Shown in pieces: positions 1 through 61,963 of a DNA stretch of 61,963 bases (positions are counted from its first letter, which is position 1; every line of letters starts with the position of its first letter). Made by a program: the position numbers and the translations under genes. The notes under the pieces were generated by a model. The model made no database searches, had not been told where the DNA came from, and worked only from the letters and a program-made list of their open reading frames with translations. Origin of the DNA: a virus; the IMG/VR virus record IMGVR_UViG_3300018080_000189, positions 1 through 61,963 of that record; one strand, written 5' to 3'.

Positions 1-479
1 CGATCCGCGCCTGTGACGTTAATTGACAGGACCCGTGAGGGGATACTATACATGTGTGGGGGCCTGCTCAGTGTATGGGGGATCACACAGTGGTGGGGGA
101 TGGTGTATAGATATCTGCACAGTGTATGATGATATGCACACTGAGTAGTGGCTCGTACATTGTATAGATATCTGCACAGTGTGTGGGATTATCTTACACT
201 ATGTGGTTTAGTTATATACTCTTTACAATGTGATAATAGTCTATATGTATATAATAGGATATACTATCATACCTGTCAATTCTTGTCAAAATTGAATGTA
301 AATTGTCACATACGAATAGTTAATAATATCAATCACTTATCCAATAGTGCGTGACAATTATTGGCATTGTTCAATATTTGCACTGGTGTAAGTGATTGAT
401 TTTATTGAATGGCGATAGTTGGCATGAGATATGCTGTTATATATTAGCATACGTCAACAATAAAACGGAGGGTAATACC
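1..479. repeat. Left-end non-coding region with iteron-like repeats
   Basis: No convincing gene is present here. A 22-base direct repeat occurs exactly at 104-125 and 161-182 (core TATAGATATCTGCACAGTG). Further copies of the core CAGTGTATG lie at 69-77 and 120-128. The 11-base string AGTGTATGGGG at 70-80 recurs at 5529-5539, and the reverse complement of CACAGTGTATGG lies at 5496-5507, so this end shares a motif family with the convergent region at 5.4 kb. Such repeats could bind a replication initiator or repressor; the function is inferred. A TATAAT at 250-255 could be a -10 element, but no well-spaced -35 is visible. Confidence 0.55.
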
Positions 480-599
480 ATGATAGCAGATATGATCATC
501 CAAATATACAGCGGGTTATATATTATTGGTTTCTTTTCGCTAGCACTCCCTATGGCGTTTATGCTTAGAAAAGCTATTATTAACTTCTTAGAACTATAA
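480..599 (+). CDS. Small membrane protein (39 aa)
   Basis: The ATG at 480 follows CGGAGGG with good spacing, which favours it over the upstream in-frame ATG at 396. The product is a single hydrophobic helix (about residues 5-27) ending in a short basic stretch, so it is probably an inner-membrane peptide. The family is not recognised. Its 3' half and the following leader are duplicated, in decayed form, at 819-890. Confidence 0.6.
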   Translation: MIADMIIQIYSGLYIIGFFSLALPMAFMLRKAIINFLEL

Positions 600-615
600 T
601 AGAGAGGGGTATACA

Positions 616-792
616 ATGAATATTGACAAATTGTATAGAAAATATATAAAAGCTGAAAAAACTTGCTGTAATATCAATAGTTATGAGAGATATACACATA
701 TAAAGAATATGTTTAAAGAAGAGCTATTAAAGTCAAAAGCTGTTGATTTAGTTGGTATACCCTTTGAAGTAATTAAAGAAGTTATTAATTAA
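616..792 (+). CDS. Hypothetical protein (58 aa)
   Basis: The ATG lies seven bases after GAGAGGGG. The product is Lys/Tyr-rich, with a Cys pair near residue 17. Its N-terminal half weakly resembles the protein at 906-1097 (L-Y-x-K-Y spacing, Cys pair, same leader sequence), so the pair 480/616 appears to be an older copy of the pair 819/906. Function unknown. Confidence 0.55.
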   Translation: MNIDKLYRKYIKAEKTCCNINSYERYTHIKNMFKEELLKSKAVDLVGIPFEVIKEVIN

Positions 793-818
793 CTTATTTG
801 AATAAGGGGTATTGTATC

Positions 819-890
819 ATGTTTATTGGTTTCTTTTCGCTAGCACTCTTATGCTTAGAAAGGCGGTCATCAATTTCTTAGAACTATAAT
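819..890 (+). pseudogene. Decayed duplicate of the 480-599 membrane peptide
   Basis: A block of 24 identical bases (ATTGGTTTCTTTTCGCTAGC plus CACTC) is shared with the upstream gene. After it, this copy lacks 10 bases and then realigns through the end of that gene and the next leader. The 10-base loss shifts the frame, so reading from the ATG at 819 gives only 20 codons. This is a partial tandem duplication that has lost coding capacity, unless the 20-residue peptide itself is made. Confidence 0.55.
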
Positions 891-905
891 AGGAAGGGGT
901 ATACA

Positions 906-1097
906 ATGAATAAAAAATACAGGTTCGATAATTGCTACGAACTAGTATACAAGTATAGCGAAGCTAATAAATGTTATTACTGCATTGGATCGTATTATAT
1001 GTATGATATAACTAAAGACATGGGCTATAAACGAGCTGTACGTAGAGTAAATGAGTATAGCACACTGCATGAGGGGAGTATATACAATGGAATATAA
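906..1097 (+). CDS. Hypothetical protein (63 aa)
   Basis: Preceded by GGAAGGGG with suitable spacing. Rich in Tyr and Lys, with a C-Y-Y-C element near residue 23. It overlaps the next gene by 11 bases, as expected for translationally coupled phage early genes. Weakly similar to the 616-792 product. Function unknown. Confidence 0.6.
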   Translation: MNKKYRFDNCYELVYKYSEANKCYYCIGSYYMYDITKDMGYKRAVRRVNEYSTLHEGSIYNGI

Positions 1098-1317
1098 GAA
1101 AATAATAAACCTAGCCCAACAAGAAAAGCTATATGACTTAGTAGTATATACTTATATAGATATATTAGAGTGTGACACGCTGACTAGCGCAACAATACGT
1201 AATAGAGTAGTAGGTATGGTGGACGGTTTATTTTATACGAATTTAATTGATAGTAATACGCGGGGGCTTATACTTAGTGAAGCTCTGAAACGATTAGAAA
1301 ATAAGGAGGGGTTTTAA
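1087..1317 (+). CDS. Hypothetical helical protein (76 aa)
   Basis: I start at 1087 because GAGGGG sits just upstream; the in-frame ATG at 1051 has no ribosome site. The product is predicted mostly helical, soluble and acidic. No family is recognised. It ends two bases before the next ATG and supplies that gene's AAGGAGGGG site from within its own last codons. Confidence 0.6.
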   Translation: MEYKKIINLAQQEKLYDLVVYTYIDILECDTLTSATIRNRVVGMVDGLFYTNLIDSNTRGLILSEALKRLENKEGF

Positions 1318-1319
1318 TC

Positions 1320-1712
1320 ATGTATGAATTAGCATATAAAATAACATACAAACATGAATCATTGTCAGCTGTAAATAAGTATAGCTTAAACTATTCTATC
1401 AATATACAGACCGATAAAATACCTAAAACACTAGGTATATTTTGCTTCGATACTATCTATAATGTAATACTATTTTTAGGCAAGTGTGGTATAGATAACA
1501 ATTATAACGTATATGAAGTAAAGGGTATTGATAGGCAATATATACAAGAAAGTCTTAGAATAGTGAGCGTTACATCGGAGCAAGTAATTGATAGGTATTA
1601 TCACGGCGATAAACAAGGCGATATTAAATTACCAATCGGCACAATATTATATAATTCAATTATACCCATAAGACTAGTAAATAAATGGGTATACACTAAA
1701 GGAGGGTTTTAA
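1320..1712 (+). CDS. Hypothetical protein (130 aa)
   Basis: Strong AAGGAGGGG site overlapping the previous gene's end. The soluble product is rich in Tyr, Ile and Asn, consistent with the AT-rich codon use of this operon. No motif recognised. Three bases separate it from the next start. Confidence 0.65.
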   Translation: MYELAYKITYKHESLSAVNKYSLNYSINIQTDKIPKTLGIFCFDTIYNVILFLGKCGIDNNYNVYEVKGIDRQYIQESLRIVSVTSEQVIDRYYHGDKQGDIKLPIGTILYNSIIPIRLVNKWVYTKGGF

Positions 1713-1714
1713 TT

Positions 1715-1882
1715 ATGTTTACAAAATGGGTAAAAATAAAAGTATACGGCATTACAGGCAAATCATTCATCATGTATGATGAATTATCTCAATATGATGG
1801 TTGGTTTGATTATTGTTGTTTTGAATTGTCCAATGGTCACATTGGCGGTTTTTCAGTAACCATTACAGAGGAGGGACGATAA
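1715..1882 (+). CDS. Hypothetical protein (55 aa)
   Basis: ATG 1715 follows AAAGGAGGG. The product begins with alternating basic and hydrophobic residues, probably a small beta-rich fold, with a Cys pair near residue 34. Its stop is directly abutted by the next ATG, and GAGGAGGG inside its last codons serves as that gene's ribosome site. Function unknown. Confidence 0.55.
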   Translation: MFTKWVKIKVYGITGKSFIMYDELSQYDGWFDYCCFELSNGHIGGFSVTITEEGR

Positions 1883-1960
1883 ATGACTATACACATAGTA
1901 CTATCACTAACTTATCTAATTGGTTTATTTATTCTCGGCATTATTAGACGGAGGTACTAA
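1883..1960 (+). CDS. Tiny membrane peptide (25 aa)
   Basis: Begins immediately after the preceding stop, with GGAGGG seven bases upstream. Residues 3-21 form one hydrophobic helix, followed by an Arg-Arg-Arg tail, the classic layout of a single-pass inner-membrane peptide. Two further peptides of this type (2227, 2537) lie just downstream. Function unknown. Confidence 0.5.
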   Translation: MTIHIVLSLTYLIGLFILGIIRRRY

Positions 1961-1963
1961 ACT

Positions 1964-2212
1964 ATGACTAAATATATTGATATAATATTCTTGCAATATT
2001 ATGACGATTCTACACCATTTGACTTGCTCAAGACCAAAAGCGAATCGGCCGCGCTACAATACCTTACTCAATGGGATTACGGCGAAGGCGCCGAGATAAG
2101 AAACGAACCCCCGGCGGGTAAGTCTGATACGGTATATAAGGAAGGTGACTATATTATGAACTATAACTTGTCTCTAGGATATATTGGTCTAGTGCGAGTT
2201 ATACACGAATAG
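1964..2212 (+). CDS. Hypothetical protein (82 aa)
   Basis: ATG preceded by CGGAGG inside the previous gene's end. Soluble, with an acidic centre containing a Gly-Glu-Gly-Ala-Glu stretch near residue 48. No known domain. Member of the early plus-strand operon. Confidence 0.6.
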   Translation: MTKYIDIIFLQYYDDSTPFDLLKTKSESAALQYLTQWDYGEGAEIRNEPPAGKSDTVYKEGDYIMNYNLSLGYIGLVRVIHE

Positions 2213-2226
2213 AAAGGGGGTAACCA

Positions 2227-2343
2227 ATGGCATACTATAATATCAGTTTAGCACTAGTTGGATTGAAAGTCTTATGTATAGTGTATGGTGTATTATCAAC
2301 TATCAGTATTATTATGCTGTATTACTTTAATAGAAAGGGGTAA
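2227..2343 (+). CDS. Small membrane peptide (38 aa)
   Basis: The leader AAAGGGGGTAACCA precedes the ATG. The product is one hydrophobic segment (about residues 7-33), ending Asn-Arg-Lys-Gly. The AAAGGGGTAA near its end is a leader shared in near-identical form by several genes of this operon. Function unknown. Confidence 0.5.
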   Translation: MAYYNISLALVGLKVLCIVYGVLSTISIIMLYYFNRKG

Positions 2344-2350
2344 ATAAATC

Positions 2351-2521
2351 ATGTATACAGATATTGAAATTAGACAGCTTATAAATAAAGGCCACGTATT
2401 GACTAGTATTGAGCGGTTTCTCAATGGATACCTAGCTATACAACATAGGCATACTATTAATTATTACGCGAAAAAATCAGATGGGTTATGGTATAATTAC
2501 AATTGTAGAACTATCTACTAG
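2351..2521 (+). CDS. Hypothetical protein (56 aa)
   Basis: Starts eight bases after the previous stop, with AAAGGGGTAA upstream. Basic and Tyr-rich, with two His in the middle. No family recognised. Its length and coupling to the flanking membrane peptides suggest a host-takeover accessory gene, which is inference only. Confidence 0.5.
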   Translation: MYTDIEIRQLINKGHVLTSIERFLNGYLAIQHRHTINYYAKKSDGLWYNYNCRTIY

Positions 2522-2536
2522 AAAGGGGTAACCACT

Positions 2537-2611
2537 ATGCTTATGTTACATGGGTTATTAGCGATTGGTATTATTAGTATTATTACCGGGATAGTTTTAT
2601 TAACATTATAA
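2537..2611 (+). CDS. Tiny membrane peptide (24 aa)
   Basis: Starts after GAAAGGGGTAACC. The whole peptide is hydrophobic (Leu, Ile, Val, Gly), so it is essentially a transmembrane helix. Third such peptide in about 700 bases. Function unknown. Confidence 0.45.
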   Translation: MLMLHGLLAIGIISIITGIVLLTL

Positions 2612-2627
2612 TAAAAAGGTGTAACCA

Positions 2628-3146
2628 ATGATTAAAAACTATCGTTTTGATGAAAAATTTTTCCCTATTCCAAAACAACCATATAGTACGATACGATATA
2701 TGTTTGTATTAACCGATTTATTGCATTCACGCAAGATATTATATACCCGTGGTGCTATAGATAATAATTATATTATGCCCGTAGTATTTGATAACTATAA
2801 TAACATGAAGTTATATTATGATTATTTGAATATCAATAATGAATTGACTATACATGACACACTAGTGTATGGCGTACCAAACCAATACCCGGATAACACC
2901 GATTTTGATTATATTCTATACGCGTTTCATAATGGTTCATGGTGGATGTTTAACGCAGAGTTAATAGATTCGGTATTATTCAGAATACCCGACCGCAAAC
3001 GGTCCAAAGTAAGGTATTTTTTCAATAAATTGGGTAGGGTTCATACATTGGTATTATATTATAATAATCAGATTATAGCAGTTATCGCCGGGTTATTAAC
3101 CGAGTCTGATTATATACCGGATTATCTAAAAAACAGAGGGGAATAA
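2628..3146 (+). CDS. Hypothetical protein (172 aa)
   Basis: ATG after AAAAAGGTGTAACCA. The soluble product has many aromatic residues; the central part (W-W-M near residue 105) looks like a mixed alpha/beta fold. No catalytic motif found. One of the larger products of the AT-rich operon. Confidence 0.65.
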   Translation: MIKNYRFDEKFFPIPKQPYSTIRYMFVLTDLLHSRKILYTRGAIDNNYIMPVVFDNYNNMKLYYDYLNINNELTIHDTLVYGVPNQYPDNTDFDYILYAFHNGSWWMFNAELIDSVLFRIPDRKRSKVRYFFNKLGRVHTLVLYYNNQIIAVIAGLLTESDYIPDYLKNRGE

Positions 3147-3152
3147 ATTATC

Positions 3153-3434
3153 ATGATAGGCAAGAACAATACCGTAATAATAAAAGAAGATGGTTATTTA
3201 AAAGTTATATTACACTCCACCACCATATATAAAGAGCGTGACAACGTATTAATACTCAATAATGGTGGTTGGGTAACCCTAACCACTACACGACGTATGA
3301 ATCAAGTATTGAACGACTTTGGACATAGTAATTTGAGAGTATTTAGGCGTAATGGTGATATGTATTTAGAAGATAGTAATAGCGGTATAGTGAGTGAATT
3401 TAGTAGTAGTGGTAAATTAGAAATAGCATTGTAA
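3153..3434 (+). CDS. Hypothetical protein (93 aa)
   Basis: Preceded by GAGGGGAA overlapping the upstream stop. Alternating hydrophobic and polar residues suggest a small beta-sheet protein. An antisense frame at 3302-3544 is a shadow. Function unknown. Confidence 0.6.
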   Translation: MIGKNNTVIIKEDGYLKVILHSTTIYKERDNVLILNNGGWVTLTTTRRMNQVLNDFGHSNLRVFRRNGDMYLEDSNSGIVSEFSSSGKLEIAL

Positions 3435-3467
3435 CCATAATATAACAATAGAAAGGTATATAAAACA

Positions 3468-4133
3468 ATGAATGCAATAAAAAAAGAACTAGACGAGCAA
3501 GAATTTTTAGACGTGCTTAATGATACGTATGAAGATGTAACCATTTGCGGTCTTGAAATGAGTCAAGGCGATATATTAAAAGAATGTGATCCAATCGCTT
3601 TTCAATGTGCTAAAAATGATTATGAGAGCGAGTCTGATAGCGTACCGTGGGAGTGTGGCGTATGCGGTACAGAGCACGATACAGAAGAAGGCGCCGAAAA
3701 CTGTTGTAAGGTATCTCATTTACTAAATTTACTAGAGAGTGCCGGTTTCATTGGCATCGATGCAAGCATAACTGAATCACTACTCACGTATGCATTAGTC
3801 TATCGAGAATTAGACGGTCTTACTCTGTTATGTGCAAATCCAAAGTGTAAAGATGAAATAGAAGACATAGACGATATATTGTTTCAATTTGAAGTTATTA
3901 GTAAAGACGATATTCAAAACGCGATATATGAGCAATCAGAGGGATTTTTTGATTTTATCGGCACAACTAGAGCGGAATATACACTAGACTCTATACCCTT
4001 AGTTATAGCATTGTCCGATATATTACAGTATTGCTCTGGTTGGTTGATAGAATCTCTAGAATATCCGTTAAATATCGATGACGTTATTCAATCATTAAAA
4101 GCCGGAGATCCAACCAATGAGAATACTAAGTAA
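3468..4133 (+). CDS. Acidic zinc-knuckle protein (221 aa)
   Basis: ATG after GAAAGG. Strongly acidic. A treble of Cys/His resembling a zinc ribbon lies at about residues 64-82 (C-G-V-C-G, H, then C-C), and a second Cys pair (C-A-N-P-K-C) near residue 124. The rest is helical. Such acidic phage early proteins often bind host factors, but no partner can be named. The 3' end overlaps the next gene by 17 bases. Confidence 0.65.
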   Translation: MNAIKKELDEQEFLDVLNDTYEDVTICGLEMSQGDILKECDPIAFQCAKNDYESESDSVPWECGVCGTEHDTEEGAENCCKVSHLLNLLESAGFIGIDASITESLLTYALVYRELDGLTLLCANPKCKDEIEDIDDILFQFEVISKDDIQNAIYEQSEGFFDFIGTTRAEYTLDSIPLVIALSDILQYCSGWLIESLEYPLNIDDVIQSLKAGDPTNENTK

Positions 4134-4341
4134 CCAAGATCTTATCCGAAAAGCCGAGATAGCAGAGCATTTTGGCGATTGGATAGAAGCGCTTTTCTAC
4201 TACTATGAGCTGATAAACAATACTAATAATCAAGCTCTTATACGCGCTTGCATAGAAGATATACAAGCTATACAATTAATAGTCAAGGCAATAGAAGCCG
4301 GTGACAAAATAAGAGCTAAACAAACTAATAAAGAGGAATAA
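4117..4341 (+). CDS. Hypothetical helical protein (74 aa)
   Basis: Begins within the previous gene, after CCGGAG. Almost entirely helical; residues 8-35 (A-E-x-A-E-H-F-G-D-W-x-E-A) are reminiscent of a single tetratricopeptide-like repeat. Basic C-terminus. Function unknown. Confidence 0.6.
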   Translation: MRILSNQDLIRKAEIAEHFGDWIEALFYYYELINNTNNQALIRACIEDIQAIQLIVKAIEAGDKIRAKQTNKEE

Positions 4342-4347
4342 CAAACC

Positions 4348-4596
4348 ATGTATAAAGATATGAAATTAATACCGTTAACCCTAGAGCGCGCAAAAATATT
4401 ACGTCCAGGCGATATGGTCTATCAAAAATGCCAATATAACGCGGACGGTACTAACAGACGTTGGAAAGTCAACGGCAAAGTAAAGACATGGAAACGCGAT
4501 AGTACAAGGATTCGCGTACCCGTCAAGCACGGTCTATATAGCTATGATTATATAGACGAAAGCGTATTAGATAAATGTTTAGTAGAGGAGAGATAA
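4348..4596 (+). CDS. Small basic SH3-like protein (82 aa)
   Basis: Starts after AAAGAGGAATAAC. Phrases such as R-P-G-D-M-V-Y and K-V-N-G-K-V-K-T-W suggest a small beta-barrel; basic overall, so nucleic-acid binding is possible. No family confidently recognised. Confidence 0.6.
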   Translation: MYKDMKLIPLTLERAKILRPGDMVYQKCQYNADGTNRRWKVNGKVKTWKRDSTRIRVPVKHGLYSYDYIDESVLDKCLVEER

Positions 4597-4600
4597 TACA

Positions 4601-4810
4601 ATGATAATAGATAAAAATGCCCGTCTATGCTCTAAACAAGTTCAGCGCCATATCACAAGCGCGCTTGACATAATTGATAGTGTGTCGCTCCGAGTAGCTA
4701 TAGACCATAACCCGATTGAACAAATTAGAATAGAGCGTGCAATCCACCATTTAAAACAAGTCGTGACTAACAAACGAACTTGTCAACTATATAACGGCGA
4801 TGTAATATAG
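4601..4810 (+). CDS. Hypothetical helical protein (69 aa)
   Basis: ATG after GAGGAGAG. Short, basic and helical. Last small gene before a strong terminator, so it marks the 3' end of this transcription unit. Function unknown. Confidence 0.6.
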   Translation: MIIDKNARLCSKQVQRHITSALDIIDSVSLRVAIDHNPIEQIRIERAIHHLKQVVTNKRTCQLYNGDVI

Positions 4811-4823
4811 TCTCTCACGTATC

Positions 4824-4867
4824 GAAAAGCGTATCATACATCTAATATGGTACGCTTTTCTGTTTTT
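4824..4867 (+). terminator. Rho-independent terminator
   Basis: Arms at 4824-4838 and 4846-4860 pair over about 15 positions (outer ten GAAAAGCGTA with TACGCTTTTC) around a 7-base loop, followed by TGTTTTTT. It closes the left early operon and separates it from the sigma-like gene at 4907. Confidence 0.85.
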
Positions 4868-4906
4868 TATAGTCATATTTTCTCATTTTAGTTAGCTATA
4901 TACTAT

Positions 4907-5275
4907 ATGAGATCTATTCTACCATACCTTAACGACTTAGAGTCTATACCAAGAATGCCACAAAAAGAGCTACTACACACTATAGAACTATACAGATTGA
5001 CGCGCTCTGAATCGGCGCGTAATGTCATTATAGAGCAATACCTGCCATTAATCCCTCAATTACTATTAAGGTATAAAGGTCAAGGTATACCCCTACCTGA
5101 TCTCTTACAAGAAGCCAATACCAGACTTATAGAGATAGTATCCGATTTGTCCCCCCAAATTGACGATTTAAGAGCATATATAATTAAGTCGATTAACAAC
5201 AGGATACTAAACGTACTACGCGCTCAAGGCAATTACACTAAACTTCTTAGTAATATCAAGAACTTATCTCTTTAA
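4907..5275 (+). CDS. Sigma-70 region-2-like protein (122 aa)
   Basis: Residues 40-107 match sigma-70 regions 1.2-2: a helix with Y-L-P-L-I then R-Y-K-G-Q-G-I-P-L-P-D-L-L-Q-E-A, the counterpart of the core-binding region 2.1-2.2, and an I-N-N-R-I helix at 2.4. The protein ends there, so there is no region 4 for -35 recognition. It may be a minimal promoter-recruitment factor, a decoy for host polymerase, or half of a split sigma. It is transcribed separately after a terminator. No clear Shine-Dalgarno precedes the ATG. It is one of three sigma-like proteins in the window, the others being at 11176 and 22121. Confidence 0.65.
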   Translation: MRSILPYLNDLESIPRMPQKELLHTIELYRLTRSESARNVIIEQYLPLIPQLLLRYKGQGIPLPDLLQEANTRLIEIVSDLSPQIDDLRAYIIKSINNRILNVLRAQGNYTKLLSNIKNLSL

Positions 5276-5328
5276 GAGCGCTAAAATAGAATACTACCCG
5301 CCATATTTACCGATAAGGATAATAAGAC

Positions 5329-5404
5329 CGATTTAAGCGATATGAGCACGTCTCACAATATCAGCTGGTAGAGAGTACTAGACGTGCTCATATCGCTTAA
5401 ATCG
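5329..5404. terminator. Perfect 25-bp inverted repeat between convergent operons
   Basis: Arms 5329-5353 and 5380-5404 are exact reverse complements (core TTTAAGCGATATGAGCACG), with a 26-base loop. It lies 54 bases after the sigma-like gene and before the convergent minus-strand genes. It could form a long hairpin in either transcript and act as a bidirectional terminator or RNase III site. There is no U-run, and the stem is longer than a standard terminator, so a protein-binding or recombination site is also possible. Confidence 0.6.
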
Positions 5405-5419
5405 TCACTGTATAGAATA

Positions 5420-5726
5420 CCTCACATTGAGCAGTCTACCATACGTATAGACTCCTGCTCAATGAGAATTTTGACTATTCCGTACTGTGGGGATTCCATA
5501 CACTGTGGGCAATCTGCACACTCTAGTAAGTGTATGGGGTCTCACACACTAATGTGCAGATGGTCACACGCCAAAAAACACGCCCCTAGTGACTCTCGGA
5601 AAATTTCGGAAATTCCGTATAGGTGTCTTGGGCCTTGGAACCGTGGGCCGCCTATGACCAGGTGGGTAGTGGGAGGGGTCAAATTGAGCACCCTCCCCTA
5701 GAAATATGGGTGGTTTGAGAAATCGA
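5420..5726. repeat. Convergent non-coding region with repeats
   Basis: No gene is supported between 5276 and 5726. An imperfect hairpin (5425-5437 with 5449-5464) follows the long inverted repeat. The motifs CCATACACTGTG (5496-5507) and AGTGTATGGGG (5529-5539) match copies in the left end at 69-128. Together they bracket the left operon and may be binding sites of one regulator or initiator. The open frame at 5384-5701 lacks a ribosome site and starts inside the hairpin, so I do not call it. Confidence 0.5.
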
Positions 5727-5918
5727 CTATTCGGCAGGCTTGTAATGCTGACATTTGATCTTATCGCTTGGTATTTCGCCCCACCATTGGCAATTTACCC
5801 AGCCGTCAGTGTGTGTAACTGTCCTACTGCTACACGTAGAGCAATTCTCGCCCCAATCCCCAGATAGCTTAGCTACTTTAGACTCCAATACATCGAGCCT
5901 CTTTAGTATATCGTCCAT
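5727..5918 (-). CDS. Small coiled-coil/zinc protein (63 aa)
   Basis: An N-terminal heptad-like helix (residues 4-20) is followed by four Cys in a C-S-T-C ... C ... C arrangement (residues 26-56) with two Trp, consistent with a zinc-binding knuckle. AGGAGC lies upstream. Last gene of the 52-kb minus-strand block. Function unknown; one of many Cys-rich mini-proteins here. Confidence 0.65.
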   Translation of the reverse strand: MDDILKRLDVLESKVAKLSGDWGENCSTCSSRTVTHTDGWVNCQWWGEIPSDKIKCQHYKPAE

Positions 5919-5920
5919 GG

Positions 5921-6280
5921 TTATGCTCCTTGTTCTGGTGTGTACTTGATATACGCATCCCGGTCATCCTCTTTCGTACTTGCTTCCCAGACATCGTGGA
6001 TCACATCGGCACTCACACCTTTCGCTAACAACCTCTGAGCGGCTTTCTTTTTATCAAATTTCTTTGATTTCCCAGCGGATACGTACACTACTGATCCGTA
6101 GCCTTTCTCGGATGTAAAGTTTTTGAACTCCTCGTTCATTTTATCCAGCAGTATTGGTTTGGCTTCCGATTTTAGTTTATCGGCTTCGAGTTCGAGTGTT
6201 TTAGCGAGAGATAGTTTGCCCACCGCCTCCTCGATTTCACTCATTATTTTGATTGCTATTCCTGGTACGCCTCCGGCCAT
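5921..6280 (-). CDS. Hypothetical protein (119 aa)
   Basis: AGGAGG precedes the ATG. A helical, Lys/Glu-rich N-terminus (10-60) is followed by a basic segment (about 67-82) and an acidic C-terminus. The layout resembles small phage accessory proteins encoded near DNA polymerases, but I cannot assign a family. It sits two bases before the downstream gene. Confidence 0.65.
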   Translation of the reverse strand: MAGGVPGIAIKIMSEIEEAVGKLSLAKTLELEADKLKSEAKPILLDKMNEEFKNFTSEKGYGSVVYVSAGKSKKFDKKKAAQRLLAKGVSADVIHDVWEASTKEDDRDAYIKYTPEQGA

Positions 6281-6282
6281 GG

Positions 6283-6465
6283 TTATTGATCCTCCTTTGT
6301 TTTGTTTGTATTAGGGCAATCCTCCAATGGACAATCCTCTTCATCACAATGCCTATCTAGTAGTCGGCAGATATTCCGAGGAGGGCTAGTGAATGCTTTC
6401 ACAAACCCGTCTTCGAGATGAGGACAGTCGTAGGGGTTGTCGATCACTACTATTTTAGGTTTCAT
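6283..6465 (-). CDS. Cys-rich mini-protein (60 aa)
   Basis: Five Cys at residues 14-50 (D-C-P-H, N-I-C, H-C, D-C-P, D-C-P) suggest metal binding or a disulfide cluster. Overall acidic. It ends two bases before the next gene. No family recognised. Confidence 0.55.
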   Translation of the reverse strand: MKPKIVVIDNPYDCPHLEDGFVKAFTSPPRNICRLLDRHCDEEDCPLEDCPNTNKTKEDQ

Positions 6466-6468
6466 TAA

Positions 6469-6732
6469 CTAATACCCTCCAGGTATTTTGAATTCCGCGT
6501 TCATTACTACAAACCCACACTCCTCTTTGTAGTCTATAGCCGCCTTTACATTATAGAACCTCATATCGCTCAACTCTCCGTTAACTAGGTTGAACCACGA
6601 GTACAATAGTGGTTTGTTTTCTACATACGGGTGTGCTGGGACTAATATCCCTACTTGGTGATCTGATTCCCGTTTTGCTACTAGTGGTTTGTCATAATCC
6701 AGTTGTTTTCCTTTTTTGTTATACCATTTCAT
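6469..6732 (-). CDS. Tandem paralogue of 6732-6971 (87 aa)
   Basis: Starts M-K-W-Y-N-K-K and shares the pattern K-Q-L-x-Y-D-K-P-x-V-A with the upstream gene. The first roughly 43 coding bases are nearly identical between the two, pointing to recent tandem duplication followed by divergence. Predicted small beta-rich soluble protein. It abuts its paralogue with one base of overlap. Function unknown. Confidence 0.65.
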   Translation of the reverse strand: MKWYNKKGKQLDYDKPLVAKRESDHQVGILVPAHPYVENKPLLYSWFNLVNGELSDMRFYNVKAAIDYKEECGFVVMNAEFKIPGGY

Positions 6733-6971
6733 TACTCTACCCCCTCCGGTAATACTAGGTCTGCGTTCACTATATTATAAGAATTTAAATACACGATTGC
6801 ATCCAACACAGTATCGAACACTTTAAATATTGTGTATCTACCTTCTGTAAGATTATACCATTGAAATTTCGTATCAGTCCAAGGTAGTAGTATTTGCATT
6901 GAGGTAGTGTTTAACGCCACTATTGGTTTGTCATAATTCAGTTGTTTTTCTTTTTTGTTATACCATTTCAT
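6732..6971 (-). CDS. Tandem paralogue of 6469-6732 (79 aa)
   Basis: Same start (M-K-W-Y-N-K-K) and same core as the downstream copy, with a shorter middle. It overlaps the polymerase stop by one base, so it is translationally coupled to the replication operon. Function unknown. Confidence 0.65.
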   Translation of the reverse strand: MKWYNKKEKQLNYDKPIVALNTTSMQILLPWTDTKFQWYNLTEGRYTIFKVFDTVLDAIVYLNSYNIVNADLVLPEGVE

Positions 6972-9520
6972 TATTTTAATTCTCCCCAGTTATTACCTAT
7001 ATTACAATCCACCGGCGTAGGCACACACAACTCAACCGCGTTCTCCATGGCTGATTGTATTACCACCGCCGCGTAATCTACAATCTCCTCTGACACTTCC
7101 GAGATAATCTCGTCGTGAATCTGAATCAATGGACGACATATATACCTACCGCCCTCTGATAGCTCCTCGTATATCGGTATGAGATCCCCCATCGCCTGCT
7201 TGATAATCTGCTGCGCCATCGATTGTATCGGAGCATTACTGGCCTGGCGCAGGCCCGCGTTCACTATCCTGGGTATGGCCGAATACACCTCTGGTACGAG
7301 TCGATACCGTCCAAAATAGTCTCGTACTAACCCGTCCTTTCTGGCCAATGCCTTCACCTGGTCCATGTAGTTATAGATATCTGGAAATACTCCATACCAA
7401 GCGGCTATTAGATCTTGGCACTCGCGTTCGGAATACACAATCCCATTCGACAACATCTGGTCTTGCAATCCCAATGCGCTCATACAATATATAACCCCAA
7501 ATCCAATTGATTTCGCTGGTCGTCGGTGTTTGTTCTTATCCACATCACTCACGGGTATCTTGAACATTCTCGCCGCTGTTTCTGAGTGGATATCGAGATC
7601 ATCCAAAAACATCTTTATCATGGTGCGGTCGTTAGCCATATGAGCAGTACACCGCATCTCTATCTGAGAGTAGTCGTTAGCCAGCAGCTTACATCCAGGG
7701 TTTGCTATAAACCCATAGCGGATCTGTTTACCCTCCTCGGATCGTGTAGGGATGTTCTGGAGATTGGGCTTAGACGACGCTAATCTCCCAGTAGTGGTGC
7801 GTGTCACACTGTATTTGGTATGTATGCGACCACTACTGTCTGCTCGTTCTGGTAGGGGTTTTAGGTACGTGGATTGGAGTTTACCTAACTCTCTCCAGCG
7901 GGTAATCTTGTTTATAATCGGGTGTTTGTCGCGCAGTAGGTCAAACGCTTTCACATCGGTAGAGTGGTTCTTGGTAGGTACCACTCCCAGAAGGTAGAGT
8001 GCCTCTGCGACCTGTTTGGGCGAGCCAGGATTAAGCCATGCATCGCTACCGAACATAGCATTGATATCCGCCTCGACATTCTGTTTCAATATCTCGTAGT
8101 CCCGATCTAGTTTCTGTAGGTGCTCCTGGTCTACCAATACCCCCTCACGCATCATTCTCGCCACCAGTGGAATCATTCTCATATCTCGGTTGAACGTATC
8201 CCAGAGATCCATCTCGGTAATCCTGCTCTTCAGTATGGGGTATATTTTATAGGTCGCCGCAGCGTCTGCACATGCGTATTGCAAAGCTGCACCAAAATCA
8301 ATATCTCTCAGCGACGCTTGCGGCATTGGTCCGAATATATCTTCTACTTGGGACCTCCCCCCGTTGTAATCCATCTTAGCCCAAGCGTCGGCAATATCGG
8401 CATCGGTACCGACTTTCTTGAGTAGACGTTGGATTTTCCTGCCTATGTTCTGGGGCTGTTTGAGTTTAGGGAACCCGCCGCGCCATTCGATAACCTGGTC
8501 TGGATCTGGGTAGTCCAGTAGTAATGCGTTGGTGAGGTATTCTATCGCGAGGTCTTGTTGCTTGTCGTGGATCATATCGGTGTATTTGTGCATATTCATG
8601 TTCAGTAGCCGGTATGATAGGGGTTTTAGTCCCAGTGGTAGGTCCTGAAGCAGGTACGCCATGACCATCGTGTCTTGCACTATCGCGGGCTTGACCCCGA
8701 TACTTTCAAGAACCCCCAGGTCAAATAGAGCATTGTGTACTATGGTTATGACGCCGGGACGATTGACCATCTCATTGAACTTCTTGAGATTGTCGTGATC
8801 ATCAGCCATAATAATACGGCTTGCATATCGGGCGCTGTCCAGACAATAAGTCAAACACCATGCACTTCCATCAGGGTTGGTTTCTGTATCGACAGCTACC
8901 ACCTCAGGGGCTTCTAAAGGGAAGTGGGCGAAATCCAGCGCATTGACCCTGGTGATCTCCCTAGTCAATCTCCTTGGCGGGATCTCGCCACGAATAACAC
9001 GCCCTAGTGCTTCGTAGTCTTGTCGTATGAGAGTCATCATTGATGTGGAGCGTAGTCCCGCCGCGGGATGGTAGATAGGTACTACAATCGGCCCCACACC
9101 CTCTACTTGGTAGGGTATTCCATGAGAGTATTCCATAGAGAGATCTTCCCCCAGAAACCATCGCGCAGAAAATCTCCCGATAGCTCCAATCACCTTGGGC
9201 CTATGCGTCTCCAGGTACGTATTGAGGAACTGCGAACACACCTCTATCTCGGCTGGTTTGGGGTCTCGATTACCAGGGGGCCGACACTGGACTATATTAC
9301 GGATATGGAACACCCACCGCGACAGTCCAGCGTTGGCCAGGTATTGGTCATGCTCTTTGCCGAAATCCCCGACAAAGGGCTGTCCCAATTCGGCTTCGCG
9401 TACACCAGGGGCCTCTCCGATAAGCGCGTAGTGTCGGTCGATATTTTCAGTCGGCGGCACATAGCAGTCGAGTCCGCCCCAGTGGCCATAGAGTGGGCAT
9501 TGTTTACAGATGTCTAGCAT
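6971..9520 (-). CDS. Uracil-DNA glycosylase / family A DNA polymerase fusion
   Basis: Two proteins in one. Residues 1-180 match a family 4-type uracil-DNA glycosylase: iron-sulfur ligands C5, C8, C79 and C95, the GEAPG loop (35-39) and H-P-A-A-G (151-155). Residues 205-430 are a 3'-5' exonuclease with D211/E213, N263/D267 and Y415-x3-D419. Residues 445-849 are family A polymerase: motif A D-Y-S-Q-I-E (616-621), fingers R666, K670, F674, Y678 in the E. coli Pol I spacing, and motif C H-D-E (802-804). The position equivalent to Pol I F762 is Phe. A UDG-like domain before a phage PolA is known from SPO1-type polymerases. It would replicate the genome and could excise or sense uracil in the template. 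All catalytic residues look intact. Confidence 0.95.
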   Translation of the reverse strand: MLDICKQCPLYGHWGGLDCYVPPTENIDRHYALIGEAPGVREAELGQPFVGDFGKEHDQYLANAGLSRWVFHIRNIVQCRPPGNRDPKPAEIEVCSQFLNTYLETHRPKVIGAIGRFSARWFLGEDLSMEYSHGIPYQVEGVGPIVVPIYHPAAGLRSTSMMTLIRQDYEALGRVIRGEIPPRRLTREITRVNALDFAHFPLEAPEVVAVDTETNPDGSAWCLTYCLDSARYASRIIMADDHDNLKKFNEMVNRPGVITIVHNALFDLGVLESIGVKPAIVQDTMVMAYLLQDLPLGLKPLSYRLLNMNMHKYTDMIHDKQQDLAIEYLTNALLLDYPDPDQVIEWRGGFPKLKQPQNIGRKIQRLLKKVGTDADIADAWAKMDYNGGRSQVEDIFGPMPQASLRDIDFGAALQYACADAAATYKIYPILKSRITEMDLWDTFNRDMRMIPLVARMMREGVLVDQEHLQKLDRDYEILKQNVEADINAMFGSDAWLNPGSPKQVAEALYLLGVVPTKNHSTDVKAFDLLRDKHPIINKITRWRELGKLQSTYLKPLPERADSSGRIHTKYSVTRTTTGRLASSKPNLQNIPTRSEEGKQIRYGFIANPGCKLLANDYSQIEMRCTAHMANDRTMIKMFLDDLDIHSETAARMFKIPVSDVDKNKHRRPAKSIGFGVIYCMSALGLQDQMLSNGIVYSERECQDLIAAWYGVFPDIYNYMDQVKALARKDGLVRDYFGRYRLVPEVYSAIPRIVNAGLRQASNAPIQSMAQQIIKQAMGDLIPIYEELSEGGRYICRPLIQIHDEIISEVSEEIVDYAAVVIQSAMENAVELCVPTPVDCNIGNNWGELK

Positions 9521-9750
9521 GATACTCCTTGATACTCAATGAGATAATCCAAAACCGCCGTCACTATACGCTGTGTTCGTACTCTTTCAAACTCCCTGCC
9601 CGACAGCCCCTCTAGGCGAGGTTCAGCAGGTCTCAGCAGTGTACCGACTGACTCTGCCGCATTATGGGCAACCAACATTATCGACGGCCACCCATCGTGG
9701 TCTTCTACCATATTACGCATATATTGTAGTATTAGTTTATCCAAGATCAT
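9514..9750 (-). CDS. Hypothetical protein (78 aa)
   Basis: Overlaps the polymerase start by 7 bases and the transglycosylase end by 14, so it is coupled to both. Helical, mildly basic C-terminal half (R-x-E-F-E-R-V-R-T-Q-R). No family recognised. Confidence 0.6.
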   Translation of the reverse strand: MILDKLILQYMRNMVEDHDGWPSIMLVAHNAAESVGTLLRPAEPRLEGLSGREFERVRTQRIVTAVLDYLIEYQGVSC

Positions 9751-10315
9751 ACTCCTCTATACTCTTGGCACTGGCTATCTCGAATATCGATATCTCGGTT
9801 AGTGTATCCAGGACCTTGCGCAAGAACTTCAGCGTATTCGGCCCTGATCCATTATAGCGCATAATGGCTTTGTCGAGATCCCCATCCACCTCAATTAATT
9901 TCTCTATTAGTTTGCATATACCCACCATGACATTATACCTGAGTTCGTGTAGTTTGGATTTATCAATTGGTTTACCCAAACACGTCGGGTCATAGATCTG
10001 CATTAATCCTATCTCACCACAGGGGCCGACCGCCGACGGGTCATAATGGGATTCCACACACGCTAGGGCTGACACTACCTCGTATGGGATATTGGTAGCC
10101 TGGGATTCTGCTACTATAATAGTGGCGATCTCGTCGCGCAGAGCTTTCGGCAGGGCTGGGTTTTTCTTCTTGATGAACAGGCTCACTGACGAGACCTGAT
10201 ACGATACGCTGTTCTCATCGCAGTGGCCTATACACGCAAATAACACTAGGAATACGGTGATATATATAATGGTGAATATGGTCATGTTTTTTAATGTCGA
10301 TAGGTTTATCTTCAT
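9737..10315 (-). CDS. Membrane-anchored lytic transglycosylase (SLT-like)
   Basis: Residues 12-30 are a hydrophobic segment after a basic start, ending F-A-C-I-G-H-C; it may be a signal-anchor, a lipobox around C28, or a cleaved signal. Residues 60-170 carry the goose-lysozyme-like SLT fold: A-C-V-E-S with likely catalytic E88, G-L-M-Q-I at 103-107 and Y-N-G-S-G at 154-158. It would cleave peptidoglycan from the periplasmic side, either as a secreted endolysin or in DNA entry. The neighbouring two-helix membrane protein (10324) supports a lysis role. No other endolysin is seen in the window. Confidence 0.85.
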   Translation of the reverse strand: MKINLSTLKNMTIFTIIYITVFLVLFACIGHCDENSVSYQVSSVSLFIKKKNPALPKALRDEIATIIVAESQATNIPYEVVSALACVESHYDPSAVGPCGEIGLMQIYDPTCLGKPIDKSKLHELRYNVMVGICKLIEKLIEVDGDLDKAIMRYNGSGPNTLKFLRKVLDTLTEISIFEIASAKSIEEYDLG

Positions 10316-10323
10316 TTGTTTAT

Positions 10324-10563
10324 CTATGCTCCTAATAAAATTATTGATAACATCATCACCACTGCCAAAAACAGCAGTGATGAATTCATATACAACCTGC
10401 CCTTACGCTGACGGATTTCGGCACGGTTTGTTAGTCTATTCAGAGAGAGGAAATCCCTCTGCATGGCGAATAGTAGATAGAGAAGCCAAAAATCCAGAAT
10501 ACCAATAGCTATGAGCATGTGCGCCCCCCTCCATAATAGTAAAAAGATTAGTAATTCCATCAT
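10324..10563 (-). CDS. Small two-helix membrane protein, candidate holin
   Basis: Two hydrophobic stretches (about 15-34 and 59-78) are separated by a charged loop. It sits directly upstream of the transglycosylase. Two start regions look usable: the paired ATGs at 10563 with GGAG upstream, and an in-frame ATG at 10518 (M16) preceded by GGAGGGGG with 8-base spacing. Dual starts are a known holin/antiholin device. Holin is an inference from size, topology and neighbour; a membrane accessory protein is the alternative. Confidence 0.55.
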   Translation of the reverse strand: MMELLIFLLLWRGAHMLIAIGILDFWLLYLLFAMQRDFLSLNRLTNRAEIRQRKGRLYMNSSLLFLAVVMMLSIILLGA

Positions 10564-11105
10564 TACTCCGACCTGTCAAACATAAAACAAGTTTTTGCGT
10601 GAGTAGTAATAATATCGCCCTCAGTATAGACTGCTAGTATCATACGCTGATCGGGAGTATATGCCTCTTGAGATATTCGTTTAAAGTAATCCGTCACTAT
10701 ATCAAGAGCTTTATCGGTATTCCCCCAGAGTGCTACTATATGTCTGCCGTCCAGGTTTCTGTTCTCATACACCATATAGATATGCGTAGCGTAGTCTGGG
10801 TCTATAGGTACTGTGACGTGGTACTTAAATGGTGATTTTAGGCGCATAGTGACTGAATAACCAGCTCGACCGATAGTGAATATCTTCTTGCAGGTCTTGC
10901 GCATGAGATCGGATTCTCCCATGAATATGATGAGTTTGTCTTCCCCTGCACACTCCTCTATTTGATCTTTGGTAGCCCTTACATGCTCAACCAATAATCT
11001 GGATTGCAGGAATTGCCCACAGAGATTCATGGATCTAAGTACTGACGACTCTGGTATGGTACTGTCTAGTGTACCTTTTACTACTATTATACTATCTTTG
11101 TGCAT
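10563..11105 (-). CDS. Hypothetical protein (180 aa)
   Basis: AAGGAGG lies upstream. The C-terminal half (about residues 57-150) alternates hydrophobic strands and turns, including I-V-A-L-W-G-N-T-D-K-A, distantly reminiscent of a repeat seen in S-layer-related proteins. I give that little weight. Its stop overlaps the next start. Function unknown. The 70 bases upstream contain two imperfect copies of GAGGTTTGYGNGGGG. Confidence 0.6.
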   Translation of the reverse strand: MHKDSIIVVKGTLDSTIPESSVLRSMNLCGQFLQSRLLVEHVRATKDQIEECAGEDKLIIFMGESDLMRKTCKKIFTIGRAGYSVTMRLKSPFKYHVTVPIDPDYATHIYMVYENRNLDGRHIVALWGNTDKALDIVTDYFKRISQEAYTPDQRMILAVYTEGDIITTHAKTCFMFDRSE

Positions 11106-11175
11106 TGTTTTATCCTCCTTAGTATTCTTATCGTCTCCCCACGCAAACCTCTTCGGTATTACCCCTCACAAACCT

Positions 11176-11775
11176 CTAACTTGTTGAATAATCATAATAA
11201 TATCTCAACTGCTCCATTAACTTCTCGTCTTTCTGCATTTGTTTCCATATAACCTTCTGGGCACTTTGCACTCCCTGGTACGTAATTCCCAGTTCGCGGC
11301 CTATTTCAGCCATAGACTTAATACCAAACCCATCTAGCCCATATAGGGATTTGAATATGTACTGTTTGCGTTCACTTAACGTATTGGTGAACTCCTTTAC
11401 TATGCTCGCTAATTCCTGCGCGTCTGAATTTTCACCAGTCTTCGGCTCCCCATGGATATCATATACGATATCGATATTGGTATAGTGAGGGTACTGTCTT
11501 AATCTATATCGTACTTGTCGATATAATCCCAGGAATATATACGATTTCAGGTTACTGATCTTGTCTAGGTTCAGCTTTTTGATTATTTTAATCAGTTCCT
11601 CATACGCTATCTGATACACATCTGACAGCTCCAGTCCCAATGACTCCATTCCCAGGTAATGCCTCCAGCCGTTCTCAGCTTGTTTATGTCCGCACATATA
11701 ACGGAATTTATACACAAGCGTAGTCACCAGGGGCCTACACTGATCAAATATCACCTGCTCGCTATCAGTCAGCAT
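11176..11775 (-). CDS. Sigma-70 family factor (199 aa)
   Basis: I start at M13 of the longer frame (11775) because GAGAGG lies 9 bases upstream. Residues 10-100 form a sigma region-2-like domain (helix with S-D-V-Y-Q-I-A-Y-E-E-L, then Y-I-F-L-G-L-Y-R-Q-V-R). Residues 130-185 are a region-4-like HTH: L-S-E-R-K-Q-Y-I-F then S-M-A-E-I-G-R-E-L-G-I-T-Y-Q-G-V. This two-domain layout is that of an alternative or ECF-type sigma, likely to redirect host RNA polymerase to phage promoters. Second of three sigma-like genes. Confidence 0.75.
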   Translation of the reverse strand: MLTDSEQVIFDQCRPLVTTLVYKFRYMCGHKQAENGWRHYLGMESLGLELSDVYQIAYEELIKIIKKLNLDKISNLKSYIFLGLYRQVRYRLRQYPHYTNIDIVYDIHGEPKTGENSDAQELASIVKEFTNTLSERKQYIFKSLYGLDGFGIKSMAEIGRELGITYQGVQSAQKVIWKQMQKDEKLMEQLRYYYDYSTS

Positions 11776-12577
11776 AATTAATAGCCTCTCGTACCTCCTG
11801 CTCCTGCTCATCCAGATTATGCAGTACCGCGTCCACTATACCTCTGTATCTGGCATGGGACTTAGTAGAGTACTTAGTGTTATGCCTAATGCTTATGATC
11901 TCGTTATATTTCTCTTCTTGCTCTTCACTATAGATGGTAGGGAGATCCATAAACGATAAGAATTCTCTGAAATCCCTCAGATTGGTGATTTCGTGCATAT
12001 TTAGCCTGGCCGCTTTGCGGAAGGTGCCCACCCATAAATCCCAGTAGTGTTCCTTGCGCAGTTCCATTTCGAGTACGTGCCAGTACACCAGCTGGTAGTC
12101 TGACCAATCGCGCTTGGGTAGTTGGGACAGGTTAGTGTTATCCTCCGGGTCTAATAACCACCTACGACCGGCTTTAGTACGCACCGGAATATTACCCAGC
12201 GAGTACAGGGACCTAGCCGTGTCGCGCAAATCCCTCGACAATAGTATTATGTCGAAGTCAACCCCCAGCGCGTGCATGGGCTCGAAGAATCCCTTACATA
12301 TCATGTGGGAGGTTTCGATATAGGTATCGGTGTAGGTGTCAGTCATGGTCCTTAGTATAGCGGGCAGTTTGGTCTGTACTAACCACTTACGCGCTATATG
12401 TGGGTCGTGTCGCATCCTCCACCAGATATTATCCACAGGTGGCCACGGTTCATGTTCGGCATGTACCCCAGGCAGTAGTTGAAGCACTTCCGCTAGTAGT
12501 TTGGTGCCGGATCTCCCGGACGTGACGGTGAATATCAACCGTCGGTGGCGAAGACCGGCGAGTAATCTATTTATCAT
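11765..12577 (-). CDS. PAPS-dependent sulfotransferase-like protein
   Basis: Residues 14-27 carry the sulfotransferase 5'-phosphosulfate loop, T-S-G-R-S-G-T-K, and residues 111-125 the 3'-phosphate motif (I-L-L-S-R-D-L-R-D-T-A-R-S) with R115 and S123. The remaining helices fit the P-loop sulfotransferase fold, and the 270-residue length is typical. It would transfer sulfate from PAPS to a hydroxyl or amine, commonly on a sugar. No substrate is visible in the sequence; the glycosyltransferases and Ser/Thr-rich virion proteins of this genome make a glycan plausible. It overlaps both neighbours by 11 bases. Confidence 0.8.
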   Translation of the reverse strand: MINRLLAGLRHRRLIFTVTSGRSGTKLLAEVLQLLPGVHAEHEPWPPVDNIWWRMRHDPHIARKWLVQTKLPAILRTMTDTYTDTYIETSHMICKGFFEPMHALGVDFDIILLSRDLRDTARSLYSLGNIPVRTKAGRRWLLDPEDNTNLSQLPKRDWSDYQLVYWHVLEMELRKEHYWDLWVGTFRKAARLNMHEITNLRDFREFLSFMDLPTIYSEEQEEKYNEIISIRHNTKYSTKSHARYRGIVDAVLHNLDEQEQEVREAINYAD

Positions 12578-12836
12578 CGTCAGAATCCTCCCCTTCGTTA
12601 AACAACACAGATAAGCTAGCTAATATTTGTTTAGCTTCCTCATACTCTGTTTGAGTCTCTCTAAATTTTCTTGTTAGATGTACTAACCTGTGCTGCAACT
12701 CAATTAGCGGTCTCCGTAATTCTTTAGGTACAGTTAAATAATAGTCATAGCCACCAATTGCGCTTCCCTGTATTACTCTATCATCATCTAAACTTTCCGC
12801 CCATTCATACGTAAGTAAGTCTTTATTTATTTTCAT
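12567..12836 (-). CDS. Coiled-coil hypothetical protein (89 aa)
   Basis: Residues 40-78 form a long charged helix with heptad character, and the C-terminus is very acidic (E-D-S-D-D-D-K). It overlaps the ERCC4 nuclease gene by 14 bases. Possibly an accessory subunit of neighbouring recombination proteins; no family recognised. Confidence 0.6.
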   Translation of the reverse strand: MKINKDLLTYEWAESLDDDRVIQGSAIGGYDYYLTVPKELRRPLIELQHRLVHLTRKFRETQTEYEEAKQILASLSVLFNEGEDSDDDK

Positions 12837-13557
12837 TGTTTTGTATCTCCTCTATGATTCGTTTTGCTAATATCTTACCTATCCCCGGTATGGCAGTCCA
12901 CTCTCTCGCGGTTGCGCTTACTACCTCGATAGCACTCCCGAAGTGCTTCGACACCTCGCGGGCTCTCTTATAACCAATACCGGACAATTGCGCTACCATT
13001 CTTTCGACAAACGTGGATTTGGTCACTGTCAATTGCGCATACGGTGTGTGCTTTAGTGTGTGGGATTTGTGAGCGTCCATGGGTTTTGAATTCCACCAGT
13101 GGTAGAGGTTAGTGATCCACTGGGCACTCTCCCTAGCGGTGCCGGTTTTCCATATATACACGCCCGCTAGGATCTGGAGAGTGTTGAGATACGACCAGAG
13201 TTCCTTGGCCATAAACCTTCTGGAGCCAAGGGTGACCGGATGCCAACTTTTATGTCGGGGGGTTTCCAGTATTCCGTCTCTGGGATTGGGCCTATATACC
13301 CCCTCGACCAGTAGGTATACCACATCGTATGAGTTAGTCAGGCCAGGGAGTTGATGCCCCGATAATCTCCCGGTAGTAAGAGAGGTCAAGAAATCATTTA
13401 ACCTCTTCCTCTCTATACCAATACTCACAGGCGCGTCGTCAACTCCCCGGCCCAGAAACGCAATATCGCCAAATTCCAGCCTAGTCAGTTTTGCACTATT
13501 CTTCGGCATCAGGGGGAGTAGATCCTTCGACCCCACTCGCTCGTCTAGGTAAATCAT
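12823..13557 (-). CDS. ERCC4-family structure-specific nuclease with HhH domain
   Basis: The XPF/Mus81 nuclease motif is intact: D5-E6-R7, G30-D31, and E49-R50-K51 with D55. Residues 190-240 contain two helix-hairpin-helix elements (L-S-G-I-G-Y-K-R and I-P-G-I-G-K). It would cut branched DNA such as flaps, forks or recombination intermediates, in the company of the RecA-like and RecB-like proteins encoded upstream. The start is fixed by the D-E-R motif. Its 5' end overlaps the upstream gene by 62 bases. Confidence 0.85.
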   Translation of the reverse strand: MIYLDERVGSKDLLPLMPKNSAKLTRLEFGDIAFLGRGVDDAPVSIGIERKRLNDFLTSLTTGRLSGHQLPGLTNSYDVVYLLVEGVYRPNPRDGILETPRHKSWHPVTLGSRRFMAKELWSYLNTLQILAGVYIWKTGTARESAQWITNLYHWWNSKPMDAHKSHTLKHTPYAQLTVTKSTFVERMVAQLSGIGYKRAREVSKHFGSAIEVVSATAREWTAIPGIGKILAKRIIEEIQNNENK

Positions 13558-13741
13558 CTAGTATGTCCTTTAGTTCGTTCATTTTCTTGGTCATTCTACG
13601 TAATAAAAATATAAGTCGATCCTGGGGGGATTTGAGTGGGAGCATTTCGAGTTCGAGTTCGCGCTGGTATTGACGTACTTGTGGGTTTTTATCCATGTAG
13701 TCGCTAAGGTTTTTTCGGGCTTGGTCTAATTCATCGCTCAT
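13496..13741 (-). CDS. Hypothetical helical protein (81 aa)
   Basis: I start at the ATG at 13741, seven bases after GAGGAGG; the TTG two codons earlier is less likely. Charged and helical, with a basic centre (R-L-I-F-L-L-R-R-M-T-K-K-M). The 62-base overlap with the nuclease gene is long but codon content supports both. Function unknown. Confidence 0.55.
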   Translation of the reverse strand: MSDELDQARKNLSDYMDKNPQVRQYQRELELEMLPLKSPQDRLIFLLRRMTKKMNELKDILDDLPRRASGVEGSTPPDAEE

Positions 13742-14454
13742 ATCCAATCCTCCTCGCTGGTATTCGGGAATACCAATTGCGCCAGGTAAGGGAATCCGGT
13801 AAACTCATCCTCTAGCTCAACCTCACTACCACCCACTGACGAGTTTTGCCTACAATCCAGGATCTTCAACACAAATGGTCCGTCCAGACCATCTCTATAC
13901 ACCTCCAGGTTAGCCTGCACTAAAAACCCTGTGTTATTGAATCCTGCGCGTTCGTAGTTACCACTAAACGACTCGTTAACGTATTGTTTTTTGAGTTTGT
14001 GTAGTAGTATAATGTTTTTGTCATACGAATACCCTTCTCTCATCAGCGCCATGTATTCGGCATTCACAGGACCGTAATGGTATGGTTGTACTTGCGTGAG
14101 CTTACCAAACCTCGCCAGTCTGAGCAGCTCCCATGCCTCAGTTGCAGTGTCTATTATAATCGTGCGAGCCTGGGATTTAAGTGCGGCGTAGAAATCCGTT
14201 ACAAACCCAGTCCATAACTGTACGTATTTATCAGCGGTGTCGTTGCGTTTATAGCGGTACTCCTTCACGTAGATGTCCTTTAGGTATGTGTATTTTCCGA
14301 TAACGCCCTCCATCCCGTAATCGAGATTGAAAAATATAATCGGTCCGGGCGCTGAGAGAGCGAACGAGGTTTTCCCCTGTTTTTCTAGGCCCGATACTGC
14401 TGCGATAAGTCGTGGGACGACTTTATCGTCTGCTTTTTTGAATCCGTTTATCAT
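13738..14454 (-). CDS. RecA-fold ATPase, Sak4-like recombinase
   Basis: Walker A at residues 22-29 (G-L-E-K-Q-G-K-T) and Walker B at 98-102 (T-I-I-I-D). Single-domain length of 238 residues fits phage Sak4/AAA-type proteins that promote annealing or strand exchange with a cognate SSB. It is clustered with a RecB-like nuclease (14901), an SSB-like protein (16619) and an ERCC4 nuclease (12823), which together make a recombination module. Confidence 0.75.
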   Translation of the reverse strand: MINGFKKADDKVVPRLIAAVSGLEKQGKTSFALSAPGPIIFFNLDYGMEGVIGKYTYLKDIYVKEYRYKRNDTADKYVQLWTGFVTDFYAALKSQARTIIIDTATEAWELLRLARFGKLTQVQPYHYGPVNAEYMALMREGYSYDKNIILLHKLKKQYVNESFSGNYERAGFNNTGFLVQANLEVYRDGLDGPFVLKILDCRQNSSVGGSEVELEDEFTGFPYLAQLVFPNTSEEDWI

Positions 14455-14910
14455 TTACGCCTCCTCTAATTCAATATATGAACTGCATTTTAACCTACAA
14501 TGATAAACTGTACTTTCTATCAAGTATGTCTCCCCTACTAGCAGCTCGTCACTATTGAAATAGTATCCTCCGCACCATCTCTCAGTGGATATAGCCATTA
14601 GTGTATTTGCACCTATCTTATGAAATATTTGCTTAACTGAATGAGTTTTATGATGAACACTGTACGAACTTCCCTCATTACAAACCTCTAATCGTAATAC
14701 TTTTCTTGATACATTATTCTCAGCCTTTACTAGAGCTGTCTTTAATTCTTTTATTGTGTTTTCTGATAATTCTAATTTCACTGTATTCCTCCTTTTACCA
14801 AATGCTAGAGATGCGTATCTCCAAGCGTTTACTAATTCGTTTCTTACGCTGTGATAATTTTTATCACAAAAATCTGGTATACCACCATCCGTCTTAGCCA
14901 CTATAGCCAT
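14455..14910 (-). CDS. Hypothetical protein (151 aa)
   Basis: Located between the RecA-like ATPase and the RecB-like nuclease, with one-base spacing downstream. Residues 45-75 are a basic helix; the C-terminal half contains His and Cys residues (E-V-C-N-E-G, H-H-K-T-H-S-V). No family recognised. Confidence 0.6.
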   Translation of the reverse strand: MAIVAKTDGGIPDFCDKNYHSVRNELVNAWRYASLAFGKRRNTVKLELSENTIKELKTALVKAENNVSRKVLRLEVCNEGSSYSVHHKTHSVKQIFHKIGANTLMAISTERWCGGYYFNSDELLVGETYLIESTVYHCRLKCSSYIELEEA

Positions 14911-15440
14911 CCCCTATTTTTTGCATGATTTACTAACATATCCCAATTCTCCTGGACCTCTCTGTCGGTGAAATGGAACAGATAAGACCTATACAAGGGA
15001 CCTGATCCTCTATAATCCCCCATCAAATACAATACGTGAAACCTCACGACATTCACCCCCAGCATCTTACAATACCCCTTCACCTGCGTCATCCATTTCC
15101 ATACATTCTCAGGATGTGCATTCCGTATACTCTTCCATGTACATTTGTACTCATCCACTATACCGACATCGGAGTCGAATCCGTCTGGGCTACCCACAAT
15201 ACCGTCTAGCTCTACCTCTCCAGGTCGTGGGCTACAATGATCCGCGAGCGATCGCCCCAGAGTGTCCTCCCACAAAAACCCCACCTCGGCCCAGAGTGGA
15301 TTATTCATATCGGCAGTGGTGGATTTGGGGAAAAGCGTATTTTCTAGGTCGTTGTAGATAGTGGAGAGGTGGAGTCGGTCGAGAGAGCGGTCACCAGAGC
15401 CGGTAAGTGGGAATTCAGTATCTAGTTCTATAAATTCCAT
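14901..15440 (-). CDS. PD-(D/E)XK nuclease, RecB/Cas4-like
   Basis: The active-site pattern is present: E-V-E-L-D-G with D79, then D-E-Y-K with E97 and K99, and Q119-V-K-G-Y in the position of the conserved helix Gln. An early acidic residue (E58) may complete the site. Single-domain exonucleases of this type resect DNA ends for recombination in many phages. It overlaps its downstream neighbour by 10 bases. No iron-sulfur cluster Cys set is seen, unlike canonical Cas4. Confidence 0.75.
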   Translation of the reverse strand: MEFIELDTEFPLTGSGDRSLDRLHLSTIYNDLENTLFPKSTTADMNNPLWAEVGFLWEDTLGRSLADHCSPRPGEVELDGIVGSPDGFDSDVGIVDEYKCTWKSIRNAHPENVWKWMTQVKGYCKMLGVNVVRFHVLYLMGDYRGSGPLYRSYLFHFTDREVQENWDMLVNHAKNRGWL

Positions 15441-15731
15441 TTAGTGCGCCCTCTCTGTTACTGTATGTTCCGCTTTCACCACATCGGCTGGAGTGACACT
15501 CTGAGTATAATATCTCAACAATGCTTCTTTTATAGCGCATCCTAGAGGGCATTTTTCGTTATCCAAGGCTTCTTTTATATCCGTATGGCTTGGGAATGTA
15601 AGCAAGCACGCCGTCACTATTTCGTACTCACCAGCATTGGACCAGTCTGTCTTAGTTCGTTTTCTGCAAATCTCGCATATTTTATAAGATCGTTTGCTAC
15701 GTATTTCTTTAATTTTTTCTTCAATATACAT
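15441..15731 (-). CDS. Small zinc-ribbon-like protein (96 aa)
   Basis: C-E-I-C near residue 19 and further Cys (residues 42, 61, 65) suggest one metal site; the N-terminus is a basic helix (K-I-K-E-I-R-S-K-R). It follows the RecB-like gene without spacing. Probably nucleic-acid associated; not recognised. Confidence 0.55.
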   Translation of the reverse strand: MYIEEKIKEIRSKRSYKICEICRKRTKTDWSNAGEYEIVTACLLTFPSHTDIKEALDNEKCPLGCAIKEALLRYYTQSVTPADVVKAEHTVTERAH

Positions 15732-15734
15732 TGT

Positions 15735-16064
15735 TTACTCCTCCTCAAAATAATCAATAGGATCACTCACGCCCAATACAGTGCCCAATGCCACTACCTT
15801 AGGCGCATTGAACTTAGTGATCGGTTTATCCATCATCCAAGCGCACATATCCGAACCCTTAATATCAGCCTGCTTCAGTACGTCTTTGCGTTTCATTCCG
15901 ATACTGACCATCACCTTCATGTCACCTATCGTATAGTTCTTGGTTTTGTGGTTTGGCTTATCCCCGAATCTATTCATGCGCTTGATGTTGATCGCGGTCC
16001 GGCGGGATAGTCTTTCCACTGCTAGTTTCATTGAGGTGCTTAATAGCATTCTTGTAGAAGTCAT
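15735..16064 (-). CDS. Hypothetical basic protein (109 aa)
   Basis: The start at 16064 has the ribosome site AAGGAG with 7-base spacing, which is much better than those of the internal ATGs at 16031 and 15977. This forces a 95-base overlap with the upstream gene. Basic N-terminal half, then G-D-M-K-V-M-V-S and an acidic end. The helical core with M-K-R-K-D-V-L-K-Q-A could be a divergent HTH (start deep in the protein). Function unknown. Confidence 0.55.
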   Translation of the reverse strand: MTSTRMLLSTSMKLAVERLSRRTAINIKRMNRFGDKPNHKTKNYTIGDMKVMVSIGMKRKDVLKQADIKGSDMCAWMMDKPITKFNAPKVVALGTVLGVSDPIDYFEEE

Positions 16065-16362
16065 TTATAAACTCCTTAAATGATTTATATTTTGTTTTAA
16101 TTTTTTCTTTATAGCCAAGCTTGACAGGATCTATAAACTCAAAATCAATCAATCTCTTGCGGTCGTCTGTCTCAGGCCTTCCATGTAAGGCAAGGAATTC
16201 GTGTACTCCACATTGATACGCGTCTCTTATCCAAATACCTACGTCTGATTTATCTGCGTATAATTTGAGTTCAAAATCCTCTTTAGCCTCTTCTTCAGTT
16301 TTAAAGGGGCCATATCCGTTGCCACGATACTGATAAAAGAAGCCAATTTTAATTTTGCGCAT
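15970..16362 (-). CDS. Hypothetical protein (130 aa)
   Basis: Soluble, rich in aromatic and charged residues; residues 1-35 look like a small beta unit (G-F-F-Y-Q-Y-R-G-N-G-Y-G-P-F). Its last 31 codons overlap the next gene in another frame. No family recognised. Only a weak GGGAG lies upstream of the ATG. Confidence 0.55.
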   Translation of the reverse strand: MRKIKIGFFYQYRGNGYGPFKTEEEAKEDFELKLYADKSDVGIWIRDAYQCGVHEFLALHGRPETDDRKRLIDFEFIDPVKLGYKEKIKTKYKSFKEFINDFYKNAIKHLNETSSGKTIPPDRDQHQAHE

Positions 16363-16381
16363 TTATATTCTCCCAATACAA

Positions 16382-16410
16382 GGGGGTGTAGGCCAATTCC
16401 CACACCCCCC
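16382..16410 (-). terminator. GC-rich hairpin, possible weak terminator
   Basis: The arms GGGGGTGT and ACACCCCC pair over 8 bp with a loop of about 12 bases, between genes 16435-16608 and 15970-16362. The following TTGTATTGGG is a poor U-run, so it may only attenuate transcription or protect an mRNA end. Confidence 0.4.
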
Positions 16411-16434
16411 AACAAAATCATCACTTATTATGTC

Positions 16435-16608
16435 CTATGTATGTTTAACTAATTGATTCCAGAAATGCTTACGCATCTCAGCATCTTCTGGCAGCTCTCT
16501 GTCATGCTTCTGGGCTATCGGGTTCTGCATTATCGACCTTAGCCAATTAGCTTCCCGTGCATTCATAATAAGCGTGACCTCGGTAGTTTGTTTCATTGTT
16601 GATTTCAT
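16435..16608 (-). CDS. Small conserved-type phage protein (57 aa)
   Basis: ATG at 16608 with GAGG seven bases upstream; 57 codons. The phrase N-A-R-E-A-N-W-L-R-S-I-M-Q-N-P resembles a short helical protein common in phage genomes upstream of recombination genes, with an acidic E-L-P-E-D segment after it. Function unknown. Confidence 0.65.
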   Translation of the reverse strand: MKSTMKQTTEVTLIMNAREANWLRSIMQNPIAQKHDRELPEDAEMRKHFWNQLVKHT

Positions 16609-16618
16609 ATCAATACCT

Positions 16619-17431
16619 CTATCCGAGTTTGACCCTACCGCCTTCGTAAGTCCACGGCCCGGAATTCAAGAACTCATCCTCAAACACTTTCTTCACAATA
16701 AACGCACGATTAGGATCATCAGATTTCAGTCGCGCTAACGCTTCCGGTATGAGTTTAGCCTTTGGTATCCCATCGGGATAGTTCTGTAGCGTCTCGTCAT
16801 CCGACAATACCTCCAGTACAAACGCCTCAGCAGCGGCGTTCACGTCTGTGGTAGATTCGGTTTTGGTCTCGGTTTTTGCAGCGGTTTTGGGCTTTGATTT
16901 GGAGCTGGTTTTGGCCCGGGTTTTGGTAGTGGTTTTGGCTTTCGTGTCTGCGTCCCAGGGGTATTTGATGATTTTGGTGATTGTGAGTATGGTATTATCT
17001 CGCTTTTTACCTTCATTATTTATATTTAGCCCCTCCCGTTTGGGTGCGGCTACCCTATTGACGTGACATTCCATTCCTTCCAACACGGATATATCCTCAT
17101 CAATCTTACTCTCAGGAAATCCAGCATTGACAAGTGATGCTAATAATAGCATACCATTAGATGTAGTGACTAATTGAGTTGCTTTACCTATAGGCACTAA
17201 TTCTTTACCATCATCGCTAGGAATCCAGTCTAATGATTTGCCAACCGACCAATACTGCTGGATTGGGTCTGACCCGTCCATTACATCCAATGATAATTTG
17301 ATTGTCGGCACTGGTTGCTGACTACCGTTGTAATCAAACATCGCAAATCGTGCCTCGACTACTTTTACATCGACATCATCTAATAATCCACCGCCTTCTA
17401 CTGCTTGACTTGGTTTTAATGATACTCCCAT
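16619..17431 (-). CDS. Putative single-stranded DNA-binding / replication protein
   Basis: Residues 1-152 are a beta-rich domain whose start (V-S-L-K-P-S-Q-A-V-E-G-G-G-L-L) resembles phage SSB-like proteins found with Sak4-type recombinases. Residues 155-195 are a low-complexity Lys/Thr/Ala linker with repeats of K-T-x-x-K-T. Residues 200-270 are a small helical C-terminal domain. AGGAGGG precedes the start. The position beside the helicase and the recombination genes fits binding of ssDNA; function is inferred from family feel and context. Confidence 0.6.
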   Translation of the reverse strand: MGVSLKPSQAVEGGGLLDDVDVKVVEARFAMFDYNGSQQPVPTIKLSLDVMDGSDPIQQYWSVGKSLDWIPSDDGKELVPIGKATQLVTTSNGMLLLASLVNAGFPESKIDEDISVLEGMECHVNRVAAPKREGLNINNEGKKRDNTILTITKIIKYPWDADTKAKTTTKTRAKTSSKSKPKTAAKTETKTESTTDVNAAAEAFVLEVLSDDETLQNYPDGIPKAKLIPEALARLKSDDPNRAFIVKKVFEDEFLNSGPWTYEGGRVKLG

Positions 17432-17513
17432 TTTACCCTCCTGTTGATTATGGGTTGTTGTTATTAGGCGCCTTTGATTGGCGCCGCTCTGTGTAACTTA
17501 CGCTGTTATGTAG

Positions 17514-17627
17514 TTAATAGCTTGGCCATGGTCCTGACTCTGACCCTGACCATGACGCTGACCATGACTTTGCCCCTGACTTCGATCCTGATCCTGCCCT
17601 TAATTTTCTTTTTCTATACTTCAACAT
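17514..17627 (-). CDS. Basic Ser-Gly-Trp repeat peptide (37 aa)
   Basis: ATG at 17627, preceded by GGAGGGAGG. After K-Y-R-K-R-K the peptide is a string of short repeats (S-G-S-K-S-G-A-K-S-W-S-A-S-W-S-G). The underlying DNA is a tandem of degenerate CTGACC/CATGAC units (17530-17600). No family recognised. It could be a small nucleic-acid-binding peptide, or the repeat could be regulatory, with the frame open by chance. Confidence 0.4.
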   Translation of the reverse strand: MLKYRKRKLRAGSGSKSGAKSWSASWSGSESGPWPSY

Positions 17628-17632
17628 ACTGA

Positions 17633-19192
17633 TTAGTACCTCCCTCCTTTAAGTCTCTCTGACGGTTCCGGTATCGTCCTTACGGTCTTCACCGCGTCTA
17701 ACCACCATTTCGGTGCGAACTTCTCGTACTTCCTCACGAACCACACAAAATGATCATCAATAATCATGTTCTCGCATTGGTCATCCTGATACCTCATCCC
17801 CCTGCCACAAGTCTGAACTAAATTCTGCATCGCCATACAACAATGATAATCTGGATCTCTTTCTTTACGCGCCTTGTCCACCGCTCGTCGCGCATCCGGG
17901 AACGGTATCTTACCTATGATCTGATACTCGCATTGATCATAGGGAAAATCCCACCCCGTCACCACTGATGGCGAGCACAATATCGCTGGTTTGAGAGCAT
18001 TGCGGAACTTCTGTAGCGACGCCAGCATCCCCCTAGAAGCGTGGGTATAGAAATATTCCGAGTATTCACTCACATTAGTAATCCGGTCGCGTCGGGCATA
18101 ACTCACTGTGTGTATGATACCTTTTCGGTCAAGCCTCTTGGAGATTATCTGGTCGATTCGATTACACCAGAGTTCATAACCGAGATTGTCTATGCGAAAA
18201 TCCACTCGTGTAGTAGGGATGTAGTATACCTGTCTCCGCTCTGTTGGAAAATATGACGGGTATTCCTTAGTGAGTGAATTGTCTTTAGGCACTCCTAGCA
18301 TGTTTAGCGTGCTCTCGCCCATGGTAGCGGATGTCAACAAAATCCTATCAATACCCCTGAATAACATCGGTTCAGCGAACTCCGGTGGCCACAACGGATC
18401 GAACGTGATGTAATCATGAAAATACTCCACTACCCATTGAGCAGGGTTTTGCTCAGTCAGGCGCTTTAGTTTCATTTTGAGCTTATGCAAGCTTTTAAAA
18501 CTCTCGCTGGTCAGATTCCTCACAGCCCCCGCGTGTTTCTGTAGTCGCTCTTTGATAGCCACATCGATAGTGTGGTATGCGTAGTTGGCCCATTCCCAGT
18601 GGTTAGCTGACTTCTCAGGCCATTTGATCCCTGTTTTCGTCAGCGACTTCCTAGTCAAATACACTGACAGACTATCGGTCAGGTGATTGACTGCGTTGTG
18701 AGCCTCGTCACATACCAATAGGTCAAAATCCCCCAGTATACCGGGTTTGTGTGAATGCCAGAATGAGTAATTCGCTACCACTATATCGGACACTTTGGCG
18801 CGGCGTATCGCGTCGTGGTAAGGACATCCAGGTTCGCGCTTATAATTGCAAAATGATCCGAAATTGCACGGAGCCCACTCACAAGACGTGTGTGTTTTGG
18901 GACATTCATAGGCGGATTTTCCTTTTACCGTTACCAGCCCTGGCTCGTCGCTGAAGTCGGTCATTAACTGATCCTGGAGACCTTTGAGTGATGTGAGGAT
19001 TAAGGTACGCCCACTGCCCAGCATTGCAGATGTCACGTAGCAGAGAGACTTGCCAGACCCGGTAGGTTGGATTTGGGTTAGAAATCGCTGCTTGTGGTCT
19101 ACCATATCCATTATGGCGTGGACCTGCCCACTACGCCATTTGCGAAATTTTGATGGTAGTCCGAGATCGACTGGTGATGGTAAATAAATCAC
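17633..19192 (-). CDS. DinG/XPD-type SF2 helicase
   Basis: Walker A P-T-G-S-G-K-S at 43-49, D-E-A-H at 162-165, and motif VI with Q-T-C-G-R-G-M-R near the C-terminus. Between motifs I and II lie Cys 97, 104, 109, 115 and 123, enough for the iron-sulfur cluster typical of XPD/DinG helicases. At 519 residues it is compact. It would unwind DNA or RNA-DNA hybrids 5'-3' in replication or repair, beside the SSB-like protein and nucleases. It starts four bases after the upstream small gene. Confidence 0.85.
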   Translation of the reverse strand: MIYLPSPVDLGLPSKFRKWRSGQVHAIMDMVDHKQRFLTQIQPTGSGKSLCYVTSAMLGSGRTLILTSLKGLQDQLMTDFSDEPGLVTVKGKSAYECPKTHTSCEWAPCNFGSFCNYKREPGCPYHDAIRRAKVSDIVVANYSFWHSHKPGILGDFDLLVCDEAHNAVNHLTDSLSVYLTRKSLTKTGIKWPEKSANHWEWANYAYHTIDVAIKERLQKHAGAVRNLTSESFKSLHKLKMKLKRLTEQNPAQWVVEYFHDYITFDPLWPPEFAEPMLFRGIDRILLTSATMGESTLNMLGVPKDNSLTKEYPSYFPTERRQVYYIPTTRVDFRIDNLGYELWCNRIDQIISKRLDRKGIIHTVSYARRDRITNVSEYSEYFYTHASRGMLASLQKFRNALKPAILCSPSVVTGWDFPYDQCEYQIIGKIPFPDARRAVDKARKERDPDYHCCMAMQNLVQTCGRGMRYQDDQCENMIIDDHFVWFVRKYEKFAPKWWLDAVKTVRTIPEPSERLKGGRY

Positions 19193-19195
19193 TGA

Positions 19196-19438
19196 TCAGA
19201 CCCCCCAACTCGGTGTCGAATGTGGCACCTCTACGATACTACTGCAAGTGGTGCTACTGTTTGGGTTGTAGTTTTTATATCGGTTTTCGACAAAATCTTT
19301 CTTACAAATTAAACAGTTAGGTATTGCCCTATCTCTTATGTATTTACAACCATCTTTCATATCGTTGTCTGGTGGGCACCTATCACATCTATCCAAAAAA
19401 TCAGGTTTCATATAGTCCACTAGTTCTTGTAATGTCAT
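19196..19438 (-). CDS. Cys-rich mini-protein, paralogue group A (80 aa)
   Basis: Pattern: M-T-x-Q-E-L, C-D-R-C-P-P, C, then C-L-I-C-K-K-D-F. This aligns with the proteins at 20201 and 20424 (C-x-E-C-W-x-x-F), so three copies exist within 1.5 kb. Likely one zinc site. The leader ATCAGAGGAGGATATACGAT plus AATG is identical to that of the lipoprotein gene upstream. Function unknown. Confidence 0.65.
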   Translation of the reverse strand: MTLQELVDYMKPDFLDRCDRCPPDNDMKDGCKYIRDRAIPNCLICKKDFVENRYKNYNPNSSTTCSSIVEVPHSTPSWGV

Positions 19439-19474
19439 TATCGTATATCCTCCTCTGATCTAGGTTTTGGTGTT

Positions 19475-19642
19475 TTACTCTCTAAAACAGACCTGTAGTA
19501 TACCATGAATAACTATCGCAGATCCCACATAAACTAGCCCTTTTTCTATTGGATTGGTTGCGTTAGTCCATGCCGCCGTTCCAGAACAGCCTATCAATAA
19601 TACTGGCAATACTACTAGTATTAACATTTTCAATCTTTCCAT
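19475..19642 (-). CDS. Small predicted lipoprotein (55 aa)
   Basis: ATG 19642 overlaps the previous TAA by one base and has AGAGGAGG upstream. Residues 6-18 are hydrophobic and run into the lipobox L-L-I-G-C at residue 19, followed by S-G-T. A second hydrophobic stretch lies at about 36-52. It is probably exported, lipid-modified and membrane-bound; such phage lipoproteins serve as spanins or superinfection blockers, and which applies here is unknown. Confidence 0.6.
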   Translation of the reverse strand: MERLKMLILVVLPVLLIGCSGTAAWTNATNPIEKGLVYVGSAIVIHGILQVCFRE

Positions 19643-20208
19643 TATCGTATATCCTCCTCTGATATATCTGCGTTTAACATCTCCTCAATCCCCTCACTCT
19701 CACTCTCACTGATCGCCTTTGTACTCCCTAGACTCGCTTTCGGCGCGCACTTTAATAACCCCGCATATCTCTCTCTTATCGTTCTACTGAATTTATCTTT
19801 CCAATACCCCTCTACCATCTCATCCACATACCCCAGGGTACGCAGAACGCACTTAATCGCTTCGTTTCTCGCTCCGCTCTGGGTGAAGTACGATACCCGC
19901 TCGCCCAGGTTCTTTACAACCCTCTCAAATCCCTGCTGGATCTTCTCTTCCTCTAACATATCCACCATTGATTGGATCTGGTGAAGTATTGACCCCTCTG
20001 GGATCTCAAATGTTTCAAGCCAGATGAAATGCCGGAACAGCGCGTCTCTGGCGATCTCGCCTTTTGAGACATAGGGGAATTTAGGAGATTTCACTATGAT
20101 GTTCATTTGTCGTATCCAGTTTGGGTCCATGCGGACCTGGAATTTTGCGCTATCGCCCTCTTCACCGGTTGCGGGGTGAAGTCGAGGTTCGTTTGTGTAT
20201 TTACCCAT
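19642..20208 (-). CDS. Putative ribbon-helix-helix-like protein (188 aa)
   Basis: Residues 20-62 have a strand (K-F-Q-V-R-M-D) followed by two helices with S-K-G-E-I-A-R-D-A, consistent with an RHH/Arc-type DNA-binding start. The remainder is helical, ending in a Ser/Glu-rich acidic tail. It may be a regulator or a DNA-associated structural protein. Weak assignment; no catalytic motif. Confidence 0.5.
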   Translation of the reverse strand: MGKYTNEPRLHPATGEEGDSAKFQVRMDPNWIRQMNIIVKSPKFPYVSKGEIARDALFRHFIWLETFEIPEGSILHQIQSMVDMLEEEKIQQGFERVVKNLGERVSYFTQSGARNEAIKCVLRTLGYVDEMVEGYWKDKFSRTIRERYAGLLKCAPKASLGSTKAISESESEGIEEMLNADISEEDIR

Positions 20209-20419
20209 TCGACACCCCCTCCGTCCTATGCTGCTTATAGCCCCCTCTCATAAACTTTTTCCAACATTCCAAGCATCCACTGATGCCTTTCTCGCACTCA
20301 TTAGCATTCATGCCTGGTAAACATTCTCCAAGCGTAACCATAGGGTCATCAGGCCAATCGTCATTATAACTAAAATCCAAAGAATCGGCTATGTATTCTA
20401 ATAGTTTTTCAGCAGTCAT
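20201..20419 (-). CDS. Cys-rich mini-protein, paralogue group A (72 aa)
   Basis: Start chosen at 20419, seven bases after GGAGGAG; a longer frame has no ribosome site. It carries E-C-L-P-G ... C ... C-L-E-C-W-K-K-F-M-R-G-G-Y-K, closely matching the next upstream gene. One likely zinc site. Function unknown. Confidence 0.65.
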   Translation of the reverse strand: MTAEKLLEYIADSLDFSYNDDWPDDPMVTLGECLPGMNANECEKGISGCLECWKKFMRGGYKQHRTEGVSNG

Positions 20420-20423
20420 GATA

Positions 20424-20609
20424 TTACTCCTCCTTTGGTTTATTATATGGTACTTTCTTGTATCCACCTCTCCAGAATCTAGTCCAGCACTCCACACATT
20501 TAATCTGTTTTTCACAAAACCCATTGGGCAATCGTGATCCTGGCGGGCACTCATCTAGAGACACCACTCTTAGCCTAGCTGCTATTTTTATCGCTTCTTG
20601 CGCAGTCAT
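20424..20609 (-). CDS. Cys-rich mini-protein, paralogue group A (61 aa)
   Basis: E-C-P-P-G-S-R ... F-C ... C-V-E-C-W-T-R-F-W-R-G-G-Y-K-K places it in the same family as 19196 and 20201. GAGGAGG lies upstream. Very basic C-terminus. Tandem expansion suggests a host- or phage-interaction role rather than housekeeping. Confidence 0.65.
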   Translation of the reverse strand: MTAQEAIKIAARLRVVSLDECPPGSRLPNGFCEKQIKCVECWTRFWRGGYKKVPYNKPKEE

Positions 20610-20613
20610 AGTC

Positions 20614-21195
20614 CTATTTCCTCCTCAGTCTGGTAATCAGCTTACAATACCTCCCAAACTCGTCCTTGGTAATGTCCATTACCGGAATATCCAAATACGT
20701 GTAGTTCTTGAGTTCTTGGTGTAGTGCGTGGTGGAGTACCTTTTTGTGCATGTCGTCGAATAAAATAAAAGTCTTCTCATTACAATACTTTTCGAGAAGT
20801 TCCCCATAGTAGTATACTCGGCGTCGGGTCGTTCCCAGATCCATAAACACTATGTCTACAGGGCCCTTGCACCTACTATCCAATAAATTCCAAGGAACAA
20901 ACCCGCCAGTGTCGAAACACAGCTTGTTATCGCAGTATTTTTTGGTTTTTACCAGCCAGCCGGCATTATCATCCACCGACAATATCTCCAGGCTCAACTT
21001 TCCAAAATATGACCTCAATACATACGAACTAAATCCGGTACCTAGATCTAGGACACTATCGCCAGGTGTGCATAACCTCAATAACAACTCCAAGGTCTTG
21101 AGCGATGGGGCCATCTCTGAGACGTTCTTCAGGTACTCTCTATAGGGCTCCTGCATACGAACCCTGAAATCTTGTATTACTTCGTTATTGGTCAT
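20614..21195 (-). CDS. Class I SAM-dependent methyltransferase-like protein
   Basis: Motif I V-L-D-L-G-T-G at residues 48-54, a D-D acidic pair at the end of strand 2 (about 76-77), and V-D-I-V-F-M-D-L-G at strand 4. Length 193 fits a minimal Rossmann methyltransferase. The target is not visible; a sugar or small-molecule O-methyltransferase is plausible given the glycosyltransferase cluster just upstream, and a host protein is also possible. It overlaps its upstream gene by 4 bases. Confidence 0.7.
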   Translation of the reverse strand: MTNNEVIQDFRVRMQEPYREYLKNVSEMAPSLKTLELLLRLCTPGDSVLDLGTGFSSYVLRSYFGKLSLEILSVDDNAGWLVKTKKYCDNKLCFDTGGFVPWNLLDSRCKGPVDIVFMDLGTTRRRVYYYGELLEKYCNEKTFILFDDMHKKVLHHALHQELKNYTYLDIPVMDITKDEFGRYCKLITRLRRK

Positions 21196-21443
21196 GATCT
21201 ACTCCAATCATCCGGTAAATTATTAAGTGCGGTTAAATACTCTTCTAAAGTACATTTATATGTACTCTCTAAACGCTTTTTACATTCCTCTTTTGCCTTC
21301 TCTTCAGTCAATCCATCTCTCATTTGAAATACCACCCAATCGCAATTGTGCATTGGCGATCCATAATAATTAGGGCACGCCGTCACCCCTGGCTTAACTA
21401 GTATTCTTTTGACTCCACATATATAACAGTTATCATCGTCCAT
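21192..21443 (-). CDS. Small zinc-binding protein (83 aa)
   Basis: C-Y-I-C-G at residue 6, then C and C (23 and 34) within 30 residues, followed by an acidic helix. Likely a single zinc knuckle. It overlaps neighbours at both ends. Function unknown. Confidence 0.6.
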   Translation of the reverse strand: MDDDNCYICGVKRILVKPGVTACPNYYGSPMHNCDWVVFQMRDGLTEEKAKEECKKRLESTYKCTLEEYLTALNNLPDDWSRS

Positions 21444-21630
21444 TATCCATCTCCCTCATGCGATTCCAGCACCAGATAGCGTCTTTGCGTAAGATATTGG
21501 GGTGTCCCTTACGGCCACACTTAGGACATTCTACCCATATCGAACCGAGGTAATCCTCTGATATTATCTCCGCCTTTTCTACTACCGGGTTTGCGCCGCA
21601 TAAACATTTAGTTATTGGTAATTCTGTCAT
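21433..21630 (-). CDS. Lar-like zinc-ribbon protein (65 aa)
   Basis: C-L-C-G near the N-terminus, C-P-K-C-G about 26 residues later, then A-I-W-C-W-N-R-M, the pattern of Lar-type restriction-alleviation zinc ribbons common in phages and prophages. I start at the ATG at 21630 with GAGG upstream rather than 21648. Lar dampens type I restriction in E. coli; function here is by family resemblance only. Confidence 0.65.
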   Translation of the reverse strand: MTELPITKCLCGANPVVEKAEIISEDYLGSIWVECPKCGRKGHPNILRKDAIWCWNRMREMDNGR

Positions 21631-21838
21631 TACTATTTTGTTCCTCATATCTATTATACGCTTCCTCTAAGCACTCACCACACACCGGCATGGCGTATGG
21701 ATTTGGTGAAACTGTACCGCCTTCTTTGTCTGGATCGAATATTCTACCACAATCACATTTTAATTTACCGCCCGGCTGAGACATTTTATCATACTCCAGT
21801 TCAGCTAAACGCTCCATTCTTTTTATTATATCTAACAT
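21608..21838 (-). CDS. Small zinc-binding protein (76 aa)
   Basis: C-D-C-G at residue 28 and C-G-E-C near residue 53 give a four-Cys zinc ribbon between two helices. It overlaps the downstream gene by 23 bases. Function unknown. Confidence 0.6.
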   Translation of the reverse strand: MLDIIKRMERLAELEYDKMSQPGGKLKCDCGRIFDPDKEGGTVSPNPYAMPVCGECLEEAYNRYEEQNSNDRITNN

Positions 21839-21839
21839 T

Positions 21840-22139
21840 TTATTTCACCACCCACAATGTAATTAATGTCGCTAATATACTAACCATCCCTCCTAGTGCG
21901 AGATATATCCGAATGCTTAATCCACCGTGTTCCTCTGTCATCTTCTGCCCTAACCTCGCTGTCTCTGTCTCTATACTCCCTTGGATACCAGTAGTCTGAG
22001 CGTGTATCGCCTCTACAAGCCTGTTGGTAGATTCTTCTAATCGGGTCAAAAACCATTTCTGCTGCTCCAGTAGTTTAGTGTTCATTTCCACTTGGGATTT
22101 GTAATTCTCCATTAGCATCTTTAATTGCTCGTCACCCAT
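21840..22139 (-). CDS. Coiled coil with C-terminal membrane helix (99 aa)
   Basis: Residues 5-70 are a charged coiled coil, and residues 77-97 (I-Y-L-A-L-G-G-M-V-S-I-L-A) a single C-terminal transmembrane helix. The topology resembles XhlA/hemolysin-type holin partners. It could assist lysis or be a membrane anchor. It overlaps the sigma gene upstream by 19 bases. Confidence 0.55.
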   Translation of the reverse strand: MGDEQLKMLMENYKSQVEMNTKLLEQQKWFLTRLEESTNRLVEAIHAQTTGIQGSIETETARLGQKMTEEHGGLSIRIYLALGGMVSILATLITLWVVK

Positions 22140-22714
22140 TTGTGTGCTTCCTTTTTTAGTTTCTGTTTCATCTGCCAGAGTCTTCTTGATACCGATTCCC
22201 GCGTTATATGTAGATTATCGCTAATCCACTCTAACGACTTAGGGGCGCAATCTATACCATAGTAGTGTATTAACACCTTGCGTGTAATGTCAGTGGGAAC
22301 CTTATCCAATAACTGCTCTGCTAGTATCTTGTCTTCTACCGATCCCGTGCTTGGTATATTGACAGCTGTGTCTAAGTCGTAATGATACTTCTTGTAGTCT
22401 CGTATACGGGCTCTGTGTATTTGATTGAGGCACGCATTACTTACTACTCTGGTATAGTACCTAACTGGAAATTCTCTATCTATTAATCCACTTCTCTTTA
22501 TCGCCAGTACTAATTTTATACATGCCATCTGCACCATATCATCGTAGTTAGTATGCGTCCTGTCGTCGCCCTTTGAACGAATCTGGACATTAAACGTACT
22601 GCAAACACTGTGCACAATCGGCATAAGCGAGTGTAGTAGGGCCTCTTGTTGGGCAGTTAGCGATAAATCCTGTATTGTACTAAAGTATTGAGTTTGTCTC
22701 ACGGTTGCACCCAT
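22121..22714 (-). CDS. Sigma-70 family factor (197 aa)
   Basis: Region 2: Y-D-D-M-V-Q-M-A-C-I-K-L (about 55-66) followed by R-Y-Y-T-R-V-V-S-N-A-C-L-N-Q-I. Region 4: D-I-T-R-K-V-L-I-H-Y-Y-G then S-L-E-W-I-S-D-N-L-H-I-T-R-E-S-V-S-R-R (about 142-180), a clear HTH. Resembles ECF or phage late sigma factors. Placed just downstream of the glycosyltransferase, it may control the late block that begins at 57 kb. Third sigma-like gene. Confidence 0.75.
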   Translation of the reverse strand: MGATVRQTQYFSTIQDLSLTAQQEALLHSLMPIVHSVCSTFNVQIRSKGDDRTHTNYDDMVQMACIKLVLAIKRSGLIDREFPVRYYTRVVSNACLNQIHRARIRDYKKYHYDLDTAVNIPSTGSVEDKILAEQLLDKVPTDITRKVLIHYYGIDCAPKSLEWISDNLHITRESVSRRLWQMKQKLKKEAHKWVTSN

Positions 22715-23715
22715 TTGTCATACCAATCCTCTATACTGATGATTTGTTGATCTTTTATATGTCCACGATGATCAGCGCATTTCGCCACGATGTCGTCTAC
22801 GATCTTCGCAGCGGTTTTTTGGTCTAGTTTACAGTGCCGGGAGAATTTCTTTGCTCTGTCTTTGCCACCAAACATATAGGTAGCTATGATCTGATTACGT
22901 TTATAGTCTACAAACTCATAATTGTATCCACGTTTCTCAGCTAGATGATGTAAAGCTCTAGTCGGGTATATGCTGACGGTTTTCCCTAACACCGCGAGAG
23001 TGAAATTGATGAAATTTTCTCCCCCACCATAGATACCAAGTTCTTTAGGCCATCCACCAAGTAGATCATAAAGATAGCGCGACATCATCATACCACACGT
23101 AGACATACAAGGTACTATATAAGGCTCTTCTGCCTTTCTATAATTAGTAAATGAGTAATGATACAGTGCTTTATCAGGCTGGGATACTAGTTTATAAATT
23201 AACTGCTTACCATCTCTTTCTAGGAAATACGCTAGAGGCATGTGTAACGTGCCATCGAGCATCGCTGTTGGATGCTGTGTATAATATTGAAACATATCTA
23301 CCAGTGATTGCGGTCTAAGAGCACAATGTGCGTCTATGAAGAATAATATACTTCCGGTGGAGGCTGCTACACCAGCGTTTTTAGCATTCCAATGTGAGAG
23401 TTTATCTGAATACTCTACATATTTGAGCCATGGATGTATTCTTGAGTAAGAATTCACACGATCACCACCTGGATCTTCTCTGTTGTAGGGGGGCCTGTAT
23501 TTGTTGGCTTCTCCTCTAGTTATCTTACGAATTTTGCCGCAATCAGGACAGGTATAAGAATAATCAGCCTGTGCTGCGACTTTACTATTCCAATTATTTA
23601 CCATAATCACTTCAAAATCTATATCTGTATCACAGAGTTGATTCCAAAGTGATACTATTGTGAATAAATTCTGTGGGTATTCCCCACAGAATGGTGTTAT
23701 TATTGATAGTTTCAT
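22699..23715 (-). CDS. GT2 glycosyltransferase resembling polypeptide GalNAc-transferases
   Basis: GT-A fold with M-K-L-S-I-I-T-P-F at the start. The metal site is D128-A-H130-C (F-F-I-D-A-H-C), a D-x-H rather than D-x-D; D-x-H-C is characteristic of animal polypeptide GalNAc-transferases. About 100 residues later come G-G-E-N (231-234) and H256/H257, matching the W-G-G-E-N and third metal-ligand His of that family. There is an inserted C-P-D-C-G (56-60). It would start O-glycans on Ser/Thr, which fits the Ser/Thr-only tracts of this phage's virion proteins. A different acceptor, such as a lipid or sugar, is possible, since bacterial GT2 enzymes vary widely. No lectin domain. Confidence 0.8.
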   Translation of the reverse strand: MKLSIITPFCGEYPQNLFTIVSLWNQLCDTDIDFEVIMVNNWNSKVAAQADYSYTCPDCGKIRKITRGEANKYRPPYNREDPGGDRVNSYSRIHPWLKYVEYSDKLSHWNAKNAGVAASTGSILFFIDAHCALRPQSLVDMFQYYTQHPTAMLDGTLHMPLAYFLERDGKQLIYKLVSQPDKALYHYSFTNYRKAEEPYIVPCMSTCGMMMSRYLYDLLGGWPKELGIYGGGENFINFTLAVLGKTVSIYPTRALHHLAEKRGYNYEFVDYKRNQIIATYMFGGKDRAKKFSRHCKLDQKTAAKIVDDIVAKCADHRGHIKDQQIISIEDWYDKWVQP

Positions 23716-23716
23716 A

Positions 23717-23911
23717 TTATAATCCTAACCATTTAAATAATAAATAATATTTAGCTAATCTAACCATAGTATGTATTAAGCTTTCGCTATAATCAAAATT
23801 CAAATACTCCTTAGGCAGCATTGAACTCGAATATGAAGTACACCATGTACTTGTCATTGTGGAACTGGTAGATCTAGTCCACGTTGTAGTTTTGGTGGTG
23901 TTTGTTGTCAC
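23717..23911 (-). CDS. Small Thr/Ser-rich protein beside the GT2 gene (64 aa)
   Basis: Residues 1-30 are almost all Thr, Ser and Trp (M-T-T-N-T-T-K-T-T-T-W-T), with one Cys; residues 31-64 form a hydrophobic or amphipathic helix. It begins within 4 bases of the upstream gene's end and stops 2 bases before the glycosyltransferase start. The composition matches the virion Ser/Thr tracts, so it may be a glycosylation substrate or membrane-held acceptor. Function inferred only from composition and position. Confidence 0.55.
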   Translation of the reverse strand: MTTNTTKTTTWTRSTSSTMTSTWCTSYSSSMLPKEYLNFDYSESLIHTMVRLAKYYLLFKWLGL

Positions 23912-24237
23912 TTATTACTCCTCTCCAGTAATCCTTTCGGTGTATAATTACATTCATGATCCCCAAATCGTTGCATATATGTCCACCAACATCGGTTGTC
24001 TACCCAATAATGACAAAAGCGGCAAACTGGGTTTATGGGGATATCAATAACTATCTCGTCAGTGGGTATGTTTTCTGGTTTCTCAAACAGCATACAATCC
24101 ATATACCCCAATACCGTACCGGAAATCATCCCGACCGCCCAGTGCCAATACGGCAGTGTAATGTTGAGTTTGAAATACATCAATGCCGGTAGGGCGAAAG
24201 ATATTAGTATTAGTACAATATATATTAGCGTGTTCAT
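23908..24237 (-). CDS. Membrane protein with Cys-rich C-terminus (109 aa)
   Basis: Hydrophobic helices at about 4-24 and 31-50, then C-R-F-C near residue 72 and two further Cys with several Trp. Predicted inner-membrane protein with a soluble metal- or disulfide-stabilised tail. Its stop and the next start overlap (ATGA). Could anchor glycan assembly; unproven. Confidence 0.6.
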   Translation of the reverse strand: MNTLIYIVLILISFALPALMYFKLNITLPYWHWAVGMISGTVLGYMDCMLFEKPENIPTDEIVIDIPINPVCRFCHYWVDNRCWWTYMQRFGDHECNYTPKGLLERSNK

Positions 24238-24238
24238 A

Positions 24239-24430
24239 CTATTTCTTTTTCCGTTTTATGTAGTTATCAATAGCTGTACGTACATTACATACTGCATCTG
24301 GTAGACTAGTTTCATGAAGTCTCCACCCTCTTCCAGTTATGGAATCCCGCAATATAACTGTACCTGTATACTTTGCTTCATCAGTTAGTTTTTGTAAAAA
24401 ATCTAATCTATTCTTATCTGTTATTTGCAT
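24239..24430 (-). CDS. Small hypothetical phage protein (63 aa)
   Basis: M-Q-I-T-D-K-N-R-L-D-F-L is a start seen in small conserved phage proteins of unknown role. Compact alpha/beta with a very basic tail (I-K-R-K-K-K). It lies immediately downstream of another small gene. Confidence 0.6.
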   Translation of the reverse strand: MQITDKNRLDFLQKLTDEAKYTGTVILRDSITGRGWRLHETSLPDAVCNVRTAIDNYIKRKKK

Positions 24431-24442
24431 ATCGTAATGCTC

Positions 24443-24625
24443 CTATTTTTTCAACCACCTGCGGATCAAGGTTTCGATTACCAAAAACGCCATGCGCTTG
24501 ATGAACCTACCGACTGTTCTAGTCCTGGATTGCTTCTCTGGTATTGGCGTCGTGTTTATTTCTTCCCATTTGTCTTGACCTTCTTTTTTCATATATACTG
24601 ATCCTTTTCCTCTTAGTATTGTCAT
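24443..24625 (-). CDS. Small basic protein with amphipathic tail (60 aa)
   Basis: I start at the ATG at 24625 (AGGG nine bases upstream) rather than 24649. The C-terminus (F-I-K-R-M-A-F-L-V-I-E-T-L-I-R-R-W-L-K-K) is a basic amphipathic helix that could bind membrane. Function unknown. Confidence 0.5.
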   Translation of the reverse strand: MTILRGKGSVYMKKEGQDKWEEINTTPIPEKQSRTRTVGRFIKRMAFLVIETLIRRWLKK

Positions 24626-24626
24626 T

Positions 24627-24827
24627 TTAGTGTACCCTATTGCCGCCATCGCTGGGGCTTATCGACGCGGCTCGTGTACTAGGCTCTTCATCGAGAAATA
24701 CCAATACAGTGCCGGTACCATCCCTGAATGCCTGGATTAGAGTGGATATTTGAGCTACTTCTTCGGGCGATTCCGGGCGCACTAGCAAACAGGTTATTGA
24801 GTTGTTGTTAATGATTTCGGATTTCAT
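24627..24827 (-). CDS. Small hypothetical protein (66 aa)
   Basis: Start at 24827, nine bases after GGAGG. Contains I-T-C-L-L-V-R-P and T-V-L-V-F-L-D-E-E, a small alpha/beta layout, with a Ser-rich end. It overlaps the upstream gene by 20 bases. Function unknown. Confidence 0.5.
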   Translation of the reverse strand: MKSEIINNNSITCLLVRPESPEEVAQISTLIQAFRDGTGTVLVFLDEEPSTRAASISPSDGGNRVH

Positions 24828-25035
24828 ACTGCTGGTCCTCCATTGATGGAAAATAAGGCTCGACATCACCAGTTATCAGAATAAAGCTATTATCCCCTGT
24901 TCTACTTATTGACTGCCCTGTTTTTTGTAAGTCTAGTTGTATTGAATACGCCTCCCAACGTCCACCTAAACAAAAAAGTAGACATGCAGCTGCTAACACG
25001 CAGATAACTGTTACTATTATCAGAAATAATTTCAT
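24808..25035 (-). CDS. Single-pass membrane or secreted protein (75 aa)
   Basis: Residues 2-24 are a strongly hydrophobic helix (K-L-F-L-I-I-V-T-V-I-C-V-L-A-A-A-C), followed by a polar 50-residue tail likely outside the inner membrane. There is a Cys in a lipobox-like L-A-A-A-C context, so lipidation is possible. Function unknown. Confidence 0.55.
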   Translation of the reverse strand: MKLFLIIVTVICVLAAACLLFCLGGRWEAYSIQLDLQKTGQSISRTGDNSFILITGDVEPYFPSMEDQQYEIRNH

Positions 25036-25064
25036 AATCGACGACTCCTTTCCTTTTTCCAGGG

Positions 25065-25889
25065 TTATTTTATTATCCTCAATCCCGTACTTGATTTCTT
25101 ATCGGAATCATCCTCGATTATCTTCGGAATTTTTTCTCCAGATTGTGTTTCCCATTCCGTGAACCACGCCTTACTACCGGCTTTGCGGAATCCTTGCTCG
25201 ACCATCCAAGCGCGCCCGATATCCTTCACCGACGCCAAACGGTCTTGTTCTTGATACCACCCATACCGATGATCCGTAATATACTGCCCGAAATTTGCGT
25301 TTCCACCTTTGATTTGCTTCTCTGGGTTCTTAGTATCATCCAGGTGCGGAAGGACGTGTTTAATGAAGTCCTTACGTATTAGCGAGGGGTGTCCACAATA
25401 CCCCAGTAATCCACGTAGGTGTTTATCAACCTCGAAAAACGTACCGTTCCAATAAACCATTTTGTCCCAGCATTTCATTACGTGGGTGCCGGAACGGAAT
25501 GCGGAGAGGTGGAGGATTTCAAGTTCCGGGTAAATGCAGAGTAGAATTAGCATTTGTTGGAGGTTGATGGGATGTAGGAGTTCCCAGTCGTCCTCTAAGT
25601 GGAATACGCATTCACTATCGGATTGAAGGGCTTGTTGCCAGGTCCAGATGAACGCCTTTGGGAATGAGGACTCGTTGGGCATGTGCGCGGTGATTATATG
25701 TGGGCGGAAGTGCTGCTTACATACTCGAAATACCGCGTGCTGATCGCTCACTCCACACGGATCGATGTTGATGAATACGTTTCGGATTATGTTCATGTGA
25801 GGGCCGAACATATTACGACAGAATGACGAGAGGGTCCGGTCGAGAATTTCCGGTCGGCATGTCGCGGTTATAGTTATGTCGATACTCAT
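25065..25889 (-). CDS. GT-A (family 2-like) glycosyltransferase
   Basis: Starts with a short strand (S-I-D-I-T-I-T-A-T) and R-P-E-I-L-D-R-T, like nucleotide-sugar GT-A enzymes. H-L-E-D-D-W-E-L-L (E99-D100-D101) is the metal-binding DxD equivalent. The C-terminal part, with Y-W-N-G-T-F-F and a G-H-P-S-L-I-R-K-D-F loop, would form the acceptor site. 274 residues. Part of the glycan cluster 22699-29941; likely extends a sugar chain. Sugar donor not predictable. Confidence 0.75.
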   Translation of the reverse strand: MSIDITITATCRPEILDRTLSSFCRNMFGPHMNIIRNVFINIDPCGVSDQHAVFRVCKQHFRPHIITAHMPNESSFPKAFIWTWQQALQSDSECVFHLEDDWELLHPINLQQMLILLCIYPELEILHLSAFRSGTHVMKCWDKMVYWNGTFFEVDKHLRGLLGYCGHPSLIRKDFIKHVLPHLDDTKNPEKQIKGGNANFGQYITDHRYGWYQEQDRLASVKDIGRAWMVEQGFRKAGSKAWFTEWETQSGEKIPKIIEDDSDKKSSTGLRIIK

Positions 25890-26068
25890 GACTCTATCTC
25901 CTTCCGTTGTATCTTTTCAGACATAGAATCCTTTATCGTTATACGATATTGTAGTAATTCTCGTATAATTGATATTAATTCAAATCTCAGATGCCCTAAA
26001 TCATTGAAATTGACAGGCGGTTTTCTCTCTAATATATAAAGAATAGTTTTTATCCTCTCATCTGTCAT
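25886..26068 (-). CDS. Small helical protein (60 aa)
   Basis: The start at 26068 overlaps the methyltransferase stop (ATGA) and has AAAGG upstream. Two helices, mixed charge, basic end. Lies between a methyltransferase and a glycosyltransferase. Function unknown. Confidence 0.5.
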   Translation of the reverse strand: MTDERIKTILYILERKPPVNFNDLGHLRFELISIIRELLQYRITIKDSMSEKIQRKEIES

Positions 26069-26667
26069 TTGGCTATCCTTTCCCATATCATGAGGTTATT
26101 ATAATACGCCTTTATACCTTTCTTGTGTTGCCAGGGCTCCCATTTACGCTGGAGCTGCATTACCAAGTCGGTTCGTGCTCGATACCCCCGGTCAGTGAAT
26201 TTATGAAACCAATACGGATACGACTGGCAATTAACATGACACCTACCGCCCTGGCCAGGGGGTGCGGCGGTCATTACAATCATGTCTGAAAATGAACAGA
26301 GATTATCTACAAATATATCGGCATACTCTGGTTCTAAGTGTTCAGCTACCTCGAAACAGATAGCGATATCGGCTCTTCGGATTAGTAATTCTCTAATAGG
26401 TTTTCTGAGATCTCTGATAAACACGTAGTTGTTCATTGGTATGCCCACTGCTGGTAATGCGTTTGCCGTGCCTTCGATACCGTAGCAGGGGGATTTTATC
26501 CTCTCACTAAACCTAGTGAGCAGATCCCCATTACCACACCCGACATCGATTACGGATTTGGGATTGAAAACCTCCATAATTGCATCCACTACGATTGGTA
26601 CGCGCCAACTAAGTGATTTTCGTTGTGCAAAGAATTTTTTATTATACGCTATGTCTAAATCATACAT
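26065..26667 (-). CDS. Class I methyltransferase (glycan cluster)
   Basis: Motif I V-I-D-V-G-C-G-N-G at residues 39-47, an acidic strand-2 end (G-I-E), and F-E-V-A-E-H-L-E-P-E typical of UbiE/type 11-12 methyltransferases (about 104-113). The C-terminal part has His-rich H-V-N-C-Q-S-Y and a W-F-H-K-F segment. It overlaps the GT4 gene by 8 bases, so it is probably coupled to sugar-chain synthesis as an O-methyltransferase. The target is inferred. Confidence 0.75.
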   Translation of the reverse strand: MYDLDIAYNKKFFAQRKSLSWRVPIVVDAIMEVFNPKSVIDVGCGNGDLLTRFSERIKSPCYGIEGTANALPAVGIPMNNYVFIRDLRKPIRELLIRRADIAICFEVAEHLEPEYADIFVDNLCSFSDMIVMTAAPPGQGGRCHVNCQSYPYWFHKFTDRGYRARTDLVMQLQRKWEPWQHKKGIKAYYNNLMIWERIAK

Positions 26668-27793
26668 TTTGATATTTCTCCATAAAATACTGTCCTGCGG
26701 CCCGACGATCCGGTCGGGGGTTAGCTTCGATAAATTCCAGAATATCGAGCATCTTGGGAATAGCTATCTCGTGTAGACCATTGATCCTCTTGTAAGTGGT
26801 GTGGTCTACTTCCGGGTACACATTAAGTGCTTGGTTTATTATACAGGCGATATTAGCCGGGTCCTGAGGTATGTGGACCGAATGTGTCCAGATCGTAGGC
26901 GATACGTGGCGCTCTCCGAATATTAGTGGTAAGCACCCACAACACATGGCCTCCAGAATACCACGATCATTCTGGCCACCGTATCCTGGATGCACAAATA
27001 ATTTAGTGCGATTCATAGCCAAAGCGAGCTGTTGTCGTGTCATGTTGATTGGTCCTTCTATATCCACATCACCAGAACTAATTATGTCGCGGATTATTTT
27101 CACTGAAATCCCCCGCATAAACCCGCCGGGGAGTATAGCGCGGGGCTTGACCCCGAATAGGTGGTAATACTTTTGAAGAGCTTGTACGGTGAAATGTTGA
27201 CCCTTTTTCTTATGTATGTGGGATGCGCCTATCATTACGTCGTATTCTTTGGGGAGTGTATTTGACGCGTCTATGATACCAAATATGTCTTCGTTGACGG
27301 GTTTTGAAAATGGAAAATGGAGCCGACCACGAGCGAGTTTAGGCGTGTCAATCAGGTCATTCAGCGTGATGTCCCAGAATGGCCAAGGGTGTCGATTGGT
27401 ATTAGCGCGGTAGAACAGTATCCAGTTTTCCCGGCGTTTATATATGTGATTGAGGAGAGGGTACCATGCTTTGAACCCTCCCCTCACTACTAATATATCT
27501 CCAGGGTGGATGATGTTAGCTACCATGGCCATTGAAGGGATTGTGTAGAGAGCTGATCGGTGACCTAGATTAAGGACGCCGGGGGAGATTTTGGAATCTA
27601 CAAACACGCGCAGGTCAGTTATGTGGTGCTGGTCGGTGAGGGTTTTGAACATATTCACCATACCGTCTGAATAGGCTGGGATAGCGAATTTGTTGCGAGT
27701 GGTTCGGTCGGGGTCAAAATGCGGGGCAGGATCGGAAGGGTAGGCGATAGGAGCACCCCCTGAGGTGTAGAGATATATTAGTTTTTGTGGCAT
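26660..27793 (-). CDS. GT4-like glycosyltransferase (GT-B)
   Basis: Two Rossmann halves. The second has I-G-A-S-H-I-H-K-K-K-G-Q (about 188-199), the phosphate-binding part of GT4, and F-V-H-P-G-Y-G-G-Q-N-D-R-G-I-L-E (266-281), the nucleotide-sugar motif with E281. The first half is divergent. 377 residues is normal. Coupled to the methyltransferase. Likely adds a sugar from an NDP donor. The small Ser/Thr-containing frame at 27797 lies directly upstream. Confidence 0.8.
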   Translation of the reverse strand: MPQKLIYLYTSGGAPIAYPSDPAPHFDPDRTTRNKFAIPAYSDGMVNMFKTLTDQHHITDLRVFVDSKISPGVLNLGHRSALYTIPSMAMVANIIHPGDILVVRGGFKAWYPLLNHIYKRRENWILFYRANTNRHPWPFWDITLNDLIDTPKLARGRLHFPFSKPVNEDIFGIIDASNTLPKEYDVMIGASHIHKKKGQHFTVQALQKYYHLFGVKPRAILPGGFMRGISVKIIRDIISSGDVDIEGPINMTRQQLALAMNRTKLFVHPGYGGQNDRGILEAMCCGCLPLIFGERHVSPTIWTHSVHIPQDPANIACIINQALNVYPEVDHTTYKRINGLHEIAIPKMLDILEFIEANPRPDRRAAGQYFMEKYQNV

Positions 27794-27796
27794 ATA

Positions 27797-27996
27797 CTAC
27801 AGATCCTTTCCTCTATATATAGTGGTTGTAGTGCATAACGTAGATGTACTCGTACTTTCTTCCCCTGGAGTAAAGGTATACAGACGGCCAATAGTTCCGT
27901 CTAACCATTTATACAACTTCTCTGTCTTATTAGTACCAAGTACAGTAGCGTCGTAGGTGGGTATACGGCTACTTTTTATTTGAGTATCCCACCCAT
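27797..27996 (-). pseudogene. Apparent frameshifted small gene with Ser/Thr stretch
   Basis: From the ATG at 27996 (directly after the upstream stop, TAAATG) the frame closes after 6 codons. Reading G-G-G as four bases, or slipping by -1 there, gives 66 residues with good coding character (W-D-T-Q-I-K-S-S-R-I-P-T-Y) and an end of S-T-S-T-S-T-L-C-T-T-T-T like the virion tracts. It may be a sequencing error in a G-run, a recent frameshift, or programmed slippage. Confidence 0.4.
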
Positions 27997-28197
27997 TTAG
28001 AAAGGGCGCACATACACCTTCATACGAGTTTTATCCACTTCGCCTGAGCATTGCATATACGCTTCGATGCTGGCTTCGTGTGAGTCCTTAGCGACTATTG
28101 GGTTGGGTGTGAAGTATTTTAATACTTCTTGTTTACCTTCTTCTTCTTGTTCCTTTTTGGTTGGCTCTTCGACTATTGCTACTTCAAATAATGGCAT
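27997..28197 (-). CDS. Small hypothetical protein (66 aa)
   Basis: AAGGAG lies upstream of the ATG. Acidic centre (K-K-E-Q-E-E-E-G-K-Q-E) between short beta segments and a K-V-Y-V-R-P-F end. Looks like a compact soluble phage protein; no family recognised. Confidence 0.55.
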   Translation of the reverse strand: MPLFEVAIVEEPTKKEQEEEGKQEVLKYFTPNPIVAKDSHEASIEAYMQCSGEVDKTRMKVYVRPF

Positions 28198-28208
28198 GAT
28201 TTTCTCCT

Positions 28209-28625
28209 TTATATCTTGCCAGTTAATAAAAATACAAGCCTACCCCAAATGGTAAGCCTCTTGAGTTTTGATAATTTGTTCTCCATTCCTGCGAGTGTGC
28301 CTTTGAGTTTATCCATTGAGATTCGACGCTCTTTATCCACACGTAGTAGTTTTTTGATTTCGTAATTCTGATCAACTATTCTTTCAGACTGATCATGAAC
28401 GCAGTCGAATGCTATACCGATAATATTCTGTACTCTCTTAGTCATACCTATCGTTACAGCTGGCTTTCCAGGTACCACATAGTCTATACCGCGTATTAGT
28501 TCTAGTTTAGCTGGACTGTTATTTTCTCTAGTTCTGAATTTAAAGCGTTTTTCGTCATCTCTTTCTTCCAATTCAATACTGTGATTAGCAGTCTTAAAAT
28601 ATTTAACATCAGTTATAACTATCAT
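28209..28625 (-). CDS. Hypothetical protein with amphipathic C-terminus (138 aa)
   Basis: I start at the ATG at 28625, overlapping the upstream stop by four bases; the track-length frame begins at GTG. Residues 1-60 look beta-rich, residues 90-125 are a coiled coil, and the last 15 (L-T-I-W-G-R-L-V-F-L-L-T-G-K-I) are hydrophobic. Possibly peripherally membrane-bound. Function unknown. Confidence 0.55.
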   Translation of the reverse strand: MIVITDVKYFKTANHSIELEERDDEKRFKFRTRENNSPAKLELIRGIDYVVPGKPAVTIGMTKRVQNIIGIAFDCVHDQSERIVDQNYEIKKLLRVDKERRISMDKLKGTLAGMENKLSKLKRLTIWGRLVFLLTGKI

Positions 28626-29941
28626 ACCCACAACCTACTCTCTTGCAATATCGGACCGTAGTATCGCGTATATAGATAATCATAGTTATAATGCCGCCGC
28701 ATGAACGTCTTCAACCTCACACTCTCATTAGCCAATATCCGCCCCAACACAATCAGAGCGATATCGCGCAATAACGGATCTATGCCGTTAATGTGATTCA
28801 CGCCACGATTGAATGACCCGAAATCAAAGAACAGCGCATTATACCCACTCACCTCGTGCATCATATCAAGTGAACCATTGAGTACGACGATTGGGCTCCC
28901 ACACAGAGCCGCTTCTGGGAGTACTAGCCCGAACGTCTCCTCGCGGGTAGGGAATATAAATACATTCGATAATTGGAATAGTTCCCGGATCATGTGTTTG
29001 GGTATGCCCACGCCGAACCGCCCCTCTTTGCCTGCGGGCTTGAAGTCTGGTGTGAATATAATCTCTGTACCGATGGTGAGACCGAGATCCACTGCTTGCT
29101 TTTTGTAGTTGTTGATGATGTCGAGTTGTTTCTGGCCGGTGGCCCACTGGGTGGCAATGACCAAACACACGGATTTACCCAAGCGCTTAAAGTGCCCGAA
29201 AATCCCCAACACTTCAGAGAGACGCTTAGCCTCTAGTCGATCCACCGACGCTGGGTAGATTTGAACTATCTCCGCTTGCATTACACCTGGGTAGGTATCG
29301 ATGAACTGCCTGGTATCTTCGCTATAATCGCATAGAGACCGTATGTCTTTAATATGGGGTATTACTCTCACATCGTCCATCACGCCTCGGTACTGTTCAG
29401 CCACTCTCAGCGCGTCAGAGCGATTTGGGTATAGGAGTTTGTGGCGCTTCCCGTAGAGCTTGATCTGCCAGAAATCAGACTCGGCTGACGGTACTGAGTG
29501 AATCGCGTGTAGCCATTTGACATTTGGTAAGTCCTTTGACGCTTCCATAATAGCGACAGCGAATGGTAAGTGCCAGCCTTGAAACACAATGTCTTCGGTA
29601 AACACCAGATCATAGTCTTTGAGTTCTTCTCTGAGCATCGCAGCGGTTTTGTTCTTGATCTGTTGGTGTTCGGCGGGGGTGCTGACTCCCGGCGCGGGTT
29701 TGTACGATTGGTCTTCACCTGTGAATTGCGCGAGCGTGTGATAGTCTGCCAGATGGGTGAACGGGATTTTCTTTTCGAGTATTACGTCGGCAGGGAACTC
29801 CTCGCCATGGTAGCGTTCAGACACGAATAAATGCACCTCGTGTCCGTATTTAGTGAGCATTTCTGCCCGGTCCTTTACTATGCCGGTCAGCGAATACTGC
29901 GGCATAAAGGATTGGAATGTAGTGATGATTCCAATTTTCAT
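28622..29941 (-). CDS. GT4 glycosyltransferase (439 aa)
   Basis: M-K-I-G-I-I-T-T-F at the start and K-D-R-A-E-M-L-T-K-Y-G-H-E-V fit the GT4 N-terminal Rossmann half. F-I-F-P-T-R-E-E-T-F-G-L-V-L-P-E gives the E-x7-E motif (E335, E343), followed by A-A-L-C-G-S-P-I-V-V. Complete and of normal length. First gene of the glycan cluster after the structural genes; AGGAGG upstream. Donor unknown. Confidence 0.85.
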   Translation of the reverse strand: MKIGIITTFQSFMPQYSLTGIVKDRAEMLTKYGHEVHLFVSERYHGEEFPADVILEKKIPFTHLADYHTLAQFTGEDQSYKPAPGVSTPAEHQQIKNKTAAMLREELKDYDLVFTEDIVFQGWHLPFAVAIMEASKDLPNVKWLHAIHSVPSAESDFWQIKLYGKRHKLLYPNRSDALRVAEQYRGVMDDVRVIPHIKDIRSLCDYSEDTRQFIDTYPGVMQAEIVQIYPASVDRLEAKRLSEVLGIFGHFKRLGKSVCLVIATQWATGQKQLDIINNYKKQAVDLGLTIGTEIIFTPDFKPAGKEGRFGVGIPKHMIRELFQLSNVFIFPTREETFGLVLPEAALCGSPIVVLNGSLDMMHEVSGYNALFFDFGSFNRGVNHINGIDPLLRDIALIVLGRILANESVRLKTFMRRHYNYDYLYTRYYGPILQESRLWV

Positions 29942-29973
29942 TTAGGTCCTCCTCCTTATCAGTGAATAAAACA

Positions 29974-30009
29974 AACGGGATAGCGACCACTCAGATCAAC
30001 CATCCCGTT
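29974..30009 (-). terminator. Hairpin between structural and glycan gene clusters
   Basis: AACGGGAT (29974-29981) pairs with ATCCCGTT (30002-30009) across a 20-base loop. Reading in the minus direction, the stem is followed by TGTTTTATT, so it can act as a rho-independent terminator or attenuator between 30217-32226 and the GT4 gene. Confidence 0.6.
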
Positions 30010-30216
30010 CAATGATCCTGTCTCTCACAGACAAGCATATATCATACCAATCCTATGTCATTGATATTTCGTATTTGGTATTTTGAATCTGTTCAATTTT
30101 TGAACATCTCCCATTACAGGCTGTTCGATATTTGATATGCCAGGAGCGGGAGGGGATCACCAAAGCCAGCCCATGAACTTTGGTGAACCGCACTCCCAAT
30201 GGCATTCAGTTAGTTA
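30010..30216. other. Intergenic region with second hairpin
   Basis: No gene is supported. TCACCAAAG (30157-30165) and CTTTGGTGA (30178-30186) form a 9-bp stem with a 12-base loop just past the 669-residue gene's stop, and GTTCAATTTTTGAAC is a further short inverted repeat near 30090. They may stabilise the 3' end of the long tail transcript. Confidence 0.4.
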
Positions 30217-32226
30217 TTATGGAGGAGGAGTAGAGGTTGTAGTACAGGTAGTAGTGGTAGAAGTGTGTGTAGAGGAGGTAGTGGATAACGTCGATGCTGT
30301 AGAGGATGTAGTAGAGCATGATGAGGTTGTGGTGGAGAGTGTTGATGCTGTTGATGAAGTCGAGGACGAGGTAGTCGAAGTGTGCGTTGTCGAGGTAGTT
30401 GAGAGTGTGGAGGCTGTGGATGAGGTTGAAGACGAGGTGGTTGTGGTTGTTGAGAGTGTGGAGGCTGTGGATGAGGTTGAAGACGTTGAAGACGAGGTGG
30501 TTGTGGTTGTCGTACTAGATGATGTCGTAGTCCAGAACTTAGGATACCCGTCTGGACAACACGTATTGTACGTAAGATTATCTAAGTCGAAATAACCACC
30601 TTGGTCACTTGCGGACCCGTGCGCCTCTAGTCTAATGCCTTCTATGGCAGACGCTTGGCCGCCAAAGTCTCTACTATCTACTAGAACCCAAGATCCATTA
30701 TAGTAGTAATAGGTGCTCAAGACGTTCCCCACTCTAGTCACTCTAGCCGATGCCGGTAGACTAGTCAACCCACTATCCTGGCTGTATTGATTATCACCAC
30801 TTACGGTAAGTTTAGACTGCGCTCTGTAATCCCCCTCGGAGTATTGCCACAATAACAGCCTAGCATAACTGCTTTGGCTTTGAGCAGAATCAATAAAAAA
30901 GAAGAAGAATGAGTTTCCTAATTCAGTCGGGTCGGGGGTATAGTTGGATATGTCAACACTCACATCAAAATCGCCCGATGGTAACATATACTGGTAATCT
31001 GCGTAAACTAGCTCCCCATCATCTGAACTACAATATAGTCTTAGCTTATTGCCTACTAATGTGGCCGTGGAGTTTCCGTTTTCAGTGATTGAAAATCGTG
31101 TCATATCCTCGAATGTCTCGCTGTATTCACACCAATAAGTGGTAGTAGTGGTAGAAGAAGAGGTAGAAGTATGAGTAGATGTTGTGGTAGATGTTGTGGT
31201 AGAAAAAGAGGTTGTGGTAGTGGAAGAGGTTGTCGAAGAAGACGTGGTGGAGAGCGTAGTTGAGGACGTTGATGTAGTAGAGAGCGTAGATGCTGTACTG
31301 GACGTTGAGGAGGACGTAGAGGATGAGGAAGAGGATGTGGTTGTGGAAAGTGTGGATGCAGTAGAGGATGTCGAGCTAGTGGTTGACATAGAGGAAGAGG
31401 TAGTAGAGAGTGTAGACGAAGAAGAAGAGGTAGTGGACAGTGTAGACGAAGAAGACGATGTGGTTGAGAGTGTAGATGCTGTAGATGATGTAGTACTAGA
31501 GCTTGAAGACGTTGTTGTTGTAGATGACGTGGTTGAGATAGTTGAGGCCGTCGTGCTAGTACTGGAGCTTGAAGATGTTGTGGATGTCGAAGAGCTGGTG
31601 GTTGACATAGAAGACGAGGTAGTTGAGAGTGTACTGGAGCTTGAAGATGAAGATGACGAGGTGGTTGTAGATGACGTAGTAGATAATGTAGACGCTGTGG
31701 AGGACGTAGAGGATGAGGAAGAGGTTGTAGACAAGGTAGATGAGGTAGTTGAATACGTAGACGAGGTTGTGGATATAGTAGATGATGTAGATGAAGACGA
31801 GGATGAAGAGGTCGTAGTAGATAGTGTCGTTGAGGTTGTAGTGGATGACGACGATGAGGACGTAGAAGATGATGTAGTGGTTGTAGAGGACGTGGACGTG
31901 GTGGTAGAGGTAGATGAGCTTGTAGATGTGGTCGAGGACGAGGATGACGTGGACGATGTAGAAGACGACGAGGATGTTGAACTCGACGTTGTGCTTAGCG
32001 TACTAGCTGTAGAGGATGTAGAAGATGACGAAGAAGCAGTAGAGGACGTGGATGAGCAGGACGAGGTTGAGGTTGAAGTGGTCGTGGTTGACGACGTAGT
32101 GGTATGCCCCATTAGTTCATAGATCTGCTCGATTGTGCATCGGTATGTGTGCCCGTTTTGCACGACGACGAGTTGATCTGACCAATGTAGAGCGGGTACC
32201 TGGTCGTACTGGGTTATTTTTGGCAT
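30217..32226 (-). CDS. Mucin-like tail protein (669 aa)
   Basis: Residues 1-41 are a small domain (K-I-T-Q-Y-D, H-W-x-D-Q-L, R-C-T-I-E-Q-I) shared with the 42577-45186 protein; similar starts occur in phage tail fibres. Residues 42-363 contain almost only Ser and Thr, with a recurring phrase S-S-T-A-S-T-L-S-T-T. Residues 364-563 form a jelly-roll-like module bounded by C-E-Y ... F-E-D and D-L-x-Y ... C-C-P. Residues 565-669 are a second Ser/Thr tract ending T-C-T-T-T-S-T-P-P-P. Probably the distal tail or fibre protein; the tracts are candidates for O-glycosylation. AAGGAGGG precedes the start. Confidence 0.75.
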   Translation of the reverse strand: MPKITQYDQVPALHWSDQLVVVQNGHTYRCTIEQIYELMGHTTTSSTTTTSTSTSSCSSTSSTASSSSSTSSTASTLSTTSSSTSSSSSTSSTSSSSSTTSTSSSTSTTTSTSSTTTTSSSTSSSSSSTTTSTTLSTTTSSSSSSSTSSTISTTSSTYSTTSSTLSTTSSSSSTSSTASTLSTTSSTTTSSSSSSSSSTLSTTSSSMSTTSSSTSTTSSSSSTSTTASTISTTSSTTTTSSSSSTTSSTASTLSTTSSSSSTLSTTSSSSSTLSTTSSSMSTTSSTSSTASTLSTTTSSSSSSTSSSTSSTASTLSTTSTSSTTLSTTSSSTTSSTTTTSFSTTTSTTTSTHTSTSSSTTTTTYWCEYSETFEDMTRFSITENGNSTATLVGNKLRLYCSSDDGELVYADYQYMLPSGDFDVSVDISNYTPDPTELGNSFFFFFIDSAQSQSSYARLLLWQYSEGDYRAQSKLTVSGDNQYSQDSGLTSLPASARVTRVGNVLSTYYYYNGSWVLVDSRDFGGQASAIEGIRLEAHGSASDQGGYFDLDNLTYNTCCPDGYPKFWTTTSSSTTTTTTSSSTSSTSSTASTLSTTTTTSSSTSSTASTLSTTSTTHTSTTSSSTSSTASTLSTTTSSCSTTSSTASTLSTTSSTHTSTTTTCTTTSTPPP

Positions 32227-32306
32227 TCATCCCTCCTTTGTGTTTTGTATCTTCCAGACTGGAGGATTTTGGTTGTAGTTTACATCATTTGCTAGCAGGA
32301 GATGTT

Positions 32307-33935
32307 CTAGGCGTATTCCGCATAGCCGCCTCCGACAAATTGTGTGCCGGGCCATCCAGGGGAGAAGTCGTTAATGACTAGGCCGGGACCCGGTGGTGAT
32401 ACTTCATATTTGATCATTTTATTGAGTCCGAATATATGAAAAGCGAACCCGCTGGAATAGACAAAAGGGTGAGCCAGTACGGAATTCCAATACGCGGTGT
32501 AGTCAGCTAGAACAGAACTAAGCGTAGATGAGTACCCCACCATACGCCAGAGTTGAGCTTTGTATTTGCTTTCGGCGATTGAATACCAATGCACACTCAT
32601 AACGAGATCCCCCAAAAATGAGCACGCACCATCCAGAGAGACAAAACCAGTGAGGGAGTCAGCGTATGGGAATGTTAGTGTGGAAGAGATTGCGGTACTG
32701 ACGCCGTTGTGAACGCGTAGAGTACCACCATGGATACTTACGAGATTGGTAGTGGTTTCGTCGTAGTATAGTCCTGAGATTGGAAGAGCTGATATGTCGC
32801 CAATTACTGAGTCTACTATGGTGGAGATCCCGCTGAATTGATAAAGATTGAAATGAGAGTGCTGCTCAGCCGCAATCATGTTCTCGCCAGGCCCACGACA
32901 GCACCCACGCCACCGACCGCCTATTGAGTTGGATTCTGTTTCCAGAAGAGTATTTGACCATCCGGCGAATTTATATAGATCACCCCCTATATAGGAGATT
33001 TGGAATATACCAGGAACGTCTGGCGGTGCTGAAGTGGTGGTAGACGACGATGAAGTTGTGCAAGGATTGTCTTCAAACCCAATCACGCGAGGGGCTTCCC
33101 AGTTTTGGCCATAGAACCCGACAACAACTCTATCACCTATCTCGTAGGGCCCACCGTCATCGCGGTTCTTATATACCATAGGGACATTAGTGAGTGTACG
33201 GGTTACATCGGTGGCTAAGCCCTGAGCTGTCGAGTAGGCATCGAGTAGCACCGAGCATTTACTATTGTTTTTGATGTGCTGGGTAATGGTGCCCAATCGA
33301 TATAGAGGTTTCCACTTCTGCCATCCAGGAAATAGAGTGTAGTTGTAGGCAGCCTCGGCAGGAGACATTGATGCGACAGATCTGAGCTGGCCATCGCGGG
33401 ATTCGGAATATTCAGAATCTTCCCCGTCAGCGCCACCTGGGTGTATTAGAATAGTGTCGTCAGTGTTGGGGATTTCGAGAGTCCCTACAGAGCCAGTTAG
33501 GTTGCGAGTACAGTCGGCGCACCAGACTGTTCGGATATCCTCAGTGACTAGATTATTGAGATAGTCTCGTTGTTTTTCGAGTGATTTTTGTTTTAGTACA
33601 GCGGTTTGGTATTGGCTTTTAGCGCTGAGTAGTGCGGAGTAGGCTGAGCGCTCAGCTGATACTGCTGAGTTTACTTTTGATCCTGGGTTTTCCCCCGGGC
33701 TCTCTACCCGCTGACGTACAATCGCATTAAGATCGGATTCAGCTCTTTGGTGAGCACGTTGAGCGTTATCATACGCTTGAGAGCGTTCACTTATGGTAGT
33801 ATCAAGGAACTGTATTTCTTTGGATAGTATCTTGGCCTGATTGAGAGCGCGCTCGTCAGATTTCTCTATGCGCACGCGGTATCGCCCCCGCGCTAGGTTT
33901 CTGTCGCCAGATCCGAGTATAGTAGCCTTGCCCAT
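32307..33935 (-). CDS. Tail protein with coiled coil and C-terminal beta domain (542 aa)
   Basis: Residues 30-130 are a long charged coiled coil. C-A-D-C (about 139-142) is a metal-type pair. Residues 220-297 include G-D-R-V-V-V-G-F-Y, a barrel seen in tail-hub proteins. A short linker T-T-S-S-S-S-T-T-T-S (about 299-308) is a miniature version of the neighbours' tracts. Residues 312-542 look like a beta-propeller (repeated Y/W-rich strands). Likely a tail-tip or baseplate component. It overlaps the upstream gene by one base. Confidence 0.65.
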   Translation of the reverse strand: MGKATILGSGDRNLARGRYRVRIEKSDERALNQAKILSKEIQFLDTTISERSQAYDNAQRAHQRAESDLNAIVRQRVESPGENPGSKVNSAVSAERSAYSALLSAKSQYQTAVLKQKSLEKQRDYLNNLVTEDIRTVWCADCTRNLTGSVGTLEIPNTDDTILIHPGGADGEDSEYSESRDGQLRSVASMSPAEAAYNYTLFPGWQKWKPLYRLGTITQHIKNNSKCSVLLDAYSTAQGLATDVTRTLTNVPMVYKNRDDGGPYEIGDRVVVGFYGQNWEAPRVIGFEDNPCTTSSSSTTTSAPPDVPGIFQISYIGGDLYKFAGWSNTLLETESNSIGGRWRGCCRGPGENMIAAEQHSHFNLYQFSGISTIVDSVIGDISALPISGLYYDETTTNLVSIHGGTLRVHNGVSTAISSTLTFPYADSLTGFVSLDGACSFLGDLVMSVHWYSIAESKYKAQLWRMVGYSSTLSSVLADYTAYWNSVLAHPFVYSSGFAFHIFGLNKMIKYEVSPPGPGLVINDFSPGWPGTQFVGGGYAEYA

Positions 33936-34489
33936 TACCCGCTTGACGCCTCCTGTTCAAAATCGTACTGAGTAGCGTTGATAGTGAGTAATGCTACCTC
34001 AAAACTATACGCCTCGCCATTCAATGTATAAGATACGGTATCGCCAGCGGTGACGTTTTGGTAAGCGGTAAATCGCAGTCGAGTAGTGGTGCCGGTTTCG
34101 ATGTCGATACCTGAGCGGAGATAGTCTACGTCCTGGAGAGTGATGGTTTGAGGAGAGGCGTTCCAGAGAGTGCGGTGACCTACAAAAAACGCGGATTGTG
34201 ATCGACTACCGTAATCGATACGGACATTCTCAAAATCCACGGTTAGGATTTCGATTGGGTTAGAGGTGTCGCGGTCTTGGATTTTGTAAATGATTAACTC
34301 GCAGTCACGGCAGTGGTTGACGCGGGAGAGTATGTCGTCTACGTAGTCTGAGTAGTTAGGGACGACCACCTGGAGATAGGAGGGCGAACCTTCACGAATA
34401 CGAGCTGTTAATGACGATATTGGTATTGTCACATCACCGAGGTCGGGGTGGGATAATACAAATTTAAAGTTAATTTCTCTTACGCTCAT
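33935..34489 (-). CDS. Tail tip/hub-type protein (184 aa)
   Basis: Beta-rich, starting with F-K-F-V-L-S-H-P-D-L-G-D. S-Y-L-Q-V-V-V-P-N-Y (about 56) resembles the distal-tail and hub proteins that follow tape measures. C-R-D-C near residue 74. Encoded between two large tail proteins, one base from each. Structural role by context. Confidence 0.6.
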   Translation of the reverse strand: MSVREINFKFVLSHPDLGDVTIPISSLTARIREGSPSYLQVVVPNYSDYVDDILSRVNHCRDCELIIYKIQDRDTSNPIEILTVDFENVRIDYGSRSQSAFFVGHRTLWNASPQTITLQDVDYLRSGIDIETGTTTRLRFTAYQNVTAGDTVSYTLNGEAYSFEVALLTINATQYDFEQEASSG

Positions 34490-34490
34490 A

Positions 34491-37424
34491 TTATGGTATA
34501 ATAGTGGTTGTAGTTGTTACGATTGTCGAGGTGGTGGTCGTAGTAGAAGTGGTTGTAGAAGAGGTTGTCCATATTGTAGTACCTGTTGGGCATCCATGGC
34601 GGAATGTAAGATTGTCGAAGTCTACGTGGCCCCCATTAACATAACTGTACACAAAGCACGTCACACTATCGATTAAGGCGGCGTAGGATGTGAAGTCGTG
34701 TGACGATGTAGCAGCTACCCAAGATGCTCCATTGTAGTAGTAAGTTTGTAGTATAGTTCCTACTCGTGTTATCCTTAATTTTTGTGGTAATGACGCTGAT
34801 GTGGTCAAATACTCATCATCAGATACGCCATTTATCACTAGGTACTCTCTAATTAAATACCCGGCATCTGTCCTATGAGCTGTTATGTAAATACAATTAT
34901 CAGCAGAGTTTTTTCGTACATCATCACCAACGTACAGCACTGGGTATATACCATTATCAGCCTGTTCATAATCTTCATTACTGAGATCAACACGTATATC
35001 AAAATCCCCAGCGTTGATAGCATATAGGTAATCAGCTGTCGCCTCTGCACTATGGCTATAATCTATTGAGCCTCGCATTTTACCAGACACGCTGGTGATG
35101 TCGGAATAAGAGTCGTGATTGATCTGCCAATCATCTAAGTTAGTGAACTCTTCATTATACGAACATACCGTGGTAGTAGTTGTGCTGAGTGTCGCAGTGG
35201 TGGAGGTAGTCGATATAGTAGTTGAGGACGTTGAAGCGGTACTAGAGGTAGACGATGTAGAGATCGTAGATGAGGTTGTAGTAGTAGTTGGGCCTGGGCA
35301 CCCATCGACGAATTTAAGATCGTCCATCAGCACTTGCCCGCCTGGGTTTGATACAAACAACACTCTAACGTGAGCGAGATTAGCTGCGAACGCTGAAAAA
35401 TTCCAAGCATCGAGTTGAGTCCAGCTGCCGGCGTAGTAATAATACGCTCGGACGTTATTGCCCTCGCGGGTTACCCTAAGTCGAGACGGCACGCCTGCTA
35501 TTGTGTCCGATGTTTCGCCCTGATCTACTGAGTTTATAGTAGCATTAGCCACGACAGTGTGAGAGGTGTCGATGTAGTACCCAACGTAGGCTTGCTCTGT
35601 TGGTGTCGATACACTACTGCGTATATCGAGATAGATCTTTGAGCCGTTAGATGAAGATTCTGAGTAGTAGCTATCGAGATCGATTCTGATATCAAAATCT
35701 CCTGAAGATGCGCGATAGTCGTATATGCACTGGGTATTGCCGCTGTTGCCGTCGCCTACTAGCATCTTTAGTTGGCCAGCTTGTATTGTGGAGCTGCCGT
35801 CGCCGTTATTGGTAACTGTCCAGTTATCCAGAGATGCGAAGGATTCATCATAAACACAGAGAGAAGTTGTAGTGGTGGTTAGCGAGATAGTAGAGGTTGT
35901 GGTGGATAGTGTAGAAGCCGTTGAAGAGGTTGATGATGTTGTTGATAATGTAGATGATGAGGTAGAAGTAGATGACGAGGTAGTAGATGATGTAGAAGAA
36001 GACGAGCTAGTAGTAGTAGTGGTAGAGGAAGAGCTGGATGTTGATGATGTCGAAATTGTTGATAGTGTAGATGATGTCGAGGCTGTTGACGAGGTAGTAG
36101 AGGCTGTAGATGACGTTGATGAGGTTGATGCGGTGGATGATGTCGTGGATAGTGTACTAGTAGTAGACGCTGTAGAGGATGTTGAACTGGACGAGCTGGA
36201 TGTGGTAGTGGTTGACGATGACGACGTGGTAGTGGATAACGAGCTGGTTGACGACATTGATGATGTGGTGGAATAGGTTGAGGATTGTGTAGAGACGGTG
36301 GATGAGGTAGATGAAGTTGACGATGAGGAGCTAGAAGTAGATGAGGTGGATGAGGTTGACGTAGTAGTGGAGGAGAATGACGAAGATGAGGATGTTGTTG
36401 AGGCTGTAGAGGATGTTGTTGAGCTAGACGATGAGGTTGTGGTAGTCCAGGCTTTCGGATATGCGTCAGGACACCCCAAACGAAACATGAGGTTGTCTAC
36501 GTCGAGGGAGCCGCCTCGTGTAGAGGTGTCGTAGGCTAATAGCTCTATACGATCAAGCTCACTTGCGTTGGATGAGAAGTCGTGAGTATACGCCGTCTCC
36601 CAAGAAGTAATAAAATAATCAATAGAGAGTTCATTACCTGTCCGGACTATGCGAACTGAGCTGGGCTCCCCCATTCCGGTGTCGATATCGGTATAGGTCG
36701 AGAGGTTGTCTTTGTGGGATTTGGTTATTGAAAACACTCCAGCAGCAGTAGAGCGGATTTTGATTGTCGAGTAGTATAGAGAGTCAGATGAGCGGATACG
36801 GAATTCAAAAGTGAAGCCGTTGGTAGCGTCGTCAGGGGTGTAGTCGGATGTGCAGAGGTCTATACTGAAATCACCATCTGGGATAAGGTATTGGTAGAGC
36901 ATAGTGATCTGGGTATTGAGAGAGTCGGGTAAATCGATTTTACATTCCCAATCCCGGGCGCTTTTGAGATAGCTGGTAGCGGTTTCGGTTCCGTCGAGCT
37001 TAGTGACATACCACCAGGCCAGATCGTGAAACGTATCATCTAGCGAACAGTAATAGTCGGCGATTTCAATAGGGGCGAGTTTTTCACTCACGTATGCGAC
37101 TAGCGTGATTAGGCCGTGATCGTTTTGGAGTGAATTCAGGTTAACTAGGAATATACCTTCGGGGATGGCCATAACCACTTCGGAATAATTCTTAAATATG
37201 TATTCGAGAGTGGTAGCTTGCCCTTCGTCCAATTCAGCCACTATGGTTAGAGTACGGTCGCCGTCGGAATACCCGCTGTCGCTTATCGAAACACCTCCAT
37301 CGAGAGTGGCAGTGCGAGTAGCGCGTCGTGAGAGTGTCTTTATATCTGTGTCAGCTAGATTGGCCTTAAAGAACACATTACCACGGAGGTCGAAGGTCTG
37401 AGTTGATATTCCAACATACATCAT
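34491..37424 (-). CDS. Mucin-like tail protein with three jelly-roll modules (977 aa)
   Basis: Residues 1-120 are a phage tail domain (distal-tail-like). Three related modules lie at about 125-325, 522-711 and 753-948. Each opens with C/Y-x-Y ... F-x-x-L-D-x-W and closes D-N/D-L-x-F-x-x-G-C-P. They are separated by Ser/Thr tracts at 326-520, 712-752 and 950-977. The modules resemble concanavalin/LamG-type sugar-binding folds. It follows the tape measure directly, so it is probably at the tail tip. Tracts up to 195 residues with almost no other amino acid are suited to O-glycosylation or to act as stiff spacers. Confidence 0.75.
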   Translation of the reverse strand: MMYVGISTQTFDLRGNVFFKANLADTDIKTLSRRATRTATLDGGVSISDSGYSDGDRTLTIVAELDEGQATTLEYIFKNYSEVVMAIPEGIFLVNLNSLQNDHGLITLVAYVSEKLAPIEIADYYCSLDDTFHDLAWWYVTKLDGTETATSYLKSARDWECKIDLPDSLNTQITMLYQYLIPDGDFSIDLCTSDYTPDDATNGFTFEFRIRSSDSLYYSTIKIRSTAAGVFSITKSHKDNLSTYTDIDTGMGEPSSVRIVRTGNELSIDYFITSWETAYTHDFSSNASELDRIELLAYDTSTRGGSLDVDNLMFRLGCPDAYPKAWTTTTSSSSSTTSSTASTTSSSSSFSSTTTSTSSTSSTSSSSSSTSSTSSTVSTQSSTYSTTSSMSSTSSLSTTTSSSSTTTTSSSSSSTSSTASTTSTLSTTSSTASTSSTSSTASTTSSTASTSSTLSTISTSSTSSSSSTTTTTSSSSSTSSTTSSSTSTSSSTLSTTSSTSSTASTLSTTTSTISLTTTTTSLCVYDESFASLDNWTVTNNGDGSSTIQAGQLKMLVGDGNSGNTQCIYDYRASSGDFDIRIDLDSYYSESSSNGSKIYLDIRSSVSTPTEQAYVGYYIDTSHTVVANATINSVDQGETSDTIAGVPSRLRVTREGNNVRAYYYYAGSWTQLDAWNFSAFAANLAHVRVLFVSNPGGQVLMDDLKFVDGCPGPTTTTTSSTISTSSTSSTASTSSTTISTTSTTATLSTTTTTVCSYNEEFTNLDDWQINHDSYSDITSVSGKMRGSIDYSHSAEATADYLYAINAGDFDIRVDLSNEDYEQADNGIYPVLYVGDDVRKNSADNCIYITAHRTDAGYLIREYLVINGVSDDEYLTTSASLPQKLRITRVGTILQTYYYNGASWVAATSSHDFTSYAALIDSVTCFVYSYVNGGHVDFDNLTFRHGCPTGTTIWTTSSTTTSTTTTTSTIVTTTTTIIP

Positions 37425-37431
37425 GTGTTGT

Positions 37432-40182
37432 CTATGCTCCTATTCCTAATAAAAAGTTTCCATAATCTTCATTGACGCGGACCTGAATGGCGGAGAGGAT
37501 CTCCCACATGAAGGCTTCCAGATGGGGTTGTAGTCCGTCGCCTGAGACGGTGATGAGTGGATCACCAGAAGCCATTGCCGAGGCGCGTTGTTTTATGAGA
37601 TCAATTTGAGCGAGAGTGAGTTCTTTCTGTAGAGCGAATGCTTCCTCACGACGGGACTCCTCGTCACGAATGCGTTTTTGGATTGATTGCTGGGCGAAGA
37701 TGTCAAGTGACTTACTTCCAAGTTGATCATAAAGTTTTGACAGTGTATCGCCAGTCGCGTTTATGGATTCACCTATAGATCCAAACGAGGCAGTGATGGT
37801 CTCGTTCTCGGATTCCATGATAGTCGCGAACCCTTTCATCTTCGCTCCCATAATGTCGGCGTTGGCGTCAATCTCGGCTAATAATTTCTTTTGAGCGGCT
37901 TCAAATTTCTTGTCGTCAGGAACGTCTAGTTCAACAGAGGTTGAGTCTTCAATAGCAGTGGTTGTATTAGCGAGGTCTTTTTTGAGAGCAGCGAGATTAT
38001 TTTCCAAATAGGCGAGGTCGGAGTCGGTGAAGACGCCGATTTCTTTTCCAGCGTATGCGCCGGTACCCGATACGCGGTCAATAAAGTCTTTCGCGGCACT
38101 GTCCATTTCAATAGATGCGTTAAACTTGGCGTTCTCGGTGAATTGCTTGTTGGCAGCTAAGAGTTTGTCAGCGGCAGCCTGGATGTCATCGTCGATACCG
38201 TCGTCATCTATGGTTACTTTAGTGGAAATTTCCTTAGGGAGTTTGTCGATAGCGGAAATGACAGCATTGACGAGATCAGACGTAAACATTTCACTAATAT
38301 CGTCTATATTGGTTTCAGCAGATCTGGAGAGGTCTTTAAATACCGACTCGATATCGTCAATATTCTTTTCGGTAGTTTTCGATGCGTTTCCAATCTTATT
38401 GGCCATCTTGCTTGCGTCTTCGCCAACTTTCTCGATACTGCCGGACGCGCCTGTGAGTTTGTCAAGCCAGCGGGAGCCAAGGTTGAATATTGAATAATTG
38501 TCGGTCTTTTCGAGCTCCTCATTGGCCTTGCCGAGATTGTCAATCCATCTTGACCCCGCATCGATAGTAGACAAGATATTGGCGATGGTTTTTATCCTGG
38601 TGTCTACCAAGTCGAGTACGCCCAACATCTTCACACCGAATTTGTCAATCGCTTTAGCCCAACCGCCAAATTCTCCAGCAGCTTGTTGTTGAGTCGAGCT
38701 GAGTTCTGTAAACCCGCGTATTACGTTGAGTACCTTGAGAGCGACTTTATCAAAAGCGTTTACGAGTCCGGTGGTGGCTTCTACCAACGCTGCCGAGGTG
38801 TCGGTGGTTTCTTGTAGGAAGTCTTGGAGTCCTTCAGGAGTGTCAAGTTTAAATCTATCCACTATCTCGGAGAGTTTGTCGAATAGCCCTTCAAATGCTT
38901 TTATCAACGCGCTGTAGTCTACTTCTTGGAGAGCTTTAGGGAGCTGCATTCCCACACTCTTGAGGTAGTCGGCTAGGTCATCACTGAAGTTCTCCAGAAG
39001 ATTGAAAAGAGTATCGAACGCACCATCACGGAGTTCATCTCGGAACGATGAGAACAATTCGGTAGTAGCGCCGAGAACTTTCACGACAGCGGGTTTTAGG
39101 TTTCCACCAAGTTCGGCGGCTGCCAAAGTGATTGCGGATTTTGTCGCGCCCAACTGTACTTCTAGTGAATTCCACCTCTTCTCAACTTGGTCGATTGTGT
39201 ATTGGTGGTTCACCATCCTTGCGACGGTTTCGATACCGGCAGTGTAGTTGAGATCACGGAGAGTAGCAATCATCTTAGCTGCTTGGCGGTTACCAAAGAT
39301 TTGTGACGCTGCAAAGAGTTGGTTGGAAGAGGTCGCGCCTTGCATTGCCACGATGAGATCTTTGAGTATGTCGCCGCCCTTACGAAGTTCCTTGTTTGGC
39401 CCCTCCCTCTGAGCGACGCCGAGCCTATCCAAGGCCGCAATGACAGGTTTTGCATCGTCAGTGAGTTTGATCAGCCCGCGCCGCCAAGCAGTACCGGCTT
39501 CCTCACCAGAGCGGAATACTTCTATAGCTGGGGTTATATAAGCAGTAGTTTCTTCTATCGAGAGACCTGCTAGCTTGGCAGCTGGGGCAACACGGCGGAG
39601 AGCGTCACTGAGTTCGTTGGCGTTTGTGGCGTAGGTATCAGAGACTTTGTTGATAACGTCAACAACATGGGTAGCATCTTTTACTCCGAACTCAAACCCT
39701 TTCATGATAGCAATAATGTTGTTGGTCGAGTCTGCCAGACCTACCATACCAGCACTGGAGAGTTCAAGTGAGCGGTTAAGGAGGATTATGGATTCTTCAA
39801 GAGTGAATCCAGCGCGTTTGAAATCGGTGGTGGCTTTTGTTACGTCAGCAGCGCCCATGCCGTATTGGATGGCGAGTTTTTCCATCGCCACCTGGTTTTT
39901 GCCAGTTATTACCTCCCCATCGCTCAGGACTTTTTCAAGATCGATAAGGGCGTATTCGTAGGATTTGAATGAGGCTAAGGCGATAGTACCGATTGCGGCC
40001 CCGACAGCGAGAATGGCAGCTTCCATCTTGAGTAGTTTATCGACAGTATTGGCGACAGGAGCGGCGAGGCTCTCCACCTTATCAATCACCTTATCAAGTG
40101 ATTTTACTATACTCATAGCAGGTTTCGATACGAGATTCACGCCGTTGAATATAATATCAACTGTTCTTTTTACATTTGCCAT
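37432..40182 (-). CDS. Tail tape measure protein (916 aa)
   Basis: Long helical protein with an Ala/Gly-rich hydrophobic segment near residues 53-70, followed by the TP901-type tape-measure core (Y-G-M-G-A-A-D-V-T-K-A-T, then G-L-A-D-S-T-N-N-I). It sets tail length and is threaded in the tail tube. The length predicts a siphovirus tail. It follows the frameshifted chaperone pair as in lambda and most siphophages. No lysozyme or peptidase domain recognised. Confidence 0.9.
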   Translation of the reverse strand: MANVKRTVDIIFNGVNLVSKPAMSIVKSLDKVIDKVESLAAPVANTVDKLLKMEAAILAVGAAIGTIALASFKSYEYALIDLEKVLSDGEVITGKNQVAMEKLAIQYGMGAADVTKATTDFKRAGFTLEESIILLNRSLELSSAGMVGLADSTNNIIAIMKGFEFGVKDATHVVDVINKVSDTYATNANELSDALRRVAPAAKLAGLSIEETTAYITPAIEVFRSGEEAGTAWRRGLIKLTDDAKPVIAALDRLGVAQREGPNKELRKGGDILKDLIVAMQGATSSNQLFAASQIFGNRQAAKMIATLRDLNYTAGIETVARMVNHQYTIDQVEKRWNSLEVQLGATKSAITLAAAELGGNLKPAVVKVLGATTELFSSFRDELRDGAFDTLFNLLENFSDDLADYLKSVGMQLPKALQEVDYSALIKAFEGLFDKLSEIVDRFKLDTPEGLQDFLQETTDTSAALVEATTGLVNAFDKVALKVLNVIRGFTELSSTQQQAAGEFGGWAKAIDKFGVKMLGVLDLVDTRIKTIANILSTIDAGSRWIDNLGKANEELEKTDNYSIFNLGSRWLDKLTGASGSIEKVGEDASKMANKIGNASKTTEKNIDDIESVFKDLSRSAETNIDDISEMFTSDLVNAVISAIDKLPKEISTKVTIDDDGIDDDIQAAADKLLAANKQFTENAKFNASIEMDSAAKDFIDRVSGTGAYAGKEIGVFTDSDLAYLENNLAALKKDLANTTTAIEDSTSVELDVPDDKKFEAAQKKLLAEIDANADIMGAKMKGFATIMESENETITASFGSIGESINATGDTLSKLYDQLGSKSLDIFAQQSIQKRIRDEESRREEAFALQKELTLAQIDLIKQRASAMASGDPLITVSGDGLQPHLEAFMWEILSAIQVRVNEDYGNFLLGIGA

Positions 40183-40191
40183 TGTTTTTAA

Positions 40192-40787
40192 TTACCTTTT
40201 TATTTCTGCGTAATATAATCCCCAAAGCTCTATCTCGGTGTCGGTGAGATAGCCCTCAGGGAATAAATCAGGACGAGCCTGAAATAGGAGAAGCCCCCTA
40301 GCGTAGCACAAAGCTAAGGCTGCTTTGACACTTTGGTCTCGCCAGAGGGCTTGGGTTTTCCCGGCACCTGACCCTTTCCTGTCAATTTGGTAATGGTATT
40401 GGTGATTTCATAAAATTCGATTGGGTAGGTGTCACAGAGTTTTACCGCGACCTCTAGGGTGACCTTTGGGGAGATTGAGGCGATAGTGAGCATTTCGAGC
40501 CGTTTGGCTATATCGGAAGGTACGTCGTCTGTGATACCCATAGCTTTTCTTATCGCTTCCACCTTTTCGCCTGTATGGCCGGATAAGAGACCATCTATAA
40601 GAGCTGAGATGTTCTGTTGTTTTGCTGCGGCCTCCTGGGTGTGGGCTAGTTCTGGGCCGGTGAGGCCCCGGACCGTAAAGATGGGTTTCTCATCTGGTGA
40701 GAAATAATCTTTGAGATCCGGGACCGGGACTTCTTGAGTTCTGGGCTGGAAGTTCGTTTTCATGAACTTCTTTTCGTCAAATGCCAT
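40192..40787 (-). CDS. Tail assembly chaperone, frameshift product (gpGT-like)
   Basis: Ribosomes slipping -1 at the heptamer G-GGA-AAA (40362 down to 40356) leave the frame of the 157-residue protein after codon 144 and read 54 more codons without a stop, ending TAA at 40192. The extension includes K-A-A-L-A-L-C-Y-A-R-G and E-I-E-L-W-G-L-Y-Y, a typical T-domain. The product of 198 residues would bridge tape measure and tail-tube subunits. The slip heptamer differs from lambda's GGGAAAG in one base. It is annotated as a joined product; only one reading frame change is required. Confidence 0.8.
40314..40787 (-). CDS. Tail assembly chaperone, unshifted form (gpG-like, 157 aa)
   Basis: Residues 30-125 are helical, with F-T-V-R-G-L-T-G-P-E-L and A-V-K-L-C-D-T-Y-P, like gpG-type chaperones that precede tape measures. 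The last codons are Pro/Lys-rich and contain the slip site. The abundant short form and rare long form together assemble the tail. It does not remain in the virion in known systems. Confidence 0.8.
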   Translation of the reverse strand: MAFDEKKFMKTNFQPRTQEVPVPDLKDYFSPDEKPIFTVRGLTGPELAHTQEAAAKQQNISALIDGLLSGHTGEKVEAIRKAMGITDDVPSDIAKRLEMLTIASISPKVTLEVAVKLCDTYPIEFYEITNTITKLTGKGQVPGKPKPSGETKVSKQP

Positions 40788-40824
40788 TGTGGTTCGCTCC
40801 TGTACTAGTGGTTAAGGGTTTGTA

Positions 40825-41841
40825 TTATGATTCTTGGTCTATTGCGACTTCATCAGCAGAGATGGTACAAGCCGCTACCATTGAGTCGTCTGCCGGGAAT
40901 GTACGCGTGATTCCGAGTTTGCCCTGACAGAGAATATAGCCTGTTTTGTATTTATCAGGGAAGAATTTGAACACTAGGATCTCCTCTTTGTTTTTGACCA
41001 CAGCGTCGTTGTAGCCGGTTCGGAGATAGGCGTTGAATGATCCCTGACCAATAGAGGATGAACGCGAGCCAATGGTCTGTTGGTATACCTGGTTGGAAGA
41101 GACGGAATGAGAGTTCTCAGGCGGTACGAAATCTGACACTGGGCGTAGTTCAGCGAATATCGGATCTGCGTAAGACGCATAGACGCCTTTGGGTAGTGCC
41201 CCGACATGATCATCCGGAAGTGCAGAGAGGAAGGTTATTGAGCCGCCAGTACGAGTGCCGTCAGCATTTGGTAAGAAATTCTCTTCCCAGAGAGGGTAAT
41301 CATAGCGTTCCTGGGTAGAGCCTGGAATCGTGTAGATTTCGGTTGAGAGCACGGCTGCATCGGTTTCTGAATTATATTTAACTTGAGCGACCTCTATCGC
41401 ACCTACCGTGATTAGTGGGGGCCCACCAGCAGCACCACGAGTAGATGACCAAGCGGATGCGTGGCCGGTGCCGGTTAATACGTCGTACGCCCCAGCTGCG
41501 GTTACGATAATGGAGTTGATTATGTATTTGGTAGCTGCGCCTGCGCCACGGGCACAAGTGATTTCAGCGGCAGGTATGGAAGTTTCCACCCCAGCGAGAT
41601 AGCAAGTCGAGGCAGGGCAATCTACTTTATTGTTCACACCAGCATCATCTGGAATAAACAACGGGTTTGATATTAACCCATCAGGTCTAACTACTGGGGA
41701 ATACCCGGATTTGTCAGACCAATAAGTCGCGTTTGACGTAAAATTGGTGTTATCGCCAGAGTCAGTCAACGCTTCCATAGCGTAAGCCGTCTCTCCAGCT
41801 TCGTACATCAATTTTCCATTCTCAGCTGTGTTAGATTTCAT
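40825..41841 (-). CDS. Major tail tube protein (338 aa)
   Basis: Beta-rich with many Gly, Ser and Thr; placed directly before the chaperone pair, the standard place for the tail tube gene. The core contains R-T-G-Y-N-D and F-K-F-F-P-D-K-Y. Four Cys are spread through the protein. Longer than lambda gpV, so it may carry an extra surface domain. Assigned mainly by position and composition. Confidence 0.7.
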   Translation of the reverse strand: MKSNTAENGKLMYEAGETAYAMEALTDSGDNTNFTSNATYWSDKSGYSPVVRPDGLISNPLFIPDDAGVNNKVDCPASTCYLAGVETSIPAAEITCARGAGAATKYIINSIIVTAAGAYDVLTGTGHASAWSSTRGAAGGPPLITVGAIEVAQVKYNSETDAAVLSTEIYTIPGSTQERYDYPLWEENFLPNADGTRTGGSITFLSALPDDHVGALPKGVYASYADPIFAELRPVSDFVPPENSHSVSSNQVYQQTIGSRSSSIGQGSFNAYLRTGYNDAVVKNKEEILVFKFFPDKYKTGYILCQGKLGITRTFPADDSMVAACTISADEVAIDQES

Positions 41842-41856
41842 TGATTGTACTCCTTG

Positions 41857-42570
41857 TTAGGATTGTTTATAGGGATTGCCAGCGAGTGTAGCATAGAAAA
41901 TAGAAAACGATACCGAGATCTTCACAATATCGTCTCCGGGATCAGGAAGTGGGTCTAAGCCTCCTCGTTGGTATTCTACGTTATTCAGGAGATCGGAGAA
42001 TAGATCATAGCGGGTACCGACTCCGGTAGTGGCCGCGATGGTCTCGCCTCCTGAGTTGAGAAAGTTTTCGGCGGTGAATGACCCCCAAGGGAGTCGTAAT
42101 AAAAATGTGCCAGCGGCAGTACCTAATGACCATGACCCTGATGAGAGGGTGGTGGACTCCAATACAGCGGTAGCGGATGAAGATGATCCAGTGAGTGTTG
42201 AGCCGATTTGTGGTTGTCGCACACCGGAAGTGAACGGCATAGTGATACGGGTAGCCAGCATACATGCTTGAATGTCGCCAAGTATATGCTCAGAAGTCCG
42301 GGCCGCTCGTTCAGATGCGTCGCCTTCAGAATTAACGAATTTACTAAACGCATCAATAGTGAGAGGCATTTCATGCACACCGTGGCCGAGATGCTCTGCA
42401 TTGGTGTCTTGTTCGGCTATCATTACGATGCCTGGGAGTTCTGGTTCCACAAGATCATAACGCCCACGGTAGACGTGTGTACCGATATTGGTTACGTAGC
42501 CATTGGTAGTAGTGATCTTGGCGAGTTCGGTTTTGATTGATTGTAGGATTTGTTCTCTTATAGTAAGCAT
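41857..42570 (-). CDS. Tail terminator/completion protein with inserted beta module (237 aa)
   Basis: Residues 1-125 and 195-237 fit a minor tail/terminator fold (helical I-R-E-Q-I-L-Q-S-I-K start). Residues 130-190 are an insert, G-S-S-S-S-A-T-A-V and L-S-S-G-S-W-S-L-G-T-A-A-G-T-F, which closely matches a segment of the head decoration protein at 50341. It would cap the tail tube and join head. The insert suggests an exposed surface module shared across the virion. Confidence 0.65.
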   Translation of the reverse strand: MLTIREQILQSIKTELAKITTTNGYVTNIGTHVYRGRYDLVEPELPGIVMIAEQDTNAEHLGHGVHEMPLTIDAFSKFVNSEGDASERAARTSEHILGDIQACMLATRITMPFTSGVRQPQIGSTLTGSSSSATAVLESTTLSSGSWSLGTAAGTFLLRLPWGSFTAENFLNSGGETIAATTGVGTRYDLFSDLLNNVEYQRGGLDPLPDPGDDIVKISVSFSIFYATLAGNPYKQS

Positions 42571-42576
42571 ATAGGT

Positions 42577-45186
42577 TTACTCCGGGGGGCTCGTAGATGT
42601 TGTCGTCATTGCTGTCGTTGTCGTTGTCGTTGTTGTTGTTGTTGTCGTTGTAGTAGTCACTACAGGACAACCATCTACAAACTTTAAATCATCCATGTAG
42701 ATTAAACCGCCCGATGGCGTAGATGTCATTCGTATCTTTACGAGTTTTGGGTTGTCTGATCGTGTAGAGAAATCCCAAGAATCTAACATTACCCAGGAAG
42801 AATAGTAATAATACACTTTTATGGTTGATCCGTCTCGAACTAACCTAAATCGTGATGGTGTTCCGCCTATCGTGTCTCCGGTCTCGCCTTGTGCTACGCC
42901 ATCTATAGTAGCATTAGCGGATACCTTAGCACCATCATTTACACGATATGATATATAAGCGGAGTCTGTATTACCTACTCCGTTAGTAGTTTCTATACTG
43001 AATGCTATAACAGTCCCTAGAGTTGACGCCTCTGAATAGTAAGAGTCCATGTCTATTCTAATATCAAAATCGCCACTGGGCACTTTGTAATCATAGTAAC
43101 AATTAGATCCACCAGTATCACCATTAGGAACTTCCAATTTTAATTTATTCCCAAATATAGTCGCTGTTCCATCATCTATCTCTTCCACATCCCAAGCGTC
43201 TAATGATTCAAACCCTTCATCCCATTCACACAGTGCTGTAGTAGTAGTAGTTGACGAGGACGATGAGGCGGTAGTGGAGGTAGAGGAGGTAGATGAAGTT
43301 GACGATGATGAGGTAGTGGATAGAGTCGAGGTAGTAGAGTCGGTAGATGATGTGGTGGATGTCGTTGATGCTGTTGATGATGTTGATGTAGAGGTTGACG
43401 AAGATGATGTTGTAGAAAGCGTAGAGGTTGTCGATTCGGTTGTAGATATCGTAGAAGCAGTCGAGGATGTTGTTGATGCGGTAGAGGATGAAGTAGTAGT
43501 GGATGAAGTAGATGAAGATGAAGAAGTTGTAGTTAATGTTGATGTTGTGGTCGATGTAGTCGTCCATACTACGTCTTCTCCTGTCGGACACCCATCTACA
43601 AATACTAAGTTGTCGTAAGAAACAAACCCACCACGGTTATTTTGATCGTATACGTAGAAGTGTATGCTTTTCAGATTAGTGGCTCTGCCACCAAAATCGT
43701 CGCTACGTATTAAATTCCAAGACCCAGAATGCTCGTAATACAGATAGACTACTGTGCCGGTACGGACTATTCTAAATCCTGTTATTACTGTCGCCAGCCC
43801 TACCTCAGTCGTAGTCTGATTCACACTGTTTATCGTGTTCCTACCATATACTCTGAATGGATTAGCGTCGTTGGTATGTCTGAGGCGTAATCTGCACCAG
43901 TCTGTCCAATAGTCACCAATGCCGCCACCGACTCTAAACTCTACATGAAATCCGTCTGTTGAGTTGTAATATGTGTAGCCATTTATGTCCACCCTAATGT
44001 CAAAATCGCCTGAGTCTATAGCATACACATAAGTTGCTAATATATAGGTGTCGGCTGAGTCTGGCAAAGATAGCCTTAGTCTTTCCGATGTTATGGTTGC
44101 GGTTTCGCCAGAACCCCCAGAGTATATGTCCAGTAAATTCAGACTTGAATCGTCACTGAACATCTCGTTATACAAACACCAATAAGTAGACGTAGTTGTT
44201 GTGGACGATAGTGTAGAGGAAGAGGTTGTAGTGAGGGTAGTAGAGAGGGTGGACGCGGTTGAGGAGGTTGTGGTGAAGGTGGTGGTAGAGGTTGAGGATG
44301 TGTGCGTGGTAGAGGTTGTGGAGAGTGTGGATAAGGTCGAAGTAGTGGATAGTGTTGAGGATGAGGTAGAGGTAGTTGAGGATGAGGTAGAGGTAGAGGT
44401 AGTTGAAAGCGTAGAAGAAGAAGTGGAAATGGTGGAAGCTGTAGAGGAGGTTGAAGAAGAAGTGGAAATGGTGGAAGCTGTAGAGGAGGTTGAAGAGGAT
44501 GTAGTAGTGGTAGAGATAGTGGATGCAGTTGACGAAGTTGAAGAAGACATAGTAGTGGTAGAGCTAGTGGATACTGTAGAGGAGGTTGAAGATGAAGTGG
44601 TGGTAGTGGAGCTAGTGGATGCAGTTGATGAAGTCGATGAAGATGTGGATGCAGTGGACGAGGTTGAGGATGTGGTCGTCATTGTGGTAGATAGAGTAGT
44701 GGAGACAGTAGATGCTGTAGATGATGTAGAGGTAGTAGATGACGTAGAGGAGGATGTAGAAGAGGAAGAAGAAGAAGTGGAGGTAAAGGTAGTGGAAGTT
44801 GATGTTGAGACTGTAGAGGATGTCGTAGATGTGGAAGAGGAGGTAGATGAAGTAGTAGATGAGGCAGTAGATGAGGTAGTAGATGATAAGGTAGTAGATG
44901 AAGTCGTGGTAGATGACGATGTAGAGGTTGAGGTCGAAGACGACGATGTGGAGAGCGTAGACGAAGTAGAAGCGGTAGATGATGTTGAGCTTGAACTACT
45001 AGAAGTCGAGAATGTAGATGAAGTGGTCGATGACGTGGAGTTCGTGGATGACGTGGTGGTGTGGCCCATTAACTCAAATATTTGCTCGATTGTGCATCTA
45101 TAGGTCTTGTCGCCCCGAACTACTAATAGTTGGTCAGGCCAATGTAGTATTGGTGCTGAATCGTATTGTGATATTTTTCTTGACAT
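42577..45186 (-). CDS. Mucin-like structural protein with two jelly-roll modules (869 aa)
   Basis: Residues 1-41 match the N-terminus of the 669-residue protein (I-S-Q-Y-D, L-H-W-P-D-Q-L, Y-R-C-T-I-E-Q-I). Ser/Thr tracts lie at 42-335, 538-650 and 842-869. Jelly-roll-like modules at 337-537 and 651-842 start with W-C-L-Y or L-C-E-W and end G-C-P. The last tract includes a 15-residue poly-Thr coded by a GTT/GTC-like microsatellite on the plus strand. It lies among tail-terminator and head-tail genes, so it may decorate the neck or tail shaft. AGGAGATA before the ATG. Confidence 0.75.
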   Translation of the reverse strand: MSRKISQYDSAPILHWPDQLLVVRGDKTYRCTIEQIFELMGHTTTSSTNSTSSTTSSTFSTSSSSSSTSSTASTSSTLSTSSSSTSTSTSSSTTTSSTTLSSTTSSTASSTTSSTSSSTSTTSSTVSTSTSTTFTSTSSSSSSTSSSTSSTTSTSSTASTVSTTLSTTMTTTSSTSSTASTSSSTSSTASTSSTTTTSSSTSSTVSTSSTTTMSSSTSSTASTISTTTTSSSTSSTASTISTSSSTSSTASTISTSSSTLSTTSTSTSSSTTSTSSSTLSTTSTLSTLSTTSTTHTSSTSTTTFTTTSSTASTLSTTLTTTSSSTLSSTTTTSTYWCLYNEMFSDDSSLNLLDIYSGGSGETATITSERLRLSLPDSADTYILATYVYAIDSGDFDIRVDINGYTYYNSTDGFHVEFRVGGGIGDYWTDWCRLRLRHTNDANPFRVYGRNTINSVNQTTTEVGLATVITGFRIVRTGTVVYLYYEHSGSWNLIRSDDFGGRATNLKSIHFYVYDQNNRGGFVSYDNLVFVDGCPTGEDVVWTTTSTTTSTLTTTSSSSSTSSTTTSSSTASTTSSTASTISTTESTTSTLSTTSSSSTSTSTSSTASTTSTTSSTDSTTSTLSTTSSSSTSSTSSTSTTASSSSSTTTTTALCEWDEGFESLDAWDVEEIDDGTATIFGNKLKLEVPNGDTGGSNCYYDYKVPSGDFDIRIDMDSYYSEASTLGTVIAFSIETTNGVGNTDSAYISYRVNDGAKVSANATIDGVAQGETGDTIGGTPSRFRLVRDGSTIKVYYYYSSWVMLDSWDFSTRSDNPKLVKIRMTSTPSGGLIYMDDLKFVDGCPVVTTTTTTTTTTTTTTTAMTTTSTSPPE

Positions 45187-45196
45187 TATCTCCTCG

Positions 45197-47701
45197 TTAT
45201 GGTGGAGGGGTTGACGTTGTTGTGCAGGTTGAAGTGGTACTAGTGGAAGATGAGGTAGTGGTTGTACTCCAGGTGGAGGCTGTAGATGAGGTTGAGGAAG
45301 AGGATGAGGTACTGGTAGTGGTAGTGGTAGACGCTGTAGATGAGGTTGTAGTCAGAGTGGACGAGGTTGTTGAGGAAGACGACGATGTACTAGTAGTCAC
45401 TGCGGTAATTTCAAGCACATGAGTCTGTAGATTATATCCTACTTGCCATACGATGAATGCGATAGCCTCCTCGTCAGTCATGGTAATATGAGACGCGCCT
45501 GGTGATGATATGACGGTGTATGGTGCGAGATAGGGTGATATGGTCGGCGTGAATAGCCCGGTATCGGCTTTGTATTCTCGCTCTACTATGTTGCCTGATG
45601 CTGCCTTCCATACTAAATGGAAGTGATAATAAGCGTGCTCACCTAAAGCGACAAACGTATCACCAGCTGTGTTGCTCAGGAGATGTTCCGCTGACCAGAC
45701 TTGACCTGGGCCTGCTGGGCGGGTTCGCAATGCTGCTTTACGGTCTGAGTTTATGTATATTAGCAGTGTCTCGCCGGTGTTCAGTACATTAGTGGCCTTA
45801 AGATTACTACCTGGGTATAGAGATACGTCAGCGGCAGTGGCTATTGATTGGGTTGCTTCCCAGTCGTCGCCACCTGCTGGGTTATTATCTGTCCCGTCTC
45901 TGTAAGCTGATTTGAGATCTGTGTACCCCTCACGCCAGACAGCTACCAGAGAGCCTACCGTTCCGGCATCGCCACGACGTATTGTAGAGCAGCATAAGTT
46001 GGATATGCCAGTTGCGAGTGTTTTAGCTGGATTGGCGGTGGTTGGGAGTGTATTACTGGCTGTTGATCTACGGACAAATAAATCGTAATCTTCGGTGGCG
46101 GTTACGTATAGAGAAGCAGAGACATTAATCTGATCTCCACCGCCGTCTTTAGCGATGTCTACGCGCTGATATGAACCGCCATCAGCTGATCCATCGAATA
46201 TTAGCGTGGAGGAATCCCATGAAAAGTTAGTAGCTGGGTAACCAGTGCTTTCGCGACCCAAACAGTCATCACCACTTTGATATACTACAAATGCGACTGT
46301 AGAATCTCCTATCAAGGAAAAATCACGAGATACGCCAGTATCGGTAATACGGGCAGAAGAGTTTTCTGTCCAGTCGTCAGGGTCGATAGTGAGACGGGCT
46401 TGGGTAGAATAGTCAAAACAAATAGCGGGTATTGACTCGTTATAATAAGATCGCCAGTAGCGGGTACCGTCAGACCAGATCTTAAGCTGAGTTGAATAGC
46501 CTGTCATAGATTCAGGTTGAATAGTGGTAGTGGTTGAGGATGAGATAGTGGTTGAGGAGGTAGTAGTGGAAGATGTTGTCGAGAGTGTGGAGGCTGTAGA
46601 TGAGGTTGAGGAAGAGGATGAGGTTGTAGTCGTAGAGGATGATGTAGTGGATGTAGTGGATGTAGTGGATGTAGTGGATGTAGACGTAGTTGAGAGTGTG
46701 GAAGCTGTGGATGAGGTTGAAGATGATGAGGATGAGGATGAGGTGGTAGTTGATAGTGTGGAGGCTGTAGAGGACGAAGATGAGGATGAAGAGGTAGTAG
46801 TCGAGGATGTAGATAATGTACTGGATGATGAGGTTGTAGTCGTAGAGGATGATGAAGATGATGTAGTTGTAGACAGTGAGGTTGTAGTCGTAGAGGATGA
46901 TGAAGTTGATGAAGTTGAGGACGTAGATGAAGATGAAGAAGTCGTAGTACTGGCCGTACTTGACGATGACGACGATGACGATGAGGATGAAGAAGTCGTA
47001 GTGGTAGTGGATGACGAACTACACGTAGAGGATGTAGAAGTGGAAGACGATGAGGTAGTTGTCGATGACGTTGTAGTGGATGTAGAAGAAGTGGAGGTTG
47101 TAGTAGACGATGAGCTGGTTGTGGACGAGCTTGAGCTGGTAGACGTAGACGTAGTAGAGGAGCTGGAGGATGTTGAGGATGTAGAGAACGTCGTAGTGGT
47201 AGTGGACGATGACGATGACGTGGTAGTGGAAGACGTAGTGGTCGAGGACGAGCTGGTTGTGGATAGTGTCGAACACGTACTTGATGATGACGACGATGAC
47301 GTGGTAGTGGATGACGATGATGTAGTTGTGGTCGTAGTCATTGACGTGGTTGTAGTTGTGTTTAGGCTCGCTATGGCCATGTATTTGATCCAGGTGCGCT
47401 TGCCGGGTATTGGGGATTCTAATACAAAACTACCCTCGCTAGGAACTACTACACGATCCCCTCTGGCGACTGTGTAACCAGTAGGCAGATCCTCAGGTCG
47501 GAATTTCACCACCTTATTTGTCGTGACTACGTATCCTTCATAGCCGCCTGGGACTTGAGCGTACTCTTGAGTGACCCGTACAGTGATTGAGAATGACGAG
47601 ACGGAGGGGTCTAGTGGTATATAAGTCGCAGATACGCCGAGGTTATCCATTATGTCTTCAGATGCTTGAGATAGTATGTCGAGTATATCGTCAGCTGCCA
47701 T
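45197..47701 (-). CDS. Head-tail connector domain fused to mucin-like tracts (834 aa)
   Basis: Residues 1-112 fit a head-closure or neck protein (D-I-L-D-I-L-S-Q-A, then D-R-V-V-V-P-S-E-G). Residues 113-394 are Ser/Thr only. Residues 395-765 form a beta-propeller-like domain with repeated W/Y strands (L-K-I-W-S-D-G-T-R-Y-W-R). Residues 767-834 are Ser/Thr again, ending T-C-T-T-T-S-T-P-P-P exactly like the 669-residue protein. Neck proteins are normally under 150 residues, so this is a large fusion, probably whiskers or collar fibres. The start has no strong ribosome site, but the gene follows its neighbour by three bases. Confidence 0.65.
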   Translation of the reverse strand: MAADDILDILSQASEDIMDNLGVSATYIPLDPSVSSFSITVRVTQEYAQVPGGYEGYVVTTNKVVKFRPEDLPTGYTVARGDRVVVPSEGSFVLESPIPGKRTWIKYMAIASLNTTTTTSMTTTTTTSSSSTTTSSSSSSSTCSTLSTTSSSSTTTSSTTTSSSSSTTTTTFSTSSTSSSSSTTSTSTSSSSSTTSSSSTTTSTSSTSTTTSSTTTSSSSTSTSSTCSSSSTTTTTSSSSSSSSSSSSTASTTTSSSSSTSSTSSTSSSSTTTTSLSTTTSSSSSSTTTTSSSSTLSTSSTTTSSSSSSSSTASTLSTTTSSSSSSSSTSSTASTLSTTSTSTTSTTSTTSTTSSSTTTTSSSSSTSSTASTLSTTSSTTTSSTTISSSTTTTIQPESMTGYSTQLKIWSDGTRYWRSYYNESIPAICFDYSTQARLTIDPDDWTENSSARITDTGVSRDFSLIGDSTVAFVVYQSGDDCLGRESTGYPATNFSWDSSTLIFDGSADGGSYQRVDIAKDGGGDQINVSASLYVTATEDYDLFVRRSTASNTLPTTANPAKTLATGISNLCCSTIRRGDAGTVGSLVAVWREGYTDLKSAYRDGTDNNPAGGDDWEATQSIATAADVSLYPGSNLKATNVLNTGETLLIYINSDRKAALRTRPAGPGQVWSAEHLLSNTAGDTFVALGEHAYYHFHLVWKAASGNIVEREYKADTGLFTPTISPYLAPYTVISSPGASHITMTDEEAIAFIVWQVGYNLQTHVLEITAVTTSTSSSSSTTSSTLTTTSSTASTTTTTSTSSSSSTSSTASTWSTTTTSSSTSTTSTCTTTSTPPP

Positions 47702-47704
47702 GTA

Positions 47705-48130
47705 TTACTCCGAAGGGTTCCAACCGGTTAGAGGCGTGATGTGCATAGAGAGTATCGCGCCCTGGCCAGCTTCTATTATACGTTGCTCTTTCATATAGCC
47801 GTCAAGAGCTGCCTGAAGAGTGGCTTCCTGCGCCATGATAGCGGTGTGGAGGTTTTCGCCTGCAATGAACTTAAAGTCAATATCCTCGGTGAAGAGGATA
47901 GTAGATTCGTATTTGTCGGTGTACTCTACGTCTACAGGACCAGGGGCGTATGCTGTGTATTTTTTGTAGTATTGGGTTTCGGTATAGGTGATGCGGAGGG
48001 TTATTGTAAAGCAGTCGGTGGTGTTTTCTGATACGTTGTGTATAGTGACCTCGGTGGCGTAGGAGGGGGCGCCTTCAGCGAACCAGGTGTTGAATTCCTG
48101 GCCAAATATGTATATTCTACCGTCTTCCAT
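47705..48130 (-). CDS. Hypothetical virion protein (141 aa)
   Basis: Beta-rich, with an N-V-S-E-N-T-T-D-C segment and a helical C-terminus. It sits between the minor tail Z-like protein and the neck fusion, so it is probably a head-tail joining component. No family recognised. Confidence 0.55.
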   Translation of the reverse strand: MEDGRIYIFGQEFNTWFAEGAPSYATEVTIHNVSENTTDCFTITLRITYTETQYYKKYTAYAPGPVDVEYTDKYESTILFTEDIDFKFIAGENLHTAIMAQEATLQAALDGYMKEQRIIEAGQGAILSMHITPLTGWNPSE

Positions 48131-48140
48131 TTTGTATTAC

Positions 48141-48770
48141 CTATTTGTTGTATTTTAATATATAGTCGATTTGATGAGTCAGCTCACGTTCTAGGCGTTT
48201 AGAGCCATACTCCAGGACGCGATTCATTACAGGAGTATTGCTCAACACGTCTGGTACGCGAGAACTGAATAGTTGTTTTATCTTGCGGCCAGCGGGACCC
48301 TTTGCGCCTGGGTTTTTGCGAACGAATATACCACGGTGGCCGGATTTTAGTTTGGGAATAAACGCATGAGCAAGTTGGTGTCGGCCACGGCCCTTCTGGA
48401 CAGTCACGTAGATTTTCTTGGCGTAGCGTTTACGATTACCACGTTGATTAGAGTATTCGATAAGTGGGACATTGGGGCCTTGGGTAGATACGAGCCCGCC
48501 GGGCTTAGCCACAGTTGCGCGTTTTATGTTGAATGTTCGGGTAGTGCGTCGGCCTGTTTGCTTATATATGTAACGGCGCTGGAGGTTAGTCGTGGCGCGG
48601 ATCTCGTCAGAGATAGATTTACGCATACCACCGGACTTTAACCCCAGGGTATTGTTAATGGCCCTAGAGAGGGCGCGATTAGCTGCACGCCCTCCCATAG
48701 AGTGCATTAAGCGGTTTAGGTCGCGGAGTTGCGCTTCCGATATGTGAATACTGAATGACGAGCTAGGCAT
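48141..48770 (-). CDS. Minor tail protein Z-like (209 aa)
   Basis: I start at 48770; the longer frame reads back through another gene. R-A-A-N-R-A-L-S-R-A-I-N-N-T (about 28-41) is the signature of the prophage minor tail protein Z family (lambda gpZ-like), followed by a basic middle and helical end. Acts in tail completion or head-tail joining. It overlaps the small upstream gene by 8 bases. Confidence 0.7.
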   Translation of the reverse strand: MPSSSFSIHISEAQLRDLNRLMHSMGGRAANRALSRAINNTLGLKSGGMRKSISDEIRATTNLQRRYIYKQTGRRTTRTFNIKRATVAKPGGLVSTQGPNVPLIEYSNQRGNRKRYAKKIYVTVQKGRGRHQLAHAFIPKLKSGHRGIFVRKNPGAKGPAGRKIKQLFSSRVPDVLSNTPVMNRVLEYGSKRLERELTHQIDYILKYNK

Positions 48771-48924
48771 ACACCTCGTCGAATACGAATCGGTTATCAG
48801 TATCGAGGATTGGTATACCGTTTTCGTCCAGTATAGGTCCAACACCGGCGTCAGTGATCTCGACAGGCATGAGGTCTTGAGTGCGGAGATCCGCGACGGT
48901 GAGTTGTGAATAATCAATATACAT
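48763..48924 (-). CDS. Small acidic virion-region protein (53 aa)
   Basis: A gene of 53 codons, from the ATG at 48924 (AAAGGA about 11 bases upstream) to the TAG at 48763. The product is acidic (D-L-R-T-Q-D-L-M-P-V-E-I-T-D, D-E-N-G-I-P-I-L-D) and sits in the usual slot of a small head-tail connector. It occupies the sequence otherwise read as a 5' extension of the minor tail Z-like gene. Function unknown. Confidence 0.65.
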   Translation of the reverse strand: MYIDYSQLTVADLRTQDLMPVEITDAGVGPILDENGIPILDTDNRFVFDEVYA

Positions 48925-48926
48925 AG

Positions 48927-49259
48927 TTAATAGATTCCTTTATCACCAGTACAGACATAGACTGTATAGGTTTTGTCAGCGTCGAATCCGGTTGGTGTGA
49001 ATTGGAACGACTCGGCAAACCCGTAGAATTGAAACACAGCGGTCGTAGCCAACGCGGTCAGGTCGATAGTCCAAGGCAGGTCTTTATAAGTAGCTGCGCC
49101 TGGAGTCTTTACAGCGACAGTGAGAGTGCCAGCAGCGGGGGTAAGGTTAGTCGTTACCTGGAACTGGTGTAGTTTTGCACAATCAAATTGAGTCAGACTG
49201 ACGGTTTGTGCCCCGTCAGCCTGAGTTTTTGCTAATACTGAAGTTGATTTTATTTGCAT
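48927..49259 (-). CDS. Small virion beta protein (110 aa)
   Basis: Beta-sandwich-like, rich in Thr and Ala, with two Cys. Sits between major capsid and connector genes. Resembles phage head-fibre or decoration proteins in composition. Assigned by context; AGGTGG-type site upstream. Confidence 0.55.
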   Translation of the reverse strand: MQIKSTSVLAKTQADGAQTVSLTQFDCAKLHQFQVTTNLTPAAGTLTVAVKTPGAATYKDLPWTIDLTALATTAVFQFYGFAESFQFTPTGFDADKTYTVYVCTGDKGIY

Positions 49260-49281
49260 GAGAGGTCCACCTCCGTCAGGA

Positions 49282-50298
49282 TTAGTTAGAGGTATGTATC
49301 TTAACGATTAGTGAAGGTCTCATACACATTGGGAGAGTATTTGATTGGGTATGGATGTCGATTCCGCGATTGAACTTACGTGCTTCTTGTTTTGCGTAGA
49401 GGCGTTTACCTAGGGTGTTGATTGTCTCCAAGAAGTCTGCTGGACAAATGAAATCTTTAAAGACATTCTGTGTGCCTAATGGGTAAGCGATACCCTCATC
49501 AGTATCTAGGAATGGTCTAGCGGTACCGTCAAAATCAGTAGCGGTGCCTCGGTATTCACGGAAGATAAGACCGCCAAACTCGAACCCGTCTCTGAGGTCT
49601 TCACGGAGAGCTGCGCCTTCTCGCCAGCGGTCGTATGCGGCCTTTACGAGAGTGTGGGAGATGAACTTATCCCAGAACGAGGAATCTACTTCTACTCGGA
49701 TGCTAGTCATGGTCTCACCCTGAAGATTATCTTCCACAATGCGTTTTACTGCGACACACTTGGCGAGTATGTCGGTAGAGGCTGTGCCTAAGAGGAAGTC
49801 AACTACCTCTTGTTTTACAGTGAACTCTTGGAAATAGTTATAGATGGCGGTACCATCAGAGTCGTACACTATCCCTTTGAGCGCGCCCATCTTTTGGTAC
49901 TCTTCAGTGATAGCGAATTTAGCTCTGATGTTTTCCAGGTGCTCGTTCATGAGGTTGGCGAGGGTTTCCAACTGAGACTCTGAGCCAAATGCGCGGAGAC
50001 CATCGTACTCCTCAGGGAGGATCACATCGTCTACTGGAATGTGGGGAATGATAAAGGCGCGAGCGTTACGTAAGCCCATTTTGTTTTTCTGGCCAGGTGA
50101 TCCAGGGGGTAGAGTTTTCAGTAAGTTGAGAGTGTTGTTTTTCTTTTCAATCATTATAGTCCGAGATCGGACTGGTTTATCCCTAAATAATCCGGAATTT
50201 CGGATTCTCCCGTAGGTGTTTGGGATTATGTTCAATGCTTCTGATAGTGATATCAGGTTGAAAGCATTGTTGGTTTCAAACGGGTTTAGAATAGGCAT
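49282..50298 (-). CDS. Major capsid protein (lambda gpE family)
   Basis: At 338 residues it is close to lambda gpE (341). Shared features are the N-terminal P-N-T-Y-G-R-I-R-N-S-G-L-F, a middle F-I-I-P-H-I-P-V-D-D segment, and a C-terminal Y-A-K-Q-E-A-R-K-F-N-R-G region. Forms the icosahedral shell (HK97 fold). It follows the gpD-like decoration gene as in lambda. Confidence 0.85.
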   Translation of the reverse strand: MPILNPFETNNAFNLISLSEALNIIPNTYGRIRNSGLFRDKPVRSRTIMIEKKNNTLNLLKTLPPGSPGQKNKMGLRNARAFIIPHIPVDDVILPEEYDGLRAFGSESQLETLANLMNEHLENIRAKFAITEEYQKMGALKGIVYDSDGTAIYNYFQEFTVKQEVVDFLLGTASTDILAKCVAVKRIVEDNLQGETMTSIRVEVDSSFWDKFISHTLVKAAYDRWREGAALREDLRDGFEFGGLIFREYRGTATDFDGTARPFLDTDEGIAYPLGTQNVFKDFICPADFLETINTLGKRLYAKQEARKFNRGIDIHTQSNTLPMCMRPSLIVKIHTSN

Positions 50299-50340
50299 TT
50301 ATAATACTCCTTGTAAATAAGGTTAGTAAGTGAGTTTGAA

Positions 50341-51261
50341 TTACGCCTCGGTACGGACGATGATGCCCTTCTCGGCCAGTTCTGCGTAAGCGACTGCTTT
50401 TTGAGCTGCGGTTGTGCCAGAAGGCCAAGAGAGTTCGGATGCGACGATCTCGGCATCGCGTACTATAGCGACACCTGGGATATCAGCTGCGGCTACAGCG
50501 CTTGAGTCACCACCGATAGTGGCGCAGTTGGTATTGCCACCGACATTGAGGTTTTCGGACTGAAGAGCGCCATTACGGTCATCGAGAGTGAATGTACCCG
50601 CTGCGTCGCCGCCTGCCCAGGTACCTGAAGAGAGTGTTATTGATACGACACGAGCAGTTGAGCCTGAGGTCGCGCCTGTGATTGTATCACCAGCTTCGAT
50701 CTCGTAGGTACCGCCAGAGGTGAATGCGAGTGTGCGGTTGCCAGATGCAGATGCGTCATAGGCGTCGTAGGAGAGACCCGCGGCCTTTGCGGAGCCGTCT
50801 ACGCCCGAGAAGTTGATTTCCCGGTATTGAAGTCCGCCGACTGGTACGGTTACGGTGAATACGTCGCCAACTACGAAATCGGTTGAGCCGTCGTTAATGG
50901 TGAAGTTGAGTTGGTCACTGGTATAGGCGACTCCCACAGCTGCGGCTGGGAGTGCCTCACCATCGGGACCCTTAACTGAGAATGATCCGAGATTGGTATC
51001 TGCACTAATACAAGTGAGAGTGTAGACCCCGACTTTGACGAATTTGCCGCCAGTAACACCGGTTACGGTTCCGTTTCCGGTATTACCACCATCTGCGGTC
51101 CCAGTTGTTGGGACGGTACCGACCTCTACTTTTCCTAGTACGTGTCCCACAGATAGTTCCTGGCCAGCCAGGATAGTAACCTGCTCTCTGGAGTGGTGTA
51201 GTTCTTGTTCCCATTTGAGGATAGCCCCAAGGGTGTATGATTGGGTGTAGTCATTAGGCAT
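50341..51261 (-). CDS. Head decoration protein (lambda gpD-like, extended)
   Basis: The order protease, decoration, capsid matches lambda. The N-terminus (Y-T-L-G-A-I-L-K-W-E) and the C-terminal helix-turn fit HDPD/gpD-type decoration. At 306 residues it is far longer than gpD (110). It holds a Thr/Gly-rich beta insert (60-160) and a module G-A-T-S-G-S-T-A-R ... G-T-W-A-G-G-D-A-A-G (about 195-240) that is repeated in the tail terminator at 41857. Trimeric caps would display these modules on the head. Confidence 0.75.
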   Translation of the reverse strand: MPNDYTQSYTLGAILKWEQELHHSREQVTILAGQELSVGHVLGKVEVGTVPTTGTADGGNTGNGTVTGVTGGKFVKVGVYTLTCISADTNLGSFSVKGPDGEALPAAAVGVAYTSDQLNFTINDGSTDFVVGDVFTVTVPVGGLQYREINFSGVDGSAKAAGLSYDAYDASASGNRTLAFTSGGTYEIEAGDTITGATSGSTARVVSITLSSGTWAGGDAAGTFTLDDRNGALQSENLNVGGNTNCATIGGDSSAVAAADIPGVAIVRDAEIVASELSWPSGTTAAQKAVAYAELAEKGIIVRTEA

Positions 51262-51297
51262 TGGTATTGTCCTTTCGTATTAGTTATGGTATTATGA

Positions 51298-51702
51298 TTA
51301 GTGTTTTTGGTTCAGTATTGCGTCTCGGCGTGCCTTAGCGTTTTTGATTAAGGGGTTTTCCCCGCCAGCTGGGAGAGGATTGAGTGAGGATTGTACCGAT
51401 TGGGCTTTTGAGCGTTCCGAGAGCATAGTCATTATCATTTTGTTGGCGGTTTCGATTGTACTGCCGTCGGCGATGAGGTCGGGGGCGAGGTCTTTGACGT
51501 TGGCAATTGTGCAGGCTTCCATGATTTCGGTACAGCGGGATCGTTCAGCGGTGATAGCTGCGTCGAGAGTAGCCTGATCGAGAGCTGGAGACGGAGTAGG
51601 CGTCTGAGGGGGATCTTGTGTGGGGGTTTGCTCCTCAGCCTTTGGTACTTCAGGAGTTTGTTCTTTAGTTTCAAGTTTTGTGTCTTTGTTTTCTTTCGGC
51701 AT
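51298..51702 (-). CDS. Nested scaffold protein (internal start)
   Basis: An in-frame ATG at 51702 lies 13 bases after AAAGGAGGT, a near-perfect ribosome site inside the protease gene. The product (134 residues) is the scaffold-like C-terminal part alone: a Pro/Thr/Gln linker, then helices ending K-A-R-R-D-A-I-L-N-Q. This reproduces lambda C/Nu3, where the scaffold is the C-terminal third of the protease gene. Confidence 0.7.
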   Translation of the reverse strand: MPKENKDTKLETKEQTPEVPKAEEQTPTQDPPQTPTPSPALDQATLDAAITAERSRCTEIMEACTIANVKDLAPDLIADGSTIETANKMIMTMLSERSKAQSVQSSLNPLPAGGENPLIKNAKARRDAILNQKH

Positions 51703-52590
51703 AGCTGTGAATATACCTCCTTTTTGGTTTACTAGGTTGTTTACCACTTCCTGATATGGCAAGATTCCATTTGCTAATCCTATATCTATAGCAGACTGGC
51801 CATGATAGGTGCCAGCCTGGGTATTGATGATGGTTTTTTCAGAGAGGTTGGTGTTGCGAGCGACAGTGGTGACGAATAATGAGTACATGGAGTCGATTGT
51901 GGCCTGGGCGTCGGCGCGGGCGCTGTCTGATAAGGGGGAATTGGGCGAGCCGTCGATCTTTTTGTCACCTGCGTACATATAGGTGTAGGAGATCCCAGCG
52001 CGTTTGTTGGCTTCGGATTTATCGACATGGATCATGACGACGCCGATTGAGCCCATACCGGCAGTGCGGGTTAAGTAGCGGTAGTCGGCTGCGGATGCGA
52101 TTGCGTATGCGGCGGAATAAGCACGCTCGTTAGAGATGGCTACTATGGGTTTGGTACCACGAGATAAGTAGATGTGATCCACAAGGTCGAATACGCCGGC
52201 GACTTCACCCCCAGGGGAGTCGATATCGAGTAGTATCGAATCTACGTCAGGGGATGCAAGCGCGGCATTGAACTGAGCGCGGATGTTTTCGTATGAGGTT
52301 ATACCAGATAGAGCGGAGAGACCGCGAGCGCGATGAACGAGAGTACCGTAGATTGGGATTACCGCAACGCCTTTGGTAGTGTGGTATTCGGTAGAGGATG
52401 AGCGGGCAGAGACGGGGGATTGAGTTACCACTAGAGATGTGTCTAAACCGATGCGGTTGCCAACTACATGTATGATCTGGTCTAGTTTAGCCTGGGTGAT
52501 TAGCAAGGGCGTGTTGATGATACGCTCGGCCAGAAATCCCAGATTGAGTTTAGTCTTCTGGTTTAGGTTTAGGTTGTTTTGGTCCGGCAT
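51298..52590 (-). CDS. Prohead protease with scaffold tail (S49/SppA, lambda gpC-like)
   Basis: I start at 52590 (GGAGAG, 4-base spacing) rather than 52644. Residues 60-260 are S49 peptidase: D-S-P-G-G-E-V, then S-A-A-Y with the nucleophile Ser, and a downstream A-G-D-K-K Lys. Residues 297-430 are Pro/Gln-rich then helical, as expected for a scaffold. It would process the portal and other head proteins in the prohead. It overlaps the portal gene by 41 bases. Confidence 0.85.
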   Translation of the reverse strand: MPDQNNLNLNQKTKLNLGFLAERIINTPLLITQAKLDQIIHVVGNRIGLDTSLVVTQSPVSARSSSTEYHTTKGVAVIPIYGTLVHRARGLSALSGITSYENIRAQFNAALASPDVDSILLDIDSPGGEVAGVFDLVDHIYLSRGTKPIVAISNERAYSAAYAIASAADYRYLTRTAGMGSIGVVMIHVDKSEANKRAGISYTYMYAGDKKIDGSPNSPLSDSARADAQATIDSMYSLFVTTVARNTNLSEKTIINTQAGTYHGQSAIDIGLANGILPYQEVVNNLVNQKGGIFTAMPKENKDTKLETKEQTPEVPKAEEQTPTQDPPQTPTPSPALDQATLDAAITAERSRCTEIMEACTIANVKDLAPDLIADGSTIETANKMIMTMLSERSKAQSVQSSLNPLPAGGENPLIKNAKARRDAILNQKH

Positions 52591-54082
52591 TGGACTCTCC
52601 TTTCTCGCGGGTGCCACCTGATTGAGTGGTCTTACGCGGGTCACTATCGTATATTATACCAGTGGCATCGGCACGGGTGTTGTCGGCGGTGTTTTCAGCG
52701 TCGATTTCGGCAGCGTTAGAGCCGCGTTCACCTACTGAGCGTGATCGTGAGGTGAGACCACCACGGATTTCCAGGATTGCTGCCTGAACATCTTTGAGTG
52801 GGTCTACCCAATCCCAGCCGTCAGGGTCCCAGATGTTGTTGATGATGATTCGACGGTTTTTATAGTATCGAGGTATGAATATGCGACCTGATGCGACTGC
52901 GATGTCAAGCCAGCGGGTAGTGATAGGACGGCAGAATTTGTGGACTAGGATCTGGCCTTGAATAGCTCGGCATTGACGGTAGATTTCGACTAGGCCCGCT
53001 CGGATTGACGAGTAGGTCACGCCCTCCAGGTCGCCGGTGAGTTGTTCATAGGTGATTTTGAGAGATTTAGCGATACGGCGGAGGTTGTGTTTCATCCAGG
53101 GCTGGAAGTTTTCGCCTACGTCGGCGGGTTTTGACCATTCTATATCTTCGCCGGGTTTTAGTCCCTGCATGAGACCGGGTTCGAGAGCGACAAGATCTTC
53201 CTCATCGTCGTAGTCCTCTTCGAGTCCTGGTAGTCCAGATAGTTCCGGATCTCCTGGGGGCGAGGTGATAAACCCTGCGTACATGGCCGCGATCTTTTTT
53301 CGTATACGTTCGGCATCGTCGTACTCGTCTATACTACGCAGACCAGCGATCACTGACGAGAGCCAGGGCATACCGCGTAGTTGGCCGGGACGGCGAGGTT
53401 GATAAAGGAATACGGTATCTTCGATAGGTATACGCACTGGTAATAGATTGGACGCGTCGGTAAACCCATCGCCGGGGTGTTGGGGGTAGACGTGGCAAGC
53501 GACTTTTTCCCCGGCGGGGTTGATCTCGAATCCCATTCGGAGGGAGTTGCCATTGGGTAGCATTTGGTCGTACTGGTCGTAGAGATGGTCGTTTTCTAAG
53601 AGCTTAAGCTGTACCGGGACATTAAGAGTGGAGGTGTAGGGACGGTAGACGAATTGGCCCAGTACGTCGCCCGACATTACCATGGCTGTCGCGGCCAGGG
53701 TTTGGAGTCCATAGAAGTCGAGTTCGCAAATTGATGCGTCCATTTCACCGACAGAGAGTTTCCACAGATCCAGGATCTTAGCGTCCAGGGTCGGGTTGCC
53801 AGTATTCCATCTCGGTGTCATACCCCGCCCTATGAGATTGGTCACGTAGGAGTCAATACCGCCGCTTGCGTGGGGGTTGTTGCGGTCTAGTTCGCGGGAG
53901 CGAGCCTTGGTACTGGCCATTGAGTCGTTTATTGATGAGTTAGGCCCGGCAGTGGAGAGACCCCAGGTACGCATACGTTTAGTGATGCTGGCCGCTTCGT
54001 AGGAGGTTTGACCAGTAGTAGCGAGTACGCGTAGCCCTCGGTATATGTGTGCGATGGGCGCGAATGGGTTTGGTATGTGCAT
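52550..54082 (-). CDS. Portal protein (lambda gpB family)
   Basis: 510 residues. Typical lambda-portal phrases are R-E-L-D-R-N-N-P-H-A-S-G-G-I-D, G-Q-L-R-G-M-P-W-L-S and E-Q-L-T-G-D-L-E-G-V-T-Y-S-S. An acidic loop (D-Y-D-D-E-E-D) lies near residue 293. Forms the dodecameric DNA channel at one vertex. Basic/Pro-rich C-terminus. One base separates it from the gpW-like gene. Confidence 0.9.
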   Translation of the reverse strand: MHIPNPFAPIAHIYRGLRVLATTGQTSYEAASITKRMRTWGLSTAGPNSSINDSMASTKARSRELDRNNPHASGGIDSYVTNLIGRGMTPRWNTGNPTLDAKILDLWKLSVGEMDASICELDFYGLQTLAATAMVMSGDVLGQFVYRPYTSTLNVPVQLKLLENDHLYDQYDQMLPNGNSLRMGFEINPAGEKVACHVYPQHPGDGFTDASNLLPVRIPIEDTVFLYQPRRPGQLRGMPWLSSVIAGLRSIDEYDDAERIRKKIAAMYAGFITSPPGDPELSGLPGLEEDYDDEEDLVALEPGLMQGLKPGEDIEWSKPADVGENFQPWMKHNLRRIAKSLKITYEQLTGDLEGVTYSSIRAGLVEIYRQCRAIQGQILVHKFCRPITTRWLDIAVASGRIFIPRYYKNRRIIINNIWDPDGWDWVDPLKDVQAAILEIRGGLTSRSRSVGERGSNAAEIDAENTADNTRADATGIIYDSDPRKTTQSGGTREKGESNAGPKQPKPKPED

Positions 54083-54083
54083 A

Positions 54084-54308
54084 TTAATACCCTTTATCCG
54101 TTACGCATTTACGTACACGGGAGTAGCCAGTGGCGGTGGAGGCGAGTTCCTGTCGGATTAGGTCGCGGAGAGCGCGGACTTTATCAAGATCGGATGGTTG
54201 ATAGCGTACCCGATCCCCGTCTATCTCGCATTCAATAACGCGGGTACCGACAGCGAGTTTTACTATTGCAGCCTCGACGTTGGCCAAGTCGGTTGATGTA
54301 AATGCCAT
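54084..54308 (-). CDS. Head-tail joining protein gpW-like (74 aa)
   Basis: Helix (D-L-A-N-V-E-A-A-I-V-K-L-A-V-G), beta hairpin (I-E-C-E-I-D-G-D-R-V-R-Y) and helix: the gpW fold, and the same size (gpW has 68). It sits between large terminase and portal as in lambda, where it plugs the head before tail joining. Confidence 0.85.
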   Translation of the reverse strand: MAFTSTDLANVEAAIVKLAVGTRVIECEIDGDRVRYQPSDLDKVRALRDLIRQELASTATGYSRVRKCVTDKGY

Positions 54309-54323
54309 GGTGATTATACTCCT

Positions 54324-56306
54324 TTATATAGATGAATGTCCTGAAGACAGATAAGACGAGTGGGAAGTGCGGCGACGGCGTGTGCGAGGTGGTGGGGGCG
54401 TATTGGGCTTAGGGGGCTGAGTCGGGTCAGTATTGGGGTTTGCGACTGCGGCGCGGTGATTGATTACGGCAGAGAGTTTGTCCCAATCCATGCGTTCTAA
54501 GCCGGATCTGATAGCGGCAGCGCGAGCACCACAGATGCAGTCTAGGGCCTCGTTGCGTTTACCAGATGGGAGAACCCACACGCGCTTGGCGACGCCGTTT
54601 TTGTCATACACCGTCATTTGTTTTTCAGATGTGAGTTGGTTATAGAAATCATCAGGTAGACCGTCATAAAAATGTATGTACTGTCTGCCTGGGGATTCTA
54701 TTTTGAGACGACCATAAATTGTGGCCTTGAGAGTGGATGACCCGATTGGCCAGAGTTGAATACCGTTCTTTATGGTAGAGCCAAGGTAGTTTACATCTTG
54801 TTTTGTCGGGCGGCCCAGACTAGGGTGGCCCTGTAGTGATGATCCCTTAGTGGCCATGGCGATTGGTGAGCGTGTACGACAGAAATTATATACGTCGTCG
54901 GTGCGGTAGCCGGAATCAACAGCGTAGGCGGATAGGCCCAGTTCGATACCGGATAGATGAGGGAATTTACGAGATAAGAATTCAGAGAGTTCATCGTATG
55001 CGGCTTGTTGGGCGGTGTCGGTGTAGAGTTCGCCCCAGTAGATTACCCAGCATTCCTCGCCCTTACCCCAAGCGGTTACCACTATGGCGAAACGGTCGGC
55101 CTGAACATCGACACCGGCGGTTACCAGGAGACCGCCAGAGGGGATTGACATTGGTCGGTATGGCTCAGAGCGGTTCTTGACCTTTTCCCAATCTGGCTGT
55201 TCGCCACCGGCCTCGTAGACCAGCCCCATGCGGGTGTTCATCCAGACTTGGTATTTGGCTTTAGTCGGATCGCGTTTAGCCTCCAGGAACTCGCGGACGA
55301 TCTTTTCCCACGATACCCAGCCGTAGGGGGAATACAAAGAGTTTAGGGCGAATGATCGATGGTAGTCGGATAGGTCTGGGAATTTCGCGACCCAGAGGCC
55401 GTTTTCGAGCATCCAGGTTTTATTGTGCTCCTTGATCATGGTACCACAGTGAATACACATATAGCGAGCAGTTTTTGGTAAATGTCTGCCAGATTTTGAT
55501 TTATCCCATTTGAGACCGAAGGTCGCGTCGGGGCCACCAAACTCTAGGATTTGGGTTTTGCCGCATTCAGGACAGGGTACGTAGTAAAAACTCTGATCGC
55601 CTTCCAGGAAATACTTCTCGATCTTGGAGAATTCCTTAATCGTCGGGGTAGACATACGGAGTTCTTTACACGAAGACGAGAACGCATCCATTCGTTTTCG
55701 TGCGAGTTCAGCTGGGTCTCCTTCTTGGTTGACGCTGACTTCGTAGCCGTCGATATCATCTAGTATAAGGTATTTTATAGAGACGGATCTGAGAGCGGCA
55801 GCGGAATTAGAACCAACGAATGACCAGGAGCCCCCGGGGAATTCCTTGATGAGTATGGTGTTACCCCCGCCCTTTTCCTTTACGTCGTGGATTAGCCCCG
55901 ACATGCAGTCCATCGCCCGGATAGACGGGGTGATTTTGGTTTTTGAATGCCGCTTAGCCAACTCGACAGTGGGCAGCATCATCATGCAAGGTGCGGGATA
56001 GGAATGCGCGATTGCGAGGAGCCAGTTATTGCCGATGCCGTCGGTGCAAGCGACCTGGGTAGGTTTACGTATAGTAACGATTTTAACGGGTGAGCGGGGG
56101 GATAAACAATCTAGCGGCTCGACTATATACGGTGTGCGTTCTATATGGTATTTACCGTATTCGTTAGCGCACTCCCTGGGGAGTATTCGGAATTCATTAG
56201 CCCACTCAGAATTGAGCATATCAGGCGGAGGTTGTATACCGTTGGCGAAAGCGGTGGTGTAGATGTCTTGGTCGTAGGGCGGGGCTGGGTCGAGTTCGGG
56301 GATCAA
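54324..56306 (-). CDS. Large terminase, GpA family (660 aa, start uncertain)
   Basis: ATPase domain with W-A-N-E-F-R-I-L-P entry, a deviant Walker A (R-K-P-T-Q-V-A-C-T-D, lacking the usual G-K-T/S), Walker B L-I-L-D-D, and a C-P-E-C ... C-I-H-C zinc pair (about 249-292). Nuclease domain with G-V-D-V-Q, A-V-D-S-G and R-N-E-A-L-D-C. The C-terminus is Pro/Arg-rich. It cuts and pumps DNA, probably at cos as other GpA enzymes do. The only conventional in-frame start is TTG at 56306, without a ribosome site. An in-frame ATA at 56357 has AAGGAG 8 bases upstream and overlaps the previous stop (ATAG). Confidence 0.85.
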   Translation of the reverse strand: MIPELDPAPPYDQDIYTTAFANGIQPPPDMLNSEWANEFRILPRECANEYGKYHIERTPYIVEPLDCLSPRSPVKIVTIRKPTQVACTDGIGNNWLLAIAHSYPAPCMMMLPTVELAKRHSKTKITPSIRAMDCMSGLIHDVKEKGGGNTILIKEFPGGSWSFVGSNSAAALRSVSIKYLILDDIDGYEVSVNQEGDPAELARKRMDAFSSSCKELRMSTPTIKEFSKIEKYFLEGDQSFYYVPCPECGKTQILEFGGPDATFGLKWDKSKSGRHLPKTARYMCIHCGTMIKEHNKTWMLENGLWVAKFPDLSDYHRSFALNSLYSPYGWVSWEKIVREFLEAKRDPTKAKYQVWMNTRMGLVYEAGGEQPDWEKVKNRSEPYRPMSIPSGGLLVTAGVDVQADRFAIVVTAWGKGEECWVIYWGELYTDTAQQAAYDELSEFLSRKFPHLSGIELGLSAYAVDSGYRTDDVYNFCRTRSPIAMATKGSSLQGHPSLGRPTKQDVNYLGSTIKNGIQLWPIGSSTLKATIYGRLKIESPGRQYIHFYDGLPDDFYNQLTSEKQMTVYDKNGVAKRVWVLPSGKRNEALDCICGARAAAIRSGLERMDWDKLSAVINHRAAVANPNTDPTQPPKPNTPPPPRTRRRRTSHSSYLSSGHSSI

Positions 56307-56353
56307 CCCAGCTGGTAGGTTGGCGGGAGGAGGATTAGAATGTAGTTGGGTCT

Positions 56354-56914
56354 CTATGGTAAGGGCTCCTTAGTAAACACGTTGGATTTCAGCTTCCCAG
56401 TCAGAGATTGTTTAGTGTGCTTGAGTGGATCTTTGATCAATGTTGGGATAGTCTTGTTGAGGTTTCCATTACCTATCAGAGTGTGTGCAGTCGCGTATTC
56501 GTATATCACTGGGGATTTGGTTAGTTCATTGGTCAATTCCGCGTCGTTAATGAGCTTGATATGGGAGAGCTTGGGGGTGTTCGATAATATATACCGGAGT
56601 TCACGCACGAATGGCCACAGCGGCCACATCGAAATCCATCCTGGGGGGATAACCACTCCGTATCGTACTTTGTGCCGCTTGAGTATACAGGGCGCACAGA
56701 GGGGTTTTTTGCTAGTCGCGATTGCGATATTAAACCTGCGGAACCGGTCTCGGATTATATCGACAGTTTCAGGTGCGGGAGATTGTAGGTGGACCACTAT
56801 GCGAAACTGATCCAATTCAGCGGAATTCTGCCGCAGAAAGGACGCGATTGTACGACAGAGGATGTCGTAGTCTCCAGCGTCATGAAACATGGTTGTAAGG
56901 CGATTTTGGGCCAT
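56354..56914 (-). CDS. Small GT-A-like protein between terminase genes (186 aa)
   Basis: Residues 5-80 look like the donor half of a GT2/GT-A enzyme: D-Y-D-I-L-C-R-T-I-A-S-F-L-R-Q-N and F-R-I-V-V-H-L-Q. V-V-I-P-P-G-W-I (about 87-94) resembles the P-P-G-W stretch after the metal motif, but a D-x-D is not evident. A basic C-P-x-C lies near residue 75. It may be a divergent or inactive glycosyltransferase, or an unrelated Rossmann-like protein. It overlaps both terminase genes, so it is co-expressed with packaging. Confidence 0.5.
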   Translation of the reverse strand: MAQNRLTTMFHDAGDYDILCRTIASFLRQNSAELDQFRIVVHLQSPAPETVDIIRDRFRRFNIAIATSKKPLCAPCILKRHKVRYGVVIPPGWISMWPLWPFVRELRYILSNTPKLSHIKLINDAELTNELTKSPVIYEYATAHTLIGNGNLNKTIPTLIKDPLKHTKQSLTGKLKSNVFTKEPLP

Positions 56915-57483
56915 TAACTACTCCTGGGGTTGGGGTTGGGTTTTTGTAAGAATTCATTGTAGAGTTCATTGAGAACTGCTCGGAAGTCTTTGTCGAGACG
57001 TAGCCAGATCTCGTGGGTGTCGGTCATGGTGGCTAGTACCGGCGGGAGTTGGTCCCTGAGGTTGAGCAGAGCGTCACGCACTCTAGTACCAGTGGTCTGC
57101 GCAGCGTTTATCACTCTGTCGGTTGGGGTGGATAGTTTTCGCGCCTCTCGGAGTTTGATCTCTTCCTGGTCGGCTTTGTATTTGGTGAGGCGGGCTCGGT
57201 GTTCAGCATAAGACCCAATGTCGGAGAGCTGAGAGATTTGGGATTTTATGTCGTCGCTAAGGAAGTCATCGGGTGCTGAAGAGTTGGTTTGCGGATTGCG
57301 GAGAGGGGATTCACTAAACTGGTTGAGCAGTGTGTCGGATATTTCGACATCGACTCGACCATCGGGCATGACCAGAATACGGTCCTCGCGCACGTATTTG
57401 GATACCATTGCGGCAGAGACGCCACGGTGTCGGGCGTATTCGGATTTTGTCATGGTGGTTGGTGTCGATGTTGGTGTTTGCAT
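56914..57483 (-). CDS. Terminase small subunit, Nu1-like (189 aa)
   Basis: I start at the ATG at 57483; the longer frame begins with GTG and no ribosome site. Residues 11-35 form a winged-HTH start (T-K-S-E-Y-A-R-H-R-G-V-S-A-A-M-V-S-K-Y), like Nu1 binding of cosB. Residues 90-135 are a charged helix for assembly. The C-terminal part would contact the large terminase. First gene of the late minus-strand block. Confidence 0.8.
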   Translation of the reverse strand: MQTPTSTPTTMTKSEYARHRGVSAAMVSKYVREDRILVMPDGRVDVEISDTLLNQFSESPLRNPQTNSSAPDDFLSDDIKSQISQLSDIGSYAEHRARLTKYKADQEEIKLREARKLSTPTDRVINAAQTTGTRVRDALLNLRDQLPPVLATMTDTHEIWLRLDKDFRAVLNELYNEFLQKPNPNPRSS

Positions 57484-57513
57484 TTGGTTTTTTATTTCTC
57501 CCTCTACTATAAT
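57484..57513 (+). promoter_or_regulatory. Candidate sigma-70 promoter for the right early operon
   Basis: TTGGTT (57484-57489), an 18-base spacer and a consensus TATAAT (57508-57513) face rightward, about 100 bases before the first plus-strand gene. The region lies between the divergent terminase start and the early genes. Only the -10 is consensus. Confidence 0.5.
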
Positions 57514-57518
57514 AGACA

Positions 57519-57531
57519 CTGTACTACAAAA
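57519..57531 (+). repeat. 13-base element shared with 59217-59229
   Basis: CTGTACTACAAAA is identical here and at 59217-59229. Each copy lies 44-84 bases upstream of a plus-strand gene start, so it may be an operator or a phage-sigma promoter element. Two copies are too few to be sure. Confidence 0.4.
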
Positions 57532-57614
57532 TGAGGTGGATTTTCCGAAGTGGATCGGGGTAGATGCCGATAAGAGAATTAAACATGATAATAACCATTA
57601 AAGAGGGCGTAGAT

Positions 57615-58007
57615 ATGACCTATAAAGAGATTATCATTAACTTCATGAAAGAGAAAAACAAGATAATCAAAAAACATACTAAAATGTCTCTATTAAACAA
57701 AGCAGACTACGATGAACTGTCCACCTGGTCAGAGTATGAATTCAGCGTAATAGCATATAAACTACAGAATACATCAAGAGGAACCTGCCCGTGGTGCATG
57801 AATACTAGATTTAAATGTGATGAGTGTGGATATGGTAGACGCCATGGGATATGTGTATATTATAGGTCGAGATTTTGTACAATATCTACTATAATGGCAG
57901 TACACGCGTTGTGCATACCTGACTTACCAGATATGCAAGCGTTAGTGAATAAAACAAGACATGAGATAGTTGATAAGAGCTATCAAACACAAGGAGAACA
58001 GATATGA
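57615..58007 (+). CDS. CPWC-family zinc protein, copy 1 (130 aa)
   Basis: Start chosen at 57615, seven bases after GAGGG. Family plan: helix F-M-K-E-K-N-K-I-I-K-K-H-T, then W-S-E-Y, then C-P-W-C, C-D-E-C, G-Y-G-R-R-H-G-I-C. Five Cys and one His could bind one or two zinc ions. Four copies are encoded in 2.5 kb. I recognise no known domain. First gene of the right early operon; it overlaps the next by 4 bases. Confidence 0.7.
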   Translation: MTYKEIIINFMKEKNKIIKKHTKMSLLNKADYDELSTWSEYEFSVIAYKLQNTSRGTCPWCMNTRFKCDECGYGRRHGICVYYRSRFCTISTIMAVHALCIPDLPDMQALVNKTRHEIVDKSYQTQGEQI

Positions 58008-58390
58008 CCTATAAACAAATCATACTAGATTTTATGCGGGAGAAAAACGCGATAATACACAAACACACAAGGCTATTGATAGCAACCAAGCCAGATATGG
58101 ATGAGTTAAAGAGCTGGCCTGAATCGGAACACGAGTTCATAGCAGGATGCATAGAATTGAGTCCGTCAGGTATGTGTCCCTGGTGTATAAAAGAAAGTAA
58201 ATACCACATAAAGACGTGTAGCAAATGTAGTTATGGTAAGCGGCATGGGAAGTGTGTGGATATCAAGTCTAGGTGGAAAAGGATAGTACATAAACTCGCA
58301 CAAAAGAACTTAACCACGATGGAAATACCGGAACTTACACGTCTGGTAACCATTACGAGAGAAAAAATCTACAAAGGAGGCAAACACTAA
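58004..58390 (+). CDS. CPWC-family zinc protein, copy 2 (128 aa)
   Basis: Same plan as copy 1: M-T-Y-K-Q-I-I-L-D-F-M-R-E-K-N, K-P-D-M-D-E-L, then C-P-W-C, C-S-K-C and Y-G-K-R-H-G-K-C. Translationally coupled to copy 1 (ATGA) and immediately followed by copy 3. Sequence divergence between copies suggests an old expansion with retained metal ligands. Confidence 0.7.
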   Translation: MTYKQIILDFMREKNAIIHKHTRLLIATKPDMDELKSWPESEHEFIAGCIELSPSGMCPWCIKESKYHIKTCSKCSYGKRHGKCVDIKSRWKRIVHKLAQKNLTTMEIPELTRLVTITREKIYKGGKH

Positions 58391-58822
58391 ATGAAATACC
58401 AAACCATTCTATTAAGATTCATGGCCGAAAAGAACACCATCGTGCGTAAACACACCCGAATGTTGGTAGCGACCAAACCCGATATGGATGAGATCCGTAC
58501 CTGGCCAGAATCAATGTGTAAGAAAGCGTTGGTCGCGCTCCATTCTGCCTGGGACAACCGGATGTGCCCCTGGTGCATACTATCCGAGAACTGTGACGAA
58601 TGCACGTATGCAAAACGACATGAACAATGTACCGAGGGCGCACTGGTAAACTCCACATCTAGGTATGGTAAAATATACCACCGATTGGGGAATTCTGGTA
58701 TCTGTAGTCTGGCCGGTATGCGGGAATTAGTCGATAAATACAAATGGATATTAGCCAGAAAATTAGCCAAGGAGATTCGCTCGGCATACAAACTCAAATT
58801 AGGTAGCGCAGGTGGAAATTAA
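58391..58822 (+). CDS. CPWC-family zinc protein, copy 3 (143 aa)
   Basis: K-P-D-M-D-E-I-R-T-W-P-E-S, C-P-W-C, C-D-E-C, Y-A-K-R-H-E-Q-C, with a longer basic C-terminal helix than copies 1 and 2. The ribosome site AAAGGAGG lies at the end of copy 2. Shares more with copy 2 (A-T-K-P-D-M-D-E) than with copies 1 and 4. Confidence 0.7.
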   Translation: MKYQTILLRFMAEKNTIVRKHTRMLVATKPDMDEIRTWPESMCKKALVALHSAWDNRMCPWCILSENCDECTYAKRHEQCTEGALVNSTSRYGKIYHRLGNSGICSLAGMRELVDKYKWILARKLAKEIRSAYKLKLGSAGGN

Positions 58823-59272
58823 TCAGATTTGTGTGAAATCGAAAATCAGCCGATTTTGTCCCTATTATATAATATAGGGTACAAGGGTTTGCAAGATGAA
58901 ATTTTCTGCTATAGTATTGATTTTGTGTAAAACGGTTGCGCAGTATTTCAGGGGTCTGACAAATTTGGCCAAATTCTTGAGGTAAAATTGACATTCGGAT
59001 TCCACAAAAATGCAAGAATTTGACAAAACTTGCACAAAATTGACATTTTAAAATTCCTCAGTTACATAAACTTGTGCAAAATTTCAGCGAAGGTGCAAAA
59101 TCGAGGTGGTTTTTAAGAGTGAATTGCACATAATTTCACTTGCATAAATGTGGAATCTTGCACAAACGTGAAATTACTTGCACAAAATTGACATTTTTAG
59201 CATTTTGGCCGAGGGGCTGTACTACAAAAATATTTGATTATTGTGATTATTAGAAAGGAGGATATTAACACA
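58823..59272. repeat. Iteron-like AT-rich control region
   Basis: No gene is present. A 22-base repeat (core ACTTGCACAAAATTGACATT) is exact at 59028-59049 and 59176-59197; shorter variants (AAAATTGACATT near 58985, TTGCACATAATTTCAC near 59124, CTTGTGCAAAATTTC near 59071) are dispersed between. Several TTGACA hexamers are embedded, one with a 17-base spacer to TACATA near 59063. CCCTAT/ATAGGG is a small hairpin near 58860-58880, just after copy 3. Fits an operator array for the HTH protein encoded next, or a replication origin. Confidence 0.6.
59217..59229 (+). repeat. Second copy of the 13-base element
   Basis: CTGTACTACAAAA as at 57519-57531. It lies between the iteron region and the HTH gene, 44 bases before its ATG. 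Confidence 0.4.
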
Positions 59273-59686
59273 ATGGAAGACAAAAACCTAGAGCTGGATA
59301 TGGGCGAGGAAGTCTCTGTCGAGCGGTTAAAAGAGCCCGGGGTGCTACGTCGGTGCCTGGTGATGAGTAGTAAAGCTAAGTTTTTGGTACAATCTACCGA
59401 CATAGTGGTGTCGCGGCGTACTACTCTCCAGAACTTTATGGATGACAATGAACTGTCACAAAAACAAACCGCTGATATCATTGGCGTATCGGAATCGACC
59501 ATGAGCCGATACATGACTGGTAAGACCACAATACCGGCTAGTTGCTTTTCGCGTTTGGGCATTACCGTGAGTTCGACAGTGATGCAGAAACAGGAAAAAC
59601 GCGATAGATTAGCTGAGGTGTTGGAGGCGCTGACCAAGAACGTAAAGGAATTGAAGAACATTATTCGTGATGAAGGGGAGGAGTAA
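59273..59686 (+). CDS. HTH (Cro/C1-type) transcriptional regulator (137 aa)
   Basis: Start at 59273 after AAAGGAGG. Residues 50-88 are an HTH_3 helix set: T-L-Q-N-F-M-D-D-N-E-L-S-Q-K-Q-T-A-D-I-I, then S-E-S-T-M-S-R-Y-M-T-G-K. The C-terminal helix (105-137) is charged and probably dimerises. It likely binds the repeats directly upstream and autoregulates. It lies between copies 3 and 4 of the CPWC family. No peptidase domain, so not a LexA-type repressor. Confidence 0.8.
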   Translation: MEDKNLELDMGEEVSVERLKEPGVLRRCLVMSSKAKFLVQSTDIVVSRRTTLQNFMDDNELSQKQTADIIGVSESTMSRYMTGKTTIPASCFSRLGITVSSTVMQKQEKRDRLAEVLEALTKNVKELKNIIRDEGEE

Positions 59687-59692
59687 ACTACA

Positions 59693-60097
59693 ATGGCGCG
59701 TAAATGGAACAAATTAATGCTGGAGTTTATGAAAGAGAAGAACTCCATTATCAAAACACATACCGATGGGATCACTATACTCAATGACGAGGATCTAGCT
59801 GAACTATCCACATGGTCAGAATACAAAAGCAAGAAGTTCCTGGTTAATATCGTGGCTTGGCATGATAGTCGGATCTGTCCTTGGTGTACGCTATCCCCCA
59901 AGCGTAATAACAACTGTGCTAAGTGCTCGTATGGTAAGCGTCATGGTAAATGTAATGACGAAGGATCTACATATAGTAATATACTCGAATTACTGCCAAG
60001 ACACGCTATTACTGGTATATTTGCAATAAAGAGTCTAGTATTCAGATATGAGCTACTCATAGATAACGAGATCGAAAGGGGGCGTAAAACAAAATGA
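59693..60097 (+). CDS. CPWC-family zinc protein, copy 4 (134 aa)
   Basis: Shares F-M-K-E-K-N-S-I-I, L-S-T-W-S-E-Y, C-P-W-C, C-A-K-C and Y-G-K-R-H-G-K-C with the three upstream copies, and is closest to copy 1 in the W-S-E-Y segment. GGGGAGGAG upstream. Separated from the others by the control region and HTH gene, so it may be expressed in a different regime. Confidence 0.7.
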   Translation: MARKWNKLMLEFMKEKNSIIKTHTDGITILNDEDLAELSTWSEYKSKKFLVNIVAWHDSRICPWCTLSPKRNNNCAKCSYGKRHGKCNDEGSTYSNILELLPRHAITGIFAIKSLVFRYELLIDNEIERGRKTK

Positions 60098-60714
60098 AAC
60101 ACCTAAAACTATTATCAACACTGGTAATGAGTGGGTATCTCCCCACACTAAAACAAACCACTGAGGTAGTGCATCTGGACTGGTCCATATCTAAATGTCA
60201 TAAAGCTATCATAACCAGCTCCGACGTAGTTACCTACAACCCAACCGACGGGTCACAAACCAAAACCCCTATCAAGAACGTCCGCGCTATACGGCACACG
60301 AACACGGTTCAATATCCGGAACTACCGCCTGCATTCAAACACCCTCCCAAATCCGATCCATTAGCGTGGTCAGTTATCTGTATCCGCGCAATGCTGCACA
60401 AGGTGAATCTGGAGAGTGCACGACTCTGGGAATGCTCGTTGGTAACGGCGATTGAGCTGGATCATTCGTGTAAGTGTCTGAGAGTGGTAATGTCGCGGCT
60501 CTGGGAACGATTGGGGGTGCATGCGCGTCATGAGTTTCTGAATGAATTATGGACTCGGTATTGTACGTGTTTGGGGAGGTTGAAAGCGGATCGGAGATAT
60601 GCTCAGATTGCGTTATATGATGGGGTGAATCAAGAGTATCCGATAGGGATTAGGACTGAGAGTAGGGCGAAAGTGCTTGGCGGGCCGTTGGTGTTATATA
60701 AACATAAATCATAA
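60094..60714 (+). CDS. Hypothetical protein (206 aa)
   Basis: Overlaps copy 4 by 4 bases and has AAAGGGGG upstream. Mixed alpha/beta, with R-L-W-E-C-S-L-V-T-A-I-E-L-D-H and four Cys in the second half. The final third is more GC-rich. Function unknown. Confidence 0.6.
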   Translation: MKHLKLLSTLVMSGYLPTLKQTTEVVHLDWSISKCHKAIITSSDVVTYNPTDGSQTKTPIKNVRAIRHTNTVQYPELPPAFKHPPKSDPLAWSVICIRAMLHKVNLESARLWECSLVTAIELDHSCKCLRVVMSRLWERLGVHARHEFLNELWTRYCTCLGRLKADRRYAQIALYDGVNQEYPIGIRTESRAKVLGGPLVLYKHKS

Positions 60715-60740
60715 ACCATTAACAGGAGGTAAAATCAACA

Positions 60741-60941
60741 ATGAAACACATCATAATCACAATCGTACTAACACTATCTTTATTCTTCGTATTCGCAGGT
60801 ACGTATTCCTGCATTCACAATATAAATTCCAACCGCGACCTGATCAATGCGGTACTGACTCTCTGCCCTGATAGCTATGTAGTCGAGGTGTTAGAGGACG
60901 ACCCTAACCGCATACTGCTCAGTATCGAGAAAGGAGAGTAA
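60741..60941 (+). CDS. Small exported or membrane-anchored protein (66 aa)
   Basis: AGGAGG before the ATG. Residues 4-20 are hydrophobic (I-I-I-T-I-V-L-T-L-S-L-F-F-V-F-A), followed by G-T-Y-S-C, a possible signal-cleavage or weak lipobox region. The polar tail is acidic. Function unknown. Confidence 0.55.
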   Translation: MKHIIITIVLTLSLFFVFAGTYSCIHNINSNRDLINAVLTLCPDSYVVEVLEDDPNRILLSIEKGE

Positions 60942-60946
60942 TCACC

Positions 60947-61123
60947 ATGGATGCATTCATAAGACATTTTATAGTCTGGCTTGGTCTAGCGGCCGGGGGT
61001 GCCACCTACACCTACCTAACCCATGATATATCTTGGGCTTGTTATGCTCGTGATTGCTATTTCACGGGCACCGGTGTGTTCTCTATTTGGCTTATTAACA
61101 ATATTTTATGGAAGGAAGGGTAG
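60947..61123 (+). CDS. Small membrane protein (58 aa)
   Basis: ATG at 60947 after AAAGGAGAG. Two hydrophobic segments (about 7-24 and 40-54) flank a loop with two Cys. Probably an inner-membrane protein; could be a holin-like or exclusion protein. The next gene's ribosome site lies in its last codons. Confidence 0.55.
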   Translation: MDAFIRHFIVWLGLAAGGATYTYLTHDISWACYARDCYFTGTGVFSIWLINNILWKEG

Positions 61124-61131
61124 TAGTCATT

Positions 61132-61575
61132 ATGTCTATCGATCTTAAATATTTCGTATTAAAACCCAGATCCAAATACCCAGGCGACCCGTATGCTCAC
61201 GCCTCTCGCTGTGCTCTACTATCGTTTGCCATCCACATAGACAAAACCAACCCGGACCTGGCCCGCGAGTTACGCATCTGGGTAGAGGAAGAATCCCGGC
61301 TGGAGAATGAGCTTATACGGGAGCAGGACAAAGACAACGAAGGCCCTGAGTGCTCGCCCTATGTGGATTATCTCGGCACTCCTATCTACGAAGGCTCCAA
61401 GGTCAAATTCAGTGACGGGGATGTCGGTACCGTAATGATCCGCAAACATATCAAGGAAGACGACGCACGCTGGGTAATTAAACTATTGGATGTCCCTATA
61501 TTCTTTAAACTATCAGAAATGGGCGGTAAAGTTGTGGTGGTTGATGACGGCGATGCCCCACCGAGAAAGGAGTAG
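61132..61575 (+). CDS. Conserved-type phage protein (147 aa)
   Basis: Start at 61132 after AAGGAAGGG; the earlier ATG at 61108 has no site. K-Y-F-V-L-K-P-R-S-K and A-H-A-S-R-C-A-L-L-S-F-A resemble a small protein found in many phages, of unknown role. Residues 95-147 form a beta-rich tail (D-G-D-V-G-T-V) that may be an SH3-like unit. Confidence 0.65.
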   Translation: MSIDLKYFVLKPRSKYPGDPYAHASRCALLSFAIHIDKTNPDLARELRIWVEEESRLENELIREQDKDNEGPECSPYVDYLGTPIYEGSKVKFSDGDVGTVMIRKHIKEDDARWVIKLLDVPIFFKLSEMGGKVVVVDDGDAPPRKE

Positions 61576-61579
61576 CCCA

Positions 61580-61792
61580 ATGAAACAACCTAAATACCTA
61601 AACGAATGGGTGAATGAACTATTGTCGAAAATCAACACCAACGACAAATCTACCTCTCAGATATGCGCATTCATGCTTGGCCTCAGTCTTTGTGCCCTTG
61701 ACGGTATCAAATCAATCGACTTATGCTGGAAAGAGCATGGGTATAATGTACAACACACAGTTAAACCACATATTAAGGTAGAATTCAAATAG
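61580..61792 (+). CDS. Hypothetical protein (70 aa)
   Basis: Start at 61580, seven bases after AAAGGAG; the longer frame reads through the previous gene. Helical N-terminal two-thirds, Cys and His near the end. Last gene of the right operon, directly before the terminator. Function unknown. Confidence 0.6.
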   Translation: MKQPKYLNEWVNELLSKINTNDKSTSQICAFMLGLSLCALDGIKSIDLCWKEHGYNVQHTVKPHIKVEFK

Positions 61793-61808
61793 CCCCCCCC
61801 CGTCGTCC

Positions 61809-61856
61809 AGGGCGACCAACACCGGATTTAACCTCCAAATGGTCGCCCTTTCTATA
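61809..61856 (+). terminator. Rho-independent terminator of the right operon
   Basis: AGGGCGACCA (61809-61818) pairs with TGGTCGCCCT (61840-61849) across a 21-base loop, followed by TTCTATATTT. Preceded by a run of eight or more C. It ends plus-strand transcription near the window edge. Confidence 0.75.
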
Positions 61857-61963
61857 TTTGTTCAGTTTTTTACCACCCTCAAACCCTTACCAGGCGTGGC
61901 CCTGTTCACTTATTAACCTCCCCCTGTTCAATTTTTATACACGAAAACCGCGAGTCTGCGATC
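61857..61963. other. Right-end non-coding region
   Basis: No gene. TGTTCA followed by a T-run occurs twice (61860 and 61925). The last five bases CGATC equal the first five of the window, which could be an assembly overlap of a circular or terminally redundant molecule, or chance. No long terminal repeat is visible. Confidence 0.35.

Follow-up and report, generated by a model that had tools for sequence, protein, structure and literature searches.

Ser/Thr-rich stalks with lectin-like modules beside a glycosyltransferase cassette: a candidate system for virion O-glycosylation in uncultivated phages

The window analyzed here is an IMG/VR virus record of 61,963 bases, representing a phage seen in environmental DNA alone. 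Its genes follow a siphophage-type order: terminase, portal, head protease, capsid, neck genes, tail terminator and tail tube, followed by the tape measure, the tail tip and then glycosyltransferases. The head genes were named by sequence and order, without a profile match; the tail tube protein is 53% identical to that of phage ctUtU524 and 39% identical to that of Marinobacter phage PS3. Elsewhere in the window, a row of four paralogous small Cys-cluster proteins (F-M-x-E-K-N-x-I start, CPWC motif) is encoded on the plus strand at 57564-60097. It should also be mentioned that a sulfotransferase-looking protein with an N-terminal T-S-G-R-S-G-T-K loop and no Pfam match, possibly acting on glycans, is encoded at 11765-12577.

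Five proteins of the late region, here called A to E, contain Ser/Thr joints (Table 1). The initial annotation described a repeated module linked by Ser/Thr tracts in three proteins (A, C and D), and this was confirmed, the linkers reaching 319 aa in length with a Ser+Thr content of 84-95%. Protein E is a fourth tract protein with a different ectodomain, and protein B has a short joint. Directly downstream of protein A lies a cassette of glycosyltransferase (GT) and methyltransferase genes, extending from the GT4 gene to the GT2 gene.

Table 1. Tract proteins and cassette genes in the window
Feature	Position	Strand	Details
GT2-family glycosyltransferase	22699-23715	-	Glycos_transf_2, E 7e-10
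GTc, putative glycosyltransferase	25065-25889	-	no Pfam match
SAM methyltransferase	26065-26667	-	weak Pfam Methyltransf_23
GTb, putative glycosyltransferase	26660-27793	-	no Pfam match; conserved with the cassette
GT4-type glycosyltransferase	28622-29941	-	E-x7-E invariant (E335, E343)
Protein A	30217-32226	-	42-aa N-terminal probable anchor 32098-32226; S/T tract (319 aa) 31141-32097; one module 30526-31140; S/T tail 30232-30525
Protein B	32307-33935	-	tail protein core 33054-33935; short S/T joint; swapped ectodomain 32310-33035
Protein C	34491-37424	-	120-aa tail core 37065-37424; modules 36438-37064, 35280-35873, 34572-35177; tracts 35874-36440, 35178-35279
Protein D	42577-45186	-	probable anchor 45052-45186; tract 44194-45051; module 43555-44193; tract 43243-43554; module 42652-43242
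Perfect 39-bp tandem repeat in D tract	44414-44496	-	
Protein E	45197-47701	-	head-closure-like N-terminal core 47354-47701; tract 46529-47353; unrelated ectodomain 45395-46528; S/T tail 45212-45394

The cores of these proteins have counterparts that stand alone in other phages. Protein C is encoded right after the tape measure, and the first ~106 residues of its core correspond to the whole of a small tail gene present in PS3 (E 4e-44), L006 and ctUtU524; this gene is stand-alone and in PS3 and ctUtU524 it occupies the same place, directly after the tape measure. The core of E matches a stand-alone gene of 124 aa in L084 and, weakly, head closure protein Hc1. Homologues of the B core were found in phages PS3 and ctUtU524. 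The cores of B and E are also present in the close relative L005/L013, where their ectodomains have no counterpart. Stand-alone cores and differing ectodomains together indicate that heads are exchanged at the Ser/Thr joints of conserved tail and neck proteins. Proteins A and D share an N-terminal segment of 42 residues, also found in L006, which probably anchors them to the virion; synteny suggests a virion location for each of the five proteins.

The module has about 200 amino acids and occurs in six copies, one in A, three in C and two in D. In leave-one-out HMM searches each of the six was recovered with 123-187 bits, against a maximum of 10.5 bits among 500 shuffles per module, which bears out the number and places of the copies given in the initial annotation; alignment of the copies revealed 26-33% identity to the first one. 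The motifs described at the same time held in part. All six copies have the opening Cys and the closing Cys-Pro, whereas F-x-x-L-D-x-W is a consensus only (copy D1 has FSDDSSLNLL and the copy in A has FEDMTRF) and the ending, D-[LFVYM]-D-[ND]-L-x-[FY]-x-x-[GC]-C-P, shows some variation. More copies were found in other records, and in total 21 were compared. Because the N-terminal and C-terminal Cys are either both present (19/21) or both absent (2/21), a disulfide between the first and last Cys that closes each bead is suggested. The two Cys-less copies, both from L010, are embedded between globular domains and not between tracts. An insert of ~85 residues common to the tail terminator and a putative decoration protein (41857-42570 and 50341-51261) is a second example of a single domain spread among structural genes.

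No relative of the module was found by BLAST among 50,697 phage records, nor did its profile find a sequence match in the PDB. Against Pfam, PHROGs and NCBIfam neither the module nor the tract proteins yielded anything useful; one of the six module copies matched DUF1583 weakly (E 0.0013).

The tracts have a grammar of their own. Of 112 hydrophobic residues in the window that are flanked by Ser or Thr, 80 sit within the pattern ST-x-ST, while shuffles of S and T alone averaged 6.8 and never exceeded 16. The corresponding counts in other records were 157/185, 57/80, 50/67, 32/41, 28/32, 24/25 and 24/29. The pentapeptide STAST occurs 33 times in 29 DNA spellings. Distances from Thr to Thr peak near 3, 6-7, 10 and 13, which points to a degenerate ten-residue repeat like SSTASTLSTT as the likely unit of the tracts. 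In a tract protein of 1,771 aa (L084, 6285-11597) x is often Leu or Cys (STLST 67, STCST 54); thus, x varies and the ST-x-ST frame is kept. The pattern is absent in L008, where the tracts are of SSRSS type, and in L010, where GT4 and tracts are present. A 2,584-aa protein of L008 (1-7753) combines SSSSSSR-type tracts with four modules of the window's kind and appears to represent another stalk chemistry with the same heads.

The genes of the cassette are arranged in the order GT4, GTb, methyltransferase, GTc, GT2, and roughly twelve uncultivated phages, as well as one Deltaproteobacteria MAG contig, have them in largely the same order. This contig held the one true GT4 relative revealed by a scan of genome contigs, and it is probably phage DNA. 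The GT4 protein contains a Glycos_transf_1 domain (30.6 bits, above the curated cut-off of 26.4). Neither GT4 nor GTb had a BLAST relative among the 50,697 phage records, where the GT2 found only a weak match (24% identity), and GT4 was absent from PLSDB plasmids.

To relate tracts and enzymes, loci were selected in several ways. A scan with GT4 gave 20 loci, 12 of which contain tracts of at least 30 aa; a second scan with GTb gave 17 loci and thereby 13 further records, 11 of them with such tracts (one of these, L190, on the opposite strand), so that tracts accompany 23 of the 33 enzyme-selected loci. Among 80 relatives selected by the tail tube, three have tracts, and all three records carry cassette genes: the full set in L005, GT4 and GTb in the L084 record and a GT2 in the L006 record. 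Within the fetched loci, no cassette genes were found in the 77 tract-less relatives (Fisher test for 3 vs 77, 1e-5, a value that ignores kinship). Comparison of 23/33 enzyme-selected loci with 0/77 gave 3e-16, which likewise ignores kinship and uses control phages not matched by lineage; as the loci are related to each other, both values overstate independence. For 45 of the 77 tract-less relatives the search extended over the entire record, and GT4 was absent; the sensitivity of this search is evident from its matches elsewhere. When the DNA pattern of the tracts served as the sole query, GT4 was present in 5/5 records above 25 kb, the sixth record being an 18-kb fragment that ends before the GT4 place. 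A control set selected by an NlpC/P60-type tail gene had tracts of at least 30 aa in 12/27 loci and is of limited use, because most of its contigs end before the GT position.

The position of the tracts is also regular. In 23/35 loci (27 with short tails) GT4 is preceded by tracts on its own strand, with 38 tract ORFs on the strand of GT4 vs 1 on the opposite one, and in many loci the nearest tract ORF is 25-450 bp away. No tract was found within 10 kb upstream of GT4 in L024, L026/L187, L027, L030, L189 and L190. Tracts without this GT4 occur in L046 and L008, and L056, another locus whose tracts stand with other glycosyltransferases, contains GT2, GTb and methyltransferase genes. In L046 a poly-Thr-tailed protein (15576-18635) is directly followed by a GT2 and an acyltransferase-like gene, which suggests a separate enzyme set for poly-Thr.

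Phages bearing the cassette share the tracts while their globular parts differ, so the most economical account has the cassette adding sugars to the tracts. The initial annotation had spoken of mucin-like strings; the co-inherited adjacent cassette and the ST-x-ST grammar lend this strong, if indirect, support, glycosylation itself being what we infer from them. We consider it reasonably probable that the phage encodes O-glycosylation of virion stalks displaying lectin-like beads. The main competitor, which we regard as unlikely but deserving attention, holds that the tracts are plain unstructured spacers free of sugar and that the glycosyltransferases serve to change the host O-antigen or hypermodify DNA and stand near the late genes by chance. 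The enzymes could indeed have host surface polysaccharide or DNA as their target, since phage glycosyltransferases are known to modify the host surface and DNA (PMC12619734); tract length also seems free to vary. In contig L007, otherwise 100% identical over the overlap, protein D has one 39-bp copy fewer, in frame, which may be either a length change or an assembly collapse. In mere spacers, however, one would not foresee an ST-x-ST pattern that persists while its codons vary, nor does chance proximity fit well with the co-occurrence of cassette and tracts across phages with unrelated globular partners or with tracts upstream of the enzymes, nearly always on the same strand and often at such short distances.

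The nature of the beads was approached by structure prediction. An AlphaFold model of the module built from 21 sequences was confident and all beta (pLDDT 89.5, pTM 0.85), showing a predicted two-sheet antiparallel jelly roll of about 200 residues. The best Foldseek matches in the PDB were legume lectins, ERGIC-53 and GH16 enzymes (E about 5e-7 to 1e-6). VIA-align gave Z 12-13.4 against the PDB, with GH43 C-terminal domains also matched; the CBM2 of the evolved Dit of phage J-1 (5ly8), among the best of these matches, aligned with Z 13.1 over 184 residues (rmsd 3.8) and the receptor-binding domain of TM4 gp23 (9n6a) with Z 12.2 (rmsd 5.1). From these matches the fold of the predicted model can be assigned to the concanavalin A-like lectin/glucanase jelly rolls. 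Thus, of the concanavalin/LamG-type fold proposed initially the jelly roll holds for the model, and the LamG part does not: the LamG/Laminin_G models of Pfam found no match in the module, and membership in that family was rejected. The structural matches are 5-14% identical to the module, so no pocket residues can be transferred, and function is not deducible from the fold alone.

Since GH16 laminarinases and lichenases share this fold class, the modules might act on host polysaccharide as degrading enzymes, either GH16-like glucanases or depolymerases of another kind. This seems improbable: 20/21 copies lack the GH16 catalytic motif E-x-D-x(1,2)-E, its single match (ELDRIE) is not conserved, and the alignment contains no invariant or nearly invariant Glu. 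GH16 activity was rejected on the missing motif. Hardly credible is the view that the tracts owe their Ser/Thr reading to chance, being DNA microsatellites or assembly artefacts, since, although many tandem-repeat calls fall inside them and assembly can collapse repeats, their frames stay open for hundreds of codons in many independent contigs, AGY Ser codons are also present and third codon positions are unconstrained, with all four bases in use (G 8-16%, others 21-38%), so that selection acts on the protein and not on a DNA repeat; on this codon evidence microsatellites were rejected as the sole cause.

Returning to glycosylated stalks, the following scheme can be proposed. Conserved tail and neck proteins would carry long Ser/Thr stalks as decorations of the virion, ended or punctuated by concanavalin A-like jelly-roll modules. 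During assembly in the host cytoplasm the stalks would be O-glycosylated, most likely by the cassette (GT4, two further probable glycosyltransferases, GT2 and methyltransferase), whose enzymes probably recognize or act around the decapeptide-like ST-x-ST pattern. Sugars would make the stalks stiff and extended and hold several weakly binding beads away from the particle, so that glycans on the host or in its surroundings could be bound multivalently; the virion may also be shielded by its coat of sugar. Sugar binding and adhesion, like glycosylation, are put forward here as deductions.

Similar arrangements are known. In the evolved Dit and other CBM-decorated tail proteins of siphophage J-1, lactococcal 936 phages and streptococcal phages (PMC7291167), carbohydrate-binding beta-sandwich modules are added to conserved tail proteins, and protein C, a conserved tail protein right after the tape measure with predicted CBM-like modules, resembles them. 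There, however, the CBM is inserted in loops of the Dit galectin domain, whereas here the modules are C-terminal to the core, the Ser/Thr tracts are very long, several module copies occur, neck-type proteins are also involved and a GT cassette adjoins. Serine-rich repeat (SRR) glycoproteins of streptococci and lactobacilli have adjacent GT genes, priming plus extending (PMC6973325). They share with the window the SRR - binding region - SRR layout, in which short degenerate Ser/Thr-rich repeats flank a binding domain, and their binding regions can hold L-type lectin folds. In contrast, the proteins here are from a phage, no accessory Sec system was recognized and the GtfA/GtfB priming pair was not found, GT4 matching neither model but generic GT4-type ones. 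The system in the window seems to work like SRR adhesins and evolved Dits, and by the features tested it is a member of neither.

Virions of mycobacteriophages are glycosylated (Freeman et al. 2023, as cited in PMC12619734), with phage-encoded glycosyltransferases and sugars on structural proteins, as is supposed here. Their glycans are attached to capsid and tail tube subunits at the C-terminus, and the available part of PMC12619734 does not mention long mucin-like stalks or lectin beads. Within the library searched, we found no paper on the combination of stalk, bead and GT cassette, which is a weak negative.

More tentatively, and with doubt somewhat outweighing confidence, we suggest that a widespread group of uncultivated phages possesses a dedicated mucin-type O-glycosylation pathway, whose acceptor is the decapeptide-like ST-x-ST grammar of virion stalks, with stalk and enzyme cassette forming the conserved unit and globular heads (lectin-like modules and others) being interchangeable. 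If this is true, glycosylation of phage virions would amount to more than a set of isolated cases, being a modular system of large extent whose acceptor motif can be identified, and it would account for many of the long Ser/Thr-rich proteins of environmental phages. A compact peptide acceptor together with its glycosyltransferases would also be of interest to glycobiologists.
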